A DNA stretch of 45,825 nt from an uncultured Pelagibacteraceae bacterium. Lineage in GTDB: Bacteria; Pseudomonadota; Alphaproteobacteria; Pelagibacterales; Pelagibacteraceae. The notes beneath the pieces were generated by a model that ran no database searches, was not told where the DNA came from, and worked only from the letters and a program-made list of their open reading frames with translations. Shown here piece by piece: positions 1-45,825 of this stretch. The stretch is taken from contig CACDEU010000006.1 of assembly GCA_902551895.1 (NCBI GenBank), positions 1 to 45,825 on the forward strand. Reading direction: 5' to 3'. A program made the translations under genes and the position numbers. Within the stretch, counting starts at the first letter, position 1; every line of letters starts with the position of its first letter.

Positions 1-1
1 A

Positions 2-865
2 AAAATAATAGTACAAGGTTTTACTGGAAAAATGGGAAGTTTCCATGCAGAAGAAATGATTAAGTATGGATCGAATGTAGTTGGAGGAGTTACACCTGGA
101 AAAGGTGGAATGAAACATCTTAATCTTCCTGTGTTTAATACAGTTAAAGAAGCAGTCGAAAATACTGGTGCATCAGCATCAATATTGTTTGTCCCACCAG
201 CTTTTGCAGCAGACTCTGCAATGGAAGCAGCTGATGCTGGAATTAAAACATGTGTTGCAATAGTGGATGGAATACCTTCTCACGATATGATCAAAATTAA
301 ACGTTATATGAGAAGATACTCAAGAACTGAAAAAATGACTTTGGTAGGACCTAATTGTGCAGGAGTAATTAGTCCTGGGAAAGCGATGCTGGGTATTATG
401 CCAGGTCATATATATAAAGAAGGAAAAATTGGTATCATTGGAAGGTCAGGAACATTAGGATATGAGGCAGCACAACAATTGAAAAATTTAAATATTGGCG
501 TTTCAACGAGTGTTGGTATTGGAGGTGATCCAATTAACGGAAGTTCATTTAAAGATATTTTAGAAAAGTTTGAACAAGATGATGAAACAGAAGCAGTTTT
601 AATGATTGGTGAAATTGGAGGACCTCAAGAAGTGGCAGCTGGTAAATTTGCAAAAGAAAATATGAAGAAACCAGTTATAGCTTACATAGCAGGATTAACA
701 GCTCCTAAAGGAAGAGTAATGGGGCATGCAGGCGCAATTGTTTCTGCTTATGGAGAAAGCGCAGTTGAGAAAGTTGAGCTTTTAAAAGAATGTGGAGTTA
801 TTATTTCTAAAAACCCATCTGTTATGGGTGAAACTGTAAAGTCAGCTTTAAATAGTAAAATTTAA
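2..865 (+). CDS. mtkB: Malate-CoA ligase (malate thiokinase) alpha subunit, 5'-truncated
   Basis: The reading frame is open from base 2 to the stop at 865, so the true start lies upstream of the window. The protein belongs to the succinyl-CoA synthetase alpha family: it has the CoA-binding GGVTPGKGG segment and the phospho-histidine motif GHAGAI. Several segments look like methylotroph malate thiokinase rather than SucD: the KRYMRRYSRTEKM stretch, VGPNCAGVISPGKAMLGIMP, GTLGYEAAQQ and AGLTAPKGR. Malate thiokinase makes malyl-CoA from malate, CoA and ATP, which malyl-CoA lyase then splits to acetyl-CoA and glyoxylate in the serine cycle. PEP carboxylase follows 25 bases downstream, the neighbour expected in serine-cycle clusters. 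The beta subunit (mtkA) should lie just upstream, outside the window. SucD of the TCA cycle is the main alternative. Confidence 0.72.
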   Translation, partial: KIIVQGFTGKMGSFHAEEMIKYGSNVVGGVTPGKGGMKHLNLPVFNTVKEAVENTGASASILFVPPAFAADSAMEAADAGIKTCVAIVDGIPSHDMIKIKRYMRRYSRTEKMTLVGPNCAGVISPGKAMLGIMPGHIYKEGKIGIIGRSGTLGYEAAQQLKNLNIGVSTSVGIGGDPINGSSFKDILEKFEQDDETEAVLMIGEIGGPQEVAAGKFAKENMKKPVIAYIAGLTAPKGRVMGHAGAIVSAYGESAVEKVELLKECGVIISKNPSVMGETVKSALNSKI

Positions 866-890
866 AATATAAACAATTAGTTTATAATAA

Positions 891-3581
891 ATGATAAAAA
901 GAGATCTCTATTACGAACGTATACCTACAAAATCTTTGAGAGATGATGTTAGATACTTGGGCAATATTTTAGGGAGAGTAATCAAAAAGCAGGAGGGAGA
1001 AAGTTTTTTTAATTTAGTAGAGAGAATAAGATTATTATCAAAAGCAAATATTAAAAATAAAAATAATAAAAATAGATTTAATAAAATTACTTCAGAAATT
1101 CAAAGACTAAAACCAATTAAAATATTTAAATTAGCAAGAGCATTTAATCATTTTATGAATTTTATTAATCTTAGTGAATCCATAGATGCCTCTAGAAAAT
1201 TAGATGAATTTGAAAATTCTAACTTGAAAGAGAAACATAAGAATATTTTCATCGAGGAAATTTTTGAAAAGCTTTTTAAAAATAAAAAAATTAAGCCTCA
1301 AAAAATATATAATATTGCAAAAAATCTTCATATTGGAATAGTTCTTACGGCTCATCCAACTGAAGTTAAAAGAAGAACTTTAATTCAAAAATACCATAAA
1401 ATAACTGAGATAATGGATCAAAGAAATCTTTTGAAGGACAAGCCATCTCGATTAAAAATCTTAGACAAGAAACTTTATGATGAGTTTACAATTATTTGGA
1501 ATACTGATGATTTAAAAAGATTTAAACCGACTCCTGCCGAGGAAGCGAGGTGGGGATTAGCAGTAATTGAAGACAGTCTTTGGGAAACAATTCCAAAAGT
1601 TTATAGAAGATTAAACGCTATTTTCGTAAAACATATGGGAAAAGATTTGCCTAAAAATTTTAATCCGATTGAATTTGGATCTTGGATGGGGGGAGATAGA
1701 GATGGTAATCCAAATGTAACAGCGACTATCACCAAAGAAGTTATACTTTTATCAAGATGGGAAGCAGCAAAACTTTATGAGAAAGAATTAACAAAATTAA
1801 TTAGAGGACTTTCAATGGAGAAATGTTCAAAAAGAATTTTAAAAACTACTGGAAAAACCTTTGAACCTTATAGAGTATATTTAAGACCATTAAGAGATCA
1901 AATGAGAAAGACACATAGATTAATAGAAAGACATTTAGTGGCAAAAAAACCATTAAAACGAAAAAAACTTTTATCTTCTAAAGAGGAAATTCTTAAACCT
2001 TTAAGAGTTGTGCGAGAATCATTAGAACAAAATCAAAGTGAAAATATTGCAAGTAGTGACTTACTTGATTTAATGAGACGAGCTAAGTGTTTTGGTATAA
2101 ATTTAGCGAAATTAGATATTAGACAAGAGTCATTAAGACATTCGCAGCTATTAGCAGAATATGTAAAGAAAAAAAATAATTCTAATTATTTAAGTTGGGA
2201 TGAAAATAAAAAAATTAAATATTTAATAAGTGAAATGAAGAAAAATAGAAAGAGTTTCAAAAACTTTAATTTTAAAAATAAAGAAAATAATGAAGTCTGG
2301 TCAACTTTTAAAATTTTAGCTGATGAACCATCAGAATGTTTGGGTGCTTATGTAATATCAATGACTTCAGAAGCTTCAGATGTTTTAGAAGTTTATTTAA
2401 TGCAAATGCAGGCAAATATTAAAAATAAATTACGAGTAGTTCCACTTTTTGAAACTTTGCAAGATTTAAAAAACGCAAAATCAATTATGGAAAAACTTTT
2501 TTCATTAAGTTGGTACAGAAAATTAATCAAAAACAAACAAGAAATTATGATTGGTTATTCTGATTCTAGCAAAGATGCTGGAAAATTATCTGCAAGTTGG
2601 CATCAATACAAACTTCAAGAAGAAGTTTTATCTATAGCAAAGAAATATAAAATTGACCTTACTTTTTTCCATGGCAGAGGTGGTTCAGCAGGAAGAGGTG
2701 GTGGACCAATTCAAGCAACCATGAGATCACAACCTCCAAATTCTGTATATGGCCGTATTAGAATTACTGACCAAGGAGAAATGATCCAACAAAAATATGG
2801 TTATGAACCTTTAGCGAAATATAATTTATGTAGCTACATAGGATCTGTAATGCAGGCAACTCTAAATCCACCCCCACAACCTAAAGATAGTTGGAGAAAA
2901 TTAATAGATGAAATGACAAAAGTTTCTACTTTAGCATATAGAAAAAATATAAATGAGAACTCAGATTTTATAAGATATTTTAAAACTGTTACACCTCACT
3001 TAGCACTTGGAAAATTATCAATAGGATCAAGACCTTCTAAAAGAAAAAATGTAGATAACATTCAAAGCTTAAGAGCAATACCCTGGGTATTTGCATGGAC
3101 ACAAATAAGATTAATGTTACCTGCTTGGCTAGGAACTGGTGATGCTTTAAAATATTCATCAATTAAAAATCACAAAAATACTCTTATAGATATGGAAAAA
3201 AATTGGCCATTTTTTAATTCTACAATGGATATTTTAGATATGGTTATTTCTAAAGTTGATCCAGAGATATCAGAAGTTTATGAAAATAATCTTGCAGATA
3301 AAAAATTAAGAGAAGTGGGTGATAAACTTAGATCTGAGTTCGCTGTAATTAAAAAATTAAATAGATACATAACTCCAAGAGAAATAATTAATCAAAGAAA
3401 AGAATTTAGAACAACTGTTCTAGTTAGAAACATTTATTCCGAGGTTTTGAATATACTACAGGCCGTGGTTATGAATAAAATTTCAAAGAAAAAAATCAAA
3501 TCTAATGATAAGAAATATCTTAATGATGCAATGATGACATCAATAGCAGGCATATCTGCAGCTATGAAGAATACTGGTTAA
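891..3581 (+). CDS. ppc: Phosphoenolpyruvate carboxylase
   Basis: This 896-aa protein adds bicarbonate to PEP to give oxaloacetate, replenishing C4 acids in the cytoplasm. Signature motifs occur in family order: the catalytic-histidine motif VLTAHPTEVKRRT near residue 155, GSWMGGDRDGNPNVT near 263, GYSDSSKDAG near 557, the glycine-rich FFHGRGGSAGRGGGP near 593 and RITDQGEMI. It ends with the C-terminal KNTG characteristic of bacterial and plant enzymes. Length is normal for the family. It follows the mtkB-like gene by 25 bases, suggesting co-transcription and a role in serine-cycle-like or anaplerotic CO2 fixation. Its stop overlaps by 4 bases the stop of the convergent MarR-like gene. Confidence 0.96.
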   Translation: MIKRDLYYERIPTKSLRDDVRYLGNILGRVIKKQEGESFFNLVERIRLLSKANIKNKNNKNRFNKITSEIQRLKPIKIFKLARAFNHFMNFINLSESIDASRKLDEFENSNLKEKHKNIFIEEIFEKLFKNKKIKPQKIYNIAKNLHIGIVLTAHPTEVKRRTLIQKYHKITEIMDQRNLLKDKPSRLKILDKKLYDEFTIIWNTDDLKRFKPTPAEEARWGLAVIEDSLWETIPKVYRRLNAIFVKHMGKDLPKNFNPIEFGSWMGGDRDGNPNVTATITKEVILLSRWEAAKLYEKELTKLIRGLSMEKCSKRILKTTGKTFEPYRVYLRPLRDQMRKTHRLIERHLVAKKPLKRKKLLSSKEEILKPLRVVRESLEQNQSENIASSDLLDLMRRAKCFGINLAKLDIRQESLRHSQLLAEYVKKKNNSNYLSWDENKKIKYLISEMKKNRKSFKNFNFKNKENNEVWSTFKILADEPSECLGAYVISMTSEASDVLEVYLMQMQANIKNKLRVVPLFETLQDLKNAKSIMEKLFSLSWYRKLIKNKQEIMIGYSDSSKDAGKLSASWHQYKLQEEVLSIAKKYKIDLTFFHGRGGSAGRGGGPIQATMRSQPPNSVYGRIRITDQGEMIQQKYGYEPLAKYNLCSYIGSVMQATLNPPPQPKDSWRKLIDEMTKVSTLAYRKNINENSDFIRYFKTVTPHLALGKLSIGSRPSKRKNVDNIQSLRAIPWVFAWTQIRLMLPAWLGTGDALKYSSIKNHKNTLIDMEKNWPFFNSTMDILDMVISKVDPEISEVYENNLADKKLREVGDKLRSEFAVIKKLNRYITPREIINQRKEFRTTVLVRNIYSEVLNILQAVVMNKISKKKIKSNDKKYLNDAMMTSIAGISAAMKNTG

Positions 3582-3925
3582 AGTGATATTTCTCTTAATC
3601 TTTTAAGATAATTTTCAAACTCTTCTACAAAACTTTCAGTTGGTTTTATATTTTTTTTTCTTTGATCGTCTTGAGCTTTTTCTAAATAAAAAAATCCTTT
3701 TTCGCATGCTTCGTTAATAATTAATGCAGACTTTGGTCTAGAGGTTTTAAATAGTTTTGTTTTTAATTCTTCAACAGTGATTGTTAAGTTTTGTTTGTGG
3801 TATGACATAATTAAAAGCATCATATGATAGTGTGAAGGTGATTTTCTAAAAAAATAATTACTTGAACGATGTGATTGTTTCATCTGTTCTTCCCAAAAAT
3901 CTAATAAATTTTTTGTACTTTTCAT
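3578..3925 (-). CDS. MarR-like winged-helix regulator
   Basis: A 115-aa protein with the size and pattern of a short MarR-type DNA-binding domain. After an N-terminal helix comes a middle segment (VEELKTKLFKTSRPKSALI) resembling the helix-turn-helix. The segment KAQDDQRKKNIKPTESF has the charged wing that in MarR proteins precedes 'LTxxG'. It starts 6 bases after the tdm stop on the same strand, so it is probably co-transcribed with tdm and may regulate the TMAO locus; that role is inferred from position only. No effector-binding residues can be identified. The similarity is at fold level, so an unrelated small helical protein is possible. Confidence 0.5.
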   Translation of the reverse strand: MKSTKNLLDFWEEQMKQSHRSSNYFFRKSPSHYHMMLLIMSYHKQNLTITVEELKTKLFKTSRPKSALIINEACEKGFFYLEKAQDDQRKKNIKPTESFVEEFENYLKRLREISL

Positions 3926-3931
3926 AATTAT

Positions 3932-6271
3932 CTAAGATCTTACTCTAGATTTAGTTGGATCGTAATGAGGAAAAGGAACTATTTTTGCAGGAATTCTTTT
4001 TTGATGTCCATCTATTTTCCCAACTTCGACTTCAGTTTCTAATTCTGAATGACCAATATCTATTCTACATAGTGCAATATTTTTATTTAAAGTTGGAGAG
4101 ACACATCCACTAGTTATCACACCAACTTGAGATCTACCAATATGAACACAATCTCCATGATTTGCTTTTTCTTTTCCAGTAAGCTCAAGACCTACCAGTT
4201 TTTTTTGAGGATTTTCTTTTCTTTTAATTAAACTTTCTTTACCAATAAAATCATCTGTTTTAGTTTTTAGTGGAACTGTAAAACCTACACCAGCTTCAAA
4301 TGGATCAACTTGACCGTCAAATTCATTTCCAAATAATATTAATCCTGCTTCTATCCTTAATAAATCTAGTGCACCAAAACCAGCAGGTATAATCCCTTCA
4401 TCTTTTCCTGCTTCCATAACTTTATCCCATACTTTAGGAGCATCAGATGGATGACACCAAATTTCATAACCTAGCTCACCAGTGTAGCCAGTCCTCGAAA
4501 CAATTAAAGGAATACCATTCAAATCTTCAACTCTACAGATAGTAAATCTAAACCACTGAAGTTCAGAAATAGTTGGTTGAGTTGGCGGCGTAAATATAAA
4601 TTTTTCAAGAATTTTTCTACTATTTGGACCTTGTAAAGAGATGTTATTAATTTGATCTGTTGAATTTTTTATTAAAACTTTATAATTTTTTTTCTTTGCC
4701 TGCTCTTTTAACCATTCTCCAGCATATTCATCACCACATACCCATCTAAAGCCATGATCGCTCAATTTTAATAATGTTCCATCATCGAACATAAAACCAT
4801 TTTCATAACACATTGAAGAGTAGACGACTTGACCAATAGAAAGTTTTTTTATATTTCTTGTTAAAGTATAATTCATTAACTCTTCAGCATCAGGTCCTAA
4901 GATTTCAAACTTTCTTAGAGAAGATAAATCAATAACAACTGATTTTTCTCTACAAGCTGTGTATTCATTGATTACACCATGTTTTGTATAATCATTTGGT
5001 AACCAGAAGCCTCTAGCATCAACAAAATTTCTCGTAAGTTTTGAAGTTCTATCGTAGAAGCCAGTATTCCTAGTTAACTTTGTTTCTGAGTCTGTTTTCA
5101 TTCTAAATGCAAAAGATTTTGTAAATTCTTTTTTTTTATCATAAGTTCTAACAAAAATATCAGTTGGATTCCATGAATTACAAGCATCAATGTCACTTGG
5201 GCAAGCTGTTGTTCCGCAGGTTAAATCTTTCAGTGCTCTAAATGTTACATAGTCACCAGGTCTAGCGAAAGATTCATCTGATAATACTGAATTTAAGCCT
5301 CCTGCCGATGTATTAAAAAAAAGGTTTATTGCATGCCAGCCTCTTTTTTTTTGAACTCCAAACTTTTCCATTGAGTTATTTAAATTATCAGAGCAATTTG
5401 GATGTCCAAAATATCCGGCATCTTCATAATATTTAGATGTACAGGCTAAATTAAAAGTATCATGTTTTCCGACTGTATCTCTAATTACTTCAACCAAAGG
5501 CTCATGATCAGTATCATAAAATTTTGAAAATAATCCTGGTCCGGGAAAAGTACTTGCCATAAAAGTTCTTGTTGTTTGCCAATCCAAACCTTTTTCAATT
5601 CTTTTATCTAATTTTGCTGTATCGAATGCTACAAAATCAGAACATTGTCTTCCTGTTGGTGAAATAACTTGAATGTAATCACCTTCTTTTACCTGAAAAG
5701 AAACTGCTGTTGCTCTATCGATATTTGTCTCACTAAGCGGATCAAACATTGGATCTGGAATTACATGATGTTCCTTATCTTTTGTAATTTTAGCTCTTTT
5801 AACAAAAATAGTTAAATCGGTTGGAGGATTTTGTTCATGAATTAACATTTCAGCACCAGGAGCAGAAAAGATACAATAACATTTATCTTTTGATTTTATT
5901 TTTACTTTTTCACCCCAACTTGTTTCTTTATCAAAAATAATTGAGGCTTTAGATTTCGAAATATCTAAATTTCTTTTTTTTAGTTGGCGAAGTGCAATGA
6001 GAGAACTCTCATCTTTTTTTGAAAGTATTTTTTTAATTTCAGAGGCATCTTTATTTTCTTTTAAATTTAATATTGCTGGTTCCGATTTTCCCTCTTTGTT
6101 GAAAACTGATATCTCACATATCTGATTGCCTTCATTATTTATAATTTCTATCTCATCATCTGGAAGAATTTGAATACCGGTAAGACCACCACCATTTACT
6201 ATATATCTTTCAACTCCAGGTGGTAGAACATTTAGTCCCGGTTCTTTAATATTAGCACTTGTATTTAACAT
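3932..6271 (-). CDS. tdm: Trimethylamine-N-oxide demethylase (DUF1989 + GcvT fusion)
   Basis: A 779-aa two-part enzyme. Residues about 190-375 are a DUF1989 (urea-carboxylase-associated) domain with cysteines C277, C293 and C357, spaced like the three-cysteine zinc site described for Tdm; C352 and C364 are nearby. Residues about 405-779 are a GcvT-type tetrahydrofolate-binding domain with FDDGT, SRTGYTGELGYEIW and DLLRIEAGL motifs. Tdm converts TMAO to dimethylamine and formaldehyde and passes the formaldehyde to THF. The first 170 residues hold a further region beginning like a DUF1989 domain (LPDDEIEIINNEGNQICE), perhaps a degenerate copy. The gene is divergent from the TmoX-like gene and 6 bases from the MarR-like gene, fitting a TMAO catabolic locus. 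The cytoplasmic location is inferred from the absence of a signal peptide. Confidence 0.85.
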   Translation of the reverse strand: MLNTSANIKEPGLNVLPPGVERYIVNGGGLTGIQILPDDEIEIINNEGNQICEISVFNKEGKSEPAILNLKENKDASEIKKILSKKDESSLIALRQLKKRNLDISKSKASIIFDKETSWGEKVKIKSKDKCYCIFSAPGAEMLIHEQNPPTDLTIFVKRAKITKDKEHHVIPDPMFDPLSETNIDRATAVSFQVKEGDYIQVISPTGRQCSDFVAFDTAKLDKRIEKGLDWQTTRTFMASTFPGPGLFSKFYDTDHEPLVEVIRDTVGKHDTFNLACTSKYYEDAGYFGHPNCSDNLNNSMEKFGVQKKRGWHAINLFFNTSAGGLNSVLSDESFARPGDYVTFRALKDLTCGTTACPSDIDACNSWNPTDIFVRTYDKKKEFTKSFAFRMKTDSETKLTRNTGFYDRTSKLTRNFVDARGFWLPNDYTKHGVINEYTACREKSVVIDLSSLRKFEILGPDAEELMNYTLTRNIKKLSIGQVVYSSMCYENGFMFDDGTLLKLSDHGFRWVCGDEYAGEWLKEQAKKKNYKVLIKNSTDQINNISLQGPNSRKILEKFIFTPPTQPTISELQWFRFTICRVEDLNGIPLIVSRTGYTGELGYEIWCHPSDAPKVWDKVMEAGKDEGIIPAGFGALDLLRIEAGLILFGNEFDGQVDPFEAGVGFTVPLKTKTDDFIGKESLIKRKENPQKKLVGLELTGKEKANHGDCVHIGRSQVGVITSGCVSPTLNKNIALCRIDIGHSELETEVEVGKIDGHQKRIPAKIVPFPHYDPTKSRVRS

Positions 6272-6311
6272 TTTATAAAGCCTACAACGAACATAATATA
6301 TCTAACAGTTA

Positions 6312-6340
6312 TTGACTATACATTTAATTAAGCAGATACT
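6312..6340 (+). promoter_or_regulatory. Candidate sigma-70 promoter of the tmoX-like gene
   Basis: In the 101-base gap between divergent tdm and the binding-protein gene, TTGACT at 6312-6317 resembles a -35 box and GATACT at 6335-6340 resembles a -10 box, with a 17-base spacer. The coding start (6373) lies 33 bases further on, after a purine-rich ribosome site (AAGGAAAGGGG). This is a match by eye in very AT-rich DNA, so chance similarity is possible. Confidence 0.35.
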
Positions 6341-6372
6341 ATGTGCACTTAATATTAAGGAAAGGGGAAAAA

Positions 6373-7320
6373 ATGAGAAAAATAATATCTCTTTTATCTG
6401 CTTTAGTTATTTCAGTAGTTTCGTTTACTGGAATTGCAAATTCTGCAGATAGTAAGAAACCTATAGTTATCCCAACTCACAATTGGTCAAGTCAAATTGT
6501 AATGGCTTACGTAATTGGTGGAATTATGGAAAGTATGGGAAATAACGTTAAATATGTAAACGCTGACTCACAAGCAGTTTATGAATCAATTCGAATTGGT
6601 GATGTAACTATATCACACGAAGTTTGGGAATCTGCTTTTGGTAAATCATTTACTACAGCTTTAGACAAAGGTGGTTTGCTTGACTGGGGAGATCATGAAG
6701 CAAGAACTCTTGAGGATATGGGATATCCAAACTGGGTTGCTGAAAAAGGATTATGTCCAGGTTTACCTGATTGGACTGCTTTAAAAAGTCCAGACTGTGC
6801 AAAAAACTTTACAACACCTGATTCACCAGATGGAAAAGGAAGAATGTTGGAAGGTCCACAAACTTGGCATGGTGATTTAATACCTCAAAGGGTTGATGCA
6901 TTAGGCTTAGGAGATCTTTGGTGGGTTAAATTTGCTGGAAGTGCAGATGCGCTTTGGGCAGAGTTAGCAGCAGCTAAAAAAGAAGGAAGAGGAACTATCA
7001 TCTTTAACTGGACACCAAACTTTACAGATGGTGCTGGTTTTACATTTATAGACTTCCCTCCATACACAGCTGGTTGTAGACCAGAAGATGGTGGAGATGG
7101 TAAATGTGGTTCGCCAGATGGTTATTTGAAAAAAGCAGTTAATGCTGATTTTCCAAAAACTCATCCAGCAGCAGCTAAAATGTTCAAGAAAATGTCATTC
7201 TCTACAAGTCAAATTGGTGCAATGGCAGCTTTAGTTGACGTTGATAAAATGACTCACGAAGATGCAGCTAAAAAATGGTTAGCTGATAACGAGTCAGTTT
7301 GGAAAGCTTTTACTAAATAA
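6373..7320 (+). CDS. tmoX: OpuAC-type substrate-binding protein, probably for TMAO
   Basis: A 315-aa periplasmic binding protein of the quaternary-amine (glycine betaine) ABC class. The start at 6373 is chosen because it has a purine-rich ribosome site (GGAAAGGGG) and gives a normal signal peptide (basic MRKI, hydrophobic core, cleavage near ANSAD); an in-frame ATG at 6343 would add ten residues and lacks these. The mature protein is rich in tryptophans (THNWSS, EVWESAF, TWHGDL, DLWWVKF, NWTP) of the kind that form the aromatic cage around a trimethylammonium group. Divergence from tdm and closeness to tmm favour TMAO as ligand over glycine betaine. Its transporter partners are separated from it by three unknown genes. 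A strong terminator follows at 7344. Confidence 0.8.
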   Translation: MRKIISLLSALVISVVSFTGIANSADSKKPIVIPTHNWSSQIVMAYVIGGIMESMGNNVKYVNADSQAVYESIRIGDVTISHEVWESAFGKSFTTALDKGGLLDWGDHEARTLEDMGYPNWVAEKGLCPGLPDWTALKSPDCAKNFTTPDSPDGKGRMLEGPQTWHGDLIPQRVDALGLGDLWWVKFAGSADALWAELAAAKKEGRGTIIFNWTPNFTDGAGFTFIDFPPYTAGCRPEDGGDGKCGSPDGYLKKAVNADFPKTHPAAAKMFKKMSFSTSQIGAMAALVDVDKMTHEDAAKKWLADNESVWKAFTK

Positions 7321-7343
7321 GGCTTAAAGCTAATAAATTATGT

Positions 7344-7379
7344 AATCTCCCCCGACAATGTTGGGGGGGATTTTTTTTT
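7344..7379 (+). terminator. Intrinsic terminator after the tmoX-like gene
   Basis: A 12-bp stem (AATCTCCCCCGA with TTGGGGGGGATT, including two G-T pairs) closes a 5-base loop and is followed by a run of seven T. It is much the most GC-rich short segment in the region. Read-through may be partial, since the ATPase and permease of the same transporter lie downstream; this would give more binding protein than membrane complex. Confidence 0.85.
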
Positions 7380-7391
7380 AACTTCAGAATA

Positions 7392-7868
7392 ATGATTAAT
7401 AAAAACTTTAAATTAATATTAATAAAAAATTTTTTTTATATATTTTTTAGCTTGTTATTTTTTAATTTATCATTAGCAAAAGATGTAGATATTCAAGAGG
7501 ATATTAATCTTAGTTTTGCATGTGATTTAGAAAAAAAAATACTTAAGAATTCTGAATATAATTATCAAACTTTTTTGGCCAAGGATTTAAATGAAAAAGG
7601 TTTGGATAAACTAAAAATTGAATCTTTAAAACCAGATACTCTTTCTGTTAATGGATTATCTTTATTTCTGTCAAAGTCTGAAAAATTAAATGTTAAGGTG
7701 GTCAGTAAGGATATAGTTTTATTTAAATCAATTGACGAAGTTAGGAATTACTCCGAGTCTGCTATTATTGATAGAAAATCAGGGGAATTAATGCATGAAA
7801 TTACCAGGAATATTAAGAGTGAAAATTCTGAAAAAGATATTTCTTTTTATAAATGCGTAAAACGATAG
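7392..7868 (+). CDS. Hypothetical exported protein
   Basis: A 158-aa protein with no family I recognise. It begins with a lysine-rich start followed by a long hydrophobic stretch (residues about 9-28) ending in LSLAKD, consistent with a signal peptide cleaved after LA. The mature part is polar and has two cysteines (C44 in SFACDLE and one in FYKCVKR at the C-terminus) that could form a disulfide. It lies between the tmoX-like terminator and a MORN-repeat gene, on the same strand. Codon use is as AT-rich as its neighbours, with no sign of transfer. A role linked to the TMAO transporter is suggested only by position. Confidence 0.6.
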   Translation: MINKNFKLILIKNFFYIFFSLLFFNLSLAKDVDIQEDINLSFACDLEKKILKNSEYNYQTFLAKDLNEKGLDKLKIESLKPDTLSVNGLSLFLSKSEKLNVKVVSKDIVLFKSIDEVRNYSESAIIDRKSGELMHEITRNIKSENSEKDISFYKCVKR

Positions 7869-7913
7869 AAAATGTCTGATTTTTTTTTAATTAATTTTGT
7901 GTAAAATATCGTT

Positions 7914-8291
7914 ATGAAAAAATTTATTATCTGCATATTTTTTAGTTTTTTTATTACATCTGAAGTTTTAGCTCGTAGCACTGGATGTAAGGAGGGAAAT
8001 TGTGAAAATGGTTATGGTAAGTGGGTTTATACAGATAAAACAACTTATGAAGGTGAATGGGTAAATACAAAAAAACATGGTCAAGGAACAGAAACTTGGC
8101 CTAACGGATATATTTATAAAGGCGAATTTAATAACAGCGAGTGGAGTGGACAAGGTACTTTAACTTTTCCAAATGGAGCAACGTATGTTGGAGAATGGGC
8201 CAATGGTTTTATGAATGGAAAAGGAACTTTTACCTGGTCTGATGGTAAAGAAAAAACAGGTATCTGGGTTAATGGAAAATTACAAGAATAA
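7914..8291 (+). CDS. Secreted MORN-repeat protein
   Basis: A 125-aa protein with a signal peptide (basic MKK, hydrophobic core, cleavage near VLARS) followed by about four MORN repeats with the YEGEW / GxGT pattern: TTYEGEWVNTKKHGQGT, YIYKGEFNNSEWSGQGT, ATYVGEWANGFMNGKGT and a degenerate final copy KTGIWVNGK. MORN repeats form short beta-hairpins used in protein or lipid contacts. A CKEGNCENG segment at the mature N-terminus offers two cysteines. It would act in the periplasm or envelope. It sits in a three-gene block of unknown function inside the TMAO transporter locus. Function cannot be read from the sequence. Confidence 0.75.
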   Translation: MKKFIICIFFSFFITSEVLARSTGCKEGNCENGYGKWVYTDKTTYEGEWVNTKKHGQGTETWPNGYIYKGEFNNSEWSGQGTLTFPNGATYVGEWANGFMNGKGTFTWSDGKEKTGIWVNGKLQE

Positions 8292-8299
8292 TTATAATA

Positions 8300-8851
8300 A
8301 TGATAAAAAATAGTTATATAAATAAATTAAAAGAGTTGCCTGAAGCCACAAAGCAATTTGTCGGTCTTCTTATCTTAACACTTATTATAATTTTTTCCTT
8401 TGGTATATTAAATATTTATTGGGGAGGTGGAGATGAATTAATTAAAAAAATGAAATTAGAAGAAGAAAGAATCGCAGAAGAAAAAAAACTTAATGCACTT
8501 ATATCCCAACTTCCATCAGGCATTTTAGTAACATTTGATGGAACAGATAATTTTAGATTGACTGATGAACTGTATGAAGCAGTTTGTAATGCAACAAAAC
8601 TTCTTCCTCAACGTGCCATCATGGCTGCTCATTTTTTAAATTATGAAGCTTACGAATTATATACTATCAATGGTAATAAAATTGATGAAACGTATGTTAA
8701 ATGGGATAAAGAAAAAAACAAATGTTTTGCTGGTTATACTGTAAGTGGAGCTAATGTCGGAGTAAATAGATCAGCAAATGTAAGTGGAGAGGTTTTAAGT
8801 TTTTTAAGCACTGGTATTGATACAAGGGTTTATTTTATTAAAAATTTTTAA
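8300..8851 (+). CDS. Hypothetical membrane-anchored protein
   Basis: A 183-aa protein with one clear transmembrane helix at about residues 19-40 (FVGLLILTLIIIFSFGILNI), followed by a charged, probably coiled-coil linker (MKLEEERIAEEKKL) and a globular C-terminal part of about 115 residues with two cysteines (AVCNATK, KNKCFAG). No known domain was recognised. It starts 8 bases after the MORN gene stop and ends just before the strong ribosome site that serves the short ORF at 8859. A single-pass inner-membrane protein with the C-terminal domain in the periplasm is the likely topology, since the N-terminal side carries lysines. Confidence 0.6.
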   Translation: MIKNSYINKLKELPEATKQFVGLLILTLIIIFSFGILNIYWGGGDELIKKMKLEEERIAEEKKLNALISQLPSGILVTFDGTDNFRLTDELYEAVCNATKLLPQRAIMAAHFLNYEAYELYTINGNKIDETYVKWDKEKNKCFAGYTVSGANVGVNRSANVSGEVLSFLSTGIDTRVYFIKNF

Positions 8852-8858
8852 GGAGGAA

Positions 8859-8924
8859 ATGAACAAATTATATAGATTTTATTTTATCTTAATTTCGTAT
8901 AACTTTATTAAAATTTATGTCTGA
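8859..8924 (+). CDS. Putative 21-codon leader ORF overlapping the tmoV-like start
   Basis: An ATG at 8859 lies two bases after an almost perfect Shine-Dalgarno sequence (AAGGAGG), the best one seen in the window. The ORF runs 21 codons, encodes a hydrophobic aromatic-rich peptide starting MNKLYRFYFILISYN, and stops (TGA 8922-8924) eight bases past the start of the ATPase gene at 8917, in another frame. Such overlap is typical of translational coupling or of a small membrane peptide. The ATPase start itself has no visible ribosome site of its own, which supports coupling. The coding status of the peptide is unproven. Confidence 0.45.
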   Translation: MNKLYRFYFILISYNFIKIYV

Positions 8925-9948
8925 ACCAGTAATTAAATGTGAAGCTGTTTATAAAATTTTTGGAGAAAATGCCAAAAAAATGCTTCAAGATTCTAATGGC
9001 AATGTAGATGCAAAAACTTTTCAAGAAAATGGATGCATAGTAGGTGTTAACAATGCTTCATTTGAAGTTTCAAAGGGAGAAATGTTAGTTGTAATGGGTT
9101 TATCCGGATCAGGTAAATCAACTTTGCTAAGATGTATTTCTAGATTAACTGATGCAACTGGTGGAAAAATTTTTATAGAAGGTCAAGATTTACTTCAATT
9201 AAATAATAAAGAACTAATAGAGCTTAGAAGAAATAAAATGGGAATGGTTTTTCAGAGTTTTGCTCTACTTCCTCATAAAACGGTTGTAGAAAATATTGCT
9301 TTCCCACTCCAAATTAAGGGAATTAAAACTGAAGATAGTATTAGTAAGGCAATGGATATGGTTAAACTTGTTGGTCTTGATGGAAGAGAAAACTATTTTC
9401 CAAGAGAACTTTCTGGAGGTCAACAACAGAGAGTAGGTATTGCGAGATCATTAGCAGTAGAGCCAGATATTTGGTTTTTAGATGAACCTTTTTCTGCATT
9501 AGATCCACTAATTAGAAAAGAAATGCAGGATGAGTTTTTAAGACTTCAAGATAAATTACAAAAAACAATTATGTTTATTACTCATGATTTTGATGAGGCT
9601 CTAAAACTTGCTGATCGTATTGCTATTATGAAAGATGGAATAATTGAACAGTTAGACACACCCGCAAATATTGTTTTAAATCCAGCAACTGAATATGTGA
9701 GGAAATTTACTGAAGAAGTACCTAGAGAAAAAGTTCTATTAATTGAAGATGTAATGGACCCATCTACTACTGATAATTTGGGTGATTTGAAAGTTTTAAA
9801 AGATGAAATTATTGAAAATGTTGCTGAAAAAATTTTAACACAAGAAAAATCAGTAGCAGTTATAGATAATAACAACAAAATTGTAGGCTCTATTAATCCA
9901 ACAAAAATAATTAATACAGTTTTTGGAGGAAGAAAAAATAATAATTAA
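8917..9948 (+). CDS. tmoV: ABC transporter ATPase of the TMAO/betaine system
   Basis: A 343-aa ATPase of the ProV/OpuAA type. Walker A (GLSGSGKST, residues 61-69), the signature LSGGQQQRVGIARSLA, Walker B (DIWFLDEPFSALDP) and the switch histidine (ITHDFDE) are all present. The C-terminal 70 residues look like a reduced CBS-type regulatory domain (SVAVIDNNNKIVGSINP) like that which senses ionic conditions in betaine transporters, but shorter than in ProV. It follows three unknown genes and is three bases from the permease gene. Its start is overlapped by the short ORF at 8859. Given the tdm/tmm context it probably energises TMAO uptake, and it may also serve the ATPase-less proX-proW pair at 43.3-45.3 kb. 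Confidence 0.85.
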   Translation: MSEPVIKCEAVYKIFGENAKKMLQDSNGNVDAKTFQENGCIVGVNNASFEVSKGEMLVVMGLSGSGKSTLLRCISRLTDATGGKIFIEGQDLLQLNNKELIELRRNKMGMVFQSFALLPHKTVVENIAFPLQIKGIKTEDSISKAMDMVKLVGLDGRENYFPRELSGGQQQRVGIARSLAVEPDIWFLDEPFSALDPLIRKEMQDEFLRLQDKLQKTIMFITHDFDEALKLADRIAIMKDGIIEQLDTPANIVLNPATEYVRKFTEEVPREKVLLIEDVMDPSTTDNLGDLKVLKDEIIENVAEKILTQEKSVAVIDNNNKIVGSINPTKIINTVFGGRKNNN

Positions 9949-9951
9949 ATC

Positions 9952-12105
9952 ATGGAATTAATAAAAAAATATCCAAAGTTATTTCAATGGTTATTTTTAT
10001 TGATTGTATTTTTTGCTTTATGTTTTGCGATTGATGTTCCTGAAACATATAAATTTATACGAGGCCAAGCAGAATTTGTTAAAGATCCAAACCAAAGCTC
10101 CTTCGTTTTTCTCGGTAAAGAAGTAAGATATTATGCTTTTGATGTCTTTTGGAGGTTGCCTCCATTACTTGGATGGTTACCTATTTGGATAAATGATTCA
10201 TTATTTTTTTTAATGAATGAATGGATGCCAATTGAATTTTGGAACGAAGATACTCAAGAATTCAGAACTCGACCATTAGTTTTACAAATAAGTAGAAATT
10301 TAACTGCTTTTATGACGTTTCTAATAGAATTGATTAGAGAGATTTTATTAGGTGGACTTGAAACTATTGTTGCATTTACCAGTTGGGATTGGATAGACAA
10401 AAACCCTTGGGCAGAGCTACCAGGTTTACCATGGACTATTGTTGCTGCGGGTTCAGCAATACTTGCTTATAAACTAAGTGGTAAAGGTCTAGCTTTGTTT
10501 GCCGGTTTAGTTATGGTTTACATTTCAATATTTGGTCAATGGAAACCTTCCATGCAAACTCTTTCATTTATTTTAGTTGCAGCACCACTATCATTTATTT
10601 TTGGCTTAGGTTTAGGTATAGCTGCATTTAAAAGCAAACGTGTTGAGAAAGCTTTATATCCAATACTTTTAGTTATGCAAACAATGCCACAATATGCGGT
10701 ATTGGTTCCTGCACTTGTTCTTTTTGGAGTTGGTGATCATGCTGCAGTAATTATAACTATGGTTGTTGCTGTACCACCAATGATATTATTAACTATACTA
10801 GGTTTAAGAGCAATACCTCCAGAAGTTATTGAGGCAGGTAGAATGAGTGGGTGTAATAACTGGCAACTAATGTTTAAAGTATTAATTCCAACTGCAAGAA
10901 GAGATATTTTAATTGGAGTAAACCAGGTCATAATGGTTTGTTTCTCTATGGCTGTTATTTCTGCATTTATAGGTGCAAAAGGTTTAGGGTTTAATTTATT
11001 GCTAGCCTTAAACCAACTCAATATTGGATTAGCCTTAGAAGCCGGATTGTGTATTAGTTTAATTGCAATTCTTTTAGATAAAATGTCTTTGGCTTGGGCA
11101 AATAAGCAAACAGATTATTTTGGCAATCTGACATTCTACCAAAGAAATAAAAATATTTTATTTTTTGTTGCAACAGTAATTATAGGAATTTTACTTGCTT
11201 ATGTTGGAACTTTTTTGTTTAAAGGTAGTTACAACTACTTATTTGAAGTTCCACACAATAAAGGAATATCAACAGCAGATTTTTGGAATAAAGGTGTTGA
11301 TTGGATTTTTGATACATTCTTTGTGTATATAAAAGCATTTAATACATGGTTGATTCAAGACGTGCTTCAGCCAATGAGAGCTTTATATTTAAGAATGCCT
11401 GCGGTTGCCACATTAGTTTTGGTTGTTGGAGCGGGATATTTAATTGGTGGAATTCGTTCAGCATTAGTTGTTTGTGGATTGACTTTATTTATAGCTTTAA
11501 GTCCATGGTGGGATAGAGCATTAGTGACAGCATATATGGCAACTTTTGGAGTTATTGTATCTTGTATAATTGGATTTACAGTTGGAACTTTATGTTTTCA
11601 AAACAAACATTCCGCGAGTTTTATGTTGGGGGTTTGTGATATATTTCAAACTTTTCCTTCTTTTGTATACTTAATTCCAGTGATGATGCTTTTTGGTATA
11701 ACTGATACGTCAGTTTTAATTGCAGTTATAGTTTATGCAACAATACCTGCAACACGTTATACAATTGAAGGTCTTAGAAGTGTTCCAGTTGGTTTGCATG
11801 ATGCTGCAACAATGTCAGGCGTAAATAAATTCCAAAGATTGACTAAAATAGAATTTCCTTTAGCATTTCCTCACATGATGCTTGGCTTAAATCAAACAAT
11901 TGTATTTGCATTGTTCATGGTGATCATTGGAGCTTTTATTGGAACTGAAGATTTAGGACAATATATTCTAAAAGCATTATCAGATAAAAAAGGGGCGGGT
12001 ATAGGATTCACACTTGGAATATGCGTTGCTTTCATAGGTTTAATATTTGATAATTTAATTAGAACCTGGGTAGAGAAAAGAAAAAAACACCTTGGTATAA
12101 ATTAA
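9952..12105 (+). CDS. tmoW: Double-length ABC permease of the TMAO/betaine system
   Basis: A 717-aa membrane protein containing two complete binding-protein-dependent permease domains in tandem. The first cytoplasmic EAA-type loop is around residues 282-316 (IPPEVIEAGRMSGCNNWQ), the second around residues 620-650 (VPVGLHDAATMSGVNKFQ); each is flanked by about five or six hydrophobic helices. An ordinary ProW has one such domain and forms a homodimer; here the two halves are covalently joined and could have diverged. The N-terminal 150 residues include extra hydrophobic and aromatic segments. It starts three bases after the ATPase stop, so the two are co-translated. The likely substrate is TMAO, inferred from neighbours; glycine betaine is the alternative. 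Confidence 0.85.
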   Translation: MELIKKYPKLFQWLFLLIVFFALCFAIDVPETYKFIRGQAEFVKDPNQSSFVFLGKEVRYYAFDVFWRLPPLLGWLPIWINDSLFFLMNEWMPIEFWNEDTQEFRTRPLVLQISRNLTAFMTFLIELIREILLGGLETIVAFTSWDWIDKNPWAELPGLPWTIVAAGSAILAYKLSGKGLALFAGLVMVYISIFGQWKPSMQTLSFILVAAPLSFIFGLGLGIAAFKSKRVEKALYPILLVMQTMPQYAVLVPALVLFGVGDHAAVIITMVVAVPPMILLTILGLRAIPPEVIEAGRMSGCNNWQLMFKVLIPTARRDILIGVNQVIMVCFSMAVISAFIGAKGLGFNLLLALNQLNIGLALEAGLCISLIAILLDKMSLAWANKQTDYFGNLTFYQRNKNILFFVATVIIGILLAYVGTFLFKGSYNYLFEVPHNKGISTADFWNKGVDWIFDTFFVYIKAFNTWLIQDVLQPMRALYLRMPAVATLVLVVGAGYLIGGIRSALVVCGLTLFIALSPWWDRALVTAYMATFGVIVSCIIGFTVGTLCFQNKHSASFMLGVCDIFQTFPSFVYLIPVMMLFGITDTSVLIAVIVYATIPATRYTIEGLRSVPVGLHDAATMSGVNKFQRLTKIEFPLAFPHMMLGLNQTIVFALFMVIIGAFIGTEDLGQYILKALSDKKGAGIGFTLGICVAFIGLIFDNLIRTWVEKRKKHLGIN

Positions 12106-12109
12106 AATT

Positions 12110-13588
12110 GTGAAAAAATTTCTTGTTGCTATTGACCAAGGCACTACATCAACAAGAGTAATTTTGTTTGATAGAAAAGGTAACACAAAATTTGTATCAC
12201 AGTTTGAATTTAAACAATATTTTCCAAAAAATGGTTGGGTAGAACATAATCCAAATGAAATTTGGAAGACTACACTCAAATCATTAAAAAAGGTTACACA
12301 AAAAGTTAAGCAGTTAAAAGGAAAAATATTAAGTATTGGAATTACCAATCAGAGAGAAACAACTATCCTATGGAATAAAAAAAATGGTAAACCAATTTAC
12401 AATGCTATTGTTTGGCAGGATAGACGTACACAACAATTTTGCCAAAATTTGAAAAAAAATAATTATGAAAATATTATTAGAAAAAAAACTGGCTTATTTA
12501 TCGATCCATATTTTTCAGCAACGAAAATTAGATGGATATTAGATAATGTAAAAGAATCAAAAAGATTATTAAAATCAAATAATTTACTATTTGGAACTAT
12601 TGATACTTTTTTAATTTGGAAGCTCACTAAAGGAAAAAGACATTTAACTGAAGCAACTAATGCATCCAGAACAATGTTGTACAATATAAATACAAATCAA
12701 TGGGATAAAAATATATTAAAAAAATTAAAGATATCACACAAAATTCTTCCAGAAGTAAAAAATTCTGCTGATAGTTTTGGGACTTTAGATAAAAAAATTA
12801 TCGGACAAGAAATCCCTATATCTGCAGTTTTAGGAGATCAGCAAGCAGCAGCAATCGGTCAATCTTGTTTTCAAAAAGGTTCAATCAAAAGTACTTATGG
12901 TACTGGTGCATTTGTAATAATGAATACCGGTTCAAAGAAAATTTTTTCAAAAAATAAATTATTGACCACAATTTGTTATCGAATAAATGGAAAAAATACT
13001 TACGCATTAGAAGGTTCAATTTTTATTGCTGGAGCAGGAATACAATGGCTTAGAGATAAAATAAAACTAATCGATAATGCATATGAAACAGAAAATATTG
13101 CTAAATTAAAAAAAAATAATGAAGGTGTATATGTAGTTCCAGCATTTAGTGGAATAGGCGCTCCTTATTGGAGACCAGATGCAAGAGGAGTCATTACCGG
13201 TTTAACAAGAAACAGTGACTGGAAAACTTTAGTCAGAGCTGTTGTAGAATCTGTTGCTTACCAAAGTTATGATTTATTTGAAGCAATGAAAAAAGATGGA
13301 CTTAAACCTAAATTGATTAAAGTTGATGGAGGAATGGTAGCGAACAATTGGTTTGCTCAATTTTTATCAGATATAATAAATTTAAATGTAATTAGACCAA
13401 AAACTCTAGAAACAACAGCCTTAGGGGCTGCACTTTTAGCTGGATATCAGATTGGAGAATTTAAATCTTTGAATGAAATTCAAGTTAAGTGGAAAAAAGA
13501 TAGAGTTTTTTCTCCAAAACTTAACAAATCATTGAGAAATAATTTATTGCAAGGATGGAAACAAGCAATTAGAAAAACTTTAGCATAA
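12110..13588 (+). CDS. glpK: Glycerol kinase
   Basis: A 492-aa FGGY-family kinase that phosphorylates glycerol to glycerol 3-phosphate. It starts with GTG four bases after the permease stop. Visible motifs are the phosphate-binding AIDQGTTSTRVILFD at the N-terminus, GITNQRETTILW, the substrate-site IVWQDRRT, GDQQAAAIGQ, STYGTGAF and the late ATP-site DGGMVANNWFAQFLSD. Length is normal. It is co-directional with the transporter genes and followed eight bases later by gpsA, so glycerol kinase and G3P dehydrogenase form a small glycerol module. No glycerol facilitator is visible in the window. Confidence 0.93.
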   Translation: MKKFLVAIDQGTTSTRVILFDRKGNTKFVSQFEFKQYFPKNGWVEHNPNEIWKTTLKSLKKVTQKVKQLKGKILSIGITNQRETTILWNKKNGKPIYNAIVWQDRRTQQFCQNLKKNNYENIIRKKTGLFIDPYFSATKIRWILDNVKESKRLLKSNNLLFGTIDTFLIWKLTKGKRHLTEATNASRTMLYNINTNQWDKNILKKLKISHKILPEVKNSADSFGTLDKKIIGQEIPISAVLGDQQAAAIGQSCFQKGSIKSTYGTGAFVIMNTGSKKIFSKNKLLTTICYRINGKNTYALEGSIFIAGAGIQWLRDKIKLIDNAYETENIAKLKKNNEGVYVVPAFSGIGAPYWRPDARGVITGLTRNSDWKTLVRAVVESVAYQSYDLFEAMKKDGLKPKLIKVDGGMVANNWFAQFLSDIINLNVIRPKTLETTALGAALLAGYQIGEFKSLNEIQVKWKKDRVFSPKLNKSLRNNLLQGWKQAIRKTLA

Positions 13589-13596
13589 TTTTAGCT

Positions 13597-14616
13597 ATGA
13601 AAAAAATATTAATAATTGGCGCTGGAGCAATGGGATCTGCTTTTTCGATTCCGTGTGCAGAAAATAATAACAATGTCACTATAATGGGCTCAGTATTAGA
13701 AGATGATTTTATTTCTTCAATAAAATCCAATAAAAATTTGCACCCAAGTTTAAATGTAATTTTGCCAAAAAATATTAAAATTGAAAAATTTAGTGCAATT
13801 GCTGATACAGATTTAGATTTAATCGTAGTTGCTGTTAGCTCAGCTGGAATTGATTGGGTAGGTGATGAAATTTCAAAATTTTATAAATCTAACACACCCA
13901 TAATTTTACTAACAAAAGGTCTTTCAATAATTAATGATCAACTAACAACTTTAACTGAAAAACTAGAAATGATTTTGAAAAAAAATGGTCATAAAAATGT
14001 TAATATTTCTTCAGTTAAAGGACCATGTTTGGCATCAGGCCTTGCAAATAAAATAAGAACAGGAACTATAATAGCAAATAAAAATATTAAAGAGGCTCAA
14101 AAAATTCAAAATATTATTCAAACAGAATATTACAAATGTGAAATATCAGATGATATAGAAGGTGTAGAAATTTCTTCAGCTATAAAAAATCTTTATTCAA
14201 TGTTAATTGGTGGTTCGCAAGGATTAAGTAACCCAGCTGCTTCAAAAGAAATCCAAGAAAAATATTTTTTAAATACCGCTGCGAGTTTAATTCATAGATC
14301 AATTTCTGAGATGGTAGAAATTGTTAATAATTATTCAGGCAAAACTGAAACTGTTTATGGTTTAGCTGGTTTAGGAGATATATATGTAAGTGTGTCTGGT
14401 GGAAGAAATAGCCAAATGGGAAAATATTTGGGACAAGGTTATTTGTATAAAGAAGCTAAAGAAAAATTTATGAAAAATATAACAATTGAAGGTGCACAAT
14501 TAGCTTTTGATATTGGACCAAAACTTATGGCGAAATTTGATAAACGTAAATTTCCACTTTTATTTAGCATTCTGGAATGTATTTGTGAAAACAAAAAATT
14601 GCAGATCGATTGGTAA
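13597..14616 (+). CDS. gpsA: NAD(P)-dependent glycerol-3-phosphate dehydrogenase
   Basis: A 339-aa enzyme that interconverts glycerol 3-phosphate and dihydroxyacetone phosphate. The Rossmann motif GAGAMG is at residues 8-13; KGPCLASGLA, EISSAIKNLYSMLIGG (with the catalytic lysine region) and YGLAGLGDIYVSV follow in family order. GpsA normally makes G3P for phospholipids, but directly behind glpK it may oxidise the G3P made from glycerol, replacing a membrane GlpD; this direction is inferred. It ends five bases from the stop of convergent tmm. It may be a second, catabolic copy if the genome carries another gpsA elsewhere. Confidence 0.87.
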   Translation: MKKILIIGAGAMGSAFSIPCAENNNNVTIMGSVLEDDFISSIKSNKNLHPSLNVILPKNIKIEKFSAIADTDLDLIVVAVSSAGIDWVGDEISKFYKSNTPIILLTKGLSIINDQLTTLTEKLEMILKKNGHKNVNISSVKGPCLASGLANKIRTGTIIANKNIKEAQKIQNIIQTEYYKCEISDDIEGVEISSAIKNLYSMLIGGSQGLSNPAASKEIQEKYFLNTAASLIHRSISEMVEIVNNYSGKTETVYGLAGLGDIYVSVSGGRNSQMGKYLGQGYLYKEAKEKFMKNITIEGAQLAFDIGPKLMAKFDKRKFPLLFSILECICENKKLQIDW

Positions 14617-14621
14617 TTATT

Positions 14622-15962
14622 CTATTTTTTTGGTTGATTTAAAAAAACTTTTGAAGAGTCATCCATTGCTGTTGCCCAAGGTGTATGATGTACTGGGGCA
14701 ATAGATCCTGTAACAGGTGAAGAAAAAGATTTATTTCTATATGTCATAATATCTTCTACTTTATGATGTTCCCATTCTTTAAAATGTTTTCTAATTAATT
14801 CGAAGTCAATTTTTGGATAATCAGATAATTCATGAAGCTCTTTAGTATACTCAGTTTGAAAATCTATCATTTGATCAGGATTTTCTAATTTTTCTTCTAA
14901 AGCAACCCATTTATTAATATCTTTTTCTATTTCTGAACTATTTGGAATTTTAATTTTTCCCATTATCACATCTCTTGCATACCAGGCCTGACAGTCAAAC
15001 ATATTAAAAGTATGGAATTGATCTTGCATACCTAAGTAGAGTAATTTGTGATTATCTTGCCATACAACACCTTTATACAATTTTGGCGGATATAATCTGT
15101 TTCTAGTTTTAAGTTTGAGGTCTTCAGTTAAAAATGGGAAATGATGAAGATAACCACAACATAAAATTATAGCATCTGCTTCTTGTTCATAACCATCTTT
15201 AAAAATAGCTTTATTTCCTTCCAGTCTATCTAAATAATGAACTTCTTTTACTCCGCTAGGCCATTTAAACCCCATTGGGTTGTGTCTATAACCAATAGTA
15301 ACACTTTTTGCTCCGTACTTGTGGCATTGAAGAGCAACATCTTCAGCAGAATAACTACTTCCTAAAACAATAACATTTTTTCCTCTAAATTCTTCTGCAT
15401 CTCTAAAGTCATGTGAATGCATAATTCTTCCAGGAAAAGATTTCATACCAGGGTACTCAGGAATAAAAGGAACAGAAAAATGTCCAGTAGAAACGACTAC
15501 ATAATCAAAAATTTCATTTGAAAACTTATCATTCTTTTTATCATGGTAGGTAATCTCAAAATTATTTCCATTGAAAACAACTTTAGAAACACTTGTGCTA
15601 AATCTTACTTTGCTTTTTAGATTACCCTTTTTTACTCTACCAATTATATAATCATACAAAACTTCTCTTGGGGGAAAGGACGGTATTGGTTTTCCAAAAT
15701 GTTCATCAAATGAATAGTCAGCAAATTCCAAACATTCTTTAGGACCATTTGACCATAGATACCTGTACATACTATTTGGAACAGGATCACCATATTGATC
15801 AGATCCAGTTCTCCAGCTATAATTCCATAATCCTCCCCAGTCTTCTTGTTTTTCAAAACAAACTATTTCTGGTATTTTCTGACCTTTTTTTTCGGCTTGT
15901 TCAAAAGCCCTTAGCATTGAAAGGCCACACGGACCTGTTCCAATAATAGCTACTTTTGTCAT
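14622..15962 (-). CDS. tmm: Trimethylamine monooxygenase (flavin-containing)
   Basis: A 446-aa class B flavin monooxygenase, the size of bacterial Tmm. It has the FAD motif GTGPCG at residues 8-13, the FMO fingerprint FPGRIMHSHDF, the NADPH-binding GSSYSAED near residue 200 and the STGHFSVPFIPEYPG linker. It oxidises trimethylamine to TMAO with NADPH and oxygen in the cytoplasm. The long IPEIVCFEKQEDWGGLWNY region and WSNGPKECLEF are typical of the bacterial TMA enzymes. Tdm, the next enzyme in the pathway, and a TMAO-type transporter lie within 9 kb, which strengthens the substrate call. FMOs are promiscuous, so other amines or sulfides may also be oxidised. Confidence 0.88.
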   Translation of the reverse strand: MTKVAIIGTGPCGLSMLRAFEQAEKKGQKIPEIVCFEKQEDWGGLWNYSWRTGSDQYGDPVPNSMYRYLWSNGPKECLEFADYSFDEHFGKPIPSFPPREVLYDYIIGRVKKGNLKSKVRFSTSVSKVVFNGNNFEITYHDKKNDKFSNEIFDYVVVSTGHFSVPFIPEYPGMKSFPGRIMHSHDFRDAEEFRGKNVIVLGSSYSAEDVALQCHKYGAKSVTIGYRHNPMGFKWPSGVKEVHYLDRLEGNKAIFKDGYEQEADAIILCCGYLHHFPFLTEDLKLKTRNRLYPPKLYKGVVWQDNHKLLYLGMQDQFHTFNMFDCQAWYARDVIMGKIKIPNSSEIEKDINKWVALEEKLENPDQMIDFQTEYTKELHELSDYPKIDFELIRKHFKEWEHHKVEDIMTYRNKSFSSPVTGSIAPVHHTPWATAMDDSSKVFLNQPKK

Positions 15963-16079
15963 AGTATTTTTAATCCTAAAATAATTTTTTTAAATTTATC
16001 TTATCTAAATATTAATTCAATGATTTTAATTCTTGCAATAATTCTAATTTTAATTTTAATTGTCCTAAAAAATAACTCT

Positions 16080-16589
16080 ATGCCAAAATTAATATCTAGC
16101 TATGTAAAGTTTATTGACCTTATTTGCGAAAAAGTTGGAAGAGTCGTCATGTACTTGGTTTTCTTTATGATGTTCCTTTTGATTTTATCTTTTGTAACAC
16201 GAAATATAATAAACTTTCCCTTAATGTGGATTATAGAAATGGCTCAATTTACAATCACTGCCTACTATCTTCTTGGTGGAGGCTATTCAATGCTCACAGA
16301 CGATCATGTTAGAATGGATTTATTTTATGGAAAACTTTCAAAAAAAGGAAAAGCAAAAATGGATATTATTACTAGTGCTTTTCTTATTTTTTACTTATTT
16401 ATATTATTTATTGGATCAATCACTAGTCTAGTTTATACCATTGAGACCAAGCAGAAACTTTTTACTGCATGGGCACCTTATGTGTGGCCAATTAAAACTT
16501 TGATGTTAATTGGAATTTTATTGATGTTACTTCAGGCATTTTCAACTTTATTTAAAGATATTGCCAACATAAAGGAGAAGAAAATTTAA
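16080..16589 (+). CDS. dctQ: TRAP transporter small membrane subunit (DctQ)
   Basis: A 169-aa protein with four hydrophobic helices, as in DctQ subunits of tripartite ATP-independent periplasmic transporters. The conserved core includes FVTRNIINFPLMWIIEMAQF and a YLLGGGYSMLTDDHVRMDLFY segment typical of the family. The start at 16080 gives the standard length; an in-frame ATG at 16020 would add twenty hydrophobic residues before it and has no better ribosome site. The DctM gene follows after two bases and the binding protein gene lies 126 bases beyond DctM. Confidence 0.82.
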   Translation: MPKLISSYVKFIDLICEKVGRVVMYLVFFMMFLLILSFVTRNIINFPLMWIIEMAQFTITAYYLLGGGYSMLTDDHVRMDLFYGKLSKKGKAKMDIITSAFLIFYLFILFIGSITSLVYTIETKQKLFTAWAPYVWPIKTLMLIGILLMLLQAFSTLFKDIANIKEKKI

Positions 16590-16591
16590 TT

Positions 16592-17929
16592 ATGTTAGCA
16601 CAATATTTAAGTTATGAATTTATAGCTTTGTTCATGTTCATCACAATGTTGGTGATGATGTTTACCGGACAAAGAGTTTTTGGAGCCATTGGATTTGTTG
16701 CAACAGCATCAGCATTATTAATTTGGGGTGAAGGATCTATGGAGATGCCTTACACAGCAACATGGAAACTCTTTAAATGGTATCCAATGCTTACTTTGCC
16801 TTTATTTATTTATATGGGCTTTATGATTTCAGAATCTGGAATAGCCAATGATCTTTATAAGATGTTCCATGTTTTATTTGGAGGGTTGAAAGGTGGTCTT
16901 GCAATTGGAACTATGTTTATGATGGTAGCTATATCAGCAATGAACGGATTAAGTGTTGCAGGAATGGCAATTGGTGCAACGATAGCTTTACCTGAAATGT
17001 TAAAGAGAAATTATGATAAAAGGATGATTACTGGAGTAGTCCAAGCTGGAAGCTCGCTCGGAATCTTAATACCACCAAGTGTAGTGATGGTTTTGTATGG
17101 TATGATTGCTCGTCAACCAGTTAGTAAACTTTGGATGGCTGGAATTTTACCAGGTTTATTGATGGCTTCTTTATTTTTAATTTATATTTACGTTAGATGT
17201 AAACTTCAGCCAGAACTTGGCCCACCATTAAGAAAAGAGGAAAGAAATGTAAGTGTGGTTGAAAAAATTAGGTTATTAAAAGCTGGGATTATTCCATTTT
17301 TAATTTTCTTTTTCATGACAGGTTTATTCTTGATGGGAATTGCAAGTTTAGTTGAGTGTTCAGCTGTTGGAGCTTTTTTAGCAACTTTAGCAGCAATATA
17401 TAAAAGAAGATTTAATCAAAAAGTTTTAGAAAATACACTCAAAAAGACTTTGGGTGTTTCTTGTATGTTTATGTGGATTATTTTAGCCGCATTATGTTTT
17501 GGCGCTGTATTTGATGGGTTAGGAGCTGGAAGAGCGATTGAAACACTTTTTATAGAAAAATGGAATTTAACTCCATGGGGTGTTTTAATAATGATGCAGC
17601 TTTCATATATTTTAATGGGAATGTTTTTAGATGACACAGCTATGTTGGTAATTGTTGCTCCACTATATGTTCCTCTAATTATTTCATTAGGTTTTGATCC
17701 TATTTGGTATGGAGTTCTTTATACAATTACTTGCCAAATTGCTTATATGACACCTCCATTCGGGTATAATTTATTTTTAATGAGGGCAATGGCTCCAAAA
17801 GAAATCACTCTACAGGATATTTATAGATCAATAATTCCATTTGTCCTTATTATGGTTATAGGATTGGCAATAGTCATGGCTTTCCCAGAAATTGCAACCT
17901 ACCTTCCGGAAAAATATTTATCTCGATAA
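16592..17929 (+). CDS. dctM: TRAP transporter large permease (DctM)
   Basis: A 445-aa polytopic membrane protein with the length and motifs of DctM, the sodium-coupled transport channel of TRAP systems. Recognisable pieces are FTGQRVFGAIGF near the N-terminus, LPLFIYMGFMISESGIA, GAIGLSV-like MNGLSVAGMAIGAT, the conserved GVVQAGSSLGILIPPSVVMV and MTPPFGYNLFLMRAMAP near the C-terminus. About eleven to twelve membrane segments can be counted. It is two bases downstream of dctQ. The transported solute is not evident; members of this subtype take up organic acids. Confidence 0.92.
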   Translation: MLAQYLSYEFIALFMFITMLVMMFTGQRVFGAIGFVATASALLIWGEGSMEMPYTATWKLFKWYPMLTLPLFIYMGFMISESGIANDLYKMFHVLFGGLKGGLAIGTMFMMVAISAMNGLSVAGMAIGATIALPEMLKRNYDKRMITGVVQAGSSLGILIPPSVVMVLYGMIARQPVSKLWMAGILPGLLMASLFLIYIYVRCKLQPELGPPLRKEERNVSVVEKIRLLKAGIIPFLIFFFMTGLFLMGIASLVECSAVGAFLATLAAIYKRRFNQKVLENTLKKTLGVSCMFMWIILAALCFGAVFDGLGAGRAIETLFIEKWNLTPWGVLIMMQLSYILMGMFLDDTAMLVIVAPLYVPLIISLGFDPIWYGVLYTITCQIAYMTPPFGYNLFLMRAMAPKEITLQDIYRSIIPFVLIMVIGLAIVMAFPEIATYLPEKYLSR

Positions 17930-18055
17930 TTCAACTTTAAGTTTAATTTATTAATTTTTTTTCAATTATCTTTAAATTTATTGAATTATTAAGTTCCATA
18001 AGAATTTAATTTATAATAGTATTTTTTAATAATTTATAAAACGAGAGGAGACCAA

Positions 18056-19132
18056 GTGAAAAAAGATAAAAAGATAATAACGAATAAAAGACGTTCGTTT
18101 ATTAAAAAGGCGGGTTTACTAACGTTAGGTGCAGCAGGAGCGACTGCTATTAAAGCTCCATATGTTTACGCTGCATCAAATCCAATCAAATGGAGATTAC
18201 AGACTTACTCTGGAGCTCCGCTTGGTGCACATGTTATTAAGCCACAAATAGAAGCATTTAATAAAGCTGCGCATGGCGAAATGGAAATTGAACTTTACTA
18301 TGCAGATCAACTTGTTCCAACTGATGAATTGTTTAGAGCAATGCAAGCAGGAACTATTGATGCGGTACAAAGTGATGATGCTACAATGGGTTCGCCTGTA
18401 GATATACAGGTTTTTGGTGGATACTTCCCATTTGCTACAAGATACAGTTTAGATGTTCCATCATTATTTAAGTACTATGGTTTAAATGAAATTTGGGATG
18501 AAGCTTATAGTGAAGTAAAAGGAGTACAATGGTTAAGTACAAGTGCATGGGATCCATGTCATTTATTTACTGTAAATAAAAAAGTAACTAAACTTTCTGA
18601 CATGAAAGGACTTCGTGTATTTGGCGTTCCAACAGCAGGTAAGTTCTTGTCAAGATATGGCTTAATTCCTGTAATTGTACCGTGGGATGATGTTGAAGTA
18701 GCAATGCAAACAGGTGAACTGGACGGCGTATGTTGGTGCGGTTTTACTGAAGCCTATGAAGTAGGTTGGGCTGATATTTGTAAATATGCTTTAACTAATG
18801 CAGTTACTGGTGCATGGTTTGGATCTTATTTTGCTAACCAAAAAAGTTGGGATAAATTAAGTCCAAAACTTCAAGCTCTTTATAGAATGTCAATTAATGA
18901 CTCTCACTACTATAGACAAGTGTGGTATTGGGGTGGAGAAGCTGATCTTCGTGTTAACGGTAAAAAAATGGAGTTAACAAGCCTTCCAGCTAATGAGTGG
19001 AGTCAAGTTGTTGAAGACTCTAAAGAATTCTGGGATGAGACTTCTAAGATTAGCCCAAGAGCTAAAAAAGTTGTTGATGCATTTAAGAAATATGCACAAA
19101 CAATGGAAAAAGCAGGTTATCCTTACAGATAA
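18056..19132 (+). CDS. dctP: TRAP transporter substrate-binding protein (DctP), Tat-exported
   Basis: A 358-aa periplasmic binding protein of the DctP family. It starts with GTG five bases after a clear ribosome site (GAGGAGA). The N-terminus has a twin-arginine signal (NKRRSFIKKAG, hydrophobic stretch, cleavage near YAASN), so it is probably folded in the cytoplasm and exported by Tat. DctP features include WRLQTYS, the LVPTDELFRAMQAGTIDAV segment, the DMKGLRVFGVPTAGKF region where a conserved arginine binds a carboxylate, and GELDGVCWCGFTE. A carboxylate ligand is therefore likely, such as an organic or amino-acid-like anion. It completes the TRAP operon with dctQM. Confidence 0.9.
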   Translation: MKKDKKIITNKRRSFIKKAGLLTLGAAGATAIKAPYVYAASNPIKWRLQTYSGAPLGAHVIKPQIEAFNKAAHGEMEIELYYADQLVPTDELFRAMQAGTIDAVQSDDATMGSPVDIQVFGGYFPFATRYSLDVPSLFKYYGLNEIWDEAYSEVKGVQWLSTSAWDPCHLFTVNKKVTKLSDMKGLRVFGVPTAGKFLSRYGLIPVIVPWDDVEVAMQTGELDGVCWCGFTEAYEVGWADICKYALTNAVTGAWFGSYFANQKSWDKLSPKLQALYRMSINDSHYYRQVWYWGGEADLRVNGKKMELTSLPANEWSQVVEDSKEFWDETSKISPRAKKVVDAFKKYAQTMEKAGYPYR

Positions 19133-19143
19133 TTATTTTATTT

Positions 19144-19170
19144 TTAGGCGCCTTTCATTAAGGCGCCTAA
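19144..19170. terminator. GC-rich hairpin between convergent dctP and SDR genes
   Basis: A perfect 11-bp stem (TTAGGCGCCTT with AAGGCGCCTAA) around a five-base loop lies between the stops of the two convergent genes. Neither strand has a good U-tract immediately after the stem, so it is either an imperfect bidirectional terminator or a 3'-end stabiliser for both mRNAs. Confidence 0.55.
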
Positions 19171-19177
19171 TTAAATC

Positions 19178-19933
19178 TTAAGGTTTTGAAGTAATACCAC
19201 CGTCTACAATCATCTCAATTCCAGTAATATAGCTAGCTTGATCGCTCAATAAATACATACAAGCATTTGAAATATCCTCTGGCTTACCGACTCTTTGAAG
19301 TGGAATCAACTTTTCTAAATTTTTTTTTGCTTTAGGGTTTTTTTTCCAACGTTTTTGCATTCCAGTTTCTATTGGACCAGGTAAAATTATGTTTGATCTT
19401 ATATTCTTTGCAGCAAACTGTATTGCTAATGATTTTGAAAGTCTAATCATTGCAGCTTTAGACGCCCCATATGCGTCCTGAGGCTTATCATCACCTGATA
19501 AAGCGTCTATAGACGAAATATGTACCATTGAACCAAAATTATTTTTTTTCATTAATGGTAAAATAATTTTTGATAAATACATCATTGATTTTAGATTTAT
19601 TTCAAATACTTTATCCCAAATTTTTGGCTTTATATCAGCTACAGATACATCTTTATTAAACCATAAAACTCCTATTGTATTAACAAGATAGTCAACAGTT
19701 TTATTTTTTTTATAAAACTTTTCGATAATTAATTTAAATTTTTTAAAATTTGTAGCATCTACTTTTGCGAACGTACAATTTTCATTTTCATTTAAAAAAG
19801 TTTTACCTGGACTTTTAACATCTAACATTAATACATTTATGTTATTTTTTGATAACATTTTAGATATTTCAAGCCCCATACCACCACTAGCACCTGTGAC
19901 AATTGCATTCTTACCTCTGTAAAATAATTTCAT
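19178..19933 (-). CDS. Short-chain dehydrogenase/reductase
   Basis: A 251-aa classical SDR. It has the nucleotide motif TGASGGMG at the N-terminus, a VNTIGV segment in place of the usual NNAG, the catalytic YGASK with the serine in HISSIDALSG, and a VDGGIT C-terminus. The acidic residue in LMLDVKSP after strand 2 suggests preference for NAD(H). It starts immediately after the aldehyde dehydrogenase stop, with no gap, so the two are co-translated and probably act in one oxidation pathway. Substrate is unknown; the TRAP transporter next door may supply it. Confidence 0.85.
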   Translation of the reverse strand: MKLFYRGKNAIVTGASGGMGLEISKMLSKNNINVLMLDVKSPGKTFLNENENCTFAKVDATNFKKFKLIIEKFYKKNKTVDYLVNTIGVLWFNKDVSVADIKPKIWDKVFEINLKSMMYLSKIILPLMKKNNFGSMVHISSIDALSGDDKPQDAYGASKAAMIRLSKSLAIQFAAKNIRSNIILPGPIETGMQKRWKKNPKAKKNLEKLIPLQRVGKPEDISNACMYLLSDQASYITGIEMIVDGGITSKP

Positions 19934-21310
19934 CTATTGCTCTTTTCTTAAATGAAAGCTTTTAGGGGCTGTTAGTTTTTCATAAGCAATTTCAGACAAT
20001 GAACAACCTTTTCCAGTTTCTTTAACACCTGTCCATGATAAAGCTGGATCTAAATAATCACATCTGTTCATAAAGAACGTTCCTGTTTGAACTTTATTTC
20101 CAACTTTTTCAGCTATTTCAATATCTTTAGTCCAAATTGATGCAGTTAAACCATAAGGACTATCATTCATTAAATTTATTGCTTCATTTTCATCTTTAAC
20201 TTTCATAATTCCAACACAAGGACCAAAAGTTTCTTCCATCATAAAGCTCATCTCGTGATTTACATTTGTTAAAACTTGAGGGATTAGATAATTTTTATGC
20301 TCTTTAGGATAATTAAATTTATTTTCATCAATCATTTTTTTTGCACCCTTACCTATTGCAGAACTTATCTGATTAATAATAAATTCAGCTGCAGATAATT
20401 TTACGACAGGACCTAAGTTTGTTTCTTTTTTTAGGGGGTTACCAAATTTATAATTGTAGGTTAAAGAAATAAAAGATTCTAAAAATTTATCATAAATTTT
20501 TTCATCTACATAAATTCTTTCAATTCCACAACAAGATTGACCTGAATTAAAAAAAGAACCATCAACTAAATTTTCTATTGTTTTTTCTAAATCACAATCG
20601 TATCTAGCATATGCAGGATCTTTACCACCAAGTTCTAAAGCCATATCAATAAACTTAGTATGAGTTGCTTTTTGAACTTCATATCCAGCTTTAACTGAAC
20701 CAGTAAATGAAACAAAATTTACTCTAGTATCTGATACAACTTTCAGCCCATCTTGATGATTTAAATGTAAATAATTAAAAACATCTTTTGGTAAAGTTTT
20801 TTGTGCGGACTTATAAAGTTGCTCAGCACATAATGGTGTTTGAGCAGAATGTTTCAAAATAACCGTATTTCCTGCCGCCATTGCAGGTATAATTGAATTA
20901 ACTGCTGTTAGGTAAGGATAATTCCATGGTGCAATTACAAACACAACACCTAATGGTTTTCTTCTAATAAAATTTTTAAAATTATTATCTTTTGTTACAT
21001 CAATGTCTGCTAATTTATTTTCAGCAATCGATAGCATATAGTCAGCTCTTTCTTTAAATCCATTAAGTTCACCGGCAACTTGAGAAATTGGTCTTCCTAT
21101 TTGTCTACATAGCTCTTCAGTAATAATTTCTTTCTTAGATAAAAAATCTTCAACAAAGTTACCCAATAATTCAACTCTTTCTTTTACACTTATTTGCCCC
21201 CAACTTATTTGAGCTTTTACTGAATTGTTAAGTGTTTCTTCTATTTTATGAGAATCGTATTCTCTCTCGATATAAACTTTGTTATCAATTGGACTTATTG
21301 TTTTTTGCAT
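19934..21310 (-). CDS. NAD(P)-dependent aldehyde dehydrogenase
   Basis: A 458-aa aldehyde dehydrogenase oxidising an aldehyde to its acid. The APWNYP motif (about residue 127), the substrate-base glutamate in LELGGK (E226) and the nucleophile cysteine in NSGQSC (C260) are all present, with ETFGPCVGIMKV later. It is near the short end of the family, lacking some N-terminal residues. It is paired with the SDR gene downstream and divergent, with 73 bases between, from an iron-dependent alcohol dehydrogenase. An alcohol-aldehyde-acid oxidation series is therefore plausible. The actual substrate cannot be told. Confidence 0.88.
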   Translation of the reverse strand: MQKTISPIDNKVYIEREYDSHKIEETLNNSVKAQISWGQISVKERVELLGNFVEDFLSKKEIITEELCRQIGRPISQVAGELNGFKERADYMLSIAENKLADIDVTKDNNFKNFIRRKPLGVVFVIAPWNYPYLTAVNSIIPAMAAGNTVILKHSAQTPLCAEQLYKSAQKTLPKDVFNYLHLNHQDGLKVVSDTRVNFVSFTGSVKAGYEVQKATHTKFIDMALELGGKDPAYARYDCDLEKTIENLVDGSFFNSGQSCCGIERIYVDEKIYDKFLESFISLTYNYKFGNPLKKETNLGPVVKLSAAEFIINQISSAIGKGAKKMIDENKFNYPKEHKNYLIPQVLTNVNHEMSFMMEETFGPCVGIMKVKDENEAINLMNDSPYGLTASIWTKDIEIAEKVGNKVQTGTFFMNRCDYLDPALSWTGVKETGKGCSLSEIAYEKLTAPKSFHLRKEQ

Positions 21311-21383
21311 AATTATTTTGGTTAAATTTATTTTATAAAATGCTATATATCATCAAAAATTTCTAAAAGAGTAAATAGATAAC

Positions 21384-22553
21384 ATGCAAAAATATAATTG
21401 GAATTATCCAACAACAATGTGGGTTGGTGAAAATAGAATTAAAGACCTAGGCTCAGCCTGTAAAACTTTAAATATAAAGAAACCTTTGCTAGTAACAGAC
21501 AAAGGTCTTTCCCAATCTGATATTGTTAAGAATACTTTATCAAATTTAAAGAACGAGGGAATTGCTGTAGAATTATATTCTAATGTAGTTGGAAATCCCA
21601 CAGGAACAAATGTTAATGAAGGTGTAGAAAGTTATAAAAAAAATAATTGTGACGGTGTAATTGCCTTTGGTGGTGGAAGTGGATTAGATGTTGGAAAAGC
21701 AGTAGCATTTATGTCTGGTCAAACTTTACCTATATGGGATTTTGAGGATGTTGGAGATAATTGGACCAGAGCTAATTCGGATAAAATAGCTTCTATAATT
21801 GCTGTACCCACAACTGCTGGAACTGGTTCAGAAACAGGAAGAGCATCAGTTATTTTAAATGAAGATACAGGTGTAAAAAATATTATTTTTCATCCAAAGT
21901 TTTTACCATCAATTGTAATTCTGGATCCTGTTTTAACTGTTGGCTTACCATCAAAAATAACAGCTGCAACAGGCATGGATGCTTTAGCTCATAACCTAGA
22001 AGCTTATTGTGCCCCAAGCTATCATCCTATGGCTGATGGAATTGCGTTAGAAGGAATGAAATTAATTAATAAATGGTTACTTGAAGCAGTTAATAATGGA
22101 ACAAATATAGAAGCGAGAATGAATATGTTAACAGCGGCAAGTATGGGATCAACAGCTTTTCAAAAGGGATTGGGGGCAATACATTCATTAAGTCATCCAG
22201 TTAATGCGTTAAATAATGTTCATCATGGTTTATCAAATGCGATTTTTATGCCTTATGTTTTAACTTTTAATAAAGATGTAATTGAGGATAAAATTATTAA
22301 AGTTTGTGATTATTTGGAATTAAAGAATAAAACATTTGATGGATTTATTAGTTGGATTTTAGATTTGAGAAAAAAATTAGAAATTCCTCATAAACTATCA
22401 GAAGTGATTAAAGAAAAAGACTTACAATTAGATCGGCTATCAAAAATGGCTTTAGAAGACCCTTCAACTGGTGGTAATCCAAAAGAATTAACTGAAGCTG
22501 ATATGAAACTTATGTATCAACATAGTATGTCAGGTACACTTTTCAATGACTAA
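21384..22553 (+). CDS. Iron-containing alcohol dehydrogenase
   Basis: A 389-aa group III alcohol dehydrogenase. The nucleotide-binding FGGGSGLDVGKA (about residue 95), VPTTAGTGSE, and the metal site GMDALAHNLEAY with the histidines of AIHSLSHPVNALNNVHHG are visible. It would reduce or oxidise an alcohol/aldehyde with NAD(P). The start ATG lies 73 bases from the divergent aldehyde dehydrogenase start, so the two may share a control region. Its stop overlaps the amidotransferase start by eight bases, suggesting translational coupling with that gene. Substrate unknown. Confidence 0.9.
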   Translation: MQKYNWNYPTTMWVGENRIKDLGSACKTLNIKKPLLVTDKGLSQSDIVKNTLSNLKNEGIAVELYSNVVGNPTGTNVNEGVESYKKNNCDGVIAFGGGSGLDVGKAVAFMSGQTLPIWDFEDVGDNWTRANSDKIASIIAVPTTAGTGSETGRASVILNEDTGVKNIIFHPKFLPSIVILDPVLTVGLPSKITAATGMDALAHNLEAYCAPSYHPMADGIALEGMKLINKWLLEAVNNGTNIEARMNMLTAASMGSTAFQKGLGAIHSLSHPVNALNNVHHGLSNAIFMPYVLTFNKDVIEDKIIKVCDYLELKNKTFDGFISWILDLRKKLEIPHKLSEVIKEKDLQLDRLSKMALEDPSTGGNPKELTEADMKLMYQHSMSGTLFND

Positions 22554-23361
22554 TTTAAATATTCTCATAGTAGAGGGAAATGATCCTAAGAATAATGAAT
22601 TTTTTGTAAAAGCCGCAAAGGCATCTTGTTCAGAAAACTTAAAAAATTTAGTTTTAAAATTAGAACCAAGTTTAAAAATTAAAATTATTAATCCAGCAAA
22701 TGACAACGAAACAAAAGCTGTTTTGGGCAGTATTTCAAATTATCATGGCATCATTTTTACAGGTGGAGCTATGAGATTAAATGATATGACAGATGAAATT
22801 AAAAAACATTTAGATTTTGCATCTAATTGTTTTAAATATGAGAATAAAATTTTAGCAATTTGCTGGGGATTACAAGTTTGTTCTACAGTAGCAGGAGGAA
22901 AGGTTGCTCCAGGAAAAAATGGAGCACATATAGGCATAGCTTCAGATATTGAAATTAATGATGAAGGAAAAAAAAATCCCATATATAAAAATAAAAAATT
23001 AAAATTTACATCTCCTGCATTTAATTATGATGAAGTATGTAAAATCCCTGATGGCGCTACCTTATTATCTAGCGACAAAGTCAATAAAGTAATGGGATTA
23101 TATTTTAGATCAGGAAAATCTGAAATTTGGGGGTTACAATACCATCCAGATTACGAATATTGGCAGATGCTAAATTTGTCTAATGGCAGAAAAGATCGTA
23201 TATTGCAAAACAATCATTTTGATAATGAAACTGATTTTCAAAATCACTTAAATTATATTAAAGAAGAAGATAAGAAATTAGACTTTGAAAATAGAACATG
23301 TGAAATAAGAAATTGGCTTAACCAGCTAACTCTAGCAAAGAAAAAAGAATCTAATTATTAA
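22546..23361 (+). CDS. Class I glutamine amidotransferase-like protein
   Basis: A 271-aa protein of the GMP-synthase-type class I amidotransferase fold. The nucleophile cysteine is C106 in ILAICWGLQ and the catalytic histidine is H200 in LQYHPDYEY. The usual HPE is HPD here, an acidic replacement that should keep the triad. The C-terminal 60 residues are charged and helical. It overlaps the Fe-alcohol dehydrogenase by eight bases and lies 21 bases before gshA, so it may handle a gamma-glutamyl or glutamine-derived compound. No synthetase partner is fused to it. Exact reaction unknown. Confidence 0.8.
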   Translation: MTNLNILIVEGNDPKNNEFFVKAAKASCSENLKNLVLKLEPSLKIKIINPANDNETKAVLGSISNYHGIIFTGGAMRLNDMTDEIKKHLDFASNCFKYENKILAICWGLQVCSTVAGGKVAPGKNGAHIGIASDIEINDEGKKNPIYKNKKLKFTSPAFNYDEVCKIPDGATLLSSDKVNKVMGLYFRSGKSEIWGLQYHPDYEYWQMLNLSNGRKDRILQNNHFDNETDFQNHLNYIKEEDKKLDFENRTCEIRNWLNQLTLAKKKESNY

Positions 23362-23382
23362 AAGATTTAGTACAAAATTTTA

Positions 23383-24639
23383 ATGGAAATTACATCAAAA
23401 AATCAGATAATTGATTATTTTTCCTCTGGATGTAAAGCAGACTTATTAATAGGAGTAGAGAATGAAAAATTTCTATTTAGAGAAAAAGACCAGCAAAGAG
23501 TTAATTATTCAGACATAAAAAAAGTATTAAATTTATATTCAGAAAAATATAAATGGGAAAAAATATTTGAAAATGAAAATTTAATTGGCTTAAAGTTAGG
23601 TGGAAAATCAATTACTCTTGAACCTGGAAATCAAATCGAATTATCAGGCGATAAATATAAAAATATTCATGGAGTTTGTTCAGAGTCATATGATTTTCAA
23701 TCAAAACTTAACGAAATCTGCAAAAATTTAAAATTAAAAACTATTGCCGTAGGGCATGATCCTTACTCAAAATTAAGTGATGTGCCTAATAATCCAAAAC
23801 AAAGATATGAGATAATGACCAAAGAAATGCCAAAAAATGGAAAACAGAGTTTAAATATGATGTATCAAACATCAGGAACGCAAATAAATATCGATTACTC
23901 ATCAGAAGAGGATTTTAAAAAAAAATTTAAAGTAATTTCTTTCTTAATTCCAATCACTATCGGGGTTTTTGCCAATTCTGCAATTTCAGAGAATAAACCA
24001 AGTGGATACTTATCACTAAGATCTAAAGTTTGGCAAGGGACCGCAAGAGGAGGTTTACCAGAAATTTTTTTAGAGGATATGGATTTCGAAAAATATGCTG
24101 ATTTTGCAATCAACTTTCCACTTTTGTTTTTAAAAAAAAATAATTTATATACATCAGCTAATGGAAAAAAATTTAAAGATTTTATGGAAGGTAAAATTGA
24201 AAATACAAAAAATTTACCAAATTTAGATGATTTAGAATTACATCTCAGCACCATATTTACAGAAAATAGATTAAAAAAGTATATTGAGATTAGATCCTTA
24301 GATGCATGTGAATGGGATTGTCATTGTGCTGGACCAGCTTTTTTAATTGGATTAATCTATGGTAATTTAGAAAGTACAATTAGTATAATCAATAATTGGA
24401 AAAAAGAAGATGTCTTAAATGCTTACATAGAAGCGCCAAAAAAAGGATTAAATACAATTATAAATAATAAAAAAATTCTAGATTGGCTAAAGATTTTTTA
24501 TAACATCTCAAAAAATGGTTTAGAAAAAAGAAAAGAGTTAAATAAAACAAAAAGAGATGAAACAATTTTTTTGAATAATATTAAACAGATATTAGATGAC
24601 AAAAAAACTAAGGCTGATAAATCTTTAGAAAACGAATAA
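23383..24639 (+). CDS. gshA: Glutamate-cysteine ligase (alphaproteobacterial/plant type)
   Basis: A 418-aa GCS2-type ligase that joins glutamate and cysteine in the first step of glutathione synthesis, using ATP. Family features are IGVENEKFLFRE near the N-terminus, LEPGNQIELSG, MMYQTSGTQINIDYSSE, the ISENKPSGYLSLRSKVWQ region and the C-terminal YIEIRSLDACEWD. It is directly abutted by gshB (zero gap), completing the pathway. A cytoplasmic enzyme. Shorter than the E. coli GshA and of a different lineage, as expected for alphaproteobacteria. Gamma-glutamylation of another amine instead of cysteine cannot be fully excluded. Confidence 0.87.
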   Translation: MEITSKNQIIDYFSSGCKADLLIGVENEKFLFREKDQQRVNYSDIKKVLNLYSEKYKWEKIFENENLIGLKLGGKSITLEPGNQIELSGDKYKNIHGVCSESYDFQSKLNEICKNLKLKTIAVGHDPYSKLSDVPNNPKQRYEIMTKEMPKNGKQSLNMMYQTSGTQINIDYSSEEDFKKKFKVISFLIPITIGVFANSAISENKPSGYLSLRSKVWQGTARGGLPEIFLEDMDFEKYADFAINFPLLFLKKNNLYTSANGKKFKDFMEGKIENTKNLPNLDDLELHLSTIFTENRLKKYIEIRSLDACEWDCHCAGPAFLIGLIYGNLESTISIINNWKKEDVLNAYIEAPKKGLNTIINNKKILDWLKIFYNISKNGLEKRKELNKTKRDETIFLNNIKQILDDKKTKADKSLENE

Positions 24640-25569
24640 ATGAATAAAATTGTTGCAATACAAGCTGACTCTATTGAAAAAATAAATCCAAAAACAGATA
24701 CAACTTTATTGCTAGCTTTAGAAGCTCAAAAAAGAAAACATAAAATATATTGGTTTGAATCAAAAGATTTAAGCTTTATAAATTCAAAGTTATTTGCAGA
24801 TGTGAAAGAATTAAGATTGTTCAGTAATGACAAAAAATATTTTAAAATAATTAGGAAAAAAAAGTTTAATTTATCAAGTTCTAAAGTAATTTTAATTCGG
24901 CAAGATCCACCCTTCAATATAGATTATATTAATTCTACACTTTTACTAGATTCAATTAAAAACAGAACAAAAATTATTAATAATCCAGAATCAGTAAGAA
25001 ATATATCTGAAAAGTTGTTTTCAATTAAATTTATGCAATTGATGCCACCAACTATTTTTACAAAAAATTTAAATGAGATAATAAATTTTTATCAAAAACA
25101 TAAGAAAATAGTACTTAAACCCGTTAATGGATATGCAGGAAAAAATATTAATTTTATTAATAGAAAACTAAATCTGGGTGCATTAAGGAAATATTTAAAA
25201 AAAACAGGTTTTGTAATGGTTCAAAAATTTCTACCTTTAGTAAAATATGGAGATAAAAGGGTTTTTATTATTAATGGCAAAGTTGTCGGTGCTATCAAAA
25301 GAGTCCCATCTAAAAATTCGATTTTATCAAATATATCACAGGGTGGAAAAGCATTTAAAACAAATTTAAATAAATTTGAAAAAAAAGTTTCTGATCATGT
25401 AGCCAAAGTATTGAAAAAAAATAATATTTATTTTGCAGGAATTGATTTAATTTCTGGAAAATTAATCGGAGATATCAATGTAACATCTCCCACAGGTTTA
25501 ATTCAATTCAAACAATTGACTGGAATAAATCTGGCAGAATATTTTTGGGATAAGTTAAAATTAAAATAA
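24640..25569 (+). CDS. gshB: Glutathione synthase
   Basis: A 309-aa ATP-grasp ligase that adds glycine to gamma-glutamylcysteine. Motifs match prokaryotic Gsh[25 protein letters not shown], the ATP-lysine segment [29 protein letters not shown], a glycine-rich NISQGGKA and the Mg-site [11 protein letters not shown]. Length agrees with E. coli GshB. It begins the base after the gshA stop, a tight operon. Its last nine bases overlap the end of convergent fhs. Confidence 0.9.
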
Positions 25570-27243
25570 TCCTTCAATATTACCTTTATCATTTAACTTT
25601 ATAGAGTCAGCCGCAGGTATTCTTGGTAAACCAGGCATTGTCATGATAGCACCACAAATAACTACTATAAATTCTGCTCCTGACGATAATCTTACTTCTC
25701 TTATCGGAACTACGTGTCCAGAAGGGGCACCTTTTAAACTTGGATCAGTAGAAAAACTATATTGGGTTTTAGCAACACATATAGGAAGTTTTCCATAACC
25801 TTTTGCTTCAAAATCTTTTAATTGATCTCTTATTTTAGTATCAGCTACTACTTCGCTTGCATGATAAATTTCTTGTGCAATTGTTTCAATTTTTTTAAAT
25901 AAAGGAACGTCATCTTCATATAAAAATTTAAAATTATTTTTATTATTACATATATCTACTACAATATTTGCTAAATCTTTTGTTCCCTCACCACCATCTG
26001 ACCAATGTTTGCAAATAGATGATTTTACTCCTAGGGTTTTACAAAAATTCATAAGTGCTTCGACTTCTTTGTCTGTATCTGAGATGAAGTGATTAACTGC
26101 TACCGCAACTGGTAAACCAAATTTTCTAACGTTATTAATATGTCTTTCAAGATTTACTAAACCTTTATTTAAAGCATCAACATTTTCATTTTTCAAATCA
26201 TCTTTTGCTATTCCACCGTGCATTTTTAAAGCCCTTATGGTCGCAACAATTACTACACAATCAGGTTTTAAATTTGATTTTCTACATTTTATATCTATAA
26301 ATTTCTCAGCCCCTAAGTCAGCACCAAAACCAGCTTCAGTCACAACATAATCAGCTAATTTTAATCCTGTTTTTGTAGCAATTACAGAATTACAACCATG
26401 TGCAATATTTGCAAAAGGTCCTCCATGTATTATTGCTGGGTTGTTTTCTAATGTTTGTGTCACATTAGGTCTAATCGCATCTTTTAATAAAACAGTCATT
26501 GGGCCATGAGCATTTAAGTCTTTTGCATAAATTGGTTTTTTGTTTCTAGTGTAAGCTACAGTTATATTTCCAATCCTATTTTCTAAATCTTTTAAATCGT
26601 TTGACAAACAGAAGATGGCCATTATTTCAGAAGCTACCGTAATATCAAAGCCATCCTGTCTAGGATATCCATTGGCCACACCTCCAAGATCTACAACAAT
26701 TGATCTTAAAGAACGATCATTCATATCCATAACTCTTTTCCAAACAATTCTTCTGACATCAATATTTAATTTATTGCCCCAGTAGATATGATTATCTATT
26801 AAAGCAGAAAGAAGATTGTGAGCAGATGTTATTGCGTGAAAGTCCCCAGTAAAATGCAAATTTATTTGTTCCATAGGAATAACTTGTGCATAACCACCTC
26901 CAGCAGCACCACCTTTCATTCCAAAAGAAGGTCCTAGGCTAGGTTCTCGAAGGCAAACAATTGATTTTTTTCCAATTTTATTTAGACCATCATTTAAACC
27001 AACCGACGTTGTTGTTTTTCCTTCACCAGCAGGGGTTGGAGTTATTGCAGTAACTAAAATTAATTTTCCATCTTTTTTATTTTTTAAAGTGTTTAAGTAT
27101 TCAGTTTTAATTTTTGCGATATATCTTCCAATTGGACTATAAACTTCAGCTTTGTCGGGTACATTTAGTCTATTAAGCACTTCCTGAATGGGCTTCATTT
27201 TAGCTTCTCTAGCTATTTCAATATCAGTTTTTACTTTGCCCAT
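25561..27243 (-). CDS. fhs: Formate-tetrahydrofolate ligase
   Basis: A 560-aa enzyme that makes 10-formyl-THF from formate, THF and ATP, or runs in reverse to give formate and ATP from C1-THF. It has the P-loop [14 protein letters not shown] (about residue 69), [36 protein letters not shown] and the C-terminal [13 protein letters not shown]. Length is normal. It is divergent from the sarcosine oxidase operon, with 137 bases between starts, matching its role in handling the methylene-THF that oxidase produces. It overlaps gshB at the 3' end by nine bases. Confidence 0.95.
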
Positions 27244-27380
27244 TTTAGCTTTCTATATTTTATATATTCAAACTCATTTGAGCTGGATTAGTATCTTCTT
27301 TTATGGTTTTTTTAAAGTTCTAAAAAATATATATAAAAAAAATAAAGAACTATTTATACTAATTACGATAAAATTTGATT

Positions 27381-28637
27381 ATGCAAAAATATTCAGTCTT
27401 TAGCCTTATTAAAAATGCTTTTAAAGATCATAAAAAATGGGAAGTAGCCTGGAAAGACCCAACACCTAAATCTGAATATGATGTTATAATTATAGGAGGT
27501 GGAGGCCATGGTTTAGCTACAGCATATTACCTTGCTAAAGAACACAATATTACAAAAGTTGCTATTATTGAAAAAGGCTGGATAGGGGGAGGTAACGTTG
27601 GAAGAAACACCACTATAATTAGATCAAATTATATGCATGATGAAAATGGATTGTTTAGTGAGTTTGGTATGGACTTGTGGAGAAACATGAGTCAGGATTT
27701 AAATTTTAACGTAATGTTTTCTCCAAGAGGAATAATTAACCTTGCACATTCTGATGCACAAATGAATGTTTACTCTAGAAGAGGAAATTCAATGCGTTTA
27801 AATGGAATTGATGCAGTTTTGTTAAATAGAGAAGAAGTTAGAAAGATTATTCCTATGGCAGACTTTTCTGAAAATGTAAGATTTCCAATTTTTGGTGGAC
27901 TAATGCAACCAAGCGCAGGAACAGCAAGACATGACGCAGTTGCTTGGGGGTATGCACGTCAAGCAGATTCGATGGGAGTAGATATTATTCAAAATTGTGA
28001 AGTTACAGGGTTTGATGTTTCTAATGGAAAAATTTTAGGAATAAGAACTTCAAAAGGAGCTATTAAAGCAAAAAAAATTGGTCTTTGCGTTGCCGGAAGT
28101 ACAAATATTTTAGCAGAGAAATTAAATATGACGTTGCCAATAGAAACACATCTTTTACAGGCATGTGTTTCGGAACCAATTAAACCAATCTTAGACAATG
28201 TTGTTACATTTGGAGCTGGACACTTTTATTGTAGTCAATCTGATAAAGGTGAAATGGTTATGGGTGGAGATCTTGATGGGTACAACAGTTATGCTCAAAG
28301 AGGAAATCTTCCAACATTGCAACATGTATTAACTGAAGGAATAGCGATGTTTCCGTTTCTAAGTAAATTAAAGATGCTTAGAACTTGGGGAGGAATTATG
28401 GATATGTCTATGGATGGATCACCTATTATTGATAAGACACATATTGATGGATTATATTTAAATTGTGGATGGTGTTATGGAGGATTTAAAGCAACTCCTG
28501 CATCTGGATGGACTTTTGCTCATACAATTGCTCAAGACAGACCACACGAACTAAATGCAGGTTATAGTTTAAATAGATTTAGTACAGGACATTTAATTGA
28601 CGAAAAAGGTCTTGGAACTAAAACTTGGATTTCTTAA
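27381..28637 (+). CDS. soxB: Sarcosine oxidase beta subunit
   Basis: A 418-aa flavoprotein subunit of heterotetrameric sarcosine oxidase, which demethylates sarcosine to glycine with transfer of the carbon to THF and release of hydrogen peroxide. The ATG at 27381 is preferred; a TTG two codons upstream is open but weak. The FAD-binding IIGGGGHGLATAYYLA is near residue 36, and the histidine in GTARHDAVAWG corresponds to the residue that carries covalent FMN. RNTTIIRSNYMHDENG and CGWCYGGFKATPASGW are also typical. First gene of a four-gene operon soxBDAG with gaps of 0 to 2 bases or short overlaps. Confidence 0.92.
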   Translation: MQKYSVFSLIKNAFKDHKKWEVAWKDPTPKSEYDVIIIGGGGHGLATAYYLAKEHNITKVAIIEKGWIGGGNVGRNTTIIRSNYMHDENGLFSEFGMDLWRNMSQDLNFNVMFSPRGIINLAHSDAQMNVYSRRGNSMRLNGIDAVLLNREEVRKIIPMADFSENVRFPIFGGLMQPSAGTARHDAVAWGYARQADSMGVDIIQNCEVTGFDVSNGKILGIRTSKGAIKAKKIGLCVAGSTNILAEKLNMTLPIETHLLQACVSEPIKPILDNVVTFGAGHFYCSQSDKGEMVMGGDLDGYNSYAQRGNLPTLQHVLTEGIAMFPFLSKLKMLRTWGGIMDMSMDGSPIIDKTHIDGLYLNCGWCYGGFKATPASGWTFAHTIAQDRPHELNAGYSLNRFSTGHLIDEKGLGTKTWIS

Positions 28638-28904
28638 ATGTTACATATTAAATGCCCTCATTGTGGATTACGATCTCAAAATGAATTTTCATATGGTGGT
28701 GATGCAGCAGTTAAAAGACCAGAATTAAATAAAGAAGTTTCGGATCAAGATTGGGACAATTTTGTTTACTTACGCAAAAGTCCGGCAGGAAAACATCTAG
28801 AATTATGGCAACATATTTCTGGATGTAGACAATGGATTAAAGTCGAAAGAGATACATTAACCCACGAAATATTTAAAACATTAAAGGCAAGCGAAGAAGC
28901 ATAA
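28638..28904 (+). CDS. soxD: Sarcosine oxidase delta subunit
   Basis: An 88-aa subunit with the zinc-binding residues expected from the known structure of the complex: C6 and C9 in KCPHCGLR, and H59 and C63 in QHISGCRQW. It caps the alpha subunit in the heterotetramer. It begins the base after the soxB stop and ends two bases before soxA. The conserved RPE and KVERDT segments are present. Small size and position between soxB and soxA leave little doubt. Confidence 0.93.
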   Translation: MLHIKCPHCGLRSQNEFSYGGDAAVKRPELNKEVSDQDWDNFVYLRKSPAGKHLELWQHISGCRQWIKVERDTLTHEIFKTLKASEEA

Positions 28905-28906
28905 AG

Positions 28907-31903
28907 ATGTCAGAAAAATTTAGATTAAATAAAGGTGGATTAATCAATAGAAATAAAAAAATTTCATTTAAGTTTAATGGTAAAAAGTATTTTGGTTATG
29001 AGGGTGATACTTTGGCTTCAGCTTTGATTGCAAATGGAGTTCATTTAGTTGGTAGAAGTTTTAAATATCATAGGCCCAGAGGTTTTTTTGGAGCAGGTGT
29101 AGATGAACCCTATGCAATAGTTCAAATGAATAGAAATAATGAAGTTGATCCCAATGTAAGAGCAACGGAACAAGAGTTATTCGAGGGTTTAGAGGCAAAA
29201 AGTGTAAATTGTTGGCCAAATGTAGATTTTGATATTGGTGCAATAAATAATTTTTTAGGCAAATTTTTTCCTGCAGGTTTTTACTATAAAACTTTTATGT
29301 GGCCTAAAAGCTTCTGGTATAAGGTATACGAGCCAATTATTAGAAAAGCAGCAGGTTTTGGAGCAGCTTCAATAAAGCATGATAAAGAAAAATATGAACA
29401 TAAATACGAATATTGTGATCTGTTAATTACAGGATCTGGTCCATCCGGTTTAGCAAGCGCCTACGCTGCAGCAAAAAATGGAGCAAAAATAATTTTAGCT
29501 GAAGACAAATCGAGATTTGGTGGAAGCCTTTTAACCAGCGAAGTTACAATTGGGAATCAAAGTGGACAAGAATGGGCAGAAAAAATTATTTCTGAACTTA
29601 AATCAATGTCAAATGTAGTAATCAAAAATAGATCTCAGGTTTTTGGCTATTACGACCATAACATGCTTGTTATGTCTGAAAGAATTAGCGATCATTTACC
29701 TAAATCAGAAAAATATATTCCTAAACAAAGACTTTGGTACATCCGTGCAAAAGAAGTTATTATTTCGTCTGGATCAATAGAAAGACCTTTGGTTTTTGGA
29801 AATAATGACACCCCAGGCGTTATGCTTTCGTCAGCAGCCAAAGAGTACTTAAAAATTTATGGAGTAATAGTTGGAAAAAAACCATTAGTATTTACAAATA
29901 ATGATAGCGGATATGAAACTGCTATAGAATTCAAAAAAAATGGAATTGATCCAATCGTTTTAGATACAAGAAAAGATCCAAATTCAGAAATTATAAAAGA
30001 GGCTAAAGACCTAAATATTAATATAAAGACTTCTTATGTTGTTGTAACAGCCAAAGGTTATAAAAAAGTTAATTCTGCTGATATTGCAAAAATATCAGAT
30101 GATAAGAAAAATATAAGTAACATTGAAAATATAAAATGTGATTGTATTTGCGTCTCAGGATTTTGGACACCAACAATTCATTTAGCCTCACAATCAGGTA
30201 ATAAAACAAAGTTCAATGAAGAAATAGATGCATTTATTCCAAGTCAATCTAAACAAAAAGAAACAACTCTTGGATCAGCTAACGGGACTTTTACATTAGA
30301 AGAAACATTAAAAACTTCGTTTGATAAAGGAAATGAATTATCGAAACAAATAACAAATAAAGAAAATAAAGTTTCTGTTCCTACTGTTGTAGAAAAAAAA
30401 TCTTCTAATCATGATAAATTTTGGTGTGTACCATTACCAAAAGGTAAAAATTATAAAAGATTTCTAGATTTTCAAAATGATGTTGCGGTATCCGATATAC
30501 AACTTGCATTAAGAGAAGGTTATAGATCAATCGAACATGTAAAAAGATATACAACTTTAGGAATGGCTACTGACCAAGGCAGGACAAGTAATCTTAATGG
30601 ATTACAATTAGTCTCAGATATAGAAAACAAAGTTGTACCTCAAGTTGGTCATACTACTTTTAGACCACCTTATTCACCTGTTACAATAGGAGCTATTGTT
30701 GGAAGAGAAATTGGAAAACATTCAAAACCAACAAGAAAATCACCAATGCACTTTTGGCATGAGAAAAATAATGCTGTTTTTGTTGATGCAGGCGTTTGGT
30801 TGCGTCCAAGATATTATAAACAAGGAAATGAAAACTTATTTGAAGCATCAAAAAGAGAAGCGAAAAACGTTAGACAAAACGTAGGTGTTTGCGATGTAAC
30901 AACTTTAGGTAAAATTGACATCAAAGGACCTGATGCTGCTGAATTATTAAACAGAGTTTACACTAATGCTTGGCTCAAGTTACCTGTTGGTAAAGCAAGA
31001 TATGGAGTAATGCTAAGAGAAGATGGAATTGTAATGGACGATGGAACAACTACAAGAATTTCAGAAAACCATTATCATATGACAACCACTACTGCTCAAG
31101 CTGCAAACGTTTTATCTCATCTAGAATATTATTTGCAATTAGTGTGGCCTGAGTTGAATGTGAATGTAGTTTCTAGTACTGAACAATGGGCTGGTGCTGC
31201 AATAGCTGGACCAAAGTCAAGAGATGTTTTGCAAAAATTATTTCCGGATTTAGATGTTTCAAATGAAGGTTTACCATTTATGGGTTATATGGAAGGTAAT
31301 TTATTTGGAGTTAATGCAAAAATTTTCAGAATTTCTTTCTCTGGTGAACTTGCTTATGAGGTTAATGTTGAGTCTGATAACGGAAATTTTATGTGGGAAA
31401 AAATAATAGAAATTGGAAATGAATTTAATATCCAACCATATGGTACTGAGGCATTATCAACATTAAGAATTGAAATGGGACACGTTGCAGGATCAGAATT
31501 GGATGGACGTACAATTCCATATGATAATTCTTTAGAAGGGTTAGTTAGCAAAAAGAAAGACTTTATTGGAAAAAGATCCTTATCTAAAACAGCATACATT
31601 GCACCAGATAGGCAAAAAATAGTTGGTGTTGTTCCTTTAGATAAAAAAACAAGTATACCGGAAGGTTCATATATAGTTAAAGACGCTAAAGCAAAACTTC
31701 CAAATCCTAAATTAGGTCACGTATCCGCATCATGCTGGAGTGTTGAATATGACAATCCTTTTTCACTTGCAATAATAAAAGATGGAAAAAATATGATAGG
31801 ACAAAAACTTTTTGCACTATCCCCATTAAAAAATAAAACAATACCTGTTGAAATTGTATCATCACATTATGTTGATCCAAAAGGAGAAAGGGTTAGATCA
31901 TGA
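28907..31903 (+). CDS. soxA: Sarcosine oxidase alpha subunit
   Basis: A 998-aa multidomain subunit. Residues about 20-105 form a ferredoxin-like Fer2_4 domain (DTLASALIANGVHLVGRSFK, YHRPRGFFGAGVDEP), residues about 165-560 an NAD-binding Rossmann region (LLITGSGPSGLASAYAAAKN), and residues about 600-998 a GcvT-type folate-binding half with MDDGTTTRIS, FSGELAYEVNV and LSTLRIEMGHVAG. The folate half accepts the carbon released from sarcosine, giving 5,10-methylene-THF. Length is normal. The related N-methylglutamate dehydrogenase MgdC has the same layout, but no gmaS or mgsABC genes are near, so sarcosine is the better substrate. Confidence 0.93.
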   Translation: MSEKFRLNKGGLINRNKKISFKFNGKKYFGYEGDTLASALIANGVHLVGRSFKYHRPRGFFGAGVDEPYAIVQMNRNNEVDPNVRATEQELFEGLEAKSVNCWPNVDFDIGAINNFLGKFFPAGFYYKTFMWPKSFWYKVYEPIIRKAAGFGAASIKHDKEKYEHKYEYCDLLITGSGPSGLASAYAAAKNGAKIILAEDKSRFGGSLLTSEVTIGNQSGQEWAEKIISELKSMSNVVIKNRSQVFGYYDHNMLVMSERISDHLPKSEKYIPKQRLWYIRAKEVIISSGSIERPLVFGNNDTPGVMLSSAAKEYLKIYGVIVGKKPLVFTNNDSGYETAIEFKKNGIDPIVLDTRKDPNSEIIKEAKDLNINIKTSYVVVTAKGYKKVNSADIAKISDDKKNISNIENIKCDCICVSGFWTPTIHLASQSGNKTKFNEEIDAFIPSQSKQKETTLGSANGTFTLEETLKTSFDKGNELSKQITNKENKVSVPTVVEKKSSNHDKFWCVPLPKGKNYKRFLDFQNDVAVSDIQLALREGYRSIEHVKRYTTLGMATDQGRTSNLNGLQLVSDIENKVVPQVGHTTFRPPYSPVTIGAIVGREIGKHSKPTRKSPMHFWHEKNNAVFVDAGVWLRPRYYKQGNENLFEASKREAKNVRQNVGVCDVTTLGKIDIKGPDAAELLNRVYTNAWLKLPVGKARYGVMLREDGIVMDDGTTTRISENHYHMTTTTAQAANVLSHLEYYLQLVWPELNVNVVSSTEQWAGAAIAGPKSRDVLQKLFPDLDVSNEGLPFMGYMEGNLFGVNAKIFRISFSGELAYEVNVESDNGNFMWEKIIEIGNEFNIQPYGTEALSTLRIEMGHVAGSELDGRTIPYDNSLEGLVSKKKDFIGKRSLSKTAYIAPDRQKIVGVVPLDKKTSIPEGSYIVKDAKAKLPNPKLGHVSASCWSVEYDNPFSLAIIKDGKNMIGQKLFALSPLKNKTIPVEIVSSHYVDPKGERVRS

Positions 31904-32487
31904 CATCAGTTTCTGCCTTAAATTATATTCATAAAATAGGACTCTTCGGAAACCATGAGAATAAAAATGTAGAAAATTTATTAAAAGTTTCAGAAATTAA
32001 AAACATGCTTGTTGTTCAAATAGTTCAATATAAAAGTTCTTCAGTTTCATTTGAGAGTATTGACATCGATGGTTTAAAATTAAAAAATGAACCACTAAGT
32101 GTAGTTAGCAATAAAGATACAAGAATTCTGTGGAACGGCCCAAAAAATTGGCTTTTAGTATCAACTAAAAAAGTTTTACTTAAAAATATTTTAGAAGCTC
32201 TAAAAGAATCAGATTTTGCTGTTACAGATTTATCTCACTCGAGGGCAATAATCGAAGTAGAAGGACGTGAGGTAAGAGAAGTTTTAAAAAAAGGATGTCC
32301 ATATAATTTCAATATTTTAGGGAAAAATAATTCAATAAACTCAATATATAATGGTATAGCTTTTACAGTTGATATGATCGAAGATAACCCAGATAAAATA
32401 AGACTATTTGTATTGAGAAGCTTTGGAGAGTCTTTTTATCATTCAATAACAGACTCCTCATTGGAATTTGGATACAAAGCAATTTAA
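31900..32487 (+). CDS. soxG: Sarcosine oxidase gamma subunit
   Basis: A 195-aa protein overlapping the soxA stop by four bases (ATGA). It resembles a truncated GcvT domain, as SoxG does: ILWNGPKNWLLVS, the conserved TDLSHSRAIIEVEG and the CPYNF segment. It completes the heterotetramer. A hairpin with a T-rich tail at 32504 follows, closing the operon. Confidence 0.9.
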   Translation: MTSVSALNYIHKIGLFGNHENKNVENLLKVSEIKNMLVVQIVQYKSSSVSFESIDIDGLKLKNEPLSVVSNKDTRILWNGPKNWLLVSTKKVLLKNILEALKESDFAVTDLSHSRAIIEVEGREVREVLKKGCPYNFNILGKNNSINSIYNGIAFTVDMIEDNPDKIRLFVLRSFGESFYHSITDSSLEFGYKAI

Positions 32488-32503
32488 CTAAATTTAAAAC
32501 TTA

Positions 32504-32532
32504 AAAACTACCCAATTTGGATAGTTTTATTA
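32504..32532 (+). terminator. Probable terminator of the soxBDAG operon
   Basis: An 11-position stem (AAAACTACCCA with TGGATAGTTTT, one C-A mismatch) closes a 3-base loop, 16 bases after the soxG stop, and runs into a T-rich stretch (TTTTATTATTT). The stem is AT-rich, so strength is moderate. Confidence 0.6.
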
Positions 32533-32595
32533 TTTACTCTCTTGAGTTGAATAGAAAATAGCTTTAATATTCAACTATAGAGATAAATAAAAGTT

Positions 32596-32913
32596 ATGGG
32601 GATAAAAAAAATATTAACTTATATTGTAGCGTGTATAATTTTAACTGGTTGTGCCCAATCAACAGCAATGCTTGGCCCAGCTCTAACATTAGCCTCATCA
32701 GGAAAAGTATCACAAGCAGGATTAACTTTTTTTACTAATAAAGCTGTAGAAAAAGAAACTGGAATGGACACAGTTTCATATGTTTCAAAAAAAATCGAAC
32801 AACAAAACACTAAAACTAAACTAAAACGAGATTTTAAAAATTTAGTAAAAACTAACTTTATAAAAACTAGAGAAAAACTAATTTTACAAGATAAATCCAA
32901 TACATTTAACTAA
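32596..32913 (+). CDS. Small putative lipoprotein
   Basis: A 105-aa protein with a lipobox: a short hydrophobic signal (ILTYIVACIILTG) leads to LTGC, so C19 would be lipidated after cleavage. The mature part starts AQSTAMLGPALTLASSGK and then becomes strongly basic with many lysines and threonines. No family could be assigned with confidence. It is the only gene between the sox operon and a convergent acetyltransferase and is likely a monocistronic envelope protein. An AT-rich 108-base spacer precedes it. Confidence 0.65.
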   Translation: MGIKKILTYIVACIILTGCAQSTAMLGPALTLASSGKVSQAGLTFFTNKAVEKETGMDTVSYVSKKIEQQNTKTKLKRDFKNLVKTNFIKTREKLILQDKSNTFN

Positions 32914-32931
32914 AAAAAAATTTAATCTGAA

Positions 32932-33387
32932 CTATAAATCCAGCGTGTAGTAGCAAGAGTTAGGGTCGTCCTTATAATGAGCAAAAGGAGGGCATGATTT
33001 AAAACCAAATTTAGCAAATAATTTTCTAGCAGGTAGAAAAAATTCTCCCGCTCCTGTTTCAATACTTAATTTTGAAATTTTTAATTTTATCGCCTCATCA
33101 ATTAAATGTTTTATTATTCTTTCTCCAATACCCTTTTTTTTAAACTCGTCTGCAACCCTAATAGATTTAAATTCACCATGGTAAATTTCTAAAAATTTTA
33201 AAGCACCACAACCAACAAGTTTATTATTTTCCCACAAACTCCAAAATTTTATGCTTGGATCTTTTAAACCGTTGATATCTAACACGTGAGTACTACCAGC
33301 AGGAGAAACTGATCTTAGTTCAATAAAATGTTTTTTTAATAAATCATTAACCTCTGAATTATCAAAATTTCCTTCAATGGATTTCAT
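32932..33387 (-). CDS. GNAT-family N-acetyltransferase
   Basis: A 151-aa acetyltransferase of the GNAT fold. The acetyl-CoA-binding motif A is present as FKSIRVADEFKKKGIGERI (the usual V...R/QxxGxG/A), and the C-terminal LFAKFGFKSCPPFAHY is a frequent ending of small-molecule acetyltransferases. The acceptor is unknown. It overlaps the upstream metallohydrolase gene by four bases and is thus translationally coupled to it. Confidence 0.85.
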   Translation of the reverse strand: MKSIEGNFDNSEVNDLLKKHFIELRSVSPAGSTHVLDINGLKDPSIKFWSLWENNKLVGCGALKFLEIYHGEFKSIRVADEFKKKGIGERIIKHLIDEAIKLKISKLSIETGAGEFFLPARKLFAKFGFKSCPPFAHYKDDPNSCYYTLDL

Positions 33388-34439
33388 TTTAATATATTTT
33401 GGAGTGTTTCTACTTGTCCAATTTTGAAAATAATAGCATCATCGCTATGATAACCGTATTGTTCAGAGGAATTTTTAAAACGTTTGGGTGGTTCAAATAT
33501 TGGTTCTAAAGATAAAACTACAGTTCCCCAATGCATACCTAAAACTTTTTTACTTTTTAAATCTTGACCAATATTTAATGCCTCTTCAGGATTTGTATGA
33601 TAAACCGATTTATCTTTTAGTGGAGACATAGGATAAAAATTATATGCTCCTATATTAATTAAAGTTAAATCAATAGGACCATATTTATTTCCAAGTTCTT
33701 TATAAATATTTCCATAGCCAGTGTCACATGCAAAAAATATTTTTTTGTCTTTATATTCAATTAGAAAATTTCCCCATAATGTTTTGTTTGTATCCCACAA
33801 ACTTCTTTTTGACCAATGAACAGCAGGTAAAAATGTTATTTTTAAATCGTTAAATTTTATTTCATCGTACCAATCCATTTCGTCAACATCTCTAAATCCA
33901 TTTTTAGAAAAATATTTACCAAGTTTAAGTGGAGCTAAAACTTTCGATTTTTTATAAGGGAATCTTTTTATAGTTCTAGTACTAAGATGATCATAATGGT
34001 TGTGTGTTAATAAAAATAAATTTACCTCAGGTAATTCCTTGAGATCAATCGCAGGATCCACATATCTTTTTGGTCCAAATATCAAAGGTCCCATATTTTT
34101 TTCGAAAACTGGATCGGTAATAATTGTTGTATTACCAAGTTTTATCAAAAAAGTGGCGTGACCTATCCAAGCTATATAGTCATTATTTTTATTTTTTTTT
34201 AAATTTTCTAAAACTTCTTTTTTATTTACAACGTGGTCTGCTGGAATATCCATTTTAAGTTTTCTTTTTTCTTCGTTAAAAACTTTAAAACTCCAGTTAA
34301 AAGAAATATTTCTTTCTGGAGAGCCCTTAGGGTTTCTAAAGGTTCCATCTTGCAAATGATGATAAGGTTTATTATCCATAGCTAACAAAGCATTGTTATA
34401 AACAAAAAAAATTAATAAAAAACTTAAAATTTTAGACAC
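33384..34439 (-). CDS. Exported metallo-beta-lactamase-fold hydrolase (NAPE-PLD/UlaG-like)
   Basis: A 351-aa protein with a probable signal peptide (hydrophobic residues about 5-20 ending LLAMD). The metal-binding motif THNHYDHLS (HxHxDH) is at about residue 145, followed by PAVHWS, FACDTGYG and GMHWGT, giving a full two-metal site. The arrangement, with WIGHATFLIKLG before the first motif, matches the N-acyl-phosphatidylethanolamine phospholipase D-like and UlaG-like group. A lipid-phosphodiesterase role in the envelope is possible but not shown. The gene lies ten bases downstream of purK on the same strand and overlaps the GNAT gene. Confidence 0.82.
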   Translation of the reverse strand: MSKILSFLLIFFVYNNALLAMDNKPYHHLQDGTFRNPKGSPERNISFNWSFKVFNEEKRKLKMDIPADHVVNKKEVLENLKKNKNNDYIAWIGHATFLIKLGNTTIITDPVFEKNMGPLIFGPKRYVDPAIDLKELPEVNLFLLTHNHYDHLSTRTIKRFPYKKSKVLAPLKLGKYFSKNGFRDVDEMDWYDEIKFNDLKITFLPAVHWSKRSLWDTNKTLWGNFLIEYKDKKIFFACDTGYGNIYKELGNKYGPIDLTLINIGAYNFYPMSPLKDKSVYHTNPEEALNIGQDLKSKKVLGMHWGTVVLSLEPIFEPPKRFKNSSEQYGYHSDDAIIFKIGQVETLQNILK

Positions 34440-34449
34440 TAGGATTATT

Positions 34450-35496
34450 TTACTTTTCGATTATTGTTAAATGGCCCATTTTCCTTTTTTCTTTTACAGA
34501 ATTCTTCTGATAATCAAAGAAAAATTCATTTTCTTTAAAAATTTTATTTCTATAAACTAATATATCTTCGCCAATTAAATTGATCATTTCAGCATTATAT
34601 AGTTTTTTTGTTTCAACTTTTTCTAATCCACACACCGCTCTTATATGATTTTCAAATTGACTAACGTTATAAGCATTTATTGTAAGATGTCCTGAATTAT
34701 GAACTCTTGGTGCAATTTCGTTTACAAATAAATTATCATTTTTATCAATAAAATATTCAACACACATAGTTCCTATATAATCAAGTTCTTCCGCAATATA
34801 CTTTGCCCATTCTTTAGATTTATCAAACAAGTCTTCGCTAATCTCAGCTGGTATTTTTGAATATTTTAATATTTGATCTTCATGAACATTTTCTATTGGA
34901 TCATACACTTCATATTTTTGTTTTCCAAATCTTGTTATTATTACTGAAATTTCTTTTTTAAGTTTAACTAGTTTTTCTAATATGTAATGACTCTTGAAAT
35001 TTATTTTTAAATTATCTAATTCTTTTTCATTATTAATTTTATATTGACCCTTTCCATCATAACCCAGAGTACAAGTTTTAAGTATACCTGGTATAAAATC
35101 TTGACTAGACTTTAGTTCGCTTTGATTTTTAACAGAAATATAAGAAGTAGTTTTGATATTATTTTTATTTAAAAAATCCTTTTCACTAATTCTATTTTGA
35201 ATAATTTTATTTATAGAAGGTTTAGGATTTACTTTTTTTATATTATCTATTTTACATAAAGTTTCGTACGGAATATTTTCAAATTCATAGGTTACAAAAT
35301 CTATTTTATTAGAAAATTCTTCAATTTTAAATTCGTCATTATATTTGCAAAAAATAAACTCATCTGCAAAAAACTGTGCAGGCGCATGCTCATCATCAGA
35401 AATAATTATAGTTTTTAAATTTAAATTTTTAGCAGCTGTAGAAAGCATACTTCCTAGTTGTCCACCGCCAATTATTCCAATAGTAGGTTTTGACAT
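34450..35496 (-). CDS. purK: N5-carboxyaminoimidazole ribonucleotide synthase
   Basis: A 348-aa ATP-grasp enzyme that carboxylates AIR with bicarbonate and ATP in purine synthesis. The N-terminal GIIGGGQLGSML is diagnostic, with TYEFENIPYE, LGYDGKGQY and NEIAPRVHNSGHLT in order. It starts five bases after the purE stop, the classical purEK operon. Length is normal. Confidence 0.95.
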   Translation of the reverse strand: MSKPTIGIIGGGQLGSMLSTAAKNLNLKTIIISDDEHAPAQFFADEFIFCKYNDEFKIEEFSNKIDFVTYEFENIPYETLCKIDNIKKVNPKPSINKIIQNRISEKDFLNKNNIKTTSYISVKNQSELKSSQDFIPGILKTCTLGYDGKGQYKINNEKELDNLKINFKSHYILEKLVKLKKEISVIITRFGKQKYEVYDPIENVHEDQILKYSKIPAEISEDLFDKSKEWAKYIAEELDYIGTMCVEYFIDKNDNLFVNEIAPRVHNSGHLTINAYNVSQFENHIRAVCGLEKVETKKLYNAEMINLIGEDILVYRNKIFKENEFFFDYQKNSVKEKRKMGHLTIIEK

Positions 35497-35501
35497 TTAA
35501 T

Positions 35502-35993
35502 TTATTTTGGTTTTTTTTTTACTGAGGAGCTTTGTTTGATCCGCCACTTATTTAGATTTTTTTTTAATTTTTCATCGCTTAAAGAAATTATAGATGCCGC
35601 TAATAATGCAGCATTAATTGCCCCATCTTCTCCAATCGCAACAGTACCAACAGGGATTCCTTTAGGCATCTGTGCAATCGATAACAAACTATCTAAACCT
35701 TTTAGTTTTTTACTTTCAATCGGAACTCCAATAACCGGTATTGTAGTAAGTGAGGCAATCATCCCTGGCAAATGGGCCGAACCCCCAGCACCAGCTATAA
35801 TTACTGAAATCTTGTTTTTTTCTGCTTTTTTTGCGAAATCGTACATACGATTAGGCGTTCTGTGTGCTGAAATAATTTTAGTTTCAAATTTTACTTTTAA
35901 AATTTTAAACACTTTTTGACACAGTCTCATTGTTTTAAAGTCAGATTGGCTTCCCATAACAATAGAAACTTTATGTATTTTATTTGATTGCAT
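35502..35993 (-). CDS. purE: N5-carboxyaminoimidazole ribonucleotide mutase
   Basis: A 163-aa class I PurE that moves the carboxyl group of N5-CAIR to give CAIR, working directly after PurK. The phosphate-site GSQSDFKTM, catalytic SAHRTPNRM, the GAGGSAHLPGM loop and TTIPVIGVPIES are all present. The C-terminus is lysine-rich. First gene of purEK on the minus strand, with no visible strong promoter in the roughly 100-base AT-rich spacer upstream. Confidence 0.95.
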   Translation of the reverse strand: MQSNKIHKVSIVMGSQSDFKTMRLCQKVFKILKVKFETKIISAHRTPNRMYDFAKKAEKNKISVIIAGAGGSAHLPGMIASLTTIPVIGVPIESKKLKGLDSLLSIAQMPKGIPVGTVAIGEDGAINAALLAASIISLSDEKLKKNLNKWRIKQSSSVKKKPK

Positions 35994-36103
35994 AAGGCTT
36001 AATAAATGAACAGTCTTTAACTTATTTCAAATTAAATTAACTTTTTCAATAAAATTAGTAATGTAAGTGAAAATAAAATAAAAATATGTTATTTAGAATT
36101 ATA

Positions 36104-36472
36104 ATGAAAATATTGGCTTTTTTTATACTGTTAATTTCCACAAGTACTTTTGCTGGTGAGTATGAGACAAATTTTAACATCGAAAAATTTAAATCCGCTC
36201 AAAATAATGGAAAAATAGTTGTCATTCACTCTTGGAATAAATCTTGCAGCACATGTGCAAAGCAGAAACCAATACTTGAAAAAGCAAAAAAAGACTTTGA
36301 AAACGTTATTTTTATGAATTTTGAACAAACTAAAAATAAAGATATTGCGGAACTATTAAAGATTGATTATTGGACAACTATTGTTGTTTATAAGGATAAC
36401 AAAGAATTAGCTCGCGAGATAGGATTGTATAATGAAAGGGATATATATAATCTTATAAAAAAAAGCATCTAA
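36104..36472 (+). CDS. Exported thioredoxin-like protein
   Basis: A 122-aa protein with a signal peptide (MKILAFFILLISTSTFAG) followed by a thioredoxin fold with the redox motif CSTC (C48, C51) in HSWNKSCSTCAKQKP. A proline-containing cis loop is not obvious: the segment KIDYWTTIVVYKDNKE has threonine where proline is usual. That departs from standard thioredoxins and may affect activity. The start at 36104 gives the cleaner signal; an in-frame ATG at 36086 adds six residues. It lies 15 bases before the M19-like gene and so heads a six-gene operon of unknown role. A periplasmic location is inferred. Confidence 0.72.
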   Translation: MKILAFFILLISTSTFAGEYETNFNIEKFKSAQNNGKIVVIHSWNKSCSTCAKQKPILEKAKKDFENVIFMNFEQTKNKDIAELLKIDYWTTIVVYKDNKELAREIGLYNERDIYNLIKKSI

Positions 36473-36487
36473 TCTTAAAATTAAAAA

Positions 36488-37453
36488 ATGAATTATAAAA
36501 TCGATAATTTACAATATTGTAATTGGTCTAGAGAAATATTTAAAATTAATAGAGAAGCAGAATTAGACGCCGTTCATGTTACAATAGTTTATCACGAAGA
36601 TTACGATGAATTAATTAAAAGAGTAGATGAATGGAATACACATTTTAAAGATAATTCTGATCTAATTTTTCTTGGCAAAAGTTACAAAGATATAGAAAAA
36701 GCAAAAGAACAAAAAAAAACAGCAATATTTTTTGGTTTTCAAAACTGCTCACCAATTGAAGATGATATAAATTTAATTGAAAAAGTATATCAGCTAGGAT
36801 GTAAATTTATGCAGCTTACTTATAATAATCAATCTCTATTAGCCACAGGTTGTTATGAAAAAATTGATAGTGGGGTTACTAATTTTGGAAAAGAAGTAAT
36901 TAAAGAAATGAATAGAGTAGGTATAGTAGTTGATATGTCTCATTCTGCTGAAAAAAGTACTTTCGATGCAATAGATATAAGTGAAAAACCAATCGCAATA
37001 ACTCATGCAAACCCTTCATTTTGGCATAATGCAATCAGAAATAAATCTAATGATTTATTAAAAACTTTAGCTCAAAGCGGAGGTATGATTGGGCTTTCGT
37101 TGTATCCCCATCATCTTAAAGATGGAACAAATTGTAATTTAGAAGACTTTTGTGAAATGACAGCAAAAACTGCTGAATTGATAGGAGTTAAAAGTATAGG
37201 TATTGGATCAGATTTATGTTTAAAACAACCAGACACAGTTGTTGAATGGATGAGAAATGGTACTTGGACAAAAGCAAAAAATTATGGAGAAGGATCAAAA
37301 AGTAAACCTGGTTTTCCTAAACAACCTGTTTGGTTTGAAGATGCAAGAGGATTTAAAAATTTGGAAAGTGGATTAAAAAAAACTGGATTTAATCAAGCAG
37401 AAGTGGAAGGAATTTTAGGAAATAATTGGTACAATTTTTATAAAAATATTTAA
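36488..37453 (+). CDS. Atypical M19 (membrane dipeptidase) family protein lacking some metal ligands
   Basis: A 321-aa protein with the M19 renal-dipeptidase fold: LGCKFMQLTYNNQSLLATGC, the second-metal histidine in VVDMSHSAEKST, the histidine in ITHANPSFWHNAIRNKSN and the aspartate in IGIGSDL are in family order. The first-metal motif, normally DGHxD near the N-terminus, reads IDNLQYC here, and the bridging glutamate of the EGG motif is Q in FGFQNCS. So the usual two-zinc site is incomplete and the protein may bind one metal, act on another substrate, or be non-catalytic. There is no signal peptide. It starts 15 bases after the thioredoxin-like gene and is one base from the 552-aa gene, so it belongs to that operon. 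Confidence 0.75.
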   Translation: MNYKIDNLQYCNWSREIFKINREAELDAVHVTIVYHEDYDELIKRVDEWNTHFKDNSDLIFLGKSYKDIEKAKEQKKTAIFFGFQNCSPIEDDINLIEKVYQLGCKFMQLTYNNQSLLATGCYEKIDSGVTNFGKEVIKEMNRVGIVVDMSHSAEKSTFDAIDISEKPIAITHANPSFWHNAIRNKSNDLLKTLAQSGGMIGLSLYPHHLKDGTNCNLEDFCEMTAKTAELIGVKSIGIGSDLCLKQPDTVVEWMRNGTWTKAKNYGEGSKSKPGFPKQPVWFEDARGFKNLESGLKKTGFNQAEVEGILGNNWYNFYKNI

Positions 37454-37454
37454 A

Positions 37455-39113
37455 ATGCAAGTAGAATTAAGAGATCCAAAAATTATTATGAAATTATCAA
37501 GACTTGGGTCTTTCCATCAATCAAAATTATCTTTTTTAAGATCATTTTTAAAAGAATTTAAAGATTGGGAATATAATAGAAATCTATTTGATTTAGATGA
37601 AAATGGATATGGAAGAGCAGTTTATTCATTTTCAAAAAAAAATAGAACTTATTCATTAGTTTGTTTTGCAAACAAAATAAGTGATGAAGAAAGATCTGAT
37701 AGAGTAATAGCTACAAAATGGGATGCGGCATTTGTATTACACGACGGGATTCCTTCAAAAAAAGATATTGAAAGACTAGAGTCTAACGTTCCAAAACAAG
37801 AAGTGGGCAGGCTTTCCTATAAAGAATTAACTCTTTCGAGAGCGAATAAATCAGTTAGAGCTTTTGAACATGTTGTGGAAAGTCTTTCAAATGGCAAACA
37901 ACCCGATAAGGAGTTTTTATCAAAAGTAGGCTATTTATATAGAACAACAGCTGTTTATGGATCAGGTAAATTTGGACTAGCAGACAGATTCAGAATTAAA
38001 AATAGAGAAGAAATTTGTGGACCTTTCAGATTGGAGATGATGTTAGTTTATTTAGTTAGACAATTTACTTTTGATCAAGTCAACCATATAGCAAATCACA
38101 GAAACCCTAAAAATTATGTTAAATTAGATAAAGAAATTTCTAGAAATTTGGGAATTGGAAATTCTACAGGACTTGGAATGGCTCCTTTTATCGTAAATCA
38201 CCCAACGCTTTTAAATAACTGGATTCTTGCTAGAGAGAAAGCTTTAAAAAAAGTTCGAGAGGTAAAAAATGTTAAAAAAGAAGATTTCGATATTTTTGTT
38301 AAATGTTTAAAAAAATCTTTAAAAAATATAACTTCCTGGAATACAGATAGCGAATTTCAAAAAAATAAAATAAAACAATTAATAACAGACCTAAATAAAT
38401 TGTTAGTTTATATTGATAATTTTAGTTTCCATGAAGAGTTTGGTTTTAACAAACTCTATATGTGGGTAGAGGAAAATCTAGATCTAGAATGTTCTGAGTA
38501 TATTGTTTCTATGATGTTGGAACCATATGATTCTATTGTTAATCCTCTAATATATCAAATGAGCTCTGAAGAAGAAAAATTTTTTAACATACCAGGAGAT
38601 AGAACTGTATTAGATTTAAGAAATATATTAGAGGAAAAATATTCTGATATTTTAAAAATTGATTTTAGCAAAAAGGCAAGTAATGAAAATTTTTGGTTTA
38701 TTTCAAAAAATAAAGAGGAACCAAGACTAGCAAATAGATATAATGAAAAAGGATCAGATTTAGAACAACCATTAGCTATAGCAAGAGATATAAAAAAATT
38801 ATATGAAAGAATATCAAACCAAAAAAATAGTTTAAATATTGGTAGATTTTTAATAGAAAATAATGACCTTAGACATGTTGTTAGAAGAGCATTTATATCA
38901 GAAAAATTTCCTTATTCAGAGATACAAGATAATACCATCGGATCTAATTTAATGCCTATAGACATGTTAAGACTAAAGTTATCATTTTTTGGTGCAGTTA
39001 AATTTGATCCAAAATCAGATAAATGGTTAAGGATATCTATGTTTCAAGGAGCACCATTGCCTGATGAATTAAAAAAATTTAATGATTACTGGGTTTATAA
39101 TTCTTTAAACTAA
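37455..39113 (+). CDS. Conserved-looking protein of unknown function, 552 aa
   Basis: I do not recognise a family. The protein is soluble-looking, with no signal peptide or membrane helix, and rich in charged helical segments in the middle (residues about 260-320). Motif-like stretches that look constrained are YLYRTTAVYGSGKFGLADR, GNSTGLGMAPFIVNHP and, near the C-terminus, RLKLSFFGAVKFDPKSDKW. Codon use matches the neighbours. It begins one base after the M19-like stop and its own stop overlaps the next start (TAATG), so it is translated as part of one operon. A partner of the M19-like protein is a reasonable but unproven idea. Confidence 0.7.
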   Translation: MQVELRDPKIIMKLSRLGSFHQSKLSFLRSFLKEFKDWEYNRNLFDLDENGYGRAVYSFSKKNRTYSLVCFANKISDEERSDRVIATKWDAAFVLHDGIPSKKDIERLESNVPKQEVGRLSYKELTLSRANKSVRAFEHVVESLSNGKQPDKEFLSKVGYLYRTTAVYGSGKFGLADRFRIKNREEICGPFRLEMMLVYLVRQFTFDQVNHIANHRNPKNYVKLDKEISRNLGIGNSTGLGMAPFIVNHPTLLNNWILAREKALKKVREVKNVKKEDFDIFVKCLKKSLKNITSWNTDSEFQKNKIKQLITDLNKLLVYIDNFSFHEEFGFNKLYMWVEENLDLECSEYIVSMMLEPYDSIVNPLIYQMSSEEEKFFNIPGDRTVLDLRNILEEKYSDILKIDFSKKASNENFWFISKNKEEPRLANRYNEKGSDLEQPLAIARDIKKLYERISNQKNSLNIGRFLIENNDLRHVVRRAFISEKFPYSEIQDNTIGSNLMPIDMLRLKLSFFGAVKFDPKSDKWLRISMFQGAPLPDELKKFNDYWVYNSLN

Positions 39114-39727
39114 TGAAAACTTTAAGCGAAATAGACACAACTTCAAAAAGAGCAACCAAAGGAGCTGGTTTCCCATGGGGTGTTGCAGAAGAAGTAGGTA
39201 AAAATATGAGATTGTTAGAATTATTTGGCCTACCAGGTGTAAAAAATTTAAACCAATATTTAAAGGATTATAAACAAGAAAAACAATTTCAGAAAATTAC
39301 ATTAATTTCTGAAACAAATAATGCGAACAAATATCCTTTTTGTCCAATTATATTAGGAACTAACTTTATTGATCAGGTTAATTTATTAGACAAAAAAGCT
39401 AACATTCATATATCAAATGTAGCATTTCCAATATTATTTTTACCATTTGCGAGCAGAGCATCTGAGATAATAGGTAAAAGAATTTTTTTAAAAATTGATG
39501 AAAAAGAATTTTTATTAAATCTAAATCAATCAATTTATTCAAATTACTTAAAAAATGAAATTTTGGAAAGTTGTAATATTATAGATATTAGTTTTATAGA
39601 AAATAATAACTCATTTAAGGAAAATGAATGGAATGAGCTATACAAGCTCTCGGAAGATACTTTTGTTGAAGAAACAGAGTCATTAAAAATTGGAGCTGCT
39701 GGCGCAGGATTAACTGATAATGATTGA
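39113..39727 (+). CDS. DUF3726-type protein
   Basis: A 204-aa protein whose N-terminus (LSEIDTTSKRATKGAGFPWG followed by VAEEVGKNMRLLE) and C-terminus (KIGAAGAGLTDND) match my memory of the DUF3726 family; function of the family is unknown to me. The start overlaps the stop of the 552-aa gene by one base, and its own last eight bases overlap the small CxxC gene. No signal peptide or membrane helix. The middle third is AT-rich and variable-looking. The strong conservation of both ends suggests binding or catalytic residues there. Confidence 0.62.
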   Translation: MKTLSEIDTTSKRATKGAGFPWGVAEEVGKNMRLLELFGLPGVKNLNQYLKDYKQEKQFQKITLISETNNANKYPFCPIILGTNFIDQVNLLDKKANIHISNVAFPILFLPFASRASEIIGKRIFLKIDEKEFLLNLNQSIYSNYLKNEILESCNIIDISFIENNNSFKENEWNELYKLSEDTFVEETESLKIGAAGAGLTDND

Positions 39728-39881
39728 ATATATTGATAAAAATAAATTACCTAAAAAAGAATTAGACGATATTTGTGAAGAATGTAAAAAAAATGATAAA
39801 AGTGTTACAGAGAATTTAATTCTTACAGGATATAAACTTTGTAGTTCTTGCAGAACATCTAAAACTTTGTTTCCAATTTAA
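39720..39881 (+). CDS. Small double-CxxC (zinc-ribbon-like) protein, 53 aa
   Basis: A short ORF starting ATG at 39720, overlapping the DUF3726-type stop by eight bases (ATGATTGA). The peptide carries two CxxC pairs, C19/C22 (DICEECKK) and C41/C44 (KLCSSCRT), the layout of a small zinc ribbon. It ends six bases before the exporter gene, filling a gap that would otherwise be empty. Overlap, spacing and the paired cysteines together support it as a real gene. Function is unknown; metal or protein binding is likely. Confidence 0.68.
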   Translation: MIEYIDKNKLPKKELDDICEECKKNDKSVTENLILTGYKLCSSCRTSKTLFPI

Positions 39882-39887
39882 TAAAAA

Positions 39888-40619
39888 GTGGAATTTTATA
39901 ACGAAATATTAGTTTTAATAGTCCTAATTATTTTTCAATCAGTATTTGGAGTTGGGCTTCTATTGTTTGGAACTCCAACATTTTTATATTTTGACTATTC
40001 ATTTTCTGAAACTTTAAGTTTATTACTACCTCTTTCTTTTACTATAAGTTTAATTCAATATTTAAGCTCTAAGGAAAAAGATAATAATTTTAGATATAAA
40101 TTTAATGTTTTTACTTTACCAGTTTTGGTTATAAGTCAAATTATTATCCTTAATTATCAAGATATAATTAATTTTAAAGTTTTTATTTCTATAATGTTAA
40201 TTGTGTTATCAATTATAAGCTTTGACAAAAAAAAATTTACTATTCTCAAATTAAAGAACCAATATAAAAATATTTTTTTAATCTTTCTAGGACTTATTCA
40301 TGGTTTAACAAATTTAGGTGGTGGATTTTTAGCCTTATATGCAAATATAAATGTAAAAAAAAATAAAAACCTTATAAGATATTATATATCATACGGTTAT
40401 CTTGTTATGGTTTCTGTTCAACTAATGATTTTACTTTCTCTTTATAATGATGAATTTGATTATAATAATTTATATTATATACCATTAATTTTTATTTTTT
40501 ATTTTCCTATGCAATTCATTTACAAAAAAATAAAAATAGATAATTTTTCATCAATAATTAAAATTGTTGCTATTTTATACGGATTTATAGCCTTAATAAA
40601 TTCAGTTAGCTTTAACTAA
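39888..40619 (+). CDS. TauE/SafE-type membrane transporter
   Basis: A 243-aa polytopic membrane protein with about seven to eight hydrophobic helices, starting with GTG six bases after the CxxC gene. The N-terminal FQSVFGVGLLLFGTPTFLYF and the second-half GLIHGLTNLGGGFLALYANI are the two related motifs of the TSUP (TauE/SafE) family, which moves sulfite, sulfonates or organic anions. It is the last gene of the 36.1-40.6 kb operon and may export a product or by-product of it. Its 3' end overlaps the convergent Yip1-like gene by eight bases. Confidence 0.8.
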   Translation: MEFYNEILVLIVLIIFQSVFGVGLLLFGTPTFLYFDYSFSETLSLLLPLSFTISLIQYLSSKEKDNNFRYKFNVFTLPVLVISQIIILNYQDIINFKVFISIMLIVLSIISFDKKKFTILKLKNQYKNIFLIFLGLIHGLTNLGGGFLALYANINVKKNKNLIRYYISYGYLVMVSVQLMILLSLYNDEFDYNNLYYIPLIFIFYFPMQFIYKKIKIDNFSSIIKIVAILYGFIALINSVSFN

Positions 40620-41157
40620 TATTGCTAATTGGTAATGAGCTCATTTTACTCATTACAAATGAAATAGATAAAAATACTATAATTAAAAAAGATAAAAACA
40701 CTATTCCAAAAGCTTTAAAACTAGATTTTAAATTTAGGGTTTGTTTAGTAGCAATTATTAATGATGCAAAAATCCAAAATTGAGACAAAAATATTATGGG
40801 TATAACAAAATCAGGTGTAACCGCAAAAAATCTTAATAGACCAGGTGAATGGGCGTATCCAACTGCAATAAGTATTTTTTTAAATGTTACTCTTGTTTCT
40901 TTATCTGAGAACAATTTAACTCCAATCACATAAATAAAAATTGCCCAGACTAACCAAGTTAAAATTGCAGTTAAGCCTGAAATACCTATGGATGTTTTGA
41001 CTATTGAATTTGCAGCTATAGCTCCAGCTATTCCATCCAATATCATAATTAGTCCAGCAAAATAAATTCCAGCTTCACCAAAAAAATTATTATTGTTGTA
41101 TAAATTTTTATCTAGTTTTATTGAACTAAAAATAATACTTAAAAATTGTGCAAACAT
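40612..41157 (-). CDS. Yip1-domain membrane protein
   Basis: A 181-aa protein with about five membrane helices and the features of the bacterial YIP1 family: an N-terminal amphipathic segment (FLSIIFSSIKLDKNLY), a long helix with AGIYFAGLIMILDGIAGAI, the VGYAHSPGLLRF segment and a C-terminal hydrophobic pair. Function of bacterial members is unclear. Its ATG lies only eleven bases after a strong hairpin that ends the DmdA-like operon, so little of that operon's transcript should reach it unless read-through occurs. Confidence 0.65.
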   Translation of the reverse strand: MFAQFLSIIFSSIKLDKNLYNNNNFFGEAGIYFAGLIMILDGIAGAIAANSIVKTSIGISGLTAILTWLVWAIFIYVIGVKLFSDKETRVTFKKILIAVGYAHSPGLLRFFAVTPDFVIPIIFLSQFWIFASLIIATKQTLNLKSSFKAFGIVFLSFLIIVFLSISFVMSKMSSLPISNIS

Positions 41158-41167
41158 ATTTAAATTA

Positions 41168-41196
41168 AATAGGGGAAATTTATCATTTCCCCTATT
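41168..41196 (-). terminator. Hairpin ending the DmdA-like operon
   Basis: A perfect 12-bp stem (AATAGGGGAAAT with ATTTCCCCTATT) around a five-base loop, ten bases past the DmdA-like stop. On the minus strand the tail is only moderately T-rich, so termination may be incomplete and the downstream Yip1-like gene could be expressed by read-through. Confidence 0.6.
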
Positions 41197-41205
41197 AAAA
41201 AATTT

Positions 41206-42564
41206 TTAACCTTTAACTACTTCTCTAGTATTTGCGTGAAAAGATTCTTTAAAAGGTATATCAACTACAACTGCATCAACTGGTGTTCCCGCAGTTTCTG
41301 AATATTTAGCAGGTAAATGAACTTTATATTTAGTTCCAACCTTACCTTTTGGAAAACCATTAGCATTCAGAGTTCCATCAAAAGGAACATATCCCATTGC
41401 AATATTTTGTTTTTTTTCTGGATGATACCAAGGTGATGTAATGAATCCTACCGGATCTCCACCATCGGCATTTGAAATTAACCAAAAATCTGGCGCATAT
41501 TCTTCAATAGGTTTACCTCCTAATTCAAGACCAACTAATTGAAGCTTATAAGGTTTTTTTCCTGCTTTAATTTCTGCACCCATTTTTTCTAAAGCTGCTT
41601 TACCCACATAATCTGTTTTCTTATTCCACTCACCTTTTCCCGATAATGAAACTTGATAACCAAGATTACACTGAAAAGGATTATGTTGTTGATCCATGTC
41701 TTGCCCCCATGAAAGAATACCTGCTTGTATTCTTCTATGGTGAGCTGGAGCAATAACCATTAAATTATGTTTTTTTCCAGCATCAAGAACAGCATTCCAC
41801 ATATCGTCAGCGTACAATGTTGCATTTCTTAAATATATTTCATATCCAGCTTCTCCTGAGAAACCAGACTGTGAAATTACACAACTTCTTCCTGCAACTT
41901 TAACTTCAGCTAGACCATAGAAAGGCATGTTGTCTAGATCAACTTGATCTCCAAGTAAATCTTTCATTAAAGCTTTTGATTTAGGACCTTGAATTTGTAC
42001 TGGGCAAGCGTCAATTTCTTCAACTGTACAATCAAATTTTCCATCATGATTAACACCTTGAAGATACATTCCAATATCAGAGTCTGATAATGAAAACCAA
42101 AATTCATCTTTTGAGATTCTAAGAAGAATTGGATCATTTAAAACTCCACCATAAGAATTACATAAAATTACATATCTAGCTCTCATTGGAGATATTTTTG
42201 TAGCGTCTCTAGTTATCACATAGTCAGTAAATTTCTCTGCATCTGGACCTTTAACTCTAATTTGTCTTTCAACAGCAACATTCCACATTGTTACATGATT
42301 AACAATTGCATCATACTCTACCATCGCTCCACCATCTTCTGGTTTTACATATCCCCTTGGATGATAAATTCGATTATAAACAGTTGCTCTCCAACAACCA
42401 GCTTGCATTGATAAATGCCAGTATGGTGATTTTCTCACTCTTGTTGAAATTAACATTTCAACTTTGGTAGGACCACTTTGTCTTAAGTTATATGGAACTT
42501 CTCGATCAGATTGATCAACTGAAGTTACATGTTTTAGTTTTGTATAGTCAAATTCATTAGACAT
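41206..42564 (-). CDS. DmdA-like, GcvT-family THF methyltransferase
   Basis: A 452-aa folate-dependent enzyme of the GcvT superfamily. It carries GGVLNDPILL, which matches DMSP demethylase (GGILNDP) rather than the catalytic DD of true aminomethyltransferase, plus VAVERQIRVKGPDA, SDSDIGMYLQG and SQSGFSGEAGYEIY. It is about 80 residues longer than the Pelagibacter DmdA I remember, with extra N-terminal residues, so it is probably a sister group with its own substrate. The likely reaction is methyl transfer from a sulfonium or quaternary amine to THF. It overlaps the MetF-like gene by eight bases and shares an operon with a betaine-type transporter; bhmT is divergent. Substrate not established. 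Confidence 0.75.
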   Translation of the reverse strand: MSNEFDYTKLKHVTSVDQSDREVPYNLRQSGPTKVEMLISTRVRKSPYWHLSMQAGCWRATVYNRIYHPRGYVKPEDGGAMVEYDAIVNHVTMWNVAVERQIRVKGPDAEKFTDYVITRDATKISPMRARYVILCNSYGGVLNDPILLRISKDEFWFSLSDSDIGMYLQGVNHDGKFDCTVEEIDACPVQIQGPKSKALMKDLLGDQVDLDNMPFYGLAEVKVAGRSCVISQSGFSGEAGYEIYLRNATLYADDMWNAVLDAGKKHNLMVIAPAHHRRIQAGILSWGQDMDQQHNPFQCNLGYQVSLSGKGEWNKKTDYVGKAALEKMGAEIKAGKKPYKLQLVGLELGGKPIEEYAPDFWLISNADGGDPVGFITSPWYHPEKKQNIAMGYVPFDGTLNANGFPKGKVGTKYKVHLPAKYSETAGTPVDAVVVDIPFKESFHANTREVVKG

Positions 42565-43285
42565 ATTTGTTCTCCATCAACCACTTGTTAGTTTCCTTCA
42601 AGCCGCCGAATGTATAAATGTGGAAGAAATCAGTATGCGATTTAACTTTCCCAATTAAGTCATTTGGGTCTTTAGGTTTCAATAAATCTAACGCCTTACT
42701 AAAATTAGATTTAAGAAAGTTTATGGAATTTTTTGCACCTACAATATTAGCAAACTTAATTAAGCTAGTGATTTTTAGTGGTCCAGTAATTCCAACATGA
42801 ACTGGTACTGTTTGTTTAGAAATAAAGTCTACAATTAATTCAGGATCTAATAACCATTGAGTCACTATATAATCCGCATAAGGCTTTTTATCTTTCATAG
42901 CTTCTTCTAACTTTGAATCGGATATATCAGGACTCCCCTCTGGATGTCCAGCGATTCCTATCTTCATCTTTTCAAAATATCCTGTCTCCAAAAGTTGAAT
43001 TGAGCTATCGAATTTTCCTACGGGATCTCTACTACCGCCTATTACCAAAGCTTGCTTTACCCCTTCATTTTTACATCTATCAACAAAATCTTTTAGTTGG
43101 GCTTCATTTTCAATAGATCTAGCAGGAAAATGAGGTATTGGATTGAAGCCTTTTTTGACTAGTTTAGCGGCTTGTTCTGAGGTTTCTTTATAGTCACCTC
43201 CAGGTAGCATAGTTACATATACATCCTTTAATGTTGGCAAAGTATCTAGATCAGTTTTAGGCCCAATTTCTAAAGAAAAATTCAT
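42557..43285 (-). CDS. MetF-like methylenetetrahydrofolate reductase family protein
   Basis: A 242-aa protein with the MetF barrel motifs in order: SLEIGPKT (for FEFFPPK), a RSIENEAQLKDFV helix, LVIGGSRDPVG, GIAGHPEGSPDI (normally GYPEGH), a TQWLLDPELIVDFI strand and PVHVGITGP. It is about 50 residues shorter than housekeeping MetF. In this operon it would oxidise 5-methyl-THF made by the DmdA-like enzyme to methylene-THF, feeding the C1 pool; the direction is inferred. A similar pairing of GcvT-type demethylases with MetF is known for aromatic O-demethylation. It is 63 bases after proW. Confidence 0.78.
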   Translation of the reverse strand: MNFSLEIGPKTDLDTLPTLKDVYVTMLPGGDYKETSEQAAKLVKKGFNPIPHFPARSIENEAQLKDFVDRCKNEGVKQALVIGGSRDPVGKFDSSIQLLETGYFEKMKIGIAGHPEGSPDISDSKLEEAMKDKKPYADYIVTQWLLDPELIVDFISKQTVPVHVGITGPLKITSLIKFANIVGAKNSINFLKSNFSKALDLLKPKDPNDLIGKVKSHTDFFHIYTFGGLKETNKWLMENKYV

Positions 43286-43348
43286 TCAGGGATATTTATT
43301 TATTTTAAAAAGACTGTCTATAAAAATCGAAGAGACAAATTGGTCAGG

Positions 43349-44233
43349 TTATCTTTTTATTCCTCTATGCTTTTGTATTCTTCGACCATATTCTTGAGCA
43401 GCCCTATCAAAAATTATCGCTAAAGCTACTATCGCTAAACCGTTAAACAATCCTAGAGCCAAATATTGGTTTAAAACTGCTCTTAAAATAGGTACCCCTA
43501 AACCCTTTACTCCGATCATAGAAGCAATAACAACCATTGCTAAAGCCATCATAATTGTCTGGTTAACACCTGCAAATACAGTTGGAAGAGCCAAAGGTAT
43601 TTGTACGGTTCTTAATTTTTGTAATTTTGTTGCTCCAAAAGCTTCGCTTGCTTCTATTGTTTCTTTATCTACTTCTCTTATACCTAAGTTTGTTAACCTT
43701 ATTATAGGTGGAACTGCATATATACAAATAGCTATTAAACCAGGAACCTTACCAATACCAAGTAACATAAGTATTGGAATTAAATAAACGAAACTTGGAA
43801 TTGTTTGCATCATATCTAAAACGGGTAATATTGTTCTTTCAGCCCTATTAGAACGAGCCATTATAACACCCATTGGTATTCCTATAGTCATGCATATAAT
43901 TACACATACAGTTATGATTGCAACTGTAGCCATACAATCTTTCCACATTCCAAAGTAACCTATTAAAAAGAAAGATATTGCTGCACCTAAAACAAGTTTC
44001 CAACTTTTTGATGCCATCCAGGCCAAACCACAAATTATACCTATGATTATTGGCCATGGAGAATTCATCATCAATTTTTCTAACCAGACTAAAAAATATA
44101 ATAATGGATCAAAAAATGATTCTATACCATCACCATAAGCTCTGGAAAAATCTCTAAAAGCGAAATCGATACTTTTTCTAAATTCAGCAAGAGCTGAACG
44201 CTCCATTACAGGAAACTTAGTAAAAAATTCCAT
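43349..44233 (-). CDS. proW: Glycine-betaine-type ABC permease
   Basis: A 294-aa single-domain permease of the ProW type with about six membrane helices. The EAA loop lies around residues 195-225 (EVDKETIEASEAFGATKLQK and IPLALPTVFAGVNQ). The long N-terminal soluble segment is typical of ProW. It follows proX across a strong hairpin at 44249. No ATPase gene is present in this operon, unlike the TMAO system at 8.9 kb, so an ATPase must come from elsewhere. Substrate class is quaternary amine or DMSP, judged from the binding protein and neighbours. Confidence 0.87.
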   Translation of the reverse strand: MEFFTKFPVMERSALAEFRKSIDFAFRDFSRAYGDGIESFFDPLLYFLVWLEKLMMNSPWPIIIGIICGLAWMASKSWKLVLGAAISFFLIGYFGMWKDCMATVAIITVCVIICMTIGIPMGVIMARSNRAERTILPVLDMMQTIPSFVYLIPILMLLGIGKVPGLIAICIYAVPPIIRLTNLGIREVDKETIEASEAFGATKLQKLRTVQIPLALPTVFAGVNQTIMMALAMVVIASMIGVKGLGVPILRAVLNQYLALGLFNGLAIVALAIIFDRAAQEYGRRIQKHRGIKR

Positions 44234-44241
44234 TAAATTCC

Positions 44242-44280
44242 TAAAAAATTAACGAGCCTATTTTTTAATAGGCTCGTTAA
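44242..44280 (-). terminator. Strong hairpin with U-tract between proX and proW
   Basis: A perfect 14-bp stem (TTAACGAGCCTATT with AATAGGCTCGTTAA) around a TTTT loop, followed on the minus strand by six T. It lies 13 bases after the proX stop and just before proW, the place where an attenuator would keep binding protein in excess over permease. Confidence 0.82.
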
Positions 44281-44292
44281 ATAATTTATATA

Positions 44293-45312
44293 TTAAAGAC
44301 CAGCTTTGATTTTTTTCTTAGCTGATGAAGATACCCATTTACCCCATAGGTCTTCATGTTTTTTCAAAAACTCAACTGCTGCATCCGAACCTTTAGCTTG
44401 ATTGTCTGCCATGTATACAAGCATTCCGTTCATAATATCACCAGGATAAGTACGTTTTTCAACATATGCTACAGCTTCTTTTCCACCATTGTCAACGAAG
44501 CTTTTAGTAATAAGTGAATTTACTTCTGACTTTGTCCAAGCAGTCTGTTTTGGATTTGCACACTCGCCAGCTGGTTTCATAATGCAATTGTCCCAATTAT
44601 CTCTTCCAGCAAAATCAACACCAAAAGGAACTGGAATTAATCCATATTTTCCAACCATTGAAGTTGGGTTCCAGTAATAACCAAACCAAGGTTTACCTGA
44701 GTCTGATGCTTTAGAAATTGTACCATCAAGACCTGCAGCAGAACCTGGATCAATTAAATTCCAACCTTTTTTCTCCATTTCGTAAGCTACAAATAAATTT
44801 GCATTTGCTAACTGACATCCCCATCCAGCAGGACAACCTACAAAAGCTCCTCTAGAAGGATCTTCTTTGTCAGGAAACCATTCAGGATGCTCAAGTATTT
44901 CAAGAGCTGTCATTCCTTTTATCTGTGGATACTTCTCAACAGTTCCAGGAGTTATCCACCAACCTTCTCCAAGGCCAGTAATCGGAGCTTTATTCGCTAC
45001 GAATATTCTTTTCTCACTTACTGCTACTTTTAAAGGTTCATAAACAGCATTTGCCCATTGTTCCGGGTTCATGTCTGGCGTTCCTTTATCATTCATTGAT
45101 GTAAAAGTTGGCATAGTTGCACCAGGCACTAATTCAACCTCACAACCATATCCTTTTTCTAAAATGATTTTGTCTACGTTAGCCATTAATTCAGCTGACG
45201 CCCAGTTTTGCTCTGCAATAACTAGCTTTCCACATCCTGCGTTAGCAACACTACTAAAAGAAGTGAAGCCTAAAACTACAAGAGCTGAAAGGATTATGTT
45301 TTTTATTTTCAT
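44293..45312 (-). CDS. proX: OpuAC-type substrate-binding protein
   Basis: A 339-aa periplasmic binding protein for a quaternary-amine-type ligand. The signal peptide (MKIKNIILSALVVLGF...) ends at ANAGC, and a ribosome site AAGGGAAAT precedes the start. Family features are the ligand tryptophans in EQNWASAELM, DMNPEQWANAVYEP, GEGWWITPG and KPWFGYYWNP, and several cysteines probably forming disulfides (GCPAGWGCQL, NCIMKPAGEC). It is distinct from the TmoX-like protein at 6.4 kb, with a different N-terminus and tryptophan spacing. Ligand may be glycine betaine or DMSP, given bhmT and the DmdA-like gene next door. Confidence 0.87.
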   Translation of the reverse strand: MKIKNIILSALVVLGFTSFSSVANAGCGKLVIAEQNWASAELMANVDKIILEKGYGCEVELVPGATMPTFTSMNDKGTPDMNPEQWANAVYEPLKVAVSEKRIFVANKAPITGLGEGWWITPGTVEKYPQIKGMTALEILEHPEWFPDKEDPSRGAFVGCPAGWGCQLANANLFVAYEMEKKGWNLIDPGSAAGLDGTISKASDSGKPWFGYYWNPTSMVGKYGLIPVPFGVDFAGRDNWDNCIMKPAGECANPKQTAWTKSEVNSLITKSFVDNGGKEAVAYVEKRTYPGDIMNGMLVYMADNQAKGSDAAVEFLKKHEDLWGKWVSSSAKKKIKAGL

Positions 45313-45608
45313 TATTTATTTCCCTTTTAATTAATTAAAAAAACATCAGAACATATAGAAAAAAAAAATGCAAATGTATTTCAACCATTAGTTGTAGACA
45401 AATTGTTTTGCAAACAACAATTTTAAAATGTAACCTGATATTTATGTCCAAAGGGGCTTATAAATTCATTAAAGAATTTATCGTAATGGGATATTCTCGT
45501 TTCGATCACATCTATTTAAATAGATTTTATTATCATCTTCACTCTAACTCTTTCCAGAGTCATTAAATTTTTTTTAAAAAAATAAAAAATAAAATTAAAG
45601 GAGAATTT
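45313..45608 (+). promoter_or_regulatory. Structured 5' leader upstream of bhmT (candidate riboswitch/attenuator)
   Basis: This 296-base gap between divergent proX and bhmT holds no gene. On the plus strand it contains stem 1 (AAATTGTT 45400-45407 with AACAATTT 45416-45423, loop containing TTGCA), the segment CTGATATTTATGTCC followed by AAAGGGG (45435-45455), stem 2 (ATAAATTC 45460-45467 with GAATTTAT 45474-45481), a 16-base palindrome at 45510-45525, and a weak stem ACTCT/AGAGT (45541-45560) before eight T (45568-45575). The TTGCA loop and TGATA...AAAGGGG loosely recall the SAM-II/SAM-V riboswitch core, and such SAM riboswitches are known ahead of bhmT in Pelagibacter. The match is partial, so the ligand is not assigned. 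The ribosome site AAAGGAGA lies outside these stems. Confidence 0.4.
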
Positions 45609-45825
45609 ATGACAAAAGATTTAATTACAAGATTAAACGAAGGACCTGTTCTTTGTGCAGAGGGATATTTATTCGCAATGGAAAGAAGAGGATATTTACA
45701 AGCTGGTGCATTTGTACCAGAAGTAGTTTTAGAACATCCCGAAGTATTATCTCAATTACATAGAGAGTTTATAAGATCAGGATCAGATGTAGTTCAAGCT
45801 TTTACTTACTATGGACATCGAGAAA
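45609..45825 (+). CDS. bhmT: Betaine-homocysteine S-methyltransferase, 3'-truncated
   Basis: The start ATG follows a good ribosome site (AAAGGAGA). The 72 codons visible, with [36 protein letters not shown] and [15 protein letters not shown], match the N-terminal part of the homocysteine S-methyltransferase barrel in its betaine-dependent branch. The window ends before the zinc-binding cysteines. The enzyme moves a methyl from glycine betaine (or possibly DMSP) to homocysteine to give methionine plus dimethylglycine. It is divergent from a betaine-type binding protein gene and preceded by a structured leader. Confidence 0.85.

Follow-up and report, generated by a model that had tools for sequence, protein, structure and literature searches.

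A 45,825-nucleotide stretch of DNA from an uncultured Pelagibacteraceae bacterium (the whole of which is here called the window) contains six closely spaced genes that a preliminary description had read as one operon serving a single process, and this locus raises the question of whether all six belong together and on which compound they would act. The six open reading frames lie on the same strand with gaps of 15, 1, -1, -8 and 6 bases, just as had been described, and are as follows:

36,086 (or 36,104) to 36,472, + strand: thioredoxin (Trx)-like protein (PF00085, E 1.2e-10); neighbour outside the conserved unit
36,488 to 37,453, + strand: M19-like amidohydrolase, 321 aa (PF01244, E 7e-72); conserved core
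37,455 to 39,113, + strand: U552, 552 aa, without Pfam family or fold match; candidate main catalyst
39,113 to 39,727, + strand: DUF3726 protein, 204 aa (PF12525, E 2.5e-20, 72.6 bits); predicted shortened Ldh_2 fold
39,720 to 39,881, + strand: CxxC...CxxC (zinc-ribbon-like) protein, 53 aa; SAR11 core member
39,888 (GTG) to 40,619, + strand: TauE/SafE-type membrane protein (PF01925, E 3.7e-8, a marginal match with 33.7 bits versus a cut-off of 32.6); outside the conserved unit

The conserved unit in SAR11 is smaller than six genes and consists of the M19-like, U552, DUF3726 and double-CxxC genes. Across 80 SAR11 loci, the M19-like gene and U552 were present in all 80 and DUF3726 in 77, and the double-CxxC protein was found in 73 of these 77 (71 by BLAST and two by eye), with both CxxC pairs kept in all 71 proteins found by BLAST. 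As for spacing, M19 lay at most 5 bases from U552 in 80/80 loci, DUF3726 was within 10 bases in 74/77, and of the 69 loci containing both the CxxC gene and the gene after it, 68 showed a 4-base overlap between the two. A Trx-like gene was present in three of the 80 loci, namely those with the closest U552 (78 of the 80 include at least 500 bases upstream of M19), and a TauE-type gene at the position seen in the window was present in none. Outside SAR11, a tblastn search (E 1e-4) of 31 loci returned no Trx or TauE homologues, and a search of 30 loci with a filtered pattern for the CxxC protein gave only one, unrelated-looking match. The TauE-type gene in the window is probably a local insertion. 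The idea that tight coupling implies a single process is therefore supported for the coupled and widely conserved core, but not for all six genes. U552 itself was present in 45 of 147 genomes of the family and in 22 of 299 genomes of the phylum, with the window's own genome counted in both.

Besides SAR11, the core genes are common to many marine and soil bacteria. Among 31 loci outside SAR11, M19 was near U552 in 29 and DUF3726 was detectable in 26. The M19-like gene thus travels with the core and is not scattered, as the preliminary description had expected of a functional unit, and the recurrence in several genera that it had also expected was seen in one Rhodobacterales family, where 47 (or 48) of 100 genera carry U552. 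The same 31 loci included a dedicated aldehyde dehydrogenase in 19 cases, a BCCT betaine-type transporter in 15 and, often, LysR. On annotated plasmids of Phaeobacter, Sulfitobacter, Aliiroseovarius and Alisedimentitalea, the set of LysR, aldehyde dehydrogenase, M19, U552 and DUF3726 was found with BCCT inside or after it; one Phaeobacter copy, Mesorhizobium and Aminobacter have this set without BCCT, and in Pseudomonas it is rearranged. An orthologue of the aldehyde dehydrogenase (at least 64%) was present in 23 of 100 genera of the Rhodobacterales family, in 23/23 within 6 kb of U552, and the models nearest to the operon enzyme were those of 2,5-dioxovalerate and alpha-ketoglutarate-semialdehyde dehydrogenase (478 bits, below the cut-offs). 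In the window, which carries the reduced SAR11 form, neither a regulator nor an aldehyde dehydrogenase or BCCT transporter was seen linked to the operon. We can conclude that these genes do form a unit, which probably represents a new version of a known pathway.

The aldehyde dehydrogenase, BCCT and Mgd-type (N-methylglutamate dehydrogenase) neighbours outside SAR11 fit a pathway that degrades an N-methylated zwitterion, with homarine as the likeliest candidate. We therefore propose with moderate confidence that the M19-like protein, U552 and DUF3726 are the central enzymes of an operon that breaks down an N-methylated metabolite of the betaine type. This would most probably be homarine (N-methylpicolinate), which would be converted to N-methylglutamate and then glutamate. 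In such a pathway, the substrate would be taken up via a BCCT or Opu-type betaine transporter. U552 together with DUF3726, as a trimmed Ldh_2-type subunit, might then carry out dearomatisation and ring opening, a chemistry to which no sequence feature points, with a full-length Ldh_2 reductase possibly assisting the ring step in some species. The one-metal M19-like enzyme would hydrolyse an N-acyl (N-formyl) amide beside a carboxylate, the dedicated aldehyde dehydrogenase would oxidise a five-carbon semialdehyde, and MgdABCD would demethylate N-methylglutamate. The window would represent a reduced SAR11 form of this system, made up of the core and the small zinc-ribbon-like protein, with Trx and TauE as mere neighbours.

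A homarine catabolic pathway of environmental bacteria was reported by Ferrer-Gonzalez et al. (2026, Nat Microbiol 11:1531), and according to PMC13390433, which cites this report, Mgd has a part in it; Mgd also serves methylamine use. To judge from this, the operon outside SAR11 fits the pathway, so that the earlier designation of the locus as the best candidate for an undescribed system is doubtful. In Phaeobacter P92 and Aliiroseovarius, the core has the mgdABCD operon next to it, and the alpha subunits encoded there fall into the clade of mgs-linked references with a support of 100/100. Core-Mgd coupling outside SAR11, a feature expected of a homarine operon, was thus found. In terms of distance, an MgdC-type gene lay within 10 kb in only three of 47 Rhodobacterales genera with U552 (G115, G548 and G560), so that adjacency is seen in few genera. 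In terms of presence, 44 of the 47 genera with U552 had an MgdC-type gene versus 32 of the 53 without U552 (p 1e-4, calculated with no phylogenetic correction). The homarine genes of the 2026 report are reportedly named homABCDR, which the four structural genes plus LysR of the operon outside SAR11 would match as ABCD and R, and the two operons are probably the same. The SAR11 form differs by having no linked aldehyde dehydrogenase or regulator and by its additional zinc-ribbon-like protein. Among the papers listed by literature searches on homarine and on dipeptidase/BCCT combinations, none named the core genes in its title or the opening of its abstract. Altogether, the core probably belongs to a recently described pathway, with two of its proteins uncharacterised. 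Homarine is among the osmolytes present at high concentration in phytoplankton (PMC12817926), and SAR11 bacteria are among the most abundant of the surface ocean (PMC13390433). If our proposal is true, homarine-type breakdown in 45 of 147 sampled SAR11-family genomes would be a further flux of nitrogen and carbon for ocean cycling models to include.

For SAR11 itself the substrate is less certain, because the sampled genomes contained neither an orthologue of the aldehyde dehydrogenase nor a member of the Mgd clade. Among 31 genomes of the genus, of which only five are at least 90% complete, there was no close aldehyde dehydrogenase (at best 36% for a near full-length match and 40% over 345 residues for a partial one), and in the complete, U552-bearing genome G376 the best match was 34%. 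The aldehyde dehydrogenase encoded in the window (19,934 to 21,310) was considered as the missing enzyme and rejected at only 26-28%. Nine SAR11 sox alpha subunits were placed in a tree, flagged for composition bias, and none fell into the Mgd clade, although other enzymes could serve; the sox genes of the window found no support as Mgd in this way, and a first, smaller tree had warned of long branches.

These results leave some room for the view that the form lacking the aldehyde dehydrogenase, including that of SAR11, acts with the same core chemistry on a different N-methylated betaine (glycine-betaine-, proline-betaine- or trigonelline-like) and feeds nearby sarcosine-oxidase-type genes instead of Mgd, a possibility that we regard as real but rather doubtful. 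It would accommodate the position of the SAR11 sox subunits outside the Mgd clade, as well as genome G183, which has one copy of each form. Outside SAR11, the core module may act on other betaines, because 24 of the 47 genera with U552 have no aldehyde dehydrogenase and three such loci adjoin other genes, namely MttB (L034), DAO-GcvT (L037) and OpuAC (L035). In the U552 tree, however, the forms with and without linked aldehyde dehydrogenase are intermixed, and the SAR11 sequences cluster with alphaproteobacterial ones, among them some that are aldehyde dehydrogenase-linked. Because of this intermixing, gene loss or a general aldehyde dehydrogenase would explain the pattern equally well.

It is improbable that the core handles DMSP or another sulfonium compound. 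DmdA does occur in 70 of the 80 SAR11 loci, a dmdA-type operon adjoins one Phaeobacter copy, and dmdD lies about 15 kb from another. However, both the window and Phaeobacter DSM 17395 have DmdA on the opposite strand, the core occurs without DmdA in six SAR11 loci (L062, L064, L067, L069, L071 and L106, with about 10 kb downstream covered), and no dmd genes are annotated in the examined stretches of Mesorhizobium, Sulfitobacter, Pseudomonas, Aminobacter, Aliiroseovarius and Alisedimentitalea.

The M19-like protein clearly belongs to its family by sequence (PF01244, 242.7 bits versus 26). A complete M19 two-metal site consists of an HxD pair, a Glu and two His. Compared with the metal ligands of renal dipeptidase, the HxD pair is missing and the bridging residue Glu125 aligns with Gln85, which confirms the altered ligands noted earlier. 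Gln85, His152, His173 and Asp242 are identical in 30/30 aligned sequences, the window's included, so none has the complete site. Arg184 is likewise retained in 30/30 and aligns with Arg230 of renal dipeptidase, which has a role in carboxylate binding. Among solved structures, the closest in sequence is 2i5g ('amidohydrolase', E 3e-58), and it has the same altered motifs. With half a metal site, the protein is therefore probably not a dipeptidase. In spite of the strong Pfam match, it is accordingly very improbable that the locus encodes a genuine M19 dipeptidase and accessory proteins serving peptide salvage, given these shared ligand changes and the recurrent partners, a betaine-type transporter and an aldehyde dehydrogenase. 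Equally remote is the reading suggested by the tight spacing in the window genome, in which all six genes would act on a compound containing sulfur or peptide, TauE would export and Trx would be the redox partner; SAR11 conservation, together with the tblastn result, speaks against it. Breakdown of a small compound is still the best reading of the locus, but a substrate containing sulfur or peptide is unsupported. That idea drew on TauE, Trx and the dipeptidase label, of which TauE and Trx lie outside the conserved unit, while half of the metal site of a dipeptidase is missing from the M19-like protein.

U552 and DUF3726 are protein families without characterised function, and no mention of DUF3726 was found in the literature searched. 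Single-protein structure prediction, proposed in the preliminary description, was informative for DUF3726 but gave no fold match for U552. With the AlphaFold2 model of DUF3726 (pLDDT 89.5), the first 23 Foldseek matches (none with an E below 0.001) and the first 15 VIA matches (Z 8.9-11.1) were Ldh_2-type enzymes. Ldh_2 comprises type 2 malate/lactate dehydrogenases and includes delta1-piperideine-2-carboxylate reductase. Sequence comparison gave a weak link via a Natrinema counterpart, whose match to PF02615 (E 4.8e-9, 36.2 bits) stays under the curated cut-off of 38.8, and direct hhalign comparison was also weak (probability 35%). DUF3726 is shorter, with about 200 versus about 330 aa, lacks part of the chain and has an extra conserved C-terminal tail (GAGLTDND in the window). 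The Ser-His-Gly motif has an active-site role in Ldh_2 dehydrogenases; where full-length Ldh neighbours have GI[AR]SHG, DUF3726 has GLPG or similar. Overall, DUF3726 resembles an Ldh_2 fold that has been shortened and has no Ser-His motif.

For U552, a Pfam search gave nothing up to E 1, NCBIfam one insignificant match (E 0.017), and a profile search of solved structures eight weak matches, the best being a designed three-helix bundle (E 0.0067). Fold searches reached E 0.4 with Foldseek and Z 3.3 with VIA. These do not show a new fold, because the model, built from 48 sequences that are all from SAR11, was middling (pLDDT 75, pTM 0.81) and several of the most conserved motifs coincide with its least confident parts. 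U552 was not found on the Ruegeria pomeroyi megaplasmid, the only part of that genome searched, which by itself says little. A phage or viral link was rejected, with no match in phages or viral contigs and none of 29 pattern matches confirmed. We tentatively suggest, as a possibility short of an expectation, that U552 and DUF3726 form a two-subunit enzyme not described before, of unrecognised fold, which cleaves the ring of an N-methylated pyridinium compound or breaks a betaine in an equivalent way. DUF3726 would be a repurposed Ldh_2-fold partner whose conserved C-terminal tail reaches the U552 active site, and the version in SAR11 would be a pared-down one that has a zinc-ribbon subunit of its own. 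The proposed homarine-type pathway also gives both families a role that can be tested and suggests that DUF3726 descends from a dehydrogenase fold. In Mesorhizobium sp. 131-2-1, U552 is fused to DUF3726.

The six open reading frames at 36104-40619 lie on one strand with gaps of 15, 1, -1, -8 and 6 bases, as the preliminary description had stated. Pfam matches were obtained for the thioredoxin-like (Trx), M19 and DUF3726 proteins and, marginally, for the TauE/SafE-type protein (TauE); the 552-aa protein (U552) fell into no family in this search. Scanning a 14-sequence U552 alignment against one genome per species returned at least 576 confirmed relatives, of which the best 80, all titled Pelagibacteraceae, Pelagibacterales or Pelagibacter, served as SAR11 loci, with gene presence scored by BLAST against the window. 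Among these best 80 of at least 576, the M19-like amidohydrolase (M19) was present in 80/80, always with U552 at most 5 bases away, and 77 loci carried DUF3726, 74 of them at a distance of at most 10 bases; the three loci without it stop short of its position. The 53-aa double-CxxC protein was encoded in 73 of the 77 DUF3726-holding loci (71 by BLAST and 2 by eye). Trx occurred in three loci (L054-L056, the closest relatives), at least 500 bases upstream of M19 being present in 78/80, and TauE gave a single weak match (24%), elsewhere in locus L064. Of the 69 loci that have the CxxC gene together with the gene after it, 68 show a 4-base overlap between the two, which leaves no room for TauE there. 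From these counts and overlaps, the unit conserved in SAR11 comprises four genes (M19, U552, DUF3726 and the CxxC protein), and Trx and TauE are local additions; the earlier view of all six genes as one unit is not supported, with Trx in 3/80 loci and TauE at its place in 0/80. The TauE-type gene (39888-40619), which sits between the CxxC gene and a convergent membrane-protein gene, appears to be an insertion of one gene; the nearest relative, L054 (U552 93% identical), lacks it and has the 4-base overlap instead. U552 was matched in 45/147 SAR11-family genomes, a lower bound because many are incomplete.

Outside SAR11, U552 was found in 22/299 genomes of the phylum (the window's own counted) and in 168 plasmid records, with no match among phage records. 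We compared 31 such loci, 20 genomic (of 24 places beyond the window in the phylum scan) and 11 from plasmids, hand-picked for variety; they are partly non-independent (three genomes with two loci each, two loci from Phaeobacter inhibens), and a few were the source of query proteins. M19 lay near U552 in 29/31, on the opposite strand in two. DUF3726 was detectable in 26, a dedicated aldehyde dehydrogenase (ALDH, at least 60% identity) in 19, a betaine-type BCCT transporter (at least 50%) in 15, Ldh_2 (at least 40%) in 10 and MgdC, the alpha subunit of N-methylglutamate dehydrogenase (Mgd, mgdABCD), in 3 (above 80%). U552 and DUF3726 are fused into a single protein in Mesorhizobium sp. 131-2-1, which suggests that the two act as one enzyme. 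An archaeal (Natrinema) plasmid carried U552, a DUF3726 counterpart and a BCCT transporter; M19, looked for on this plasmid, gave no match. A distant U552 branch (L051, L053 and L044; ∼24-30% identity to the window; Sinorhizobium and Alloyangia among carriers) kept the M19 neighbour with other partners differing, and possibly has a different substrate. In two loci without a dedicated ALDH (L034 4912-7276 and L037 11037-13473), PEP-mutase-family and MttB-family genes (labels checked by Pfam for L034) precede the core, an arrangement that suggests that another quaternary amine is processed there by methyl transfer.

At the genus level, we sampled the family of G183 (100 genomes, one per genus). 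U552 was present in 47 genera, after G568 (a 43-residue match) was dropped from a tool tally of 48, and ALDH (at least 64%) in 23, after a 24th, G522 (47%), was dropped. ALDH lay at most 6 kb from U552 in all 23 and was absent from every genome without U552 (Fisher p 6e-10, phylogeny ignored). The core therefore exists in two forms, with (23 genera) and without (24 genera) a dedicated ALDH, and by gene content SAR11 has the second. In a 36-row U552 tree the two forms were intermixed, and SAR11 clustered with alphaproteobacterial members. An MgdC-type alpha subunit, called at E up to 1e-270, a threshold that does not strictly separate the clades, was present in 44/47 U552 genera versus 32/53 others (p 1e-4, phylogeny ignored), about equally with ALDH (22/23) and without (22/24); its gene lay at most 10 kb from U552 in 3/47 genera (∼0.2 expected, a rough estimate).

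The LysR-ALDH-M19-U552-DUF3726 operon of Phaeobacter P92 and that of Aliiroseovarius each have a heterotetrameric 'sarcosine oxidase' operon as neighbour. In a 20-row tree, both alpha subunits grouped (support 100/100) with four references, taken as Mgd because glutamate-synthase-type and glnT genes adjoin them, and separately from three sarcosine-oxidase references, labelled from serine-catabolism neighbours. All nine SAR11 alpha subunits (five of the type that the window and G376, a complete SAR11 genome, carry close to the operon; four of a second type) fell outside the Mgd clade, with composition bias in some rows. Several SAR11 genomes have two separate sarcosine-oxidase-type operons, both heterotetrameric (window 27375-32487; L190, L191, L193, L195 and L197), neither of them in the Mgd clade of this tree. 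On an Azospirillum argentinense plasmid (L202, 4444-10581), an annotated dipeptidase gene comes immediately after a sarcosine-oxidase-type operon, and the annotation of that region includes nothing U552-like; such dipeptidase-sox pairing may recur elsewhere.

Taken as a whole, the core is very probably catabolic, acting on an N-methylated betaine-type compound; that this is homarine (N-methylpicolinate) in the window's form is a weaker statement, towards which we lean slightly. The 2026 Nature Microbiology work on homarine reportedly named an operon homABCDR, found N-methylglutamate and glutamate as intermediates, and listed SAR11 among carriers. The four structural genes and LysR regulator seen outside SAR11 would fit such a layout. 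Ring C6 would be lost as a formyl group on the nitrogen, and the resemblance of ALDH to five-carbon-semialdehyde dehydrogenases (a match below cut-off) is as expected in that case. A close ALDH was searched for in SAR11 and none was seen, so either a general ALDH would serve there or the substrate differs. PMC13390433, citing the 2026 Nature Microbiology work, notes a recently reported role for Mgd in homarine catabolism. Ruegeria pomeroyi draws down homarine quickly (PMC12817926); a U552 search of its megaplasmid gave no match.

The altered metal ligands described earlier for M19 were confirmed, with Gln85 replacing the bridging Glu and HxD absent; His152, His173, Asp242 and Arg184 were identical in 30/30 aligned sequences. 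The predicted structure of DUF3726 was confident, and Ldh_2-type enzymes took Foldseek ranks 1-23 (no E below 0.001) and 15 VIA entries at Z 8.9-11.1 (next entry 4.1). Its Ser-His motif is absent and its C-terminal tail (GAG..DND in most aligned members, not all) is disordered in the model, so DUF3726 may serve as a subunit with a structural or regulatory role. U552 had no recognisable relative by Foldseek, VIA or profile search of solved structures. Both CxxC pairs of the 53-aa protein were kept in 71/71 aligned members from the best 80 of at least 576 loci.

On the opposite strand lie, upstream of the six genes, what we take to be purE/purK-like genes and, downstream, a 181-aa membrane protein gene (without a Pfam match at E 1e-5 or below) and presumably DmdA-like, MTHFR-like and Opu-type transporter genes. 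Methylated-compound genes are abundant across 3932-45312, which we take to include:
3932-6271, GcvT-fused protein
14622-15962, TMM-like monooxygenase
25561-27243, formate-THF ligase
27375-32487, soxBDAG
41206-42564, DmdA
two Opu systems in the window

Consecutive glutamine-amidotransferase-like, glutamate-cysteine-ligase-like and glutathione-synthase genes (NCBIfam) occupy 22546-25569.
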